A DNA stretch of 64,000 nucleotides, from NCBI GenBank assembly GCA_038049695.1, contig CP142452.1:107207001-107271000 (forward strand), given 5' to 3'. Positions 1 to 64,000 of this stretch are shown here, in pieces (positions within the stretch are counted from its first letter, which is position 1; every line of letters starts with the position of its first letter). Made by a program: the position numbers and the translations under genes. Source of the DNA: Cinnamomum chago. Its lineage: Eukaryota > Streptophyta > Magnoliopsida > Laurales > Lauraceae. Under the pieces are notes generated by a model. It was not told the DNA's origin. It searched no databases and worked only from the letters and a program-made list of their open reading frames with translations.

Positions 1-1380
1 ACTGTAGCCGGAGAGGAATAAGAAGACCCCTGCAACCTTGCCCAGGTTCTGTTGTAGACTTGCAGAACACGAAATAAAGAAGAAGATGATCTTCTGCGCC
101 ATCGCCAGATTTCCTGAGCCACCGTCGTTTATGCGTGTCGCCGGAGAAGGAGGATCGGCACCGGACGCCGCGCCATGCCATCGCCGGAATCGAGGAAGAA
201 GGCAAACAAAAGACGACTTTGGTGTTTCTGATTCCAGAACGAAGAAAAAGAAAAAGAAAGTGGGTCTGGGCTCTGCAGCAGTTCTATGTTGGTTCCAGGT
301 TAGGTTTGACCTGATCTGTTTCAAAAGTCCATCTCCATTCTAGTCAAAGTCAAATTTATCTGAGTTTTCTATTTTTTGTCAAATTTATTTGAATTTTTGA
401 CAAATCTATTCTAGTTTTTGGCTATTTATCTGACTTCTGGGACAAATCTATTTATGTTCTGGACAAATTTATCTGAGTTTTGGACAAATCTATCTGAGTT
501 TTTGGCTATTTATCTGACTTCTTGAATAAATTTATTTGATTCTAGACAAATTTAACTGAGTTTTTGGCTATTTATCTAAGTTCTCGAACAAATCTATCTG
601 CGTTATAAACAAATCTATTTGATTTTTTGGCAAATTTATTTCAGTTTTTGAAAAATATAGGTGAGTTTCTAACAAATTTATCTCCATTTAAAAAAAAATT
701 AACTGAGTTTTTGAACGAATCTTTCTGTGTTTTTGGAAAATTTATTTGTATTTTCTTAGATCTATTTGTGTTTAATTTGTGTTTTTGAATTTTATTTGTG
801 TCTTTTGAAATTTATTTAATTTTTTTAAATAGATTTAACTGAGTTTTTGACAAAAAGACTTGAGTTTTTTGCCACATTGTTCGCTAATTTGGAAAATTGG
901 GTTATCTTAGTTTTGGAAAATGTATTTACATTTTTTTAAATTTTTTTACGTTTTTAATTTTATTTACATCTTTAGAAATTTATTTATATTTTTTTAAAAT
1001 TTATTTGGATCTTTTGAAATTTATTTTGGATCTTTTGAAATTTATTTTCATCTTTTGAAATTTATTTATATCTTTTGAGATTTATTGATTTTTTTGAAAT
1101 TTATTTAAGTTTTTTGAAATTTATTTGTGTGTTTTTAGAATTTATTTGAAAATCTCATTAATGAAGTTCCATTAATCGTGGCCCATTAAATGGTAGTTGA
1201 CTATTATTAATGGGATATCCCACCAATCATGGGATATGATTTAAAGAAATGGTAAATTAGACATATCAGATACGGAAATATGTTAGAGGACCTTTAACTG
1301 CATGACTTTTTTTTTGTGGACTGTTTGCAACAAAATCATACTTTAAGGACCTCTTGCCAAATGCCCCTAAAAAATACTAA
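1..1380. repeat. Partial copy of an AT-rich MULE-like repeat, cut by the window start
   Basis: This stretch resembles 40,640-41,985 plus 47,200-47,353: both have a GC-richer head, then about 800 bp of AT-rich degenerate tandem sequence, then a shared tail with 'catgggatatgattt' and 'ggacctct'. Similarity stops near 1,370, just after 'cccctaaa', which matches the element end inferred at 47,353. The head holds an open frame (38-343) with no recognisable domain. I take it as a second, partial copy of the same mobile family. No transposase is visible. Confidence 0.5.
340..1150. repeat. Degenerate AT-rich tandem repeat
   Basis: Imperfect units of about 20-35 bp recur. The first half is built on 'tttatctgagttttggacaa' variants, the second on 'ttttgaaatttatttg' variants. 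The same two-part arrangement appears at 41,150-41,930, so the array travels as part of a larger repeat. No coding potential is seen. Confidence 0.75.
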
Positions 1381-1639
1381 GGATGGGTGAAGGGATGAGT
1401 TGTAGTAAGCATGTAAGTATGTAACCCCTAAAACGTTGGGATATTCTGTAACAATTATCTTTGCATCATAGAATCTCTCTACGAGGGCTTGTTTGTGTAA
1501 GTAAATGGATTTCCAAAAGAATGGTCGAATCTCACTTTCCTTGCAAGGAAAAAATGCTCGCTTTTGTTAAATTTCTGTAAATAGATTTTAGAAAACCCTT
1601 GCATGCCGTATCTGAAATTAGTACTTTTCTTAATATCAA

Positions 1640-1857
1640 GGATATCTCTTGAAAAGAAATATATTAAATGATGTGGAAATCCTCTGTAACTTGGCCGTTC
1701 AAATGAGTAGCATGACTTGACTGGGCGTAGTCACGTGGGCCACAATCCTTAAGTCCAACACAGAAAAGTCTTTAGTTTTTGTATTCCACACAAAATAAAA
1801 TCACCTTATCACCTATACAAAGATAAAACATGAGGGAATTGTAATTGGTGCACAAAC
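1640..1857. other. Duplicated upstream segment of kinase copy A
   Basis: The sequence around 'gatgtggaaatcctct' and 'gtccaacacagaaaa' recurs at about 18,400-18,500. The following part, 'cacacaaaataaaatcacc', recurs at 21,050-21,080, upstream of copy B. The two halves are contiguous here but separated there by a 2.5-kb insertion. This marks the tandem duplication unit as starting at least 4 kb upstream of the coding start. The segment is interrupted at 1,858 by an LTR retrotransposon. Confidence 0.65.
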
Positions 1858-2283
1858 TTTTTTATGAAGTTGTGCTGTCAAGTTCTCTAGAGCCAGTTCG
1901 ATCTTCTGCATTCTTTGTAGAAGATTTTCTTCTTGCGAGAAGATTTGAGGAGTCAAGCACTGGATTGAATCTGTTGCAATCAACGGTGTGAAGTCGTTGA
2001 AACATGAAGCGACATAAGGTAACTTCAGTCCTTGAGGATGCGATATTTGGGGAAGAGATCTGAGTTTCTTGTAATTGCAAGATTCATAGTGTTTGATTTG
2101 ATCCAGTTCGGATTGGTGGTTTTTCACCCGGTTAGGGTTTCCCACCTTAAATTTGGTGTCCTTGTAGTGTGTGTTTGTTTATTTTATTTCCGCTGTATAT
2201 TGTTTATTTATGCAAACTATTGGGTTGATTGTTTGAGTAGACCAATCTAGAGATCGCGGCCCCATTAAAAATATTCTTTTTCA
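1858..2283 (+). repeat. Truncated 5' LTR
   Basis: It aligns with the right-hand part of the 3' LTR (about 4,955-5,384), from 'tatgaagttgtgctgtcaag' to the shared end 'attctttttca'. The TG-containing start is missing. A short frame on the minus strand (1,813-2,145) recurs at 4,926-5,246, but only because the LTRs are homologous. Confidence 0.8.
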
Positions 2284-2285
2284 AT

Positions 2286-2297
2286 TGGTATCAGAGA
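2286..2297 (+). other. Primer-binding site, initiator tRNA-Met
   Basis: 'tggtatcagaga' follows the LTR end after two bases. The first eleven bases fit the common plant retrotransposon site complementary to the 3' end of initiator tRNA-Met (TGGTATCAGAGC). The last base differs. Confidence 0.8.
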
Positions 2298-2341
2298 GGA
2301 TTACACTATCTTATTGTGTTTGATCTTACAAGATTTCTAGA

Positions 2342-4171
2342 ATGGTGCTCAATAGAGAAGGGACATCAACTTTCAAGCTTCCTTTGTTTGATGACTCTTA
2401 TTATGCATATTCGAAGCAAAGGATGATTGAGTTCCTTAAGTCCATTGATGATGATGTTTGAGATATTGTTGATGATTGCTACTCTAGACCAACAATTGTG
2501 GTTAATGGACAAACTGTTCTTAACTAAAGCCCAATGGAATAAGGATGAGAAGCATGCATCCAATTGCAATAACAAAGCTGTGAATTGTATATACAATGGA
2601 GTGTCTGCTGATGAATTTCGAAGGATTACAGACAGTTTATGAGGGTACAGACACGGTGAAGCAAGCCAAATTGCAAAGGCTGAATAAAGAATTTGAAACC
2701 ATCGTGATGGAAAAAGATGAGACTTTTGATCAATTTAATGCAAAGCTGAATGATATTGTAAATTCTATTTTCATTCTGGGGGAAGAAATACCAGAACACA
2801 AGATTGTCAAGAAAATTCTGAGGTCTCTTCTTTCAAAGTTCGTTTCTAAAGTCGATGCTATTGAAGAAGATAAGAATCTGGATACCCTCAAGGTAAATGT
2901 ACTGGCTGGAAATCTTCAGACATATGAAGCAAACCGGTCGAATAAAGGAAAATCAAAAGAGAAGGATATTGCTTTGAAAGCCATCTCAGAATCAAGAAAG
3001 AAGCCTGTAAAGAAAATTGAGTCTGATTCTGAATCTGCTGCTGAAGATGATATGGCTGAGTTTATCAAGTGTTTCAAAAAATACATGAAGACAAAACGAG
3101 CCAATAAAAAGAATTTCAGATCTGAGAAGAAGGATCCTGGAAAAGAAACAAAGTGTTTTGAGTGCCAAGGCTATGGTCACTATGCTAATGAGTGTGCCAA
3201 CAAGAAAAAGGGTACAAAACAAAAGGCTCTCAACATAACCTGGGATGAAAAATCTTCTGACGAAGAAAATGAAAATACAAAAGATCCCGAGGATGATCAT
3301 TCTAACAATGTGAATGACAATTATGTGGCATTCATGGCTAAATATATGCTTGACAGTGATACTGATAAAGAAAATATAGATGAGATGTATCATCAAGAGA
3401 AAGATTGGGAAGAGTTATACCATGTTACCTATGCTGATTGTGTAAAGATGACCAAGTATGGTAATACGATCACTATCAAGTACAAGGTTGCTAAAGAAGA
3501 AAATTCTGCACTGAAGATTGAATTAGAGCAAGCACTTAAACATATTCATCTCTTGGAAGGTAAAAAAAAATTGTTTGGCTGAAAATTTGACTATTGATAG
3601 TCAAAAACTTGAAAAGGCTGAAAAAGATGTACTGAATCTGAAGGAAGAGATAGTGATATTGAAAGCTGAAAATCAAGACCTGCAAGGAAGACTAAAGATC
3701 ATTCTGTCTGAGTTAGAAGTCAAGCAAGCTTCTCTAAACAAGATGAACACCGGTTCGAAAACTCTTACAAACATCTTGTGCAGTCAAAAGTCTCATTTTG
3801 ATAGAAGCAGTCTCGGTTATGATCATGGTGCATTCACTTCAACTGCTAAAGGTAAAATAATTTTTGTTTCAAGTGTTGCACATGCTACTCCACATGTTGT
3901 ACTTTCAAATAATGTGATGAGTGGTTTTAAGAAAAAGAATGCGCCACGCAGCACATCCACCTGTCAACATTGTGGATTAAAAGGACACATTCGTCTCCAT
4001 TGCAAGAAGTTGCAAAGTTTACCTAAGATCAAGCAATGGCGGAAGAATTTTTCTCCACTCAAAACGACTCAAATTTGGGTTAGAAAATCTGATTTGCCTA
4101 AGAAGGTTACTCACACTCTGTTGAAAGATCAAACTACACAAGTGTGGGTGTCTACACATAACAAGCCCTGA
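2342..4171 (+). pseudogene. Degenerate copia-type gag with two zinc knuckles
   Basis: The start at 2,342 opens a copia gag N-terminus (LPLFDDSYYAYSKQRM, close to the usual 'LFDGxNYxxWKxRM'). A TGA at 2,459 stops it where a Trp codon would be expected. Two frame changes follow, between about 2,461 and 2,630. The long middle part (2,596-3,582) is UBN2-like: KDETFDQFNAKLNDIV and KKILRSLLSKF. It ends in a CX2CX4HX4C knuckle, CFECQGYGHYANEC. An A-run near 3,566 shifts the frame again. The last part (3,575-4,171) is a coiled coil and a second knuckle, CQHCGLKGHIRLHC. The protein would package element RNA; here it cannot be made intact. Confidence 0.8.
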
Positions 4172-4490
4172 TCAAATAGATTAAGCTCCCACGCCCAGCG
4201 CTGCTATGAAGTTACATTCAGGGGGAGTTTCTATTGAGGGGGAGCTATTGATCCTAATTGACAAAACGCTGCATGTTATTTTCTTTAACTTTGTCAATTT
4301 ATGGACAAAAAGGGGGGAGAACAAGCAGTTCAAATTGAGTCAGAGACAATGCAGATCTACATTTGATGATTTTTTTTTAATTTTAAAAAATTCAATGTAT
4401 TTTGGGTTTCATTTTGAGTAGATCAAATTGTATTGTCTTAATGAGTTTTGTTCATGAATTATCAAAAGGGGAAATTTTTAGGAATTTTAG
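4172..4490 (+). other. Non-coding 3' internal region with purine tracts
   Basis: This lies between gag and the 3' LTR. Purine-rich stretches 'agggggagt', 'gagggggagct' and 'aaaaggggggagaac' are candidates for polypurine tracts. The one at about 4,465 ('caaaaggggaaat') is closest to the LTR start. No frame of interest. Confidence 0.5.
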
Positions 4491-5384
4491 TGTTGGCTAA
4501 ATTCATGGGTTGGACAAAAGGGTCTTTTGAGTTGTAATTTTTATTTAGAAAAGGACTCTGAAGATACAAGATTGGAAGGACTCAGAAGAAGAAAGTCTGA
4601 AAGAATTAGAAGAAGTTTGCTGGAGAAAAGAGTGCTGAATTTCCGAATCAACCGGAATGGGGTCCGCTCGAGCGATCCAAGCTTCGCTCGAGCGAAGTGT
4701 AGACAGAGGCTCATCCGCTCGAGCGGATGTAACGTGCGGTCGAGCGAATGAGGCGCAAAGCTGTACAAATTTTGGAAACTTGTTTTTCTAATTGTGCCCA
4801 AACTGCTTGTTTGAGTCTTAATCATCTTAGACAACTTTAAGCATGTCCCAAGGGCTATTTAAAGGACTCAAGAGCTATTCCAAAGATAAGACCCTCCACC
4901 TCTCAAAGTGCTGAGTTAGAAATTATCATTGAGAGAATTCTTCTCTAGAGTTTTTGTATGAAGTTGTGCTGTCAAGTTCTCTAGAACCAGTTCGATCTTT
5001 TGCATCCTTTGTAGAAGATTTTCTTCTTGCGAGAAGATTTGTGGAGTCAAGCACTGGATTGAATCTGTTGCAATCAACAGTGTGAAGTTGTTGAAGCGTG
5101 AAACGTGAAGCGATAGAAGGTAACTTCAGTCCTTGGGTATGGGATATCTGGGGAAGAGATCTGAGTTTCTTGTAATTGCGAGATTCATAATGTTTGATTT
5201 GATCCAGTTCGGATCGGTGATTTTTCACCCGGTTAGGGTTTCCCACCTTAAATTTGGTGTCCTTGTGGTGTGTGCTTGTTTATTTTATTTCTGCTACATA
5301 TTGCTTATTTCTGCACACTATTGAGTTGATTGTTTGAGTAGACCAATCTAGAGATGGCGACCCCATTAAAAATATTCTTTTTCA
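4491..5384 (+). repeat. 3' LTR, 894 bp
   Basis: It starts TGTTGGCTAAATTC and ends CTTTTTCA, the usual TG...CA form. Its right half matches the truncated 5' LTR. It contains four TCGA-centred palindromes at 4,665-4,746. Confidence 0.8.
4665..4746. repeat. Cluster of four TCGA-centred palindromes in an LTR
   Basis: CGCTCGAGCG at 4,665-4,674; CTTCGCTCGAGCGAAG at 4,682-4,697; ATCCGCTCGAGCGGAT at 4,713-4,728; CGGTCGAGCG (imperfect) at 4,737-4,746. The arms differ between sites while the CTCGAG core is kept in three of the four. The function is unknown; a protein-binding or hairpin role is possible. Confidence 0.75.
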
Positions 5385-5515
5385 AGCAGTCCATGGGGCC
5401 AACCTATTAACTAACTTATTGCACATGTCGCTTGACCTATGACCCAGCCAGAGGTAGTTGAACCATCTCAATCTCAACCATGACAATTTATTGCAGTGGT
5501 CCTCTCTCCCACCCT

Positions 5516-5523
5516 CTATAAAA
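5516..5523 (+). promoter_or_regulatory. Candidate TATA box of kinase copy A
   Basis: 'ctataaaa' lies 133-140 bases upstream of the start codon at 5,656, a normal spacing for a plant core promoter. The segment just upstream is shared with copy B, but copy B has a (TA)n tract and extra sequence at this point. Confidence 0.45.
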
Positions 5524-6310
5524 GAAAAGAAAAGGATGTGAAAAAAAAAAAAAAAACTTACTCTTGAGCTTAATTTGCATGGTCTAGTTTATTGGCTATG
5601 TTCAGCGGGCCAAAATAAAATGTTTCAGTTCAGACTTCTTTTGAGAGAGAGAGATATGGCCTTAGCATGGTTTTCCATTCTCGTGAGTTCACTGGCTCTT
5701 GCAGTGTCCGTTCAAGGCCAACCAGGTTTGCAATCTTACGCAACTTACATCTTATTGATATTAAATTTTTGCCCGTAATAACCTTTCCATCTTGATCCGA
5801 ATCTCTTAAATAAGTGAAAAAAAAAATTAATTCTCACCCAATACAGGACTAGAGATTCGTTTTAACCAATTTTGATTTTAAATAAGTGAGCTATATTTAT
5901 ATATATATAAAAAAAAAGTGAACTATACTTTAGTTTCTCAGCTATCTTGTGAGTCCAAAGTCCGTCCCTCGCGGGATCTGAATTCTGAACTTTGAGAAAC
6001 CTGTATCCTCTTTGAATTTGAGGTAGGTTCCCTTGTTCTCACTTAAAGTTGCTTGCCTTTATCTGAAACTTATGTTGTCCTCGTACGGAAATCCATATGG
6101 AAGTCATGCAGAATTTTGGCTTTACGACTTTAAATCAAGAAGCTCCTGCTTTGGGGACAGACAGTGGGGATGAAAATCCCAAGCTGCCTTCTATATAAAT
6201 TACCGTAAGTGAAATTAATGCTAATTTACTCGACCCTGCATAATTCGCACTTTTGAAGTCACTAGGAATTGACCCAGGTTGCCTGTGCGATGTCAATTGC
6301 CTGTCACATT

Positions 6311-6453
6311 CAGTAGTGCTATCTGGACAAACTTTTTAGCCAGAATTTTGGACAACTCCTATGATATCCCTTGAATATTTCCATGATATGCGAGGGATAT
6401 CATAGGGGTTGTCCAAAATTCTGGCAAAAAAGTTTGTCCAGGTAGACTTTTTA
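6311..6453. mobile_element. Foldback MITE in intron 1 of copy A
   Basis: Two arms, 'gacaaactttttagccagaa' and its near-reverse complement, pair over about 50 bp around a loop near 6,375-6,395. The direct repeat CTGTCACATT lies on both sides (6,301-6,310 and 6,454-6,463). The matching place in copy B (about 22,325) lacks it, so it inserted after the duplication. No coding capacity. Confidence 0.75.
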
Positions 6454-6468
6454 CTGTCACATTAGAGA

Positions 6469-6577
6469 TAGTTGATCATATGTGGTACAACATGTGTAGA
6501 GCCCTTCTTGGCAAGCCTGGTAATATAACAGGTGGCTGATCATATGTGGTACAACATGTGTAGAGCCCTTCTAGATG
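6469..6577. repeat. Tandem duplication in intron 1, present in both kinase copies
   Basis: 'ctgatcatatgtggtacaac' followed by 'atgtgtagagcccttct' occurs twice, about 70 bp apart. The same doubling is at 22,335-22,482 in copy B, so it predates the gene duplication. Confidence 0.7.
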
Positions 6578-8026
6578 GGGGAATTGAAAAGGTCTCATTA
6601 CACATAAGGGCCAGCTAAAAAATTAGCCCTATCAGAATATCCTAAACTTTGCCATCTTTTTTGGAATTCAATCCTAAATCACTAATGATAGTAAAAATTT
6701 GGCGTCTTGCCAAATCACAAGGAGATGTGTGTATGATGACGATATACTAATCAAAAGTGGGCCCTATAGAACTCTAGAAAATTCGCTATATACCAACAAA
6801 AAAGAAAAACGAAAATGACATGGGAAGTAAATGAAATCTATGAAAACTCACTGCACCAAACTAGATAATAAAATAAAGCTTGAAAAATGATTATTGATGG
6901 CATGGAAGTGCCTTGCCAAAAACCAGCCTAATAATGCCTATTCACAATTTATAATCAAACCCTTTGGGACTCATAAGGTGAGATTTTTTTTAAATGTTAA
7001 GGTGTCTTTAAGTTTCCTTAGTTAACAATTCAAAGCAAAATCTCGACCCATCGATAGCGGTAACATATGGGCTGAAATCAAATTACAAAGTCTCCTAATT
7101 CTCTGACCCAATCTGTTTCTTGTTTTTAGCCCTAGTCAATTGGGCTGGCCATGAGAGAACCTACACTTGTAGGGAGAGAGAAGAAGGCACCGAACACAAA
7201 GCGAGGGATCATGCGCACAAGAGGGCACTCGGACTCGTGGGAAATGGGGGGGGAAGACTCACCCATGCAAGGAGAGGAGAGGACTAGGGATTCATATGGA
7301 TGAGAGGTGGTGTTGCCTACCAACTAGGCAACCCCTCGTTCTCTCCAGCCCAGTCTATTGAAACCACTAAAAGTGAATAATTGGGAGGTGGCGTGCACTC
7401 AAAGAAGCCCTTGGTGATCAAGGAACTTAATCTTGTTACCTTTTTTTATAATTTAGAAAAGTAAACATGTCCTTTTAGATTTCCTTTTTTATATATATTC
7501 TAGTGCAGGTGGAATTTATTTCAATCCAAAGAATAACTGCAAGTGCGCAGTTGTCCTTTTGACACAGTGGCAATTATAGGTCGAACTCACAGGGGGCACT
7601 TCTAAACTTTAATTAAAAATCTGATTTTTTTAAACAATAATTAAAAAAGTGATGCATATGAATTAAAAATTTGCAACGACTAAAACAAAAGTGTAGAAAA
7701 ACAATAATAATGATAATAGATCATAATATCAAAAATTCATCAAGTTCTCTTTTCATCATCCAACCTCCATCAAGTTAAATAACCCCCCGGTGTCGATTGT
7801 GGTCTATGTTGACCCACACGTGTAACAAAATTGGAACAATTGCCAATAGGATATGACAATGCTGAGGATTTATTTTTGTTATCTACCATCACAATAATTA
7901 ACAATTTAATCTTCATGCCTATTTATATATTGAAAATATATTTATCTTTATTTATTTTTCCACACGCCTCATCATCATAGATTGTGGCTTTATTTAAAAC
8001 ATAGATGGCGACAACATTATCTAAAC

Positions 8027-8973
8027 TCTTTTATTTATTTATTTATTTATTGCTTAAGGGTAAAATGTAAATTTATTAATGATAAAAAAGGGGTTGGTGA
8101 GGGGACCAAAGGGCTAGAGAGCCCCCAAAGCCAAGAGGCTACAGCAACCAACAGAAAGAAAGTAAGCGAAAAAACGGCGATACAGGAAAAAACCAGCTGC
8201 TAGGCCAAGCCCCAGAAAAACCCAAAATAGGATGAGTAACCTTTATATTGGAGAGGGATAAGATCATGCCTCTGATTTGATCCTCGAAAAGAAACTTGGC
8301 ACGCTCAAGAGTAGACTTCCGGTTATTATGCTTGAAGTCATTGCGGAGTGGTCTTCTCCCCACAAATCTTCCAATGGCAGAGAAGGAGAAGGATTCTTTG
8401 CTGTTGGAAATCATCTGGTGGGGGATTTTGATGTGGGGCTTCCCTTCAACCCAGACCGGAGGCTGTAGGGGCAGGGGGTTTGGAGACGTCAGGGGGGAGA
8501 AGAAGCGGGCATAACTTTTGGAGGGAGGGGGGATATCAGCTGGTTTGAGAGAGTACAGAGGAGATTTTAGTAGGGTATCTAGGTGATTCTGTAGAAGACG
8601 AAGTTGGGCAGGGTCCCATGTGGCAGATGGGTGTGGGACGGAGTCGCAGGCTACTGTAGGAGAAGCGGATATGGTAGGGAGACCAGGTGGATGAAGTCCA
8701 AGTAGAGGAGGATCAGAAGGAAGCGGAGGGGAGAGCAGAGCCGGACATAGAAGAAGGGCTGATCTGGATTCCTGAAGAAGGCCGGTTGAGAAGGGGAGGA
8801 GAGGGGAGAGCAGAAGGGAAGGATAAGGGAGGAGTGGAGGCAAATCCCTGCTGTATGAGGGATCGGCTGAGGCTGGGGGATCGACTGGGTGGAGCCGGGA
8901 AGTGCTAGGGATATGGGAAGGGATTTGGGGGATTTTGGTGGGAGGGTGGACGGGCTCCATTTTGCTACGGTTG
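8027..8973 (-). mobile_element. Internally deleted LINE in intron 1 of copy A
   Basis: Read on the minus strand it starts with LINE ORF1 sequence and ends in a 3' UTR-like stretch and an (AAAT)n-type tail (plus-strand tttatttatttatttatt at 8,029-8,050). Host sequence 'cattatctaaac' (8,015-8,026) and 'catttacctaaac' (8,975-8,987) flank it as a diverged target duplication. Copy B has the single uninterrupted 'cattacctaaacc' near 24,172. ORF2 is missing altogether, so the copy jumped as, or became, a deletion derivative. Confidence 0.7.
8139..8960 (-). pseudogene. LINE ORF1 remnant (DUF4283-type N-terminus)
   Basis: The open frame encodes 273 residues. A proline/serine-rich first half is followed by 'SKESFSFSAIGRFVGRRP', which matches '[18 protein letters not shown]' in the LINE inside copy B (about 29,957-30,010). 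Such ORF1 proteins are RNA-binding chaperones of plant L1 elements. Here the frame leaves the family after about residue 190, so the C-terminus is fusion sequence running into the former 3' UTR. It is not a host gene. Confidence 0.65.
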
Positions 8974-10956
8974 GCATTTACCTAAACCTTGTGGAAATAT
9001 ACTTGTAGTGAAGTGATAAATGACAAATGACATGTTTTAAATATGATTACATGAAAAAACAGACCAATTTCAAGCCAATGCATGCTGCTGATCATTTTTT
9101 AGGATTACCATAACAGTACCAAGTTAATCTTTTGCTGCTTTTCTAACCTTGTTTTATTTTCCTGCAGGTTTCATCAGCATAGATTGTGGCATAGCTAATG
9201 ACTTCACCTATACAGAACAGGACAACATTACCTATATGTCAGACTCCCAATTTATTGAGACGGGTGTAAAAGAAAATGTTAGAATCACTCCGAGTAACCC
9301 TAAGTTCTTTCAGTTATATCGAACTCTCAGGAGCTCCCGAATGAAATTCCCAACTGTTACAACTTAAGTTCTGTCGTCAACAAGGGCAATAAGTATTTAA
9401 TCAGAGCCTATTTCCTGTACGGAGACTATGACGGCAAAAACAGCCCACCAGAATTTGACCTCTACTTAGGTGTGAATGACTGGAACACCTTCTTTTTCTA
9501 CAGTCGTGAAATGCATACAGAGACCATCACTATAGCGTTAATGAACTTTATATCCGTTTGTCTTGTGAATACGGGTCATGGAACTCCTTTCATATCTGGA
9601 CTTGAGTTACGTGCTGTGAATGAGAGCCAATCTCTGTTTCTTTTGGACAGATTTGACAGTGGACGATCCATTTACAAACGCGATAACATCAGGTGCGCAC
9701 AAAGTATCTCTCTCATGGAGGGTAATTTTCTCATTGGGAGCAGGTGGTGTTGATTTTCTCACACGACATCCGTTATGGGGATGTTCTGGAGAAGCTTTTT
9801 GACCTGCATAAAACGACATTTATTTATTAGGCCATCTTTCACTCTGGCAAGACTTTTTGACTAATAGATTGTTTTAATCTCTTGATCCGTTGCCATCCGT
9901 ACCATGGGAATTCGCCTAGAGGAACTTTAAGTATTTTCTACACAATTGATCATGTGACATCACAGGATCATGCGATATCGCTGACTGTACGATATCCTAG
10001 GGCTGTTCAACATCACTAATATTGCCCTATGTGATATCTTAGGGATGTGCGATATTGAGCCACTATTGTATGAATACCATTACAAGAAATATTCATAGTT
10101 CACTTGTTACGGGCGTATGAAAGGTTTAAGGGTAGTTGTCCCTACAATATCTCATAGTTTTAACATGCATCGTTTTTTGAAGATTTTAATTCAAATGCTA
10201 ACTCACATTTGGATGGTTGTCAAATCAAATCCTTGGACATTCATTCTTCGGGATTGTCCATCCTTGAAATCCGGTCGTCTATTATTCATTTATCCACCAG
10301 CAAGTGTTATGGCACTGAATATTGTTTGTGCAGATATCCAGAGGACCCTTTTGTTCTCATTTGGCAGACAAGAGAAGACGCTAGTTGGATTTCCTTTGGC
10401 ACCTCGCAAAATGTGACATATAAGGACAAGGCGATTGAACCACCGTCGACGGTCATGATGACTGCAGTCCGTCCACTCAACAACAGTGATGCATTGTTCT
10501 ATTCTTGGGCAAATAGTTTCTCCTGGCAATTTCACGTTTACCTGCACTTCGCGGAACTTGAGCTGCTGGGACCTAATATGACAAGAGAGTTCACTGTATG
10601 CTGCGACAACAACTCATGCCATAACTCACCTATTCGCCCAGAATACCTTGTTACGACCACCATCGAATACCCCCTGCCATTTACCAGCAACCATAACTCC
10701 TCATGTTCAATTAAGAAGACTCCAACTTCCACCCTCCCTCCAATTCTCAATGCTATAGAGATTTTCATCATATGGCACCCCATAACTCTAACAAGAGAAG
10801 AGGATGGTATGTATGCAACCCGTGATGTCTGCAGTATTCTTCTTCTTCCTTTGTCCTTGGGCACACATTCATCAAAGCTCTATTTTAAGGTATGCCTGTC
10901 CCCTTTTTTTTTTTAATTATGAAAAGAAGAAGCTAAATGGATTTAAGTCTTCTAAC

Positions 10957-11219
10957 AAGAATACTTGAAAATGTTTTGAAATTAAGAAGAGAATGTGGAT
11001 GGAAGTAATAATAATAGATCTAAGGAACTTCAACCTTTCCAAAGCTTTGACCCAAGATAAATCAGAATGAAGAAACAACTTGCATTTAGAATACTTGAAA
11101 ATGTTTTGGAATTAAGAAGAGGACGTGGATATAAGTAATAATAATAGATCCAAGGAACTACAACCTTCCCAAAGCTTTGACCCAAGATAATATCGGAATG
11201 TAGAAACAAATTTCATTTA
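10957..11219. repeat. Tandem duplication (about 130 bp) in intron 3 of copy A
   Basis: A unit beginning 'gaatacttgaaaatgttttg' and ending near 'catttag' occurs twice here and once in copy B (26,219-26,346). It is specific to copy A and useful for dating. Confidence 0.75.
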
Positions 11220-14200
11220 GCCAACCCTACCCCAACATAGTTGGAATAAGGCTTTGATGATGATCATTATGTGTTGTTCCCTATTTAGCAATGACTATCC
11301 TCTCCTATAGAAAAATGCAAGCACCTTATTACTATAAAGGGAATTTTTGGACTAGCCATTTACAATAAATCAAATCCATTAATTGGCCTTTGCCAATCGT
11401 CCAATTAAAGGCATCAATTGTACAGTCATTGGGAATAGTTTCTATTTTGAGCATCGATTTTATTATCTTAGATTCAAAGTCAATTATATATAACTAATTG
11501 TATTAACTCTTCCTAGATAGATGATCAACAATTTTACTGTTTAGGACATGGGTCAGTGGTAGAGTAGAAGGTATTCAGTACTGCAACCTTGTAGTATGCA
11601 AAATGGAGTATCCACTTTCATCTTTTTTTATCAATAGAAATTGTGTGTTTTTCCATTGGAAGTTGCTTTAAACTCAACTCATAGCCGTGAGTACCTTTAA
11701 ACTGACGAATTAAGAAATTTAACTTATCGGTTTTTTTTTTAATTTGTGAAAATTAGTTGAAGCGATGGTTAACATCAAAGCGACTTACAAAATATTGGAG
11801 AGAAACTGGATGGGTGATCCATGTTTACCAGAAATTTACAAATGGGAGGGCTTGACTTGCAACAACACCTATTCAGATGCCCCTGCAATCGTATCCTTGT
11901 GAGTTCTCCCTACATGGAAATAGCCAATGCAAAGACAATGGTTGTTAATGTTCATATGGCTTGATGAAAAGTCACATATTTGCCCCCACAGGAACCTTTC
12001 TTCTGCAGGATTGAAGGGAAAAATAGCTGCTTCTCTTGCCAATCTGAAGTCCATCCAGTCCTTGTAAGTTTTTATGTTAGCATAGATGGCCCCAGTTGAA
12101 GATTGAAGCCTTTGGATCATATTGCACGGTTCATTCTCTAATAGCACCATAATTTCAACCATCCGTCTCTCTCGTTGATGTCAAACCAGTTCATCATAAA
12201 CCTAGAGTCTCAATGTCTCATGTATTAATAAAGTCAAAGTATAACTTCATTGTTTACTAATGTATCCGCCACCCATTTAGGGACTTTAAATGAGACAATT
12301 TGCAATGTCCAACCAATCTAATTTTTGAAAAATAGTGAATCTTCTATTCTACCACTATTTTTATCTGATGGTTAGTAAATCCCTCAAGCATGCCACTTGT
12401 CCCAATATTGGAGAGCTGCAAAGGATCCAGACTTTCAATTGTTGAAGGTAGGATTTGGAGAGGTTCTCTCTCTCAGTTTTCCCATGGATATTTGGCATGT
12501 ATATTCTGGGTCACTTGGTCCCACAAGATATAAGGAGGGCTTTATGGGTTAACCATCTAGAAAGATCAAAGGAGGTTATTAGCCATCAAATGGAGAACTA
12601 ATAGATAAATTAGGGAAGTAGTTCCTGTTATACTAATCCATTCATTTGATGGATTTGGATCAGTTGTCAGCAATGTCCTATCAATAAATTAAGTTTTAAT
12701 GTACTTGGCTGATCCACAAACAATCATTTTATTTAATGAGCCCACAAATATGACTCATGTAAAGAGCTGGGCTCCTATAGTGCTTAATCTTGTAACTCTT
12801 TCCTTTCAGGGATTTGTCGTGGAATTACTTGACTGGACCCGTACCTAATTTTCTAGGGGAATTGCCATTCCTGTCATCCTTGTAAGTTGGAAGGGCATTT
12901 GATGAGTTTTTAAGTTTAAGCACCTGTATTCAATAGTATCTGTGGTTTGAAGCTTGCCACCATTTCAGGAATTTAAGTGGCAATCAACTCAGTGGATTAA
13001 TTCCTTCCAATTTGATAGAAAAATCCAAGAAAGGATCACTCAAGTTGAGGTATGGCGTCACCACAAATAACAGTGGACTTAGTTTCCACCAAGCTTTATT
13101 CTAATCTGTATCTATCGCAATGAGAAGAAGTACAGTTTGGAACATCTTCAAGGAAACTTGACAAGATATGCCATTGATGCAATGAGCACACTCAGTGTTT
13201 TCGACCCTGCTTAGAACAGGGACACAAAATCAAAGACTAAATTATAGTCAAGAGCAGATTCCAATTGAAACTTTTCATGCCTGCAAACTTGTTTTTTCTT
13301 TTTGTGACTTAGTCAAATATGATTACTAAGATGTTCGATCTTTTAATAACAGTCTCTATGGCAACCCAGATCTTTGTGTGCCTGGTTCATGCAGCAGGCA
13401 TTCTAACAAACGAAAGATTACTATTCTTATTGCGGCATCAATTGCGTCTGTAGTGATCCTGTTAATCTTGTTGATAATCCTAAGGAGATTCAAATGGCGA
13501 AAAGAAGGTAAGTATTCCATTGCGTGAGGACCTTCTAACATCTCTACAGATAAATCCTAATGTAGGCAGACTAATTGTTGTTTTGTTGGTGAATCAAGAT
13601 CTTAAATCAGGGAGAACAATGATTTTCAAAACCCGCCTTAATCTGCCAATCATAGGTGTAAAATGAACTTGGAGAAACAATGTCAATGGTCCACATTTAG
13701 AAGACAAGTACCCAGGCTGTCTATGGCCCATATGTTGTTGCTTTGGATTCACTGAATTAGCCAATGGACTTAGAGAGAGTAGTAGTAAAGTCATCAATAA
13801 ATTGTCGGAAAAAAAAAAAAAAAAAGACAGAGAGAAGAAAAGCTTAAGAGTAGAATGAGTTAAGAGAGAGCTCTCCACTCTTAACCGTAGCCATTGAAAA
13901 TTCAATTTACGCCATTATGCGCCCGATTGACAAGTCGCAGATTCAATCTATGCCGTCATGATATCTAATTGACTCCCATTGCAACAGACATTGTCAAAAT
14001 CCCCAATCCAGCCCATATATTCTCTTATTTTGCAATTTCTATGAATCACAATCTTCGCGACTCTTCCAAATAAAAAATTCACAAGCTAGAGTCTTTCTCT
14101 TGGCACCTTAAACCCGCGTGGGGCAGAGCGTGCACTTACTACGTGGTAGGTGGCGGTAACTATTTAGAGATATCTATTATATATAAAAAAATTAATAAAG

Positions 14201-16825
14201 AAGAACACTACTTAAAAGAGCCATTTGTAGTGAGCCCCATGCGACTACAGTAATTGATTGTTAAAACTAATTGCCAAGTTGGCGTGCTAAGAAGTATGAA
14301 CATTTTTGTGCCGATCCTGTTGTCAAACCCAACAAAGCTGGGATTTGTCTTCTTCTGAGAAACGACGGTTCACGTATGCTGAAGTCATTGCCATGACCAA
14401 CAATTTCACGAGGACCATTGGCAAAGGAGGGTTTGGGACCGTTTACCATGGCCAGATGCCAGATGGCACTCAAGTTGCAGTGAAGATGCTCTCTCTACAG
14501 TCGGTCAAGTTGCTCTCTCACAAGTGTCAAGGCTCTGATGAATTTCACAACGAGGTTAGACTAAACTATTGTTATATATACGAATGATGTGACCATTGCA
14601 CAGTTGGGTGGGGCCTTTGTTTAATCTTGGCCATCAGTTGTAAGGATGAGAAGAGGATACCCCAACATGAAATGTCCATGGGTAATGGGACTCAAGCAGC
14701 ACGATGGAGGTAGCCAACAGACTATTCTTCGAGCCAAAATGGCTTAAGGATAGAGATCCTTATGGATCAAGATGTCTTGGTCTCACACCACAGACAAGAA
14801 TACTTTTCAAAGAAGAGAAATCAACTAATCTTAAGAGGTTGGCTGAGTGGTCCGGACTATGGCTCCTCCCTCTTAAGGTGCTAAATGTCTTGGTATTGAC
14901 CCCCAGTTCCCCCCTCTTCAAGAACCAAAGGTTGTGTTTACTTGTGCGACCCCTTGGAGGCATAAGGGTTTTACCCAGCTTCTCTCTAGGACCAAAGGGA
15001 TTAGTCAAGTTCAAAGGATTAGGAACCTCTTCTAATTCTTATTCAATTCAATGTCCCTTGGAGAAGATTACATCTCCTTATATAGATAATAAATAAATAT
15101 TCTATCCTAGCCTATTAACCAAAGCTAAGGAAACACTACACATAGCATAGGACGGTGCAGCGTAGGGCGGTACTGATTTCTTCCTTTAGGAGTCAGTTTG
15201 ATCAGCTGGAAATGTGGACTTCCAGTTTGAAAGATCAAGCTGGAATGGGCTTGAGAGGGGGCCCAATAGTCTGGCCCTGCATCAGGGACCCATAACTTGA
15301 ACAACAATGTGTTTTGTTCGATGTAAGACTGATGAATGCATAGGAACAATCCATTAGTGTTAGTCATTGGGAGAGTGACGCATACTATAAGGCTTGCAAA
15401 TGTATTGCAGGTTCAGCTCTTGACGAGAGTTCATCATAGAAACTTGGTCCCTTTTATTGGCTACTGTCAAGAAGGCGACGGCACAGTGCTCATATACGAG
15501 TACATGGCTCAAGGAAACTTAGGAAGTCATCTATTAGGTACCCTCTTCCTTCAGCTTCTTATCCTCTCTCCTGCTTCTAGTGAAGTTAATATATGTAATG
15601 AATGATACTGTGGAAATATTACAGGCACAAACGGCTGTACAAAAGCTCTGAATTGGGACCAGCGACTACGGATAGCGTTGGATATTGCACAAGGTTAACA
15701 TGACTCTGTTCTTTTTGTTTTCGTTATTTCAAGTTATCTTTTGTACTATTGTGTTCAACGGTCGGTTTGAGTTTTTTTTATGTAGGATTGGAGTATTTGC
15801 ATACTGGTTGCAAACCATCCATAATTCACAGAGATATGAAGACGACAAACATCCTATTGAATGAAAGATTTGAGGCCAAGATAGGGGACTTTGGGTTGTC
15901 CAAGGTTTTCTTTAATGATGATGAGCAAACTCACATTTCAACATTAGTCAAGGGAACCCCTGGGTACCTGGATCCAGAGTACGTTCTCAGTCACTTGCAA
16001 ATGAATTTGCTTTCATTTGCCTTTCAAGAGAAACTTTGTTGATCTCTTTTTAGGCCATGAGTTTGTGCATGGTAGGCCAATCATATTTCATACCATTCAT
16101 CTCAAAGGACTAACCATAGACAGAACGTGACCCCCAAAGATATAAAAAATTATTTTGAGGGATTAGATGAATGTAAACTATTTTGTCCTCTTTTTGAGGG
16201 ATTAGATGACACCACGGGAAGATATTTTCGGTTACGGTTAGTGGGACCCATGGGATGAACAGCATGCATTGTTAAACACTGGGTCTGCCGTGATGTTGAG
16301 GATTCTATAATTCCTCCTGGTTTAGAAGACCTTGTTGCTTAGTCATCATTATCAAGACCTCTTCCATGTATAATTTGTTCACAATTAAGTAGCTTATGTA
16401 AGAATGTTTTTCTTTGTAGGTACTTCCATTCCAACACCTTGACTCAGAAAAGCGACGTCTATGGCTTTGGAGTTGTCCTGTTAGAGATGATCACAGGCCA
16501 GCCCCCTATTATCCGTTGTAGTACAAATTATGAGAAGAGGAACCTAGTCGATTGGGCAAGGCCTATAATTGCAACAACAGACATACAAGCTGTTCTGGAC
16601 CCAAGGTTGGAAGGTGACTATGATGCTAATTCCCTTTCAAAAGTAGCAGAAATTGCGCTGGCGTGCACGTCACCAAGATCGATAGAGCGGCCGACCATGA
16701 CCGACATTGTAGCCGAGTTAAAGGATTGTCCAGGAACTGAGACAACTGTTGAAATAAACTGCAGCCCGGAGATCGGACAAGTGGGAACGATGTCCAGCTA
16801 TTCTTCCATACTTTTTCCCAGGTAG

Positions 16826-18497
16826 TGGGACTTGGCGTCACATGCAGTTCCAGTTCCAGGTGAAGAAATGATTTTTAAATGCTCCCTTAGATGGCTTTGG
16901 TTCAGTAAAACATTTTTAAAGTTAAATAGTCATATCTCATACCACAAGGGTTGACCTGACTTTCTCAACATAAAAAAGGGTTGAACTGACTGAGAAAATT
17001 ATAAGTTAATTGGTCCGTGGATATGCATCTTTTAGTATCTCGGGTACTATTTTTTGATGACCCAGAATCTTTCCTAATTCCTAGAGGTGTTACTCTGATA
17101 GATGATGATCCGGGCTGTCTAATAACAGATCAATCTAGATCCTCTATTCAGCTAGTTACTCAATTAACAAAGCTCAATCCCACAGAACAATTCCAGTCAT
17201 TGATGTAAGGTCTCATATTGGATGGCTAGCTAAAAGAACCGATAGGAACTTAATTTTGGTTGATGTCTTTCTTTGTGACTCCCCTTTTTCTTCTTTCTTG
17301 GTGGGTCCACATCCGATGTATAAGGTCCTTTGTAGGATCAATCTCACTGAAGTCTTACATGCATAGTCATAATTAACCCAATTAATTAAGTACATTGATT
17401 TGCGTCTTCTAATAAAATTTACACAAGCCAACTCTCATTTTACTGCTATGAGAAGATAGCACGTTAAGTAATCAAGAAGCAGCTACATTTTGCCCAATTT
17501 AGTGATCATCTTTACGGATCATCAAATTCTAAAGAAATCACCCTCAGCTCGTAAGGTCGTTGAAGAGTGCATGAGAGTTTTCTGCTAATAAAAGCAAGAT
17601 GCATGTGAAGGAAATTCTAAACGAATATGCAGCTGTGTAGAGATACATATCGTGTGCACGGGCATTCTTATTGACTTCAATTTAATATTTATAAGAATGT
17701 CGGGACTATGTTGCACATCAAGGTAGCTAGAATAAAGTAAATATGATAATTGAGATCTGAAAGTAGCTAGAAGTTGTGCAACTAATAATAATAATAATAA
17801 TAATAATAAGAGCTTTAAGAATCCAACGATGAAAGTCTCCAAAACTCAACAAAGTACCGAAGTGGGAGAGCTTAAAATACCAAAAATGAAAATCTAAGAA
17901 TAGAACAATGTATAATTCAACCGGACAATAGATCCAAAAGAATTGAATTCATATGGATAAGGGCAGATCAAGTACATCCATGTAGGGGTGGTTAGACCCA
18001 TTAAACCTCGGTTCGCTTCTAAAACCATAATGAAAATTTTAGTTTTGCTTCGAAAACTCATGAAAATTCTATGTCTGTCCCCAAAACCCACATGAAAATT
18101 TTGGATTTGCTCCTAAAACCCAATTGCATATTTAAATCTACAACTCTCAAATGAAAATTTTGGGTCCGCCGGTTTGGAGAATCAATGCCAAAAAGGAACG
18201 GGACGTATACAGGACGCACTGTGAATTGTAGAAACCTACATCAATCTCACCCCAAAGCCCGAACAACTAGTTTAACACCCCCACCTATGATCAACTCAAA
18301 CCCACTCACATAGACATTCCCAATCATCCCTTTAAGTGACGCTTGTCCCAACATAATTGGAATTAGTTCTTTACTTAATTTCAAGGTTATCTCTTGAGAA
18401 GATATTTATTAAATGATATGATGTGGAAATCCTCTCAGCTTGGCCGTTCTAATAGTCCCATAATTATTTGGGCTACAATCCCTGAGTCCAACACAGA
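16826..18497. other. Region between copies A and the 2.5-kb insertion
   Basis: This is the 3' flank of copy A. It holds no convincing gene. Frames at 17,017-17,208 and 17,585-17,842 have no recognisable motif. An (AAT)n run lies at about 17,784-17,811. At 18,020-18,170 the phrase 'aaaaccca...atgaaaatttt' recurs three or four times at roughly 40-50 bp. From about 18,360 the sequence is the duplicated upstream segment of the kinase unit. Confidence 0.5.
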
Positions 18498-18506
18498 AAA
18501 AGTCTT

Positions 18507-21030
18507 GGGTGATTCTAAATACACCCACCCTATTTACCATATAAACCCACTCTACCCTATATGGCATTTTCGGTTAGCGCACCGGACAAGACAGTACGTA
18601 TGTAAAGATCTTTCCTTCCTCATTCCTCATGTTTGGCGTGCACCCCTATTCATATACCCACTCTACCCTATTTGCCTCGAGAGTCATGCCAAGAGAGAAC
18701 TCAGGTAGGCTAGGTGGACCCGACCCATGACCAACCTGGCTGCTGTACTGCTGATGCAAGGTGGGTACAGTCAATGGTCAGCTATGAACTTTTACCATCC
18801 ATAACTCGTTCATCTGGATTCCGATCGACAAGCAGTTTGGTTCTGCGGAATCGTGGTGACGAGCACTACTCAGTAGCGTTGACAAATTTGAGATCCAATG
18901 GTCATAATTTTTTTGGACCAGATGCAGTCATCTTTGACACTTGAAATTTATTGCGTGATATTTTGGGTCATGTGAGCTCTGATGGACAATCCGTTTGCGT
19001 CTGCGGTGAATTATGTTTTTTTTTATTAAAAAAATGTCTCTTAATTATTATATAAAGTTGTAGCTTAACTGATTGGGTTTTGAGTTTGTTACTAAAAGGA
19101 CTAATTTTTTCCTAAATTATGGCCTCTCATTCACAATATAGAGGATAATGGTGTATGAATCCACTGACTCACCAAATTCTAGTGATAGTGTAGAATTTAT
19201 TTTTTAATAAAGAAGAAGATAAAAGGTCTGTAAGGTGTTTATCTCCGAAAATTCATCATCCATCCTACTAGATTTAGGTACAATATTGACTTTTATTGGG
19301 GATGAGTTTCTTTGTATAGTAATTTGAATTCATAAAAAAGGATTGTTAGAGAGGATTGATATGCAATGACGTTAAAAAGGTGGGAGCAAACCCAGAAAAT
19401 TCTCTTTTGGGGGTGTAAGAAAAAAATTATTGGGAAGGGGCAAATGTTAAAAAAAACATATTAATTTTTATAATTTGTAAGGTTTTATTTTTTATTTTTT
19501 TATTTTGCACTTTGGGTGGGGGCTTTAGCACCCAAACCCTTGAACTTGGTTCCGCCCCTGCAGAGTGATGCTTGGGTGTTGGTTTTTCATCTCATATTCA
19601 TCAAAAGTGAAGATTCTTTGACGACTGCTTAAAATCTTTAACCTTATTTGTTTAATGTTAATCCATTTAGAAATACAATACTTATAATTTTTAGAAACCT
19701 AATTCCATGCAAACAAGGTGGCCCTCAGTAGAATTAATGACACTGATTTTTGGTCTGACAAATAATCTATTGACTTGGCCTTGGTTCCAAGGTTACTTAG
19801 GCCTGGCAAGCTCATAAATAATCAATGCAACTTATATTCATTACAGGTGTTCATGGCCAGGTTAGACCGGCCTAAGGTATATCCACACCAGGCCCAACTT
19901 TAGAAGCATAGGCTTGTGTCCAGCCCAAGCCTATGGATTTAGTCAATCTGGTCAAGCATAATTAGCCCATTTTTTTCAGTTGTAGGGGCTTTCTATTTGA
20001 CAAGTTATCACTAAATTGGAAGTACTCTTTATCAAAGCCAGGCCATGCTGGGCTTTCTATCACTTAATCCAACCAACCCAAATATTAAATTGGCTCGGTT
20101 CATGTCCAATACCCCGCCAAAGTGGGTTGGGCCAGGATCAGGCCATGTGGGCTGGGCCATGAGCACCCCTAATATTTGTCAACCTGGGTGCTATGATGTG
20201 CACCATGAAAGAATTCTCTTCAACTTGGCTGGGCCATGGAAGCTTTATCTTCAACTTTATAGAAATCCTTCACGCATGCAAACAGACTTGAGATAGAAAG
20301 AGAGACTCAGCCACAGCCACAAGCCCAAATCTCCCAAGCTCTTCTTCAAACATCTCACACTCAAGTAACCCCCGGAGCCGGTTACTCTTCCCCGCATTGC
20401 AAAATCAATCAATTCATAGACCAGAACTCCTGAATTGAATGAAATTTCAGCTACAATGATTCCTCCTCCATCACATTCAATAACATCAGTGATTAGCTTG
20501 TTCAACACAGCAGAGAAGGTCCACCATTCAGCTAAGATTAAAGATCCCAATTTCATATATCTTTCAGAATATATCATAAAACCTAAGCCTTTTGCAAGAG
20601 ATGAAAGGAGAAAAAAATCACCCTTTTTCTTGAACCACTGGATCGCTTTCTTTTTGATGCCATTGCGTAGATTTGCTCACAAGAATTTTGCAGAACCAAA
20701 CCGTTCATCAATTGGAGTTCGGATGCTTAAGATATCGCATCACAAAGTTTTTACCGTTGAAGATCACTCTCCCTACGTTGGCCGTACGGTCTTTGTGTCA
20801 TTGCTGACGTCACACGTCGTTGCCACCTATATCACCCGTGCGTAAGGCTGCAACAGTTGGGCTGGGTCCGGATTAGAATCGGATCGGATTAGGTCTGATC
20901 TAATCCACCTGCACTAAAAAAAAATCATTTGATCTCTTCTCTCGCACGTGCCCTGAGGAGACGGATGTGACACGTTTTGCCAGCAAGCGTGATGATGTAA
21001 CACTGAAGGAGGGACCAAATGTTAACACCC
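18507..21030. mobile_element. 2.5-kb MULE-like insertion upstream of copy B
   Basis: The nine bases AAAAGTCTT occur at 18,498-18,506 and 21,031-21,039. Without the insert the flanks join into the continuous sequence seen upstream of copy A near 1,765. The ends GGGTGATTCT and ...AACACCC give a short inverted terminal match (GGGTG). A 9-bp duplication is typical of Mutator-like elements. No transposase is visible. A minus-strand frame at 20,257-20,577 and a plus-strand frame at 20,435-20,845 could be captured gene fragments, but I cannot identify them. A smaller inverted-repeat element seems to lie inside (19,845-20,170). Confidence 0.6.
19845..20170. mobile_element. Possible small inverted-repeat element rich in GGCC
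   Basis: The left end 'aggtgttcatggccagg' is roughly the reverse complement of the right end 'ctgggccatgagcacccct'. The interior repeats 'ggcccagcc'-like words. I could not find a clean target duplication, so the boundaries are approximate. Confidence 0.35.
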
Positions 21031-21285
21031 AAAAGTCTTTAGTTTTGTGTTCCACACAAAATAGAATCACCTAAAATATAAAATATGAGGGAATACTACA
21101 TGATGCCATACTCGCGCTGTACAGTAGTCCATGGGGCCAACCTATAAACTAACGTATTGAACAAGTCGGTGGACCTATGACCCGGCCAAAGGTGGCTGAA
21201 CCATCTCAATCTCAATAAATGGTAACATGGACTGATGGAGCCTCTGTTTTGACATTTTATTCCGGTGGTCCTCTCACTCTCCGAA

Positions 21286-21288
<3 letters not shown>

Positions 21289-21316
<28 letters not shown>
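21289..21316. repeat. (TA)n microsatellite upstream of copy B
   Basis: About 28 bp of alternating TA lies where copy A has its TATA-containing segment. It is followed by roughly 200 bp absent from copy A. Two further (TA)n runs, near 22,107-22,133 and 22,218-22,241 in intron 1, sit next to a repeated 'gtggggatgaaaatcccac' phrase. Confidence 0.8.
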
Positions 21317-21319
<3 letters not shown>

Positions 21320-21445
21320 GAAAGCTTCGAGTGGATCCATCCCTCACTATAGGGTGAGAGATACTTTTATAAATAAAAATTTTCGAATATAAAAAGAGGA
21401 TTTTAAGTACATAAGGTGAAATACAAAAGTACTTAAACATTTCCC

Positions 21446-21455
21446 TATATAAAAA
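21446..21455 (+). promoter_or_regulatory. Candidate TATA box of kinase copy B
   Basis: 'tatataaaaa' lies about 110 bases upstream of the start codon at 21,561. It sits in sequence that copy A lacks, so B may use a core promoter that A does not have. Inferred from motif and spacing only. Confidence 0.45.
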
Positions 21456-21560
21456 CCTATCCATCGTCCAGCGTATTTAAATGCTTAGCAGGCAGCGGAA
21501 GAGCAAAGTGCTTGCTTATGTTTCAGTAGTTTAGACTTCTTTTTAGAGAGAGAGGGAGAT

Positions 21561-24500
21561 ATGGGTTTTACATGGTTTTCCATTCTCATCAGTTCCCTGG
21601 CTCTTGCTGTGTCTGTTCAAGGCCAACCAGGTTTGCAATCTTATGCAACTTGATCCCATATTATTTATATTTAACTTTTGCCCGCAATAACTTTTTCAAC
21701 AGATTATGTTAGTCCGGATTCCTTAAATAAGTGGAAAAAAATTCTAGATCTCTCACCTAGTACAAGACTAGAGATTCGTTTTAACCAATTTTGATTTTAA
21801 ATAAGTAAGCTATATTTATACTAAAAAAAAAAGAAAAGTGAGCTGTACTATAGTTTCTTAGCTATCTTGTGAGTCCAAAGTCCCTCCTTCGGGGGATCTG
21901 AATTCTGAACTTTGAGAAACCTATATCCTCTTTGAATTTGAGGCAGGTTCCCTTATTCTCACTGAAGTTGTTTTCCTTTATTTGGAACTTATGTTTTACT
22001 CATACGGAAATCTATATGGAAGTCATGCAGAATTTTGGCTTTACGTCTTTAAATCAAGAAGGTCCTGTTTTGAGGACAGACTCTGGGGATGAAAATCCGA
22101 CGCTGCCTTATATATATATATATATATATATATAAAATCCTGTTTTGAGGACAGACAGTGGGGATGAAAATCCCATCTCAAACAGTGGGGATGAAAATCC
22201 CACGCTGCCTTTTATTTATATATATATATATATATATATAAATTCCCGTAAGTGAAATTTATGTTAACTAACTCGACCCTGCATAATTTGCACTTATGAA
22301 GTTACTAGGAATTGACTCAGTTTGCCTGTAACATTATAGATAGCTGATCATATGTGGTACAACATGTGTAGAGCCCTTCTTGGCAAGCCTCCTTTTTTTT
22401 TTGGGTAAAATCTTGGCAAGCCTGTTAACATAACCGATAGCTGATCATATGTGGTACAACATGTGTAGAGAGCCCTTCTAGATGGGGAATTGAAAAGGTC
22501 TCATTACACATAAAGGCCAGCTAAAAAATTAGCCCCGTTAGAATATCCTAAACTTTGCCATAATTTTTTGGGATCTAGATCTCCTATTTGGACCAATCAA
22601 GGGATGCTACATGGAAAGAGGATTTTTTTAGGAGATGGAATGTGACATCTCAACCCCATGTGACACCCCTGATTGGACCAAACAGGCGATCCGTTTCCCT
22701 TTTTTGGAATTTAATCCTCAATCACTAATGATTGTAAAATTTGGCATCTTGCCAAATCACAAGGGGAAGTGTGTATGATGACGGTGAACTAATCAAAAGT
22801 GGGCACTATAGAACTCCAGAAATTTCGCTATGTACCAACAGAAAGGAAAAACAAAAAGTGACATGATAAGTAAATGAAATCTATGAAAAATCACGGCACC
22901 AAACTAGATAATAAAATAAAGCTTGAAAAACGATTCTTGATGGCATGGAAGTGCCTTGCCAGAAACCAACCTAATAATGCCTATTCACAATTTAGAATCA
23001 AAGCCTCTGGGACTCATAAGGTGGAATTTTTTTTTTTGAGTAAAAGTTAATGTGGATTAAGTTTCCTTAGCTAATCATTTATAAGAAAATCTCGAGCCAT
23101 CGATAGAGGTAACATATGGGCTGAAATCAGATTACAAAGTCTCTTAATTTTCTGATCCAATCGGTTTCTTTTATTTTTTTTAACCCTAGTCAGTTGGGCT
23201 GGACCCCATGAGAGAACCTACACTTGTAGGGAGAGAGAAGACGACACTGCACACAAAGGGAGGGATCACACGTACATGTGAGGAGAGGGCACCCGCACTC
23301 ATTGGGAATGGGGAGGGAAGACTCACCCATGCAAAGAGAGGACACCACACTCATGGGGAATGGGAAGGGAAGACTCACTCGTGTAACGAGAGGAGAGGAT
23401 TAGGGATTCATATGGTTGAGAGGTGGTGTTGCCAACCAACTAGGCAACCCCTAGTTCTCTCTAGCCCAGCCCATTGACTCCTCTAAGCGTGAATAATTGG
23501 GAGGCGGCATGCACACTTGCAGAAGCCCTTGGTGATCAAGGAACTTAATCTTGTTAGCTTTTGTTTTTTTATAAATTAGAAAAGGAAACATGTCCTTTTA
23601 GATTTCCTTTTCATATATATTTTAGTGCAAGTGGTGATGTGGAATTTATTTCAATTCAATAATAACTGCAAGTGCACAGTTGTCTTGTTGAGACACTGGC
23701 AATTACAAGTACTCGAATCCACATCGAGCACTTTTAAAATTTAATTAAAAATCTGATTTTAAAAAAATAATTAAAAAGTAATGCATATGAATAAAAAATT
23801 TGCAACGTTTAAAACTAAAGTGTAGAAATACAATAATAATGATAATATATCAAAATATAAAAAAATTCATCAAGTTCTCTTTTCATCATCCAACCTCCAT
23901 CCAGTTAAATAACCCCCCGGTGTCGATTGTGGTCTCTGTTGACCCACACTTGTAACAAAATTGGAACAATTGTCCTGCAGTACACGATACAACTCAAGTA
24001 GGCCAGTTTCAGGCCAATAGGATATGACAGCGCTGATGATTAATTTTTATTAGCTACTATCGCAATAATTAACAATTTAATCTTCGTCACTTCGTGCTCA
24101 TTTATATATTTAAAATATATTTATCTTCATCATCATAGCTTGTGGCTTTATTTAAAACATAGATGGCGAAAACATTACCTAAACCTTATGGATATATACT
24201 TGAAGGGAACTGATAAATGACAAATGGCATGTTTTAAATAGGATCACATGAAAAAACAGACCAATTTCAAGCCAATGGTTATGGCAATGCATGCTCATTT
24301 TCTTAGGATTACCATAACAGTACCAAGTTAATCTTTTGCTCTTATTCTAATCTTTAATTATTTTCCTGCAGGTTTCATCAGCATAGATTGTGGCATAGCA
24401 AATGACTTCACCTATATAGAACAAAACAACATGACCTATATGTCAGATTCCCAATTTATTGAGACGGGTGTAAACGAAAATGTTAGAATCACTCAGAGTA

Positions 24501-27500
24501 ACCTTAGGTTCTTTCAGTTATATAGAACTGTCAGGAGCTTCCCGAATGGAAACCGCAACTGTTACAACTTGGGTTCTGTCGTCAACAAGGGCAATAAGTA
24601 TTTAATAAGAGCCTACTTCCTGTACGGAGACTATGACGGCAAAAACAGGACACCAGTGTTCGACCTCTACATAGGCGTGAATTACTGGGGAACCATCGAT
24701 TTCGCAACTGATCCATCCTATACAGAGATCATCATTGTCGCAACAATGAACTTTATATCTGTTTGTCTCGTTAATACGGGCACTGGAACACCTTTCATAT
24801 CCGCACTCGAGTTACGACAACTGAACAATTCCATGTACAGTGTTGTGAATGAGAGCCAATCTCTGTTTCTTTGGGACAGATTTGACGTTGGACGATCCAT
24901 TTACAAAGACGATATCAGGTGCGCACAAAGTATCTCTCATGGATGGTAATTTTCTCACTTGGTAGCAGGTGGTGTTGATTTTCTCACACGACATCCGTTG
25001 TGGGGATGTTCTGGAGAAGCTTTTCGACCTGTATAAAACGGCATTTATTTATTAGGCCATCTTTAACTCTGGCAATACTTTTTGACTAGTAGTTTGTTTC
25101 AATCTCTTGATCCGTTGCCATTTAAGTTCAAATTTTTAGGGATATTGACCGTACAATGGTTCTCACACAATACGCCCATGAACTGTTGAACTTTAAGCAT
25201 ATCGCACACAACTAATCATGTGATATCATAGGGTCATGCAATATTGTGAACTGTGTGATATCCTTGTGCCATGCAACATCACTGATATTGCCCTATGCAA
25301 TATTGTAGGGATGTGTGATAGTGAACCATTATTATATGAATACCATTACAAGAAATATTTAAACTTCACTTGTTATGGGGCAAATGAAAGGTTTAAAGGT
25401 AGTTATCCTGGCAATATCTCAAAGTCTTAAAATGCATCAGTTTTTTAAAGATTTTAATTCAAATGCTAAGGCACATTTGGATGGATGTCAAATCAAATCC
25501 TTGGGACATTCATTACTCGGGATTGTCCATCCTTGAAATTCGGACCTCTATTATGCATTCATCCACTAGCAAGTGTTATGGCACTGAATATTGTTTGTGC
25601 AGGTATCCAGAGGACCCTTTTGATCTCATTTGGCAGACAAAACAAGACGCTAGTTGGATTTCCTATGGCAGACAAAAGAACAATAGTTGGATTTCCTTTG
25701 GCACCTCCCAAAATGTGACATATAAGGACAAGGCGATTGAACCACTATCAACAGTCATGATGACTGCAGTCCGTCCACTCAACAACAGTGATGAATTGTA
25801 CTATTCTTGGACAAATGATTCCTCCTGGAAATTTCACGTTTACCTGCACTTTGCGGAACTCGAGCTACTAGGACCTAATATTACAAGAGAGTTCACTATA
25901 TGTTGCGGCGACAACTCATGCCATAACTCACCTATTCGCCCAGAATACCTTGTTACAACCACCATCGAATACCCCCTGCCAATATTGACTGGCCAATATG
26001 ACCAATCATGTTCAATTAAGAAGACTCCAACTTCCACCCTCCCCCCAATCCTCAATGCTATAGAGATTTTCATCATCTTGCAACCCCCCAACACTCCAAC
26101 AAGAGAAGAGGATGGTATGTATGCAAGCCGTGATGTCTCTATTTTATGGCATGCCAGTCCTTTTTTATTTTTTTAATTCTAAAAAGAAGCAGCTAAATAG
26201 ATTTTAGTCTTCCAACAAGAATACTTGAAAATGTTTTGGAATTAAGAAAAAGACATGGATGGAAGTAATAATAATAGATCTAAGGAACTACAACCTTCCC
26301 AAAGCTTTGACCCAAGATAAATCGGAATGAAGAAACAAATCTCATTCAGCCAACCCCATCCAAACATAGTTGGAATAAGGCTTTGATGATAATCATTATG
26401 TGTTGATCCCTATTTAGCAATGACAATCCTCTCCTATAGAAAAATGCAAACACCTTATTACTATAATGGGAATTTTTGGACTAGCCATTTACAATAAATC
26501 AAATCCATTAATTGGCCTTTGCCAATCGTCCAATTAAAGGCATTAATTGTACAGTCATTGGGAATAGTTTCTATTTTGACCATCGACTTTATTATCTTAG
26601 ATTCATAGTCAATTATATTTAACTAATTGTATTAACTCTTTGTAGATAGATGATCGACAATTTTACTGTATAGGACATGAGTCAGTGCTAGAGTAGAAGG
26701 TCTTCAGTACTGCAACCTTAAGATTGTAGCATGCAAAATGGAATATCCACTTTCATCATTTTTCATCAATAGAAATTGTGTGTTTTTCTATTGGAAGTTG
26801 CTTTAAACTCAACTCGTAGCTTTAAATTGAGCTATTAAGAAATTTAACTTATCAGTTTTTTTTTTTAATTTGTGAAAATTAGTTGAAGCGATGGTTGACA
26901 TCAAAGAGACTTACAAAATATTGGAGAGAAACTGGATGGGTGATCCATGTTTACCAGAAATTTACAAATGGGAGGGCTTGACTTGCAACAACACCTATTC
27001 AGATGCCCCTGCAATCGTATCATTGTGAGTTCTCCCTACATGGAAATAGCCAATGCAAAGACAATGCTTGTTAATGTTCATATGGCTTGATGAAAAGTCA
27101 CATATTTGCCCCACAGGAACCTTTCTTTTGCGGGATTGAAGGGAAAAATAGCTGCTCCTCTTTCCAATCTGAAGTCCCTCCAGTCCTTGTAAGTTTTTAT
27201 GTTAGCATAGATGGCCCCAATCGAAAATTGAAGCCATTGGATCATATTGCATGGTTCATTCTCTAATAGCACCATAATTTCAACCATACGTCTCTCTCAT
27301 TGATGTCAAATATTCAGTTCATCATAAGCCTAGAGTCTCAATATGTCTCATGTATTAAGCAAGTCAAAGTATAACTTCATTGTTTACTATTGTTTCCGCC
27401 ACCCATTCAGGGACTTTAAATGAGACAATTAGCAATGTCCAACCAATCTAATTTTTGAAAAATGGTGAATCTTCTATTCTACTACTATTTTTATCTGATG

Positions 27501-30500
27501 GTTAGTAAATCCCTCAAGCATGCCACTTGTCCCAATATTGGAGAGCTGAAAATGATCCAGATTTTCTATTGTTCAAAGCAAGATTTGGAGTGGTTCTTTC
27601 TCAGTTTTCTTAAGGGCACATGGCATGTATATTCTAGGCCACTTGGCCCCACAAAATATAATGGAGAGCTTTATGAATTAGCCATCTAAGCAAGATCAGA
27701 TGAGGTTATTAGCCATCAAATGGAGAACTAATAGATGAAGGAAATAGTTCCTGTTATACTAATCCATTCATTTGATGGATTTGATCAGTTGTCAGCAATG
27801 TCCTATCAATAAAGCTTTTATGTACTTGGCTGATCCACAAACAATCGTTTTATTTAATGAGCCCACAAATATGACTCATGTAAAGAGCTGGCCTCCTATA
27901 GTGTTTAATCTTGTAACTCTTTCCTTTCAGGGATTTGTCGTGGAATAACTTGACTGGACCGGTACCTAATTTTCTAGGGGACTTGCCATTCCTGTCATCC
28001 TTGTAAGTTGAAGGGCATTGGATGAGTTTTTGAGTTTTAAGTACCTGTATTCAATAGTATCTCTGGTTTGAAAGCTTGCCACCATTTCAGGAATTTAAGT
28101 GGCAATCAACTCAGTGGGTTAATTCCTTCCAATTTGATAGAAAAATCCAAGAAAGGATCACTCAAGTTGAGGTATGGCCTCACCACAAATAACAGTGGAC
28201 TAAATTTCCACCAAGCTTTATTCTAATTTGTATCCATCGCAATGAGAAGAAACACAGTTTGGAACATCTTCAAGGAAACTTGACAAGATATGCCATTGAT
28301 GGAATGAGCACACTCAGTGTTTTCGACCCTACTTAGAACAGTGACACAAAATCAAAGACTAAATTATAGTCGAGCAGATTCCAATTGAAACTTTTCATGC
28401 CTGCGAACTTGTTTTTCTGTGACTATGTCGAATACGATTACTAAGATGTTTGATCTTTTAATAACAGTCTCGATGGCAACCCAGATCTTTGTGTGTCTGG
28501 CTCATGCGGCAGACATTCTAACAAACGAAAGATTACTATTCTCATTGCGGCATCAATTGCTTCTGTAGTGATCCTGTCAATCTTGTTGATAATGCTAAGG
28601 AGATTCAAATGGAGAAAAGAAGGTAAGTATTCCACTGTGCGAAGACCTTCTAACATTTCTAGAGATAAATACTAATGTAGGCAGCCATGCATGCGACTAA
28701 GCACATATGGTTGTTTTGTTGGTGAATCAAGATCTTAAATCAGGAATGTTAGTATTTTTATTGGCTAATTCTTGGGTTGGACAATACTCTGGGTCCATCA
28801 TGAGATGGCTTTTTATTTTTATTTTTTAAATGGTGTCATCAGTTAGTGTGGGCTTATTCACATTTATTTTTGCACTTGCTTTGCCAGCCATCCCATCACC
28901 TGATTGGGTTATGCTGTGCTACATATTTTTCTCTTAAAACATGCTAGTGGTGCCCCTAATCGGAAGCTAAAATGCCTAGTGTACTTCTCTTCTAAAAAAA
29001 TCTCATTATGAAATCTTGTGGCCCAGGGCACACGTTTGAACCAATTAAATAAATAATCTCAAATCTCCGCGTGTTTATTTTCCATGGGGTAAAGTACCAT
29101 AAGCAGCAAAGTAAATCCAGCCATCAGAAATTTTACTTTACCCACGCTTGGTTGATCACAATGCGTGGAAAAGTAAAGTTTCAGCCACCAAAAACTTTAT
29201 TTTTATTTTATCAACAACCAAACAATTTTACCTCATAAAAGACAACTAAAATGGTTACTTTACCACACTCCCTCCCTCACTTTACTTTACCTCATTTAAA
29301 ACAAATACACATTTTAGTTTACTAGAACTATACTTCATGATTAATTAATCATAATCTTTTCCATTGATTTGAAATTTACTTTAATTTATTTTATCAATAA
29401 TATTATATGTCTAACAACTTTGCAAAATACTCTCCATTATTTCCTACGTATCACATTTCATGCATGTTTAGGTAATTTCATATCATTTATTCCCATCAGT
29501 TGAGCTCACCCTCATGCCATGACCATCTTTGCTTCCTCCGACCAACCTTCCTCATCCCCGCCCAGCCTTCCTCCTCCCCAGTCCCATCCTCATCCCCATA
29601 GTAATCCAGTTACCCCTCTTCTAACACACCATTTTTCCACCCAGCCCAGCAAATACACAGCTCCCCCCACCCCTTTTCCCCTTCAGCCAGTAGTCCCTCT
29701 GTTATCTCCTTTAGAATCCCATTCCTGCGCCCCCCCCCCCCTCCCCCTACCAACCAACCCCCAGCTCCTCCCCTAGTACCCCAGCCAGACAGCTATCTCC
29801 GCACTCTGGTAGCCCACCCACCTAGTGCCCACCAAACCTTTGCAAATCTCCTTACCAGCTCTTTTCCCCCCCATCTTCAATCTAGATTCTCTCCCCTCTG
29901 CCTCCTGGAAAAATGGGAAACCAGCCCTCCAAATCCCTTAGGCCATGCTCGCCTCTAGCAAAGAATCCTTCTCTTATGCAACCATTGGCAAATTCATAGG
30001 CAAGCGTCCTTCTCTAGAATGGGTGGAAGAGAAAACCAAATCCTGGGCTCTTTCCAGGTCTTGCATGGTCTCCCTCACCATTAAAGGCCATTTTATTTTC
30101 TGATTTAACTCTCCTGAAGACAAATCCCATCTCCCCAGTCTTTCTCCTCTTCGGATGGACAAGAGAAAACTTTTCCTTCAATCTTGGTCTCCTGGACAAG
30201 AGGAATCTGAGTGGCCCTCCTTAGCCCTAGTCTGGATCAGACTCAAAGGCCTCCCTTACCATTGCTGGAGTCAGAGCATCATCCTTTCCTTAGCTAGCTC
30301 AATAGGCCAACCAATCAAGCTTGATGCCATTACCATGGCTCAAAGAATCCTTACCTTTACTAGAGTGCAGATTCTCCTAGATCTCTCCAAACCCAAACCC
30401 ACTTCTATTCTAGTGGACCTCCAGGGAGAACAAGAGATAGAACTTCAAGTGGTCTATGAATCTAGTCCTCCTCCAACCTGCCTCTCTGTTAGCCACCCAA

Positions 30501-33500
30501 TCAATGCTTGTCCTTACCACCATAAACCAGCTTCCCTAATACCTGCATTAGTAGAAACCTAAGTTTCTTCAAACCCAGTGCTTGTAACAAATAACTTACC
30601 TCCTTTAGCTTCTTCTACCGCCATCCCTATCCACCATTCCAAATAGCCAAAACCCACTGGCATCTCTCTAGTCTCTAATGCTAACCCTCTTCTACCTCCC
30701 CTGTTTCCCCTTCCTCCAAATCGCCCTCCATTTGGCCCAGAGTCCTTTCCAGCCCAAGCTCTCATCCACTCCCCTCCCATTTCCCCTTCCTTCAACCACA
30801 ACCAAGTAGGCAACAAGGCTTCTTTCACCCACCATCATCCACCCCATCAGAATCTTCATCAGAAACCAACCCCCAGTTCCCATAAAAACAACCACACAGA
30901 GTCCCTACCAATCTGCAAGCTCACCCTGAGTCTCAGACTGTGGTTCCAAACCCCTCCATCAAAGACCTTCCTTATGATGCAGTCTCAGAGATCTTAATGA
31001 AGATTCCAGCTCCTACTGTTGACACCTCTAACCCCTTTTCCATTTTAGAGAACTACTCCTTTGCGGACCCAGTTCTAAATCTCAACACATTTGGCAGAAA
31101 TCTCCAATCTTTCTCAGAGGGTAATTCTTCCTTAGACCTCCCTCCAAGATTTCAACATCCTATAGGAACCCCTGAATCCAAGGCACCATCTCCTGAAGAT
31201 CACCTCCTAGACCAGCCTTCCACCCCTATTCACTCCCTCACAAACCAACTTCCAGAGACCACCGCCAGTCCAAAACCCCAACCAGCACCATCAATCCAAC
31301 TTCACAAGAAACCTTTAACTCCTTCACCACAACCAGCTATTCTTTTAGATTTTATTTCTCCTCAGGAAAAGGCAGGGGAGAAAAACAAACTTGGTACAGT
31401 AGAGCAACCAACAAAGCAAAGGGAAAAAACAACTTGAGGCTTCAGTTTCTGGTCCGATTACTAGAAGGTCTAGAGGTAGGAAATCCAAACTTTCTCCATG
31501 ATTAAAGTTCTTTACTGGAACTGCAAGGGAATTGCGAACTCCCCTACCATTCGAGTGTTGGTCAATATGGTTAAAGCTCACTCCCCATATATCATCTTCA
31601 TCTCAGAACCTATGACTTCTTTTTCCTCGACTCACTCTCTTTAGCCGAGTAATTTTGGTTTTGATATCTTCTTCTCAAATGCTTCCCATCTAGGTAACCC
31701 AAACCTCTGGTGCTTCTACAAATCCACCCACCAACACACAATCTCTCTAACTGATTCTTCTTCTCAACACCTTACAATGCTCTTAACTCATCCAAACTCA
31801 GGCCCCTCAACCCTCATTACAAGGGTTTATGGGTCCACCACCCACTCCCAAAGGAGAGACCTATGGAAAAAGCTCATTGAATCCTCTTTAGCTACCCTGC
31901 CTTGGTGTGTCCTTGGTGACTTCAATACAATCCTATCACATGAAGAAATACTTAGCATCAGTCAATCTAACCCTTCATCCCTTAAAGATTTTCAATCAGC
32001 TATAATGCAAGCTGGCCTGCAGGACATCAACTTCTCTGGTAACAAATATACCCGGTCCAATAACAGAAAGGGTCTCTCTTACGTTGCAGCCAGACTAGAT
32101 AGAGCCCTTGTCAATCACCATTGGCTGACCACCTACGCAGATCCCCTTATCCTCCATTTAGCTAGAATCTCCTCAGACCATAGTCCAATCCTCCTAGGCC
32201 ATAGTAAACCTACCCAAGCCCCAAATGCCCCTTTCAAGTTCGAAAACAAATGGCTGCTTCACCCTTCTTTCTAAGAAGTAGTCAAAACCAGCTGGGAAGT
32301 AAATTCAGAATTCAAAGGTAATCCACAATTCATTTTTGCTCAAAAAATAAAATCCTTAAAGCAAACTCTCAAGTTATGGAGCAGAAGCACCTTTGGTTCC
32401 ATTCACCAGAACATTCAAATAGCAGAGGCCCAAGTTCTTCAAACTCAGATGCTTCTTGATTCTGACCCTTCAGATGCTCTCAGAGAAGATCTATTGACAG
32501 CCAAATCAGCTCTTCAGGAGGCCCTCAAAGCTCAAGAAATTCACTGGAAGCAGAGATCAAGGATCAATTGGCTGAAAGATGGGAACCAAAACACAAAGTT
32601 CTTCCACCAATCAGCCAAGGCCAGAAGCTCCCACAATAAAATTAGCCAAATCTCTATTGCAGGTAATACCTTTGACGACCCAGTTTCCATCCAAACAGCG
32701 GCCGTGGATTTTTACTCTAACCTCTTCTAGTCTCACCAAGTCCACCCCTGTCCCCAGATCTTCCAAGTTGACAGCCCCAAGGTCTCATTCTCAGATAATG
32801 AATCTCTTTCTTGCATGCCTTCTGGAGAAGAAATCAAACAAGCAGTTTTCAACTTGAAGCATAACTTTTCCTAGCTTTTATTCCTAAATCTAAATCCCCA
32901 ACAACTTTTGCAGATTTTAGACCAATTAGCATGCTCAACTTCTCCTACAAAATCATTTCAAAAATTTTAGCTACCAGACTCTCCAAAATTCTGCCCAACA
33001 TAATCTCCCCTCATCAGGCAGCTTTCATCAAAGGTAGAAATGCTAATCAACACACAACTATGGCCCATGAACTCTTCCAGAAGCTCAATTCCAAGCTCAA
33101 GAAAGGGTCTTTCTGCCTCAAATTGGACATAACCAAAGCTTTTGACAAATTGGAATGGTCTTTTCTCTTTGCAGCTCTCAAATTTTTTAATTTCTCAGAC
33201 CTTTGGATCTCCTTGATTAAGGAATGTGTCTGCACCTCTAGGGGCTCTGTCCTCATTAACCGCCTCCCCCATGGTTTCTTCAGCTCCTCTTGCGGCCTAA
33301 GACAGGGAGACCCACTATCCCCCTACTTATTCATCATTGCAGAAGAACTCTTAAGTCTTCACCTCCACAACCTCCAATCTAAAAGGATCATTCACCCCCT
33401 TTCCACCATCCCTTCCACCCCCTGTCACTTTCTCTTTGCAGATGACATCCTCATTTTCATGAAAGGAGATACTCACAGCATCAAAGCCTTGTAGGACCTC

Positions 33501-36500
33501 TTAGAGCTCTACCAACTAGCCTCTGGCCAATTTTTCAATCTCCAGAAGAGCCTCCTGAAATTTGACAAATGTGGTCGCAGAAGAAAGCGAAAGATTAGCT
33601 CTACTCTTGGGATTCAAGGGACCTCGGTTCAACTAACTTACTTGGGCATCCCCATTGTATTTGGCACCCCGAAAAAATTTCACTTTCTTCCCCTCTTGGA
33701 CAAAATCAACAAGAGGTTGCAGGTTTGGAAAGCAAAATTCTTATCCTTTGCTGGTCACCTCATTATCATCAGACATGTTCTCTCTAGCATGGCTATTCAC
33801 TTGGCAGCAACCTTCCCTCTCCCTTCGTCCACCTGCAACGCTCTGGAAAGAGCGATGAGACAATTCCTCTCGTCTGGAAATGCAAGCTCCTCCAAAATTA
33901 ACTATGTTAACTTGACCACTGTCTCCCTCCCTAAGGTTGAAGGAGGACTGGGTATACGAAGACTCTCTGAAGTTAATGCTGCTTCTTTCATCAAGCTCGG
34001 TTGGCAAGCTTCTACAGGTAACTCAATCTGGTCATTTTGGTTCAAGAACAGATACTTTAAGCACCATCCCATCTAGAGCCCTGCTAATACCATCTATGGT
34101 TCTTGCAACTGGAAGAAAATAAGAAATCTAGCTTTCAACATCAAACAAGGTAGCACCTGGGTCTTTGGATATGGGCAGGACATAAACGTTTGGAACGATC
34201 CCTGGGTTGACAATCTTCCTCTTTCAGTAAGATTTCCCAATTTCATCTTCCCTCAGGATCAGTTTCTGTCTTCCCTGAACCATTCAGGAACCTGGTCCAT
34301 CCCTCCAAACTTGCCTTCAGAAATCCAGAATTACCTCTCTAAATTCCTCTCCTCCCTCTCCCCAGTTCAATCATCCAAGGACTCTCTCAGATGGAGAGAC
34401 TCTTCCGAAGGTCAGCTCACTCTTAAGGTAGCCTGGCACCGCATTCATTCTAGAGCTACCACTCTGGACTAACCCTCCTTCATCTGGAATGGCATATGTC
34501 TCCACAAAGTCAGCTGCTTTGGGTGGCGCCTAATGCACAACAAGACCCCAACAGAGATACGCCTGAAGCGATTGGGCTTCTCCTTAGCCTCTCGATGTAA
34601 TATTTGTTGCATTGATGAAGACTCCTCAGGTCATCTTTTCTTCTATTGCAAGCAAGCCAAAGCAATTTGGACGTGGCTTTGCCAATCAGCCCAGACAATT
34701 GTCCCCTGCATTCTCTCTGCCTCTTCAATCGGGGAAGCTCTCTCAAGAAGGAACGAATCGGCTGGTAAAAGACATATGGCAACTGTCTTCATTTATGTAA
34801 TTTATTTCCTATGGAAGGCAAGGAACAAAGCTACCTTTGAAGCTAGGAAGATCCCCTTCTCATCTCTTCAGCAGCAACTTCAGGAATACCTCTCTATCAC
34901 CTTGAGGAAAATTTCAAAGCCCTTCTGCAGTAATCAACTAACTTCTCTTCTCCTATGCCTCAGACTTCCAGTAGGGTGATCTGTTTCTGGGCAGTCTTCT
35001 TTTGAAGTTTTCTATTGCAGCTCTCCTTCGCCACCAATTTTGTTCCGTTTTGCAGCTACTGCCTTTTGTATCTCCCCTTCTCCTCTTTGGTTTCCTTTTT
35101 GCTTTTGTGTCTTTGTTTCTGGGGGTCTTCCAGAGACCTATTTTTATTTCCCTTCCCCTGTTTCTGCTCTCTTTTCTTTAATGAAATTACCCTTATTGCA
35201 AAGAAAAAAAAAAGAGTATCATTTATTCCTACGTATCCCCTTATTTGTTTCCATTCACATGTTTGTTGTGTCACTTCCATATCATGCATCACATTATGTG
35301 CGAGTACATATGATTAGGCCCTTAACAAAAATTCAGGTGCGGTACATACAGGAACCTATTCGGGTCAGGGTTTAGGTACAAGTCCTTATTAGTAATTCAT
35401 GATCTGGTCCAAGTACAATATGGACCTGTCCCAACCTAACATGTCTTCATCTGCATTGTTGAGTGGCGGTGAATTAAGATCAGAAGGTTCATCTTACATA
35501 TCATAAACATTTTTTTGCAGCTCCCATAGTCAAGGCAAATAATCAATATCCAGAAATTGGTTCCTTGCCTTATGAGAATAGACAGTTTAAATACGTTGAA
35601 GTTATCAGTATAACCAACAATTTCCAGAGGTCCATTGGCAAAGGAGGGTTTGGGACAGTTTACCATGGCCAGATGACTAATGGCACTCAAGTTGCAGTGA
35701 AGATGCTCTCTCTACGATCGATCAAGTCCCCTTGTCCAGGCTCTAAAGAATTTCAAAATGAGGTGAGACTAAACCATTACTTATGCCAATAAAGTGATAT
35801 TAGGCTGCTAATAGAATTGTTTGATCATCAACTTTTACTGGATGAATATCTGTTGAGCAGATATCAAATTATCTAATTAGCTTTTCTAGGATACTCCCTC
35901 ATTTCTTGTAGGCTGTTCTGTTTGATGTAAGATTGATGCATGCATATGAATGATACGTTAGTGTTGCTGCTGAAGTTTTGACATATGGTTGGGATCTGTG
36001 TTGCAGGTTCACCTCTTAATGAGAGTTCATCATAGAAACTTGGTCCCTTTTATCGGTTATTGTCAAGAAGACGGTAACATGGCCCTAATATATGAGTACA
36101 TGCCACAAGGACACTTAGGAAGCCATCTCTCAGGTATCAAAATCTTTCATATTTTATCCATTTCCCCGACTATTACAAATATATTGTCCTCTATCATCAT
36201 CGTCATCGTAGTCATTGAAGGCAAAAGTAAGCAGAACATGCTAACACACTTGGAATAAATAACCGCACGCGGTCATTCAAATTCTGGATTAAATTAGGGA
36301 ATAGCTAAGGGTTAGAATTTGGACAAAACTTTGAGGCCCTTAACATAATATCTCCCTGGATAGGAAGGTTCCCATTTCTTTTTCCTTTTTCCTTTTTTTT
36401 TTTTTTTTTTTTTGAACAGGTGAATCATATATAGGAAGACCTTTCAATACCTACCCCATCAATGATTGCCATGTTTCCAAGTGGCCCAACTGGCTGGATG

Positions 36501-38181
36501 GTATCTTGTAGAGGAATGACTAGACCATTCCTAGGGGATGATGCGTGTATAGAGAGAGAGAGAGAGAGAATAAGGAGAGAATAAGAAGAATTGGGGACTA
36601 AGACCAGATGAGATTAATTGGTAACTTAGAAGAATATACTATTTAGAGGAGCTATTTTTTATATATGCAAATAATAATGGATTGTTATTGTCACAGGCAG
36701 CAATGCAAATGCACTAAATTGGGACCGACGCCTACGTATTGCATTGGATGTTGCACAAGGTGAATGTGACTGAATTTATCTGTTTTCGTTTGTCTTGTTT
36801 GTTATTATTTTCCTTCTGTACTAATGTCTTTGATGGTTGGTTTGAATTTATACATAGGATTGGAGTATTTGCATAATGGTTGTAAACCACCAATAATTCA
36901 CAGAGATGTGAAGACGGCCAATATCCTACTAAACGAAAGATTAGAGGCCAACATAGGAGACTTTGGGTTATCCAAAGTTTTCAGTGATGACTTCACCCAT
37001 GTTTCAACAGCAGTCAAGGGAACCTTTGGATATCTTGACCCAGAGTAAGTTTCCGCTCACATGAATTTGCTCTGGTTTACCTTGCAAGTGAAACCTTGTT
37101 AATTTTCTTTGAGGTCATGCATTGCTACACGGACTGCCCATAGTTGAAATCGAGATATTTTCACCTTTCATGGGGTGAATGTCCATTTCATAGCCTTAAC
37201 TCGGACAGCAAATGGAAATATCTTATCTACATTTTTTCTTTGGATGACTATATCCAAAAGCCCGAATGTATTTGATAGGTTATGGGCACCACAATCATCA
37301 TCCTCAGTGAAGGAGAGGCCGATTCCATGCTATTTTATGAGAACAACCATAAAAAGGAGCCGAAAAGGAAGAACCCAAGTATAACAGAGTATGGCCATTG
37401 ATTTATTTGTTCCTTTTTCAAATGGAATGTGAATTGATTAATTTCCTACATTGGGATACATTATGGATCATACCTTACCAACAGCATGTCCCCAGGGTCA
37501 CCAATATGGATAAGTGATCAATGGGCCTGCTTCTTGATACTCACGGCTGCAATTGAAGATTCTTCACTTGTAGCTGATTTGGGTCTGTTTGGATGAGAAG
37601 AAAACCTGGAGTACATAGAGGCAGAGAAAACTGTCCGCTGCTTCAAATTGTACTGTATAAAATTTACTCCACATTCAAATTTGTAGTTCTTTCTCACATC
37701 ACCTGAGATTTTTTCAGAGCTAACTTTCACTGATGATAATTTTAATCTATATAGGTATTGCAATTCCAATAATTTGACAGAGAAAAGTGACGTCTATAGC
37801 TTTGGAGTTGTTCTATTGCAACTGATCACAGGCAAGTCTGCAATAGTGCGGATCTCGGTTTCTGAGCGGATAAGCTTAATTGATTGGGTAATTTCTATGG
37901 TTGTGGGAGGGGACACAAGGGATGTGATTGACCCAAAGTTAGAAGGCAACTATGACATCAACTCCATTCAGAAAGTTATAGAAATTGCACGTGCATGCAC
38001 TAAACAAAAATCAGTAGAGAGACCGACCATGAAAGACGTGGTAGTCGAGTTGAAGGAGTGCCTGGGAAATGAGAAAGCCGTTGAAAGTGCCCTTGAAAAT
38101 GCACCTGAAAGTGGTGTGTTCATGCACAGTGGACCAGTACAAACTACCTCTGAGATTTTATCGTCTCTATCCGCTAGGTAG
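21561..38181 (+). CDS. Malectin/LRR receptor-like Ser/Thr kinase (LRR-I type), copy B
   Basis: Thirteen exons join in phase to 898 residues: 21561-21630, 24372-24918, 25603-26114, 26883-27024, 27117-27188, 27931-28002, 28091-28171, 28468-28622, 35521-35762, 36007-36133, 36697-36759, 36858-37044, 37755-38181. All junctions checked are GT-AG. The order is signal peptide (1-22), malectin-like ectodomain (about 25-370), three LRRs, one per 72-81-nt exon (about 424-498), membrane helix (about 521-542), kinase (about 585-860). The kinase has GKGGFG (590-595), VAVK Lys611, αC Glu631, HRD 709-711 and DFG 729-731, so it should be active. It is expected at the plasma membrane; LRR-I relatives include Arabidopsis IOS1 and FRK1/SIRK, several tied to defence, but the ligand here is unknown. 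Exon 3 has an 11-residue near-repeat (SWISYG...SWISFG) absent from copy A. Intron 8 holds a LINE. Confidence 0.92.
22572..22699. mobile_element. 128-bp MITE in intron 1 of copy B
   Basis: The eight bases TTTTTTGG flank it (22,564-22,571 and 22,700-22,707), and copy A has a single such site near 6,657. The ends are imperfect inverted repeats ('cctatttggaccaatcaa' against 'ctgattggaccaaacagg'). An 8-bp duplication suggests a hAT-type MITE. Confidence 0.65.
23279..23400. repeat. Tandem duplication in intron 1 of copy B
   Basis: A unit of about 65 bp around 'gggaagactcac' and 'gcactcat(t)gggaatggg' is doubled here and single in copy A (about 7,215-7,275). Open frames across it (23,190-23,477) come from this repeat and are not genes. 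Confidence 0.55.
29519..30562 (+). pseudogene. LINE ORF1 (DUF4283-like), broken
   Basis: A proline-rich N-terminus (29,519-29,776) ends in a TAG. Then comes the DUF4283-like block: [18 protein letters not shown] near 29,957, a stop near 30,100, and '[20 protein letters not shown]' in the frame 30,155-30,562. The usual zinc knuckle after the 'VVYES...P..C' stretch is reduced to scattered Cys and His ([15 protein letters not shown]). The protein would bind LINE RNA. It cannot be made from this copy. The low-complexity C-terminal part continues to about 31,437 in another frame. Confidence 0.75.
31498..34979 (+). pseudogene. LINE ORF2: endonuclease, reverse transcriptase, zf-RVT (broken)
   Basis: ORF2 opens at 31,498 with the AP-endonuclease start '[12 protein letters not shown]'. 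A TAG at 31,642 interrupts it, and the frame continues with 'LGDFNTIL', 'ARLDRALVN' and 'SDHSPILL'. Stops follow at 32,272 and 32,728. After 'NLKHNFS' (about 32,870) the expected 'SPGPDG' segment is missing and the text resumes at 'FIPKSKSP' and '[16 protein letters not shown]', so about 150-250 bp were deleted, with a frame change. RT motifs are '[10 protein letters not shown]', '[13 protein letters not shown]' and the FADD catalytic box. A TAG at 33,492 and one after 34,070 follow. The zf-RVT domain ([18 protein letters not shown]) lies at about 34,595-34,650. Confidence 0.85.
36548..36570. repeat. (GA)n microsatellite in intron 10 of copy B
   Basis: A run of alternating AG of about 20 bp in the 563-bp intron between exons 10 and 11. 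A poly-T stretch lies about 150 bp upstream, near 36,390-36,414. Confidence 0.7.
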
Positions 38182-39020
38182 TGATTTATCATTGCATCGA
38201 ATTGCAGATAATGAAATGAATTTCAAATGGTTCTTTAGAGGTGTTTGGGTCCATGCTGGAAGAAAGTGCTGGTGCCATGTATGTATCAATCTTGCGATTG
38301 ATGCCGTAATACACTTCGTTCTGTTTGGTATTTAGTTAGGAATTTTGTGGGGTTTCCAGTGCATTTGCTGAGAGAATCACTTCTCACCTGAATGGGGATA
38401 TGTTTTCATGCTATTGTGTAGCTCATAGAATCAAGAAACAATTTAATTATCCATTGCAAGGAAAAAGATGGATTCCTTGTGCAATTCAACATCATTTCAG
38501 TGTATACATTTCACAGCATGGCAGAGCTTATGAAGGAAGCTACTTGTACACAAAAGAAAGGCAGCAGTTACCTTTCAAAATAAATAAATAATTGAAGGCA
38601 GCAGGCAAGAAAAAAGAAAGTAATAGCAAGCACATAATTTCTGCGGTCCCTTCAAGATTACGTCCTCAGAGTGGAAAGCCAACAATGTAGCCCAGTTTAT
38701 GCCTCCTCTTAGGTTATGACCAACCTATTACCATGTGCATCCCACTTCTAGACGTTTTCCACTGCTTTGGAAAAGTTGATATGCTGAATTCGTGTGAGAG
38801 CCAAAGTGAAAATTGATAAGAACATTGTAAACCTCCCCACCCGCACCCCCACCCCCGAAGATGTCACATTCAATGTTGAGTTGACAATATCGCCGAAATT
38901 ACATATTAATGAATGAATGAATAAATTCTTATACCTTATTTTTGAACTTGTTCAGTGATAAAAGCCACATGATCAGGTCAAGTTATCATACACAATCAAC
39001 TTAAAATGTCAACCAACTAA
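38182..39020. other. 3' flank of copy B
   Basis: This holds the presumed 3' UTR and intergenic sequence. The frame at 38,400-38,591 has no recognisable domain. 'aaataaataaataatt' near 38,578-38,592 could serve as a polyadenylation signal, about 400 bases after the stop. Nothing else is supported. Confidence 0.35.
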
Positions 39021-39028
39021 ATAAATAT

Positions 39029-40086
39029 GGGAGATTCTATTGGCACCGGAGTTTTTTCTCTCCACACCGCATAAAATTTTTTATTTTTATTTTCTTCCTA
39101 AACTACCCCTTCTCCCTCTCCCTCTCTCCCTCCACCCCACCCTTCCCTCTCAGTCTCCGGCAGGAAGCCTGCAGTGGCAGCTCCAGCCGGCCTCCCTCCC
39201 CCCTCCCCCTCTCCCTCCTCTATTTTCTCTCCCTCTCCCTTCCTTTCCTAATCCCTTCTTCTTCTTCTCTCTCCTTCCCTCCCCCTCCCAGCCGCCGGCG
39301 GGGAGGGAGATCGGGCAGACAAACAGTCCATGTGACAAAGGTGAGGTGATCTATGAGTTGGATTCAGCATCCATAGTCCATACTCTAATAAAGTCTCCCA
39401 CAGAGAAAATTTAAGTGACAGGCTCATCATATTTTTGTCCAGTAGGTAATGGCCACTGAATTTTCTTGGGAGGGTGGGATCTATGGTTGGAGTCATGTGA
39501 AGAACTATCTGGTTCTGTCTCTGTCTATAATAATTTCGTGAAGAGGGGTTAGGATTTTATACAACCTATTTAATATTCAGGTTCAAACTGGTTCAAAATT
39601 GCAACCCCTGCTAAACTTGGATGTTAAAATGGTCAATTTCAAATCCTTAATTAAAAAGAAAAAGGATCAAGTTGGGTTGCTGACCCCATGCTCAGTGGCC
39701 CTGCTGCAGCCCTGCCGCCTGATCTCCCTCCCTGCCGGCAGCTGGGAGGGGGGAGGGAGGGAGAGGAAGAGGGGGGAGGGAAGGAGAGGGAAGAAGAGGA
39801 AGGGAGAGAGGGAGACAATAGAGGAGGGGGAGGGAGGAAGGAAAGGGGGGAGAGAGGGAGAGGGGGAGGGAGGCCGGTTGGAGTTGCCGCCGTGGGCTGC
39901 CGGCCGGGGATCCCTCCCCACTGGAGACTGAGAGGGTGGGGTGGGGTGGGGGTGGGGGTGGGGGAGAGGGAGAGGGAGAGGGAGAGGGATGGGGGAGGAG
40001 GGGGGAGGGGTAGTTTAGGAAATTTTTGTTTTTTTGTTTTTAGTGGTGTGTGGAGAGATAAAAATCCGGTGCCAATAGAAACCCCC
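39029..40086. mobile_element. 1.06-kb element with about 300-bp terminal inverted repeats
   Basis: The target duplication ATAAATAT lies at 39,021-39,028 and 40,087-40,094. The left arm starts 'gggagattctattggcaccgg', and the right arm ends with its near-reverse complement 'ccggtgccaatagaaacccc'. Each arm continues inward through 'cctaaactacccct', a C/T-rich tract and a GC-rich block around 'gccggc'. The centre (about 39,330-39,690) is unrelated AT-balanced sequence. No transposase. The long G/A- and C/T-rich frames here (39,599-40,137) are arm artefacts. The 8-bp duplication fits hAT, while the long arms are more MULE-like. Confidence 0.7.
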
Positions 40087-41149
40087 ATAAATATCTTTCA
40101 CATCTTGTCTGTACCTAATAAGGGCCTGTCTGGATAGGCAAAATAAAAATAGAGCAAGGTAAAGTTAAGAGATAATTAGCGAAATATCCCTCATATAGGA
40201 CTTGTAAGGCCTCCAGTCCATCAACTTTTCTTTTAAGGCCTGTAGTCCATGCAACTGGACATATTTTGGCGAGAAATCCCTGAATATAATTCTCATGACT
40301 AATTTATCCTTTCATTTGTTTTAGGCATAAAATTTTGAAATTTCAAATTTTGTATTATCCCTCTTCTTCAACCCAGAGTCTTATGTTGTCAGATTGGATC
40401 TGCAAGAAAGGAGAAAAAAGGTTCTCTGCCTTCGATTGCTGCAGAGGTTCCCGAGAAGAGGACCGAGAGTCTCTGGCTATTCCAAATAGTGGGTCATTTT
40501 GTGGCAGAACTTCGCCAGAGAAGAAGCAAAGAAAATGATCCGAGTATTGGGGCTTGTTTCCCGTCTTCGCTTGTTGGGTTTCGGTTGTTGCAGCAAAAGT
40601 ACGAAGGGGATTGATCCCAGCTTGAACCGGAGAAAAACCCACAATCAGAGAGCAGGTGCGGTTCTTGATTGATTTGCTCGGATTTGGAGAAGTCCGGCAA
40701 GAATCGCCGCCGCCGTTGCGTCGCCTGAGTGCAGGAGGTGTTTCTGGTTCGCCCACCGCTGCCGGAAAAGAGGGCGGTCATCGGAGGAGGCTGTCGGACG
40801 TCCCCGTTGCCCTTCCATTGCCGTGGAAGAAGAAGCCACTGCCAGTCCTGTTGCAGAACTGGAGTAAGGAAGAAGACCGCCTGGGTTTTGGGTTCTCAGA
40901 ACCAGAACGAGAAAAGGGAGATTAGCTGTTGATTTCCTGGTGGTGCACACATCATGTTCCCAGTTGTAGCAGATCAAAGCACTCCCAATTTCTTTTTTTT
41001 GTTTTTTCCGATCGTAGAGAACAAATCGAAATCTCTTAGAGTCCAGATCTCGCAGAGTCCGGAGCTCGCAGAGCTCGTAGAGTCCGGATCTCGCAGAGGA
41101 GGAAAAAGATGACCTAGAGGGTCGGTTCCAGTTCAGGTGAGGTCAGGTT

Positions 41150-41930
41150 AAGTTTGACCTGGTTTCAAAGCCCAAAAGCAAATCTATCTGAGTTTTTGAG
41201 AAATTTATCTGTGTTTTTGGCTAATATATATGAGTTCCCGACAAATTTAACTGAGTTTTGGAAAAATTTATCTGAGTTCTGGACAAATTTAACTGAATTC
41301 TGAACAAATTTATCTGAGTTTTTTGCAAATTTATCTGAGTTCTGAAATAAATTTCTTTACATTCTGGACAAATCTATCTGAGTTTTGGCCAATTTATCTG
41401 AGTTATGGGACAAATTTATCTGAGTTTGGACAAATTTATCCGAGTTTGTGGCAAATGTATTTGCGTTTTTCTAAATTTATTTACACTTTTTTGAAATTTA
41501 TTTAGATCTTTTAAAATTGATTTTCATCTTTTGAAAATTATTTGCGTCTTTTTAAATTGATTTTCATCTTTTCAAAATTTTTAGATTTTTTGAAATTTAT
41601 TTGCGTCTTTTTAAATTTCTCTATGTTCTTTTGATATTATAGCATTTTTTAAAATTTATTTGCGTTATTTCAAATTTATTTGTATTTTTTGAAATTAGTT
41701 TTTATTTTTTTAGAGTTTAATTTTGTTTTTTTAATTTTATTTACATCTTTTGAAATTTATTTTTGTCTTTTGAAATTTATATACATTTTTTAAAATTTAT
41801 TTTCGTCTTTTGAAATTTATTGGGATCTTTTGAAATTTATTTGCGTGTTTGAAATTTATTTCATTTTTAGAAATTTATATGAAATTTGTTTCTTGTTTTT
41901 TGAACTTTATTTGAAAATCTCATTAAGGGA
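41150..41930. repeat. Degenerate AT-rich tandem repeat, second copy
   Basis: This has the same two-phase structure as 340-1,150: 'tttatctgagtt(c/t)tggacaaa' units, then 'tttgaaatttatttgcgtc' units. It belongs to the MULE-like layer. Confidence 0.75.
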
Positions 41931-41985
41931 ATTTTATTAATCGTGACTAATTTTATGGTAGTTGACCATTATTAATGGCTTATCC

Positions 41986-42178
41986 TGAAAGTCCTTGGAT
42001 CCTAACCCTAGAGGGGGGGGGGGGGGTGAATAGGGTGTGCTACAAGTATGACCAATTTAGACCAATTTTAATTTCTTAAACTAAACTAGTCACATGTGAT
42101 GATAAATCAAACAATATGCGGAAGCTAATAAATGAATCACCACAAGCATGCACCACAACACCAAGGTTTATAGTGGTT
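41986..42178 (-). repeat. Remnant of the 3' LTR, 193 bp
   Basis: It is identical in layout to the start of the LTR at 45,254 (TGAAAGTCC, the G-run, 'gtttatagtggtt') and then breaks off. About 1.75 kb of LTR plus the polypurine tract have been deleted. A 15-bp direct repeat, AGCTGGACAAGTCTT, occurs near 42,181 and 42,209 beside the break. Confidence 0.75.
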
Positions 42179-44045
42179 TAAGCTGGACAAGTCTTCAGCT
42201 CCCCCTAAGCTGGACAAGTCTTGAAATCTTCTTGGATGCTCCTTCTCTTAGCTTGGGCTCTTAGGCTCTTTTCTTCAATCTTCTTGATGCTTGGTGCTTG
42301 ATCATTCTTCAAGCTTTCTTTCCATCTTCCTCTCTTTAGCCAAGCATCTTCTTTAGCTCCAAGCTTTCTTTCTTCTATTTGCTCTCCCCCTTTGACCATG
42401 CCTCTCTCTCCCTTTGGCAAGATATGCATTCTCTCCCTTTGTAGAAGATCATACACAACTCTCTCCTTAGGAAGCTTGGACATTCTCTTCACCCTTCTTG
42501 CGAACTTGAATTCTTTCTCCCCCTTTGATGGATAGGAGATCTTCGAGTACTTGAACTCTCGAACTCTCTCCCCCTTTGCCATTAAATTGCAAAGGTACCT
42601 ACACACATGAACTAAGGAAAATACCTTTAGTAGCACCTGTTAACAAATGAAATCGAAAAAGAAATACGTAACAGGCTATCATGTATGGAAGTTATCTCTA
42701 AGGGCTCAAGGCAATCCAAGGGTAAATTTGATCAAAACTAATACTTCCTATGAATGTTTACACTCCCCCTCAATCCATTCTCTTCTTTTGTCAAACATTT
42801 GACAAGATATAACTATTTGGTTCAAGATATAGATGGTTTAACCAAGTGAGGGTCAACTTCAAAGAAAGGATTAGATTCATTTAACTATAAAGCACAATAT
42901 GATCAAATTACCAAAAGAAAGCAAGGTCTAATGGGAAAAGCAATCATGGATATCAATTGGAAAAACAAAGAGTACCAATTGAGATTTAAGGATATGACTA
43001 TTAAATCAATCACTCTAAAATGGATTTAAGAGTATAACTATTAGGAAAAATCCAAATTAGAGCTATCCATGATGCAATTGGGTTTACCTAACATAGCATC
43101 AACTAATTTAACTATGAAAATCATATGCTATGAAAGTTTTGAACTCATTTCATTCAAACATTAAATGTGACTATTATGTGCAAGAATGAGTGAAATGAAA
43201 TTCAAGCATGAAGCCAACCTCAACTAATAACCAACCAATATTATGAACACATAAACATGGTGGTCATGGATATAACTATAAGAGCAAAAGAGGTGGCAAT
43301 TATGAACATTATGATGCTAATGGTGTGTGCCATGGAACAATCATATTGCTTATTAAGTTCAATCCAATGCACACATGGTCTATCACATACACAAGATAAG
43401 ATATCAATTGGATATGAAATCAATGGAAAGTTATACCAAATGAAACCAATTGACTATGATAACATGAATAAAAGCAAGGATGTGACAAACTTCCATCAAG
43501 CATCATTAATGCATATTCATCACTTTTAAAGATATAACTATTGAGCAAGGTGATGAATAAGAGAAATTGCAATGCAAAAAGATATGACTAGGTAAAGCAT
43601 GCAATTCTCAAAGTGTCCAAATCATATGAATTCAACTACTAAGATATCCATCAACCAACATAAATGTAAGGAATGGATTTCAAAGAGATTCATATGATCA
43701 AGAACACTACATATGAAGTTGAAACATGTATAAGGATGACACCAAGAGAATCTACATGAATCAACATCATAACCATCCATAAATAAATGACTATAAGGCA
43801 AAAAGGATGGGTTTGGGTTCTAGTATGGTTTCTACAAATATTACTAAGATCACAACCATACATAGAACCAATGGTCATTTGCATATAAAAAGAATAACTA
43901 AATAAGCAAAGATGCAAACAACATTCATTTCCATTTCTAAGATAATGAAACCAAAAGAAAAGGAAATTAATGAGAATCATGGAACATGCTAAAAAGATTA
44001 TAACTAATGAGGTTATGGAGCATTTCCATCCAAACAATCTTCAAA
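42179..44045 (-). other. Non-coding interior with a recurring 'gatataactat' motif
   Basis: Between gag and the 3' LTR no pol-like frame is found. The words gatataactat, gatatgactat or agtataactat recur roughly a dozen times at irregular spacing (for example near 42,808, 42,990, 43,030, 43,268, 43,531 and 43,584). Lysine/arginine-rich frames on the minus strand at 42,205-42,636 show no domain. The stretch 'ctccccctttgccatt' near 42,570 resembles the polypurine tract of the sister element in reverse complement. Confidence 0.5.
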
Positions 44046-45152
44046 TCATTTTGGTAAACAAAATCCAACAATGAGAAGCTTTTTGTTAATAGATTCTTTG
44101 ATTTTTGGTTTAACTTGTTTAAGCCTTTTAGAATCTATCTTGGGAGACTCCTTGTTAATTGGTTTAACTTGTTTAAGCTTTATGGAGTCTTCCTTGGTTT
44201 TTAGTGTCTTACCCTTCAAGTTTGATTTTACTTTCTTTGGTTCAAAGATGGGATTAGACACATTGCTTCTTCTTAGTTTGCACTCAAACCTAAAGTGTCC
44301 TTCAATGCCACAATAATTACATTTAGACATGGGCAAAGAAGTGTGAGTGCTAGAGAATGAGGACTCACCTTTCACAAAAGTGTTGGTGAATTTAGGGTCA
44401 TATGACATATTCCTATTAAATCCAAGACCCGTCCTATCTCCATGTGATTTACCCAATTTAAATAATTTTTCAAGTCTTTCTTCACTTTGGGTAAACTTGC
44501 ACTCATACTTTTGTTTATATCCTTCAAGTTGAGTGACTTTGGTTATAAGGATTGAATTTTCATGTTTGACTTTAGAAAGCTCATTTTCAATTTCCTTATA
44601 ATTGCTTAGCTCTTCATTGGCAAGTTTTAATTCAAGCTTTAGTTCATTAACAACATTAGATCCAAGCTCTTGGGTTTTTAACTTACTTTTAATCAACTTG
44701 GCTTCTAAATTGTTAAAGTCTTTGTCTTGCCTTTTTATTTGATCTCTTAGAATTAAACTTTCCTTATTGACATTGTCATAATCCATCTTTAATTCTTTTA
44801 GTTCATCTTGAATGTTAGATAGATTATTTAAAGAGATCATGAACTTAGAGTCTAGACATTTTATTACTTCTTCTTTCTCTCTAAGTTCATCTTTTGAAGA
44901 GTCTAGCTCTTTGGTTAGATTCATAGATTCTTCTCTTAAACTTTTGTTTCTTTTATCAAGCTTTGAAGATAATGTATATAATTCATTATAGGCTCGTTGA
45001 AGATCATCTTCATCATACTCATTTTCTTCCTCTTTTGAATCAAATTGATATTCATTTAATTGAGGGTTTGAATCTCCAATAGAAGGAAGAATGAGGGGTC
45101 TAGAAGAATCTACAAAATCTAGCATAGTGGAGTCCATTCTAATGATTTTCAT
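44046..45152 (-). CDS. Gag-like coiled-coil and zinc-knuckle protein of the LTR element
   Basis: This is an uninterrupted frame of 368 residues. An acidic N-terminus is followed by a long charged coiled coil (about residues 50-235). Then come the 'LGKSHGDRTGLGFN' segment, which parallels 'CSQKSHFDRSSLGYDH' of the element at 1,858, a CX2CX4HX4C knuckle (CNYCGIEGHFRFEC, about residue 280), and a Lys-rich tail. It corresponds to the second half of copia gag frames; the UBN2 domain and first knuckle are absent. It starts 102 bases from the primer site. It is the only frame in the element and looks translatable, so it may act in trans with proteins of an autonomous partner. Confidence 0.75.
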   Translation of the reverse strand: MKIIRMDSTMLDFVDSSRPLILPSIGDSNPQLNEYQFDSKEEENEYDEDDLQRAYNELYTLSSKLDKRNKSLREESMNLTKELDSSKDELREKEEVIKCLDSKFMISLNNLSNIQDELKELKMDYDNVNKESLILRDQIKRQDKDFNNLEAKLIKSKLKTQELGSNVVNELKLELKLANEELSNYKEIENELSKVKHENSILITKVTQLEGYKQKYECKFTQSEERLEKLFKLGKSHGDRTGLGFNRNMSYDPKFTNTFVKGESSFSSTHTSLPMSKCNYCGIEGHFRFECKLRRSNVSNPIFEPKKVKSNLKGKTLKTKEDSIKLKQVKPINKESPKIDSKRLKQVKPKIKESINKKLLIVGFCLPK

Positions 45153-45238
45153 ATAAGCACAACTCTAGGGTTTTTGACTCTAGGTTTTTACACCTAATCA
45201 AGAGTTCCAACTACTTGATCCTATAAGATAGAGCACTT

Positions 45239-45251
45239 GGCTCTGATACCA
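45239..45251 (-). other. Primer-binding site (minus strand)
   Basis: The plus-strand ggctctgatacca is the reverse complement of TGGTATCAGAGCC, complementary to initiator tRNA-Met. It is two bases from the LTR end. This fixes the orientation of the element. Confidence 0.9.
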
Positions 45252-45519
45252 ATTGAAAGTCCTTGGATCCTAACCCTAGAGGGGGGGGGGGGGGTGAATA
45301 GGGTGTGCTACAAGTATGACCAATTTAGACCAATTTTAATTTCTTAAACAAAACTAGTCACATGTGATGATAAATCAAACAATATGCGGAAGCTAATAAA
45401 TGAATCACCACAAGCATGCACCACAACACCAAGGTTTATAGTGGTTCGGCCTCAATGCCTACGTCCACTACCGGCTTGTGATCCAATCACCCCACCGGAT
45501 TTCCACTATTTATGCTTTT

Positions 45520-45725
45520 ACTAGGCTAAGTAATAACCCTTACAATGTTGCTTTTCAAGGCTAAACAACAACCTCTCAATGTGCTTTTATAGGCTAAGCA
45601 ATAACCTTTACAAAATGCTTTTCTTAGGCTAAGCAATAACCTTACAAGATGCTTTTCTTAGGCTAAGCAATAACCTTACAAGATGCTTTTCAAAGGCTAA
45701 GCAATAACCTTTACAAATATAGATT
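45520..45725. repeat. About 35-bp tandem repeat inside the LTR
   Basis: Units of the type 'ggctaagcaataacc' + 't(t)acaa.atgctttt' recur about six times. Equivalent arrays are in the LTRs at 52,262-52,465 (about six) and 56,898-57,035 (four or five). The copy number varies between LTRs. Confidence 0.85.
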
Positions 45726-46540
45726 TCTCTAAGAAGGTGTCTTTTCAAAAGAACACTCTAAGAGATACAATTTAAAGCTCAATGAAATTGCCTCTTGAAT
45801 AGGCTAATATGAAAGATTAATACAAACTCACACAAACACTCTATGAATGCAAAAGTGTATGCTCATGATGTGTGTGTGTGATGACTTCAATCAAGTTTAA
45901 AAAGAAAGCTTAATCAAATATATGCTTGAAGCATTTCAAAGTTCAAAGCTCATGAAAGATTTGATTGAAGTCTAATGCAAATCACATGTATGAAAAACAA
46001 CTTGTAAATGACATGAAAATCAAAGACTCACGAGTTGTATGAAAATGACTAACTTAGAACATGTGATGCATGTGCAATGTTGTTTTCAAAAACCAAATAG
46101 ATTTAACTAAAGTTCAAATGAAAGAAAACAACAAATTAGGTTTCAACCAAGACAAAGAATCATGCATTAAAGGAAATCAAAGACTTTGGCTAAGCATGAT
46201 TAAGTAAGGTTTAAAAACAACTTGTATTGAAACCAAGGTGAAGAATCCAATCTTAATTAGATCAAAGATTAGGAGAAGAATGGATTCAACACAGCATAGT
46301 TATCATGTATAAAATCATTTACCAATAGCTTAAACAAAACATGAAAACTATGATTAACAAAGGTAGAGCTTACTTGGTGGTTTAACTCATTAATCCAAGC
46401 TTTAGCTCTCCTAATGACCTTCTAGCCTTTCCAACTTCATCCCCTTTCAATGGCTCCAAAATGGTCTCAAAGGTTCATGTGTCAAGCCTTGAAAAAGGTT
46501 GGAAATGAATGGACTTTATAATGAAAAAGTGTCCAACGGC

Positions 46541-46682
46541 TAGTTCTCTCGGTCGACCAGGAAGGGGTCTCGGTCGACCTAGACCACACAACGGGCAGAA
46601 AAGTTACCGTTGGTGCTTCAGGTGACAGTCACCCTGCAGTGTCCTCGGTCGACCGAGATACAGGTCTCGGTCGACTGGCGAC
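46541..46682. repeat. Four GGTCGACC palindromes in the LTR
   Basis: GGTCGACC cores at 46,551 and 46,572, CTCGGTCGACCGAG at 46,644-46,657, and GGTCGACT at 46,669. They form two pairs separated by about 70 bp that include 'ccgttggtgcttcaggtgac'. The same layout is in the LTRs at 53,125-53,270, 57,695-57,835 and (inverted) 63,740-63,870. Confidence 0.8.
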
Positions 46683-47822
46683 ACTGCCGGTTGAGTGACC
46701 TGTTGGGTCCAAAAATCCAACTTTTGCACTTTTGAAGGTATTTCTTTGGGGGGATTTTTGGGCCACTAAACCAAGCTAGAATACATGTTTTAAGACATTA
46801 TAAGATGTTTAAAAACATGAACACACAAAGCCTAAGATGATTCAAAAGTTTAAAACCAAAGACTAGCTTGATTTGTTAAAACTCTTTTCAAATGAAAATG
46901 CATACAAAAATGATTCTTTTTGTGAAGAATGTATGCAAGGCTCAAACCTAAATTCTCAACATGATTTTTCAAATATAATGCACAAAGAATTAGGTTTTCA
47001 AAAGAGTTTTGGATTCTAAAAACAATGCATCCAAGTTTAGAACCAAAACATGCATAAAACAAATACTTTTCCAAATCTTAAAAGCTATGCATGTATAAAA
47101 CCAGATTTCAAGGTTTTCTAAAACAATGCATGTGAGAAAATTCAAATGATGCTAAAGTGCAAATGCATCCATCAAATTGCAAATACAAAATTCCTAACAT
47201 ATCCCACTAATCATGGGATATGATTTGAAGAAAGGGTAAATTAGATACTTTAGATTTTCAAATTTGGAAAAAGGACCTTTCACACTATAAAAGAAGATTG
47301 TGGACCTAAGGCAATAAAGTGAAATGTTCAGGGACCTCTCGCCGAATCCCCCTAAAGTTAAATAGGCCTGACGGTCTAAAATTTCAACTTTGCTATGTTT
47401 GAATGTGTCTGACCCGATAGATGAAGTAATGTTGTTACTCATATGTACTCCATTTCACTTCAACTCTAAATACTTCAATTTCCTTGAGTGAAAAGTGAAT
47501 TTTACTTTAATCCTTAACTTTACAATAAGCATCCAAATGTAGTGTAGTGAAGTATTCTACTTTAACTTCGTTAATACTTCTCCTCCACTGTACTCCTTAT
47601 GTGAAATCCATTTTATTTTACTCCACTCATCATTTATCCAAATAGGCCCTAAAGTGGTATTTAACGAACTAACCGATTCGACCCATTAATGACACGAACC
47701 CTTTAAGAGGCTATCCGAACCTGTTAATATCGTGTGGGCTCGTATCGTGTTAACGGGTGTGTGACATTTTGACAGCCCTATTTTTACAGATTAATGTCCT
47801 TTCACTCGAGCAATATTCATCG

Positions 47823-48249
47823 AGGGCTTCTAACTACACCAGCCTTTTTACCTTCCACACACAGGTGGAATTTTTTTTATAAGAAACCCCCAAAATACCC
47901 CAACCTCCTTCCCCTCCACCATCCCCACTCCCCTTCCCCCACCATCTCCACCGCTCACACCCACCACCTCCGCCACTCTCCCTCTCTATGGTCTCTCTTT
48001 CTCCCCCTCTCCCACCCTCCCTCCCCTTCTCTTTCTCCCTCCCTCCGGAGGCGCCGTGATGCTCTGCAAAGAGCGGTTTTAGCTCCTGGAAGAGGCAGAG
48101 AGAGAGAGGGAGGGAGAGAGGGAAAGGAGTGGAGGTGGTGGATGTGGGCAGAAGGGATGGTGGGGGTATTTTGGGAATAAAAAATTTTTGTTTTTATTTT
48201 TTCACTGCTGTGTGAAAGGTAGAAATCCTTAGTGTATTTAGAAGCCCGC
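47823..48249. mobile_element. 427-bp MULE-type MITE
   Basis: TATTCATCG (47,814-47,822) and TATTCACCG (48,250-48,258) form a 9-bp duplication with one mismatch. The left end 'gggcttctaactacacc' pairs with the right end 'gtgtatttagaagccc'. The interior is C/T-rich on the left and G/A-rich on the right, which makes spurious long frames. It abuts the left end of kinase fragment C. Confidence 0.65.
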
Positions 48250-48269
48250 TATTCACCGGATGTTGATGT

Positions 48270-51214
48270 ACAAGCTAGAGTCTTTCTCTTGGCACCTTAA
48301 ACCCGCATGGGGCAGAGCGTGCACTTACTACGTGGTGGGTGGCGGTACCTACTACATCTCTTTTTTTATAAAAAATAATAATAATAAAGAAGAACCCTAC
48401 TTAGAAGAGCCATTTGTAGTTAGCCCCATGGACTACATTAATTGATTGTTAAAACTGATTGCCAAGTTGGCGTGCTACGAAGTAGGAACAAGACGTTCAT
48501 CATCTCACATTTCATGAACATTTTTGTGCAGATCATGTTGTCAAACCCAACAAAGCAGGAGATTTGTTTTCCTATAAGAAATGCCAGTTCACATATGCTG
48601 AAGTCATTACCATGACCAACAATTTCACGAGGGCCATTGGAAAATTAAGGAGGGTTTGGGACCGTTTACCATGGCCAGATGCCTGATGGGACTCAAGTTG
48701 CAGTGAAGATGCTCTCTCTACAATCGGTCAAGTTGCTCTCTCGCAAGTGTCGAGGCTCTGATGAATTTCAGAACGAGGTTAGACTAAACTATTGTTATAT
48801 ATACGAATGATGTGACCATTGCAATGTTGGGTGGGGCCTTTGTTTAATCTTGGCCATCAATTGTAAGGTTGAGAAGAGGATGCCCCAACATGAAATGTAC
48901 ATGGGTAATGAGACTGAAGGAGCACGATGGACGTTAGCGGGCTATTCTCCAAGCCAAAATGGCTTAAAGATAGTGATTCTTATCGATCAAGATGTCTTAG
49001 GGCCTGTTTGGTAGGTCTACTTGTTTTTTTATAGACCCTCTAAAATAGAGTCTTTAAAAATAGAGATATTTAAAATAGAGGCTAGAATCGATAAATGTGT
49101 TTGGTAATGCCTATATCTAATTTAAATAGACTGTTTGGTACACCCTCTATTTACTTCTTTTTAGAAAGGTTTGGCTCTTATTTACAAGGGTAGTTATGTC
49201 ATTACAAGGGTTTGGCTCTTATTTACAAATTTTAATGGAATGAAATGGGACAAAGACAATGAAGTCATTAAGATCAAAGGAGGGTATACTCAAAATAAAA
49301 GAGATCAATACCTTAAAAAAAGGCCTGAAAATAGATACCCAGTACCTAAACAAAAGAGAAAACTATAATCGGCAAGAAAAAAGCCAAGTATCCATTTCTC
49401 AATGAAGGATTTGCATGTGCCCCAAATCAAGAATCGCTGAAATAATGGATGGTTATCCATTCAACTCAATGATCAAGAATCACATTCGTCTCAATCAAAA
49501 TGGATGGTTTTCCATCAGAAAAATTTGGGGGAAATCAAGAAGAAAAAATCATGCCACCCCAATTGCAAAACCAAATAGAAACCTAATCATCCTGCAAAAA
49601 TATTCAAACCCAATTGCAATTACACATCCCAAACAAAAAAAAAATCGAAGCAGATATCGACAATACTTTTACTGTGGGTTTATGAAGGTTGTGTTTGTGG
49701 AGGGTGGAATGGGTGATGGCTTTAGCAGGGTGTGAGAGGAGTGAGGAAGCCTAACTGGACAGGAAGTTGGCGAGGCAGAGGAGGCGGCGCTAGTGCTGTA
49801 GGGGGGAGACGTCGCGTGGGGCAGAGGAGGAAGATGAGGGCGCTGCGTGGAGGCGAGGGCTGCCGCGTGCGTCTGGCAGGGGCTTCTACGTGAGTCTGGA
49901 AGAGGAAGATGGAGAGAGATGGGAGAGGAGAGATGGAGAGAGGAGATATGGAGGGAGATGGGGGGCTGTAAATTCTGGGTGAGAGAGGTAGATATTTGAG
50001 AGGGGTGGGTTTTGCAGGAGACGAAAGGCGAAATCGTGTTTGGGGGAGTCTCACAACAACCATCGAAAAGGTTTTGTAGTAGGGGATTTTCGGTGGAAAT
50101 AAAACACCGTCTAAGGGTATTTTAGTCTGAAAAAATGCCTCCGCCTCTATATTTTTAAGGGCCAACAGGTCTATTTTTCAGGTGCACCGATTTAAAGCTT
50201 TTGCAAATCAGAGGGTTTGTCTCTGAAACTCTAAAGTTGGTAGAGGAAAAAATCACATGCCAAACACCTCTATTTTTCAATCCTTTAGCCGTTTTGGACA
50301 TTTAGAAGAATAGAGGCTTGAAATAGACCTACCAAACAGGCCCTTAGTCTCACACCACAAACAAAAATACCTCCTAAAGAGAACTCAACTAACCCAAGTG
50401 GTAAGGACCACGGTTTCTCCCTCTTACGGAGCCAGATGTCTTGGTATCGACTTCCAAATCCCCCCTCTTTAGGAATCGACGGCTGTGTTCACTTGTGTGA
50501 TCCCTGAGAGCCACAGGAGTTTTACTCGACTTCTCTTTGGGCTTGGAGGGATTAGTCCAACATGAAAGTTTGGAAACTTTTGTTAGAGAAAAAAAAACCC
50601 ACCTCATCTCAAATTCTATTTCATATTCAATTCAATGTCCATTGGAGAAGATTACATCTCCTTATATAGATAATAAATAACTATTCTATCCTAGCCTATT
50701 AACCAAAGCTAAGGAAACACTTCACATAGCATAGGACGGTGCAGCGTAGGGCGGTACTGATTTCTTCCTTTTAGGAGTCAGTTTGATCAGCTGGAAATGT
50801 GGACTTCCAGTTTGAAAGATCAGCTGGAAAGGGCTTGGACCTTTGGGTATAAACTTGAGAGGTGGCCCAATAGTCTGGCCTGCATAAGGGACCCATAACT
50901 TGAACAACAATGTGTTTTGTTTGGTGTAAGACTGATGATGGGAGAGTGACACATACTATAAGGCTTGCAAATGTATTGCAGGTTCAGCTCTTGACGAGAG
51001 TTCATCATAGAAACTTGGTCCCTTTTATTGGCTACTGTCAAGAAGGCGACGGCACAGCGCTCATACATGAGTACATGGCTCAAGGAAACTTAGGAAGCCA
51101 TCCATTAGGTACCCACTTCCTTCAGCTTTTTATCCTCTCCCCTGCTTCTAGTGAAGTTAATATATGTAATGAATGATACTGTGGAAATATTACAGGCACA
51201 AACGGCTGTAAAAC
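48270..51214 (+). pseudogene. Malectin/LRR receptor kinase fragment, copy C (kinase exons 9-11 only)
   Basis: The sequence from about 48,270 follows the end of intron 8 in copy A ('acaagctagagtctttctct', 14,084). Exon 9 (48,532-48,777) has a good acceptor (gtgcag) and the correct frame at its start, but a 4-nt insertion in the glycine loop near 48,640 (GGAAAATTAAGG where copy A has GGCAAAGG) shifts the frame. Exon 10 (50,982-51,108) is intact: [21 protein letters not shown]. Exon 11 starts at 51,196 and is cut after 'ggctgta' by a copia LTR at 51,215. The 5' two-thirds of the gene is absent, and anything 3' would lie beyond the copia insertion and outside the window. It is closest to copy A. 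Confidence 0.85.
49000..50343. mobile_element. PIF/Harbinger-like non-autonomous element in intron 9 of copy C
   Basis: TTA occurs at 48,997-48,999 and 50,344-50,346. The termini GGGCCTGTTTGGTAGGTCTA and their reverse complement at the right end match over about 20 bp. Copy A has the uninterrupted site 'gatgtcttggtctcacacc'. The 1.34-kb interior has frames at 49,171-49,368, 49,415-49,735 (+) and 49,722-50,165 (-); the last is Pro/Ser/Arg-rich and may be captured exon sequence. No transposase was recognised. Confidence 0.8.
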
Positions 51215-51826
51215 TGTTTGTCAACACTGACTCAAAAAAGTGAGTCTCTATAAGTCTCTTTCCCCTTCTCGCCTTTTACTAGAAGAGCCCATTCCAGAAC
51301 AACTTGCCCATTCTAGAGAAGTCAGAACCAACTTCATGGATATTGAGCCACATGGACTGTTTCTAGAATCCTCAAGAACCTACACTACCTCCTCACACAA
51401 ACCGACATTAACATTGGTGAACAAGTAAGCCACGTGAACCACTTAAGACCCACATGCTCTTAACCGACTCAAGTCCCATTAGGCTATAAATAGAGGTGCA
51501 TGTCATGGAATGAAGACACACTGAAGTGAAGTCAAGTCTAGCTCTCTAATATAATGAGTAAAGAGTGAAGTGAGACACACTAAAGTGTGTATTGAGAAAT
51601 TAGAGTGAGTGCTTCTTTGTAGTGAGTAAGTGTATTGTGTAAAGTATAGTGAGTGAGTTTCTTGCTTGTAAAAGTGTGTAGGTTTAAAAGTGTGTTCCTT
51701 TGTAATAGTGTATTTGTGTAAAATTTAGAAAGTGGGTTCTTATTTTTAGTCTAATTTGTATTTTGTAATTAAGCTGTAGCTAGTTAGTATCTCCCATTGT
51801 CCAAGTATCAAAGCCATCTTTCAACA
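51215..51826 (+). repeat. Copia 5' LTR, 612 bp
   Basis: It starts TGTTTGTCAACACTG and ends TTTCAACA, three bases before the primer site. Its second half is rich in 'agtgagtg' and 'gtgtgta' words. The 3' LTR is out of the window, so the left boundary rests on the TG start and the break in kinase homology. Confidence 0.75.
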
Positions 51827-51829
51827 AAG

Positions 51830-51842
51830 TGGTATCAGAGCC
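51830..51842 (+). other. Primer-binding site of the copia element
   Basis: TGGTATCAGAGCC, the standard site complementary to initiator tRNA-Met. Confidence 0.92.
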
Positions 51843-51862
51843 AAGTTCCCCTACAAGCAGTG

Positions 51863-54800
51863 ATGGCATCAAGCTTGGTTCAACCCCAGATTCCGAAGCT
51901 GACAAAGGAGAACTATGAGAATTGGAGTATCCAGATGAAGGCATTATTTGGATCGCAGGATTTATGGGAGATTGTCACTGAAGGATACGTGGAGCCCACT
52001 GAAAGTCCTTGGGATCCTAACCCTAGAGGGGGGGGGGGTGAATAGGGTGTGCTACAACTATGACCAATTTAGACCAATTTTAATTTCTTAACATAAATTA
52101 GTCACATGTGATGATTAATCAAACAATATGCGGAAGCTAATAAACAATCACCACACAAGCAAGCACCACAACACCAAGATTTATAGTGGTTCGGCCTCAA
52201 TGCCTACGTCCACTACCGGCTTGTGATCCAATCACCCCACCGGATTTCCACTATTTATGCTTTTTACTAGGCTAAGCAATAACCCTTACAATGTTGTTTT
52301 TTTAGGGTAAACAACAACCTCTTAATGTGCTTTTAGAGGCTAAGCAATAACCTTTACAAAATGCTTTTCTTAGGCTAAGCAATAACCTTACAAGATGCTT
52401 TTCTTAGGCTAAGCAATAACCTTACACAATGCTTTTCTTAGGCTAAGCAATAACCTTTACAAATAAAGATTTCTCTAAGAAAGTGTCTTCACAAAAGATC
52501 ACTTTAAGAGATACAATTTAAGCTCTAATGAAATTGCCTCTTGAATAGGCTAATATGAAAGTTTAATACAAATTACAAACATACACTCAAATAAGTTAAA
52601 GTGTGTGCACAAGTGTATGAATGTGTTTCTTCAATCAATTTTAACAATGAAGCTCTTAAATGAATGCATGATGCATTTTAAAATCAAAGTTTATAAAATG
52701 ATGATTGAAGAGAAAACTAATCACATAAAAGACTCACACAACTTTGAAGAAATGAAACAACCAAGTTGTATGAAAGTTAAAGTCTAAGAACATATGTGAT
52801 TAGGATAAGAGAGTATGCAAACCAATCTAATTTACCAAGAAAGATATTGAGTTTGCAAAACAACTCTTTAAGGGCTTGAAATCATGCATAAATGAAAATA
52901 CAAAGGATTTGAACATGCATGGATTTCATTTGAATGGAAATCAAAATAACTATAAGGATGTACCTTTTAAAAACTCATGAGTTTGATTTCCAAATAGCCC
53001 TCTAGCCTTTCCAAGTTCTTCCCCTTTCTTTGGCTCCAAAATGGTCTCAAAGGTTTATGTGTCAAGCCTTGAAAAAGGTTGGAAATGAATGGACTTTAAA
53101 GCACAAAACAGTCCAACGGCTAGTTCTCTCGGTCGACGTAGAAGGGGTCTCGGTCGACCTAGAAAGCACAACGGTCATAAAAGTTACCGTTGATGCTTCA
53201 GGTGACAGGGACCCTGCAGTGTCCTCGATCGACCGAGATACAGGTCTCGGTCGACCGGCGACACTGCCGGTTGAGTCCCTGTTGAGTCCAAAAATCCAAC
53301 TTTTGCACTTTTGGTGGTATTTCTTTGGGAGGATTTTTGGGCCACTAAACCAAGCTAGAATACATGTTTTAAGACATTCTAAGATGTTTAAAAACATGAA
53401 ACACCCAAAGCCTAAAATGATCAAAAGATTAAATCCAAAGGCTAGCTTGATTTGATAAAACTCTTTTCAAATGAAAATGCATACACAAATGATTCTTTTT
53501 GAGATGAATGTATGCAAAGCTCAAACCTAAATTCACAAGATGATTTTCCAAATATAATGCACAAGGAATTAGGTTTTCAAAAGAGTTTTGGGTTCTAAAA
53601 CCATTGCATCCAAGTTTAGAACCAAAACATGCATAAAACAAAAACTTTTCCAAAACTTAAAAACTATGCATGTATAAAACTAGATTTCAAGGTTTCTAAA
53701 AACAATGCATGTGTGTGAATTCAAATGATGCTAAAGTGCAAATGCATCCATCAAATTGCAAATACAAAATTCCTAACACCCACTACAGAGCAAGAAGCTG
53801 CGTATACTCCGGAACAGAAGACTGTCCTAAAAGGTCAGAGGAAGAAAGACAAGAAGGCTTTATTCCTACTATATCAAGGGGTAGATGAATCAACCTTCGA
53901 GAAGATTGCTGAAGCACCATTTAGCAAAAAAGCATGGGAGACCCTAAGCACTATCTTCAAAGGTGTTGATTGGGTCAAGAGGGTTCGTCTGCAAATGCTC
54001 CGAGCAAAGTTTGAAGCCACTCACATGAAAGAAGGTGAGAATATTTCTGATTATTTTTCACGGTTGCTAGTAATAGTAAATCAAATGAAGAGAAATGGTG
54101 AAAAGATAGAAGATATTAGAGTTGTAGAAAAAGCATTGAGATCCCTCAACCAAATTCGAGCATGTGGTCATGGCTATTGAAGAGTCCAAAGATTTGGAGA
54201 CTCTCTCAATAGAAGAATTAGTGGGATCACTCCAAGTCCATGAGCAACGTATGCAAAAGAATAGTGGCTCCATGGTCCTGGAACAAGCACTAGAGTCAAA
54301 ATTGACTCTAAGTGAGCAAAAGTTCTGTCGCGAAAGTTTGAAGCGGGGCGGTAGAGGGAAAGGGGGAGCAAATACTCAAAGACAAGGGCAATCTCAATCA
54401 AGAAGCTCCAACAATCATGGAAGAGGAGCTGGCCGAGGTGGATTCACCCGTGGTCGTGGTAATTCAAGAAGTGTCCAATGCTACAACTGCAACAAGTTTG
54501 GACACTTTGCCTCGGAGTGCTGGAGCAAACCCGCGGAACGGGAGGAGAGATCTAACTTCGCAGAAGCAAGAGATGAAGAAAAAGAATTATCCACAGTTCT
54601 CCAAGCACAAGAGGAAGGCAATGGCCAGGAAAATGTCTGGTATCTGGATTTTGGTGCAAGCAACCACATGTGCGGGAAGAAAGAACTCTTTGAAGAGCTT
54701 GCGGAAGACGTCAGCGGAAAAGTAAGCCTCAGAGACTCATCAAAGTTTCAGGTACAAGGTAAGGGAAATATTAAGATTTATAAAAAAGATGGTGTGCCTG

Positions 54801-56641
54801 CATATATATCAAATGTGTATTACGTGCCCAATATGAAAAGTAATATCCTTAGTCTTGGGCAACTCCTAGAAAAGGGGTATGTAATACACATGGAAAATCT
54901 CTCTTTGTCATTGAGAGATGTACATGGAAGGCATATAGCTCAAGCCCAAAAGGCGAAGAATCGCATGTTCCCACTCTACCTTAACACAAATGTAGAAAAG
55001 TGCTTCCATGGACTTATAAACAATGAGTCATGGAAGTGGCATCTTAGATATGGGCATCTTCACTTCAATGGGCTCAGGCTATTATCCACTGCAAACATGG
55101 TGCATGGCTTGCCTACTATTGAAAAGCCCAACCATGTGTGTGAGGCATGCACACTTGGCAAGCAACAAAGAAACTCATTTCCAGTAGGGAAATCATGGAG
55201 AGCAGAAGCACCATTACAGTTGGTTCACACAGATATTTGTGGACCATTGGAGACACCTTCTCTTGGAGGTAATAGATACATCATCACTTTTATCGACGAC
55301 TTCAGTAGGAAGCTTTGGGTGTTCTTTATCAAAGAGAAGTCAGCGGCCTTCACTACCTTCAAGAATTTCAAAGCCCGTGTAGAAGCGGAAAGTGGTTGTA
55401 AGATTAAGACACTTAGATCTGACAAAGGTGAAGAGTACACCTCGAAAGAATTTCAAGAATACTGCAGACAGTGGAGCATTAGGCATCAGGTTACAACTGC
55501 CAATACACCACAGCAAAATGGAATAGCGGAAAGGAAAAACCGCACCATCTTCGATATGACGAGGACTATGCTTAAAGAAAAAGGTCTGCCAAAAGAATAT
55601 TGGACAGAAGCAACTGCGTGTGCAGCCTACTTACTCAACAGATGCCCTACGAAAAGTGTCAAGAATAAAACACCGCAAGAGGCATGGAGTGGTCATAAAC
55701 CAAGTGTGGCCCATCTAAAAATATTTGGGTGTGTTGCATATGCCCAAATACCAGAGGCAAAGAGGAAGAAGCTTGATGATCGTGGAGAAAAATGTATCTT
55801 CATCGGATACAGTGAGGAGTCTAAAGCCTATAAACTCTACAACCCACTTACTAAAAAGGTGGTGGTAAGTAGAGATGTAGTTTTTAATGAAGAATAGGCA
55901 TGGAGGTGGAATGAAGAAAAAACATCCCAAGAAAAGCCTCTTGAAATAGAAGAACAAGAGGCACATCCCCAAAATAATGATGGCCCAAGGCGAGATGATG
56001 CAACATCCCCACGTACAGCATCATCACTTTGCAGGAGTCCTGAAGGACAAGATGGATCGTCAGCAAGCAGCTCGAAGCTCTTCCTCCTCCATCACACCAA
56101 TCAAGATGAGAAGCCTAAGAGACATCTATGAGGAAACTGAAGAGACTAACCTCTTATGTCTCTATGCTGACCATGAGCCTCTTACCTTCCAAGAAGCAAT
56201 GAATGAAGATTATTGGAGAAAAGCCATGGAAGAAAAGATTCACGCCATCGAGAAGAACGATACGTGGGAGCTTACTACACTCCTTCCAAGCCAGAAAGCT
56301 ATCGGTGTCAAGTGGGTATATAAGATCAAGCGCACGATCAATGGAGCGATCGATCGATATAAGGTGAGGCTTGTAGCTAAAGGCTACAAACAACAATATG
56401 GCGTGGATTATGAAGAAGTCTTTGCTCCTGTCGCCCGACTTGATACGGTAAGAATGCTCATCTCTCTTGCAGCACATCATAGTTGGAAAATTTACCAACT
56501 AAATGTTAAGTCAGCATTCCTAAATGGTATACTTGATGAAGAAGTATATGTAGAACAGCCAGAAGGCTTTATAATAGAAGGAGAGGAGCAAAAAGTACAT
56601 CGTTTAAAGAAAGCGTTATATGGGCTAAAGCAGGCCCCACG
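51863..56641 (+). pseudogene. Copia gag-pol polyprotein, broken
   Basis: It starts at 51,863 (MASSLVQPQIPKLTKENYENW, the usual gag start) and is interrupted after VEPT by the solo LTR. UBN2 gag continues from 53,779. A frame change near 54,145 precedes 'VMAIEESKDLETLSIEELVG'. Then come a zinc knuckle (CYNCNKFGHFASEC), protease (WYLDFGASNHM), GAG-pre-integrase (WHLRYGHLHFNGL) and integrase (HTDICGP, RSDKGEEY, PQQNGIAERKNR). A TAG at 55,895 and a frame change lead to RT (55,977-56,641): '[25 protein letters not shown]' spans the start and 'LYGLKQAPR' is the last part. The protease motif is DFG where DSG or DTG is needed. RT motif A reads [11 protein letters not shown] with Asn for the catalytic Asp. 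The copy is dead. Confidence 0.9.
52000..53778 (-). mobile_element. Solo LTR, 1,779 bp, inside the copia gag
   Basis: CCCAC at 51,995-51,999 and 53,779-53,783 is a perfect 5-bp duplication. The insert runs TG...CA and is homologous end to end with the LTRs at 45,254 and 56,642. No internal region is left, so unequal or intra-element recombination removed it. Removing the insert rejoins the gag codons ...GAG CCC ACT ACA GAG. Long frames on either strand here (52,605-52,787 and 53,030-53,455) are LTR sequence. Confidence 0.92.
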
Positions 56642-58317
56642 TGAAAGTCCTTGGATCCTAACCCTAGTGGGGGGGGGGGGGGGGTGAATAGGGTGCTCTA
56701 CAAATTATGACCAATTTAAAATTATATGAAGATAAACAAGTCACATAAGATGATTTACCAAACAAGATGCGGAAGATAAGAAAACAAGCACCACAAGCAA
56801 CCACCACAACACCAAGGTTTATAGTGGTTCGGCCTCAATGCCTACGTCCACTACCGGCTTGTGATCCAATCACCCCACCGGATTTCCACTAACTATGCTT
56901 TTTACTAGGCTAAGCAATAACCTTTACAATGTTTTTTTTCTAGGCTCAACAACAACCTTTACAAGATGCTTTTCAAGGCTAAGCAATAACCTTTACAATG
57001 TGCTTTTCTAAGGCTAAGCAATTACCTTTACAAAGATGAATTTTCTCTAAGAAGGTGTCTCTTCAAGAACACTCTAAGAGATACAATTTTAGCTCAAATA
57101 AAATGCCTCTACATAGGCTGATATGAAGGTGTAATTCAAATCACAAACATACACTAAAACAAGCTAAAGTGTGTGCACAAGTGTATGTATGTTATACTTC
57201 AATCAAACTCAACAATGAAGCTCTAAAAGGTATGCTTGATGCAATTTAAAAATAAAGCTTTAGAAGATGATGATTGAAGGTGAATGCTAATCACATGAAG
57301 AAATCAAACAACTTAAAGAAAAGATCTAAAACAAGTTGTATGAAAAGTAAAGTCTAAGAACACATGTGATTTAGGCATGAGAGTTTGCAAACCATTGTTA
57401 ATATACCAAAGATGATAATAAGTTTTGTAAAACAACTCTCTAAGAACTAGAAATCATGCATAAATGGAAATACAAAGATTTAAACATGCATTGATTCTAA
57501 TTTGAATGGAAATAAAAAAGATTAGTAATGTGTACCTTTTAAAAACTCATGTATTTGATTTCCAAAAAGCTCTCTAGCCTTTTCACTTCATTCCCCTTTC
57601 CTTGGCTCCAATATGGTCTCAAAAGTTCATCTATCAAGCCTTGAAAAAGGTTGGAAATGAATGGACTTTATAACAAAAAACAGTCCAACGGCTAGTCCTC
57701 GGTCGACCTAGAAATAGGCCTCGGTCGACCTAGACCACACAACGGGCAGAAAAATGACCGTTGGTGCTTCAGGTGGCAGTCACCCTGCAGTTGTCTCGGT
57801 CGACCGAGATACAGGTCTTGGTCGACCGGCGACACTGCCGGGTGAGTGCCCTGGGACCAAAAATCCAACTTTTTCTCATTTCAAAGTTTTTCCTTGGGGG
57901 ATCTTTTGGCCACTAAATCAAGCTTGAAAAACATGTTTTAAAGATTCTAATGGTTTTTAAAACATGAACATAAAAAGCCTAAAATGATTTGAAACTTTAA
58001 ACCATAGGCTAGCTTGATTTGATAAAACTCTTTTCAAATGAAAATGCATACACAAATGATTCTTTATGTGAAGAATGTATGCAAGGCTCAAACCTAAATT
58101 CTCAACATGATTTTCCAAACATAATGCATAAAGAATTAGGTTCTCAAAAGAGTTTGGGTTCTAAAACATGCATGAATCAAATTCATTTAAAAAGCATGTG
58201 TAAATGCATGAAAGAAACCAAGATCCAAAAGTCAAAACTTAAGAGCTTATGTGTGTGATCATTTCAAAGTGAAAGAGAGTGCATCCATCAACAATTGCAA
58301 CAACCAAGGGCCTAACA
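56642..58317 (-). repeat. 3' LTR, 1,676 bp
   Basis: It runs TGAAAGTCCTTGG...GGGCCTAACA in plus orientation and carries the G-run (about 56,669-56,685), four to five 35-bp units and the four GGTCGACC sites. It differs more from the LTRs at 45,254 and 52,000 than those differ from each other, for example at its right end. Confidence 0.88.
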
Positions 58318-58333
58318 ATCTCCCCCTTTGCAA
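58318..58333 (-). other. Polypurine tract
   Basis: On the minus strand TTGCAAAGGGGGAGAT ends exactly at the LTR start TGTTAGG. Position and composition are as expected for the plus-strand primer of an LTR element. Confidence 0.85.
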
Positions 58334-59061
58334 TTTGATGGCAACTACTATGATCTCACACTCAATGTACTTTGGATCTTCTAGATGTCTCTGACTTATA
58401 AAACTCTTGAATGAAGCTTAAAGCTTTTTACTTTTTCAAGCTGAAATCTCCCCCTTGGTTGGAGCTCTCCTTAGCTCTTTGAAACCAAGGTCTCGCCATT
58501 CTGATCTTTAGATCTTCTATGCTTCTCTCCCCCTGAGACATAGCATGGATCTGATAGATTAGATTTCTATCTCTTCCTTATGTCTTAAAGAGATCTGCTC
58601 TTTTTCGAACGAAATCTGCTCTTTTTCTCCCCCTTTGTCATCATATTGCAAAGGAACCTGTATACATGAGCGAATATATACCTTTCAGTAGCACCTGATA
58701 TTTAAAGAAATTGCAAATGTAAAGAAGAAACAGGTTGTCATGTATATAGATTTGAGTATGCATGTTTGAATGAAGCTATAATTAACAGATATAAATAGAT
58801 TGAATCAAATTAAAGCTCCAAAAACAACATTAAACATTCATCAGGGAGAAACAACAAATATAAAATTGTACTTTCATTGATTTAACTTTAAAAGTTCAGT
58901 ACAAGATCATTAAGTACTTGACCATTTACAAAAAGCAGGAAATAATGGTCAGTACGCAAAACAATGAGTTAGATGATAGAAAAGGAATACAACAAGTAAA
59001 GATCACTCTATCACTACCCAAAAATAACCCCAAAAGAGACAAGACACCACTCCTAAAAGAT
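58334..59061 (-). other. Non-coding 3' internal region
   Basis: This lies between the extra frame and the polypurine tract. It has several more 'ctccccct' (minus-strand AGGGGGAG) words, near 58,448, 58,530 and 58,627. The stretch 58,620-58,750 matches 42,560-42,690 of the sister element. No gene is supported. Confidence 0.6.
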
Positions 59062-60270
59062 CTAGACAGAATCTGGAGGAGAAGGAGTCATGGTGTCATC
59101 ATGTCGCCTACAGCTCTTGGCGATGCTAGATATATACTTCAGGGTCTTTTTCAATATCCCTGAGGTCTCTTGACGATACTCATGAAACTCGGTCCTCAAG
59201 GAAACAACCTCCTACTCCAAGGATGTCAAGCGCCCATCTACAGATGTCAAGCGCTCATCTACAGAACGACGAAGAGGTGGTTGAGGCTGACGAGGTTGTC
59301 GCTGCTGAGTAGGCTGGACAGGCTGAGTCTGAGATGACTGGGGAGGAGGAGGCTGACGCTGATCTGCCATAGCTACGTCTGCAGCCTCGACTAAATCATC
59401 ACCTTCAGGAGGAGGAGGAGGAGGAAGCTTCATCAGTTGTAAAATTTTCTTGTTGAAGACCGTGGTGGCTATAGGTCTTTCTGATGAAGGCACAGCCACA
59501 CCAAAGGAACTGGTGAGCTGAGAGACAAGGTACCCAAAGGGGGCTGCACAAGGCTGAGAGCCAGTGGCCACCCTGATGATGTGATGGATGATCAATGAGG
59601 GCAAACACATGGGAACTCTATTGATGACATTATATAGAATGTTCGCCATGTATGGGGTAACCTCAGTCTTGTTCCCTTTACGCGGATAAACTGAATGAGT
59701 GAAAATGATATGAATAATCTGCAAGGGAGGAATCAAGGAGGACGCTTGAAGAGAGTTATTTGCGAACCATTCAACATTTTTGCCACAAATAGCTGTGGTG
59801 ATTGACTCTCTATCCTCAAGTTGAATGACCTCATTAATAAACCTGGGGCCATTTGATCTAGGAATTCCTATTAGAGAGGATATCCTATCAGGGGTAATGA
59901 CCTCTTCGCCCTCAGAAGTTCTGACTGAAAAGGTATTCAAAGTGGAGGCGAAGATGGACTTATAGAAATTGAAGACAGATGAGGAGTAAGTCTTGCCACT
60001 CCATGTTAGGACATTACCCCAACCTATGGCCTCTAGGATAGCAGGCACTCTATAGGGAGCAAGATCCTTGACAATACAGAATTTCTCCACTATAACACCC
60101 TTGCTCCTAAAGGATTTAACTGATGGAGAGGGAGAAGGAGCAGGGATTAAAACAACCTTTGGAGGGGTACTGATCTCCGGAGAGGTGGAGTAGGACCTAC
60201 GGGATGAGGAGGCTTCATTTGTTTTAGATTTCTTGGGAGGCCTCCTAGCAGTTTGCTTAGTCCTGGCCAT
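59062..60270 (-). CDS. Retrotransposon-borne ORF with an N-terminus identical to the histone H3 tail start
   Basis: The frame from 60,270 encodes MARTKQTARRPPKKSK...; residues 1-9 equal histone H3 including the initiator Met, with Arg in place of Lys9. After a Ser/Pro-rich linker (about 20-60) comes a globular region (about 60-270) with 'AILEAIGWGNVL', 'FYKSIFAS', 'EEVITPDRISSLIGIPR' and 'MCLPSLIIHHIIRVA'. It resembles the 'putative plant transposon protein' domain often found in such elements (assigned from memory, no search run). A Pro/Gln stretch (about 280-330) and heptad-like repeats 'SVDERLTSVDGRLTSLE' follow. A TAG at codon 353 (59,212-59,214) interrupts 49 further in-frame codons before the stop at 59,062. 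It lies downstream of gag in the same orientation. The function is unknown. Confidence 0.7.
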
Positions 60271-61488
60271 TTGAAATTTGAAAGGAAATGCTCAAGACAG
60301 CAGGAAAAAGGTACCAAAGAAGGAAAGCAAAACAGCCCACTAAGACAGCCTATAAACAGTGTGAAAACACACTTAAATCAGTCAAAAGAGGAAGAGAGAA
60401 GAAGGCTGGAAAGGGTAGGACAAATTGCCAGAGAATGAGGTCTTACTGGGCACGGGAATTTTCAACATCAGAGACTAAACAGAGGTAGTTCTGAGTGAAA
60501 AAACTGTTTTAGGCAAATGATCAAACAGCTGGTGTGCTGTGAAAGGAGTTGAAGGCAGCACATCTGAGTGGGGTCAGGAGGAAAGCCAAAAACGGCTACA
60601 AGAGATACATGGAAGAGAAAGTAACACACAACACACAGAAAACAAAAAGAAACAAGCAACAACAGAGAGCAGACGCCACGGCTGGGAAGGGGCAGACGAT
60701 GGGAGCACAGGTACAGTGACGAAATCCCAGTGAATGGGCGACTGCACTGATGAGGATGGAGAAACTGATCATGAGAGAGAGAACCAGAGAAGGGAGGAAG
60801 AAGGAAGGAGCAGAAGCAGAAGAAGCAGCAAGCAGGGAAGAACAGCAGCAGGAGGTCTCGGTCGACTGGCAGAGAAGGAAGAAGGAAAAAAAAAAACGTT
60901 CTGATGAAAACAGAACTAAACAGCACCCAGTTGTATTAAGTGGCTGGACGCTGTGGTCTCGGTCGACTGGGACACTAATCCCGGTCGACTGGGAACACTG
61001 AGTCAGAGACCAATCTGACCAAAACAGGGGAAAAACATGGGAAAAAAATACAAAAGGAATGCATTAACCCCTGATCCCCAGCAATCACACAAGTTTAAAA
61101 ACTTATTAGAAAAGAGATTTAAAAAAAAATCAATTCTAACATTATACCTTTTGAAGAAAAGAAGGCTTGTGTGATCAAAAACAGTTTTCAAAACCATTTA
61201 AATTTGAGAAAAACAAAAGTTTAATTTTGAAACCACTCAAAAATAACCATTTTGAAAAACAAATCAATTGATTTAGAAGATACAACATTTCAAGGCTTTT
61301 TTCAACACAATTGATCATTAATCATGCATATAAGCAAATAATTCCATTATAAATCCAAAATGCACAATCATCAAACAAGACTCAATAAAATGAATCTAAA
61401 ATCCTAAAGAAATACTAAGAGAGTAGAACCAAGACCAACTAAGCATATGACTATGAGAAAAGGGTTGGTCTCATCTATCTAAGAAACC
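60271..61488 (-). other. Spacer between gag and the H3-tail ORF
   Basis: No pol-like frame. A pyrimidine-rich minus-strand frame (60,468-60,926) is low complexity. GGTCGACT sites occur at about 60,860, 60,960 and 60,980, which ties this spacer to the palindrome motif of the LTRs. Confidence 0.55.
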
Positions 61489-62877
61489 TTAGTAATTTTC
61501 TAAAGGTCTAACCTTAGGTATCCATCTAAGGTCTTGGGCTTTTGAGGCAATTTTGAAAATTCCACCAACCAAAGGAGATGAGGATTTAACTCTTTTAGAC
61601 TTGTCATCAATTCTTTGAGATTTAACTATTTTAGATTGATGATTAGTCTTAGTAAGTTGGTGTTCCATTTTCTTTTTATTCTTTTCATTTCTTTTAGCTT
61701 TTCTTCCTTCTTTTTGTCTTTTGAATTTTAATTTCAACTTTTCAACCTTTTTCAATAAATCTTTCATTTCTAAAGTTAACGGAGGGAATGAGAGAATATT
61801 CTTTTTGATAGATTTGTTTTTATTTTTATCCTTTTTAACATCTATCTTGGATGACTCTTTTTGAATAGTTTTTCTTTGTTTGAAATTCTTAGAGTCTTTC
61901 TTGGAATTCAAAGTCTTACCCTTCATAGAATTTGTTTTAACTTTCTTTGGTTCAAAGATGGGTTTAGACATATGATTTTTCCTCAATTTGCACTCAAATA
62001 TGAAATGTCCTTCTTTTCCACAATAATGACATTTTGTTTTGGACATATGAGAGAGAGTGCTAGAGAAAGAAGACTCACCTTTCACAAAAGTGTTGGTGAA
62101 TTTAGGGTCATGTGAAATATGTTTATTAAAACCAAGACCCGTCCTATCTCCATGAGGTTTACCCAATTTAAATAATTTTTCAAGTCTTTCTTCACTTTGG
62201 GTAAACTTGCACTCATACTTTTGTTTATATCCTTCAAGTTGAGTGACTTTGGTTATAAGGATTGAATTTTCATGTTTGACTTTTGAAAGTTCATTTTCAA
62301 TTTCCTTATATTTGCTTAGCTCTTCATTGGCAAGTTTTAATTCAAGCTTTAGTTCATTAACAACATTAGATCCAAGCTCTTGGGCTTTTAACTTACTTTT
62401 AATCAATTTGGATTCTAAATTGTTAAAGTCTTTGTCTTGCCTTTTTATATGATCTTTTAAATTTAAAATTTCTTTTTCAAGATCATCATAACTTATCTTA
62501 ATTTCGTTTAGTTCATCTTTGATATTGGATAAGTTATTTAAAGAGATCATGAACTTAGAGTCTAGACATTTTATCACTTCTTCTTTCTCTCTAAGTTCAT
62601 CTTTTGAAGAGACTAGCTCTTTGTTTAGTCTTTTTTATTCTTCTCTCAATTTCTTGTTTTTCTTATTAAGCTCTAGAGATAGAGTGTATAATTCTTCATA
62701 GGCTTGTTGAAGATCATCATCATTTCCATCATATTCTTCTTCTTCATTTAAATCACATTGAGATTCTTTTAATTGAATGTTAGAATCTCCAATAGATGGA
62801 AGAGTGAGAGATCTAGGAGAATCTACACAAAAGTCTAAACAATCTAGCTTAGTGGAATCCATATCAAAAGAATTCAA
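61489..62877 (-). pseudogene. Gag-like coiled-coil and zinc-knuckle frame with one nonsense codon
   Basis: 463 codons from 62,877, with a TAA at 62,635-62,637 (codon 81) and otherwise open. It matches the gag-like protein at 44,046-45,152: same acidic start, coiled coil, 'LGKPHGDRTGLGFN' and knuckle CHYCGKEGHFIFEC. The C-terminus is about 70 residues longer and very Lys-rich, ending 'KVRPLENY'. The nonsense codon means this copy yields only an 80-residue N-terminal piece, or an internal start product. Confidence 0.75.
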
Positions 62878-62963
62878 ACAAACACAAATCTAGGGTTATA
62901 AACTCTAGGTTCTTACACCTAATCAAGAGTTCCAACTACTTGATCCTAAGAGATAGAGCACGA

Positions 62964-62976
62964 GGCTCTGATACCA
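62964..62976 (-). other. Primer-binding site (minus strand)
   Basis: The plus-strand ggctctgatacca is the same initiator tRNA-Met site, in the same position relative to the LTR, as at 45,239. Confidence 0.9.
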
Positions 62977-62978
62977 AT

Positions 62979-63019
62979 TGAAAGTCCTTGGATCCTACCC
63001 CTAGAGAGGGGGGGGGGGG
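62979..63019 (-). repeat. Stub of the 5' LTR, 41 bp
   Basis: It holds TGAAAGTCCTTGGATCC and the G-run, then stops. The next base starts an LTR of the same family in the opposite orientation. Confidence 0.75.
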
Positions 63020-64000
63020 TGTTAGGAATTTTGTATTTGCAATTTGATGGATGCACACTACACCAAAAATCGGAAATTGGAACGGAAAAGCGTTCCTAAT
63101 CCTTCCGTTCCTAATCCGTTAAAGTGTTCCAATTTCCGTTCCAATTTGGATTAGGAACGGTTGGTACCAAATTGGAACGGAAATTGGAACACTTTAACGG
63201 ATTAGGAACGGAAGGATTAGGAACGCTTTTCCGTTCCAATTTCCGATTTTTGGTGTAGTGGCATTTGCACTTTAGCATCATTTGAATTCTCACACTTGCA
63301 TTGTTTTAGAAAACCTTGAAATCTAGTTTTATACATGCATAGCTTTTAAGATTTGGAAAAGTATTTGTTTTATGCATGTTTTGGTTCTAAACTTGGATGC
63401 ATTAGTTTTAGAACCCAAACTCTTTTGAAAACCTATTTCCTTGTGCATTACATTTGGAAAATCATCTTGTGAATTTAGGTTTGAGTCTTGCATACATTCT
63501 TCACAAAAAGAATCATTTTTGTATGCATTTTCATTTGAAAAGAGTTTTATCAAATCAAGCTAGCCTTTGGTTTTAAACTTTTGAATCATTTTAGGCTTTG
63601 GGTGTTTCATGTTTTTAAACATCTTAGAATGTCTTAAAACATGTATTCTAGCTTGGTTTAGTGGCCCAAAAATCCCCCCAAAGAAATACCTTCAAATATG
63701 CAAATTTTGGGAATTTTGGTCCCAGGCCAGAAACGCAGTGTTCCAGGTCGACCGAGCCTGGCCTAGGTCGACCGAGAACACTACCGTTGGCCATTTTTCC
63801 AACGGTCAGAAAACTAGCCGTTGTGTGGTCTAGGTCGACCGAGACCCCTTCCTGGTCGACCGAGAGACTAGCCGTTGGACTGTTTTGTGCTATAAAGTCC
63901 ATTCATTTCCAACCTTTTTCAAGGCTTGACACATGAACTTTTGAGAGCATTTTGGAGCCAAAGAAAGGGGAAGAAGTTGGAAAGGCTAGAGGGCCATTTG
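63020..64000 (+). repeat. Inverted LTR of the same family, cut by the window end
   Basis: It starts TGTTAGGAATTTTGTATTTG, the reverse complement of the LTR end at 53,778 and 47,199. It can be followed through the GGTCGACC sites (63,740-63,870) to 'tggaaaggctagagggccatttg' at the window end. It is either a nested plus-strand element or solo LTR, or the product of an inversion. A MITE is inserted near its start. Confidence 0.8.
63056..63260. mobile_element. 205-bp CACTA-type foldback MITE
   Basis: GCA lies on both sides (63,053-63,055 and 63,261-63,263), and the sister LTRs have a single GCA at this point. The termini are CACTACACC...GGTGTAGTG. The two 94-bp arms appear perfectly complementary, around a 17-base loop. 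A 3-bp duplication and CACTA ends are typical of CACTA/EnSpm elements. No coding capacity. A transcript would fold into a near-perfect hairpin. Confidence 0.88.

Follow-up and report, generated by a model that had tools for sequence, protein, structure and literature searches.

The window, meaning the whole 64-kb stretch of DNA analysed, carries on its minus strand an LTR retrotransposon whose second open reading frame (ORF) begins, behind the initiator methionine, with the first eight residues of mature histone H3. Read along that strand, the element shows first the tail of a 5' LTR and a primer-binding site, followed by a gag-like ORF; a leader of some 1.2 kb separates this from the ORF with the H3-like start, beyond which lie a polypurine tract and a 3' LTR. 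The individual features are given below, residues of the N-terminus being numbered from the alanine as in H3, and the 115-copy set being the main sample of family members described further on.

56642..58317, minus strand: 3' LTR, 1676 bp, TG...CA
58318..58329, minus strand: polypurine tract AAAGGGGGAGAT ahead of the 3' LTR
59065..60270, minus strand: second (additional) ORF of the element, 402 codons, with an in-frame stop at codon 353 (59212-59214)
59497..60027, minus strand: PF20167 Transposase_32 domain, aa 82-258, E 9.7e-14
60223..60234, minus strand: KKSK at residues 12-15, highly conserved across the 115-copy set; some copies of greater divergence have R, M or Q at residue 13
60244..60270, minus strand: start codon and ARTKQTAR, matching H3 residues 1-8; family members conserve residues 1-6 and 8 and vary at residue 7
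60861..60989, no strand assigned: three GTCGAC repeats of the leader, at 60861, 60962 and 60984, upstream of the ORF; their palindromic core is that of the LTR repeats
61489..62862, minus strand: first ORF, gag-like, containing a single CCHC zinc knuckle and broken by one in-frame stop (62635-62637)
62965..62976, minus strand: primer-binding-site-like TGGTATCAGAGC, two bases past the LTR end
62979..63019, minus strand: visible tail of the element's 5' LTR, 41 bp, the rest cut by an inverted LTR
63020..64000, plus strand: inverted LTR of the same family, start only, sitting in the 5' LTR and leaving the window at 64000

This ORF forms the second gene of an LTR retrotransposon that is pol-less, non-autonomous, recently mobile and of putative Copia type, a carrier that we liken to SIRE/Copia by its presumed primer-binding site and gag layout, with no pol by which to classify it. 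The first-pass annotation had described the frame as a retrotransposon ORF, and this description is borne out by LTRs with TG...CA, a polypurine tract, a gag-type CCHC ORF and the motif TGGTATCAGAGC, which we take to be the primer-binding site. The gag-like ORF matches zf-CCHC at 21.7 bits in the window and at 21.1 bits in the copy at locus L173 (cut-off 20.8), where it is open over 519 aa; among the Pfam models, neither Retrotran_gag_2 nor any capsid-type gag model matched it. No pol gene (protease, integrase, reverse transcriptase) was found, because the two longer frames (at least 150 aa each) in the leader both lack a Pfam match above cut-off. The segment 63020-64000 was considered as the element's own 5' LTR and rejected, its orientation being inverted. 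Within this inverted LTR lies a MITE-like hairpin (63056-63260) with two 94-nt perfectly complementary arms.

Two further copies, L014 with its upstream stretch L173 and L017 with L174, show the same succession of LTR, gag-like ORF, leader, ORF and LTR, likewise without pol; whole 5' LTRs are present in L173 and L174, compared with the short tail visible in the window. Over the compared parts, the LTR pairs are identical at 636/638 positions in the L014 copy and at 619/619 in the L017 copy (99.7-100%), and this near-identity indicates that the element family moved recently. The window copy's 3' LTR shares 90% identity with the LTRs of the L014 copy and 88% with those of the L017 copy. Among the upstream flanks of seven other loci, five extend well into the gag-like ORF, L015 retains no more than the final residues of that ORF, and in L013 the flank runs into a fragment of an LTR. 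The window's element is probably inserted in a Copia element whose other end lies beyond the window, since its 3' LTR ends directly against a Copia pol frame on the plus strand.

The same family is represented elsewhere in the window by a second copy at about 41986-47199, in which the gag-like ORF is present and the PF20167 ORF absent, and by a solo LTR (52000-53778) with CCCAC at both sides, within a plus-strand Copia gag region. Malectin-like and kinase exons at 24332-26176 and 37687-38181 probably belong to receptor-like kinase genes, and LINE-type frames occupy 30104-34979, two of them with endonuclease and reverse-transcriptase domains.

The second ORF begins with M-ARTKQTARRPPKKSKTNEASSSRR, reading M-ARTKQTAR-RPPKKSK. 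As the first-pass annotation had stated, and as the minus-strand translation confirms, its residues 1-8 are identical to those of mature H3 and residue 9 is arginine in place of lysine. The ATG is the first Met codon downstream of an in-frame stop, the start codon being inferred from the sequence; methionine preceding alanine is normally removed. The same annotation held that the remainder is not a histone, which agrees with what was found: PF20167 matches at 52.1 bits, above its curated cut-off of 45, and is the sole Pfam match at E up to 1, with no histone fold detected, and similarity to H3 over residues 9-38 does not rise above shuffled sequences (494 of 2000 shuffles score as high). The same result leaves capture of an H3 gene over more than about 8 codons, which was also considered, unsupported. 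The KKSK tract is NLS-like and may serve as such. A PDB sequence search with the 24 N-terminal residues gave 0 matches, as did H3 itself, the query being too short to inform.

The H3-like match is not peculiar to one copy, since the same N-terminus recurs across a large ORF family in the window's own genome. A degenerate MARTKQTAR pattern has a single match in the window, compared with no match at all in 100 shuffles. Across the 1.06-Gb genome, a MARTKQT pattern occurs at 364 places, some of them true H3 genes, compared with 1 for the reversed pattern, and the octamer followed by AGN occurs at 107 places versus 0; among 20 MARTKQT places not fetched earlier, 17 belong to this ORF family and 3 are true H3 genes (chosen for their codons). 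In genome_contigs (257 Gb, mostly prokaryotic), the MARTKQTAR pattern matches 10 stretches, comprising seven H3 genes (one with an intron, one truncated by a contig end) that are evidently eukaryotic contamination, one Ser variant permitted by the degenerate pattern and two short frames of 28 and 19 aa. The pattern has 0 matches in viral_contigs; relatives were confirmed in neither viral_contigs nor genome_contigs, and plasmids and phages gave no match.

To define how far the start is kept, copies were sampled from the same genome with an ORF query including the N-terminus, and 115 copies, the window's included, were scored out of 1889 candidates. All 114 other copies were fetched, and 107 of them align from residue 1. 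In the resulting 108 rows (one aligned piece per copy, with the window), ARTKQT is exact in 93; residue by residue, T3 and Q5 are each present in 108 rows, K4 in 107, A1 in 105 (the other three having Val), T6 in 103 and R2 in 101. The seven rows that fall short of residue 1 include five with ARTKQT further up, one with ARTKQI and one without the motif, so that ARTKQT is exact in 98 of the 115 scored copies overall. Residue 7 is relaxed in the family (A, W, S, F, V or T), being A in 72, W in 16, S in 11, V in 5, T in 3 and E in 1 of the 108 rows.

A second sample, drawn by domain similarity alone and hence blind to the N-terminus, consisted of 20 new places spread over 150 scored of 991 candidates. 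Exact ARTKQT was read at 14 of these 20 (at one place in another frame, and at another with a stop at residue 7); of the remaining six, two read AQTKQT, one each reads ARTKQA and ARTKKT, one reads ARTKQC and has lost its ATG, and one is degenerate. Further copies, L133-L149 (picked by MARTKQT) and L175-L194, have a readable start in 36 of 37 cases, with R at residue 8 in all 36, K at residue 9 in 2, and residues 12-15 reading KKSK in 21, KRSK in 10, KMSK in 3 and KKAK and KQSK in one each. Strictness between R and K is thus not absolute beyond the 115 copies, as the further copies vary at residues 9 and 13. In divergent copies, ARTKQT and R8 are better kept than the KKSK tract, which for the 17 MARTKQT-picked copies follows from the choice of sample. 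Divergent copies with F at residue 7 are L133, L137, L139, L141, L142, L146, L149 and L189-L194, and many of these read RRESKRSK where others have RRPxKKSK. The first-pass annotation had proposed to test ARTKQTAR for conservation across homologues; an H3-like start is indeed kept family-wide, but the conserved unit is ARTKQT-x-R, residue 7 often being W, S, F, V, T or others. Two outcomes that would have counted against it, random residues at positions 4-9 or a single matching copy, did not occur in the window's own genome.

Selection was assessed by parsimony counts of synonymous and non-synonymous changes on one FastTree tree of related copies from one genome. On internal branches, residues 1-6 show 29 synonymous changes and 1 non-synonymous change (ratio 0.011), compared with ratios of 0.251 for the whole ORF and 0.207 for the PF20167 domain; the sole non-synonymous change is CGA to CAA and is common to 2 tips (merged rows). 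The corresponding synonymous and non-synonymous counts are 6 and 0 at residues 8-9, 9 and 0 at residues 12-15, 3 and 4 at residue 7, and 4 and 7 at residues 10-11, so that the RR pair and KKSK are strongly kept and residues 10-11 are near neutral. On tip branches, which include dead copies, the ratio is 0.150 for residues 1-6 versus 0.365. Among 344 six-codon windows of the ORF, residues 1-6 rank 7th by internal ratio, with stretches within the domain equally constrained, and when all branches are counted their non-synonymous rate places them 44th of 343 (merged rows).

Conservation at the DNA level is not the cause of this pattern, because ARTKQT is encoded by 21 nucleotide versions in the 93 rows and synonymous change at residues 1-6 exceeds the ORF average (merged rows). 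At the seven motif positions that hold R or K, 2 of 756 cells show an exchange between the two residues, versus 331 of 2920 cells elsewhere (counts from related cells, to which we attach no probability), and in the motif of the 115 copies such exchanges are rarer than a charge requirement alone would predict. The comparison of synonymous with non-synonymous change, which the first-pass annotation had asked for, gives strong protein-level constraint on residues 1-6 and on residues 8-9. The first-pass annotation had also cautioned that the match might be inherited within the ORF family; it is inherited, and it is under selection too. ARTKQT is therefore a lineage-specific N-terminus under protein-level selection, and is neither a chance match nor the property of a single copy.

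The restriction to one lineage follows from the other PF20167 ORFs of the genome, of which 20 places, mostly chosen for long frames from 150 scored of 1553 candidates, were read upstream in the frame of the domain; ARTKQT was found at none of the 20. A start is visible at 18 of them (L167 and L171 having none): 15 begin with MAP, 11 of these with MAPKK, and the others with MASKK, MALKK and MPPK. Since these ORFs also start basic, in a different manner, part of the constraint on ARTKQT may represent an ordinary role in nuclear localisation or nucleic-acid binding.

In the window's own genome, an H3 tip thus stands at a predicted true N-terminus and is conserved at the protein level, and the selection on ARTKQT in most copies read suggests that the product may engage host chromatin-reading proteins. 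We tentatively propose, giving the idea a little less than an even chance on sequence grounds, that the ORF product acts as an H3-tip mimic toward a host reader pocket. Removal of the methionine would expose Ala1 at the N-terminus, the basic tract would bring the product into the nucleus, and the ARTKQT tip could then stand in for the H3 N-terminus at a host pocket for H3 residues 1-6, most likely a PHD-type reader by comparison with human PAF15 (VRTK) and the UHRF1 PHD. The outcome might be either the tethering of the element's nucleoprotein to chromatin complexes or a decoy effect that weakens silencing. The distribution of constraint, which ends at residue 6, leaves residue 7 free and resumes with R, agrees more closely with a pocket that reads the H3 tip than with one reading the K9 region.

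Against H3 mimicry, the likeness to H3 stops after residue 8, residue 7 differs from H3 in 36 of 108 rows, and the 18 visible starts of other PF20167 ORFs are mostly basic, so that basic starts are the norm among these proteins. The last point is the main argument for an ordinary basic N-terminus, a serious contender that we hold to be only somewhat less likely than mimicry, in which ARTKQTxRRxxKKSK would be a nuclear-localisation and/or RNA/DNA-binding tail and the identity with H3 a convergence without function. RR and KKSK are constrained as much as ARTKQT in the 115-copy set, MAP and MAPKK starts predominate among the other ORFs (15 and 11 of 18), and a PF20167 additional ORF of a sunflower Athila element has an NLS and is predicted nuclear (PMC11728184). 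What such a tail does not account for is that the uncharged A1, T3, Q5 and T6 are kept while the uncharged residues 7 and 11 vary freely, and that R and K are almost never swapped in the motif of the 115 copies, although a generic NLS needs neither. Residue-specific constraint of this kind would equally be expected if the N-terminus docked specifically onto something other than a histone reader, such as the element's gag-like protein or RNA, or a different host factor, with a modification of T3 or T6 as one conceivable means; the position of the ORF behind the gag-like ORF, in the window and in five of the seven other loci compared upstream, is consistent with this. Such docking leaves the six-of-six identity with the H3 tip unexplained, and we regard it as unlikely.

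Chance, or neutral inheritance from one ancestor of residues not under selection, is the disfavoured explanation and in our judgement a very improbable one. The copies do share ancestry, and some match was to be expected given that any familiar peptide was looked for, but the single non-synonymous change at residues 1-6 against 29 synonymous ones on internal branches, with synonymous change above the ORF average (merged rows), argues against it, as does the 257-Gb scan, in which, histones apart, no frame with such a start exceeded 28 aa.

Around the mimic proposal, a further element of the carrier deserves description. The sequence GGTCGACC occurs 13 times in the window versus 0.13 expected, and by coordinates 13 of 13 lie inside LTRs of this family. 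Palindromic GTCGAC/GGTCGACC repeats are located at 46551-46675, 53132-53256, 57701-57827, 60861-60989 and 63746-63861, positions that fall in the second ORF's leader and in those four family LTRs of the window that contain this part; GTCGAC is paired 20-22 bp apart in the LTRs, and one 22-bp pair lies in the leader. Nine loci were compared, which amount to seven copies because L173 overlaps L014 and L174 overlaps L017. Six of the seven carry the 22-bp pair both in the leader and in the part of the 3' LTR; L013 shows single GTCGAC sites only at these two places. A product that combined the H3 tip with putative binding to GTCGAC in the LTRs and leader could bring H3-tip readers there or repel silencing factors, which would constitute a sequence-specific histone-mimic anti-silencing system; this extension, conjectured from motif positions, we consider doubtful and rather unlikely.

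Additional ORFs are a class whose roles are debated or unknown (PMC7264820), and the mimic proposal, if true, would suggest a function for one kind of them and extend histone mimicry to an LTR retrotransposon. If the mimic works, a selected peptide of six residues would offer a direct handle on the contact between a plant retrotransposon and chromatin, testable against every H3-tip reader. Should the N-terminus turn out to be no more than a nuclear tail, the constraint seen at individual residues still shows that this ORF is needed by the element.

Several known systems resemble parts of this proposal. The VANC anti-silencing proteins of Arabidopsis transposable elements, whose targets often form tandem repeats (PMC5735166, in part), are likewise encoded by elements and act on host silencing, with tandem-repeat targets as the GTCGAC arrays might be here; no H3-like tail is mentioned in that paper's abstract, and in the present family target binding is only conjectured. 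The 3' additional ORF of sunflower Athila 14 has the same Pfam domain, is an extra sense-strand ORF behind the gag part and is predicted nuclear (PMC11728184, in part). Athila 14 is Ty3/Gypsy, whereas the present carrier is pol-less, of Copia-type look, and bears the ARTKQT N-terminus; the word "histone" has 0 occurrences in the main text of that paper (PMC11728184). Among the best matches in the open-licence literature, at the level of titles and abstract openings, no paper on an H3-like N-terminus in a retrotransposon is apparent. The SNAG sequence differs from ARTKQT. The SNAG-domain factors Snail1 and GFI1 are described as H3-tail mimics that recruit LSD1 (PMC12612597), and they share the idea of N-terminal H3 mimicry but are host transcription factors. 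Another parallel is PAF15, a non-histone protein with an H3-like true N-terminus (PMC7060239, PMC8034647, both in part). The UHRF1 PHD binds H3 ARTK and PAF15 VRTK with similar affinity (PMC7060239, in part; for PAF15 also PMC8034647), residues 2-11 of PAF15 having a Kd of 2.2 uM and H3 a Kd of 1.5 uM (PMC7060239). PAF15 differs in being a vertebrate cellular protein with VRTK, whereas the present N-terminus has six residues identical to H3 and belongs to a mobile-element protein whose binding is putative.
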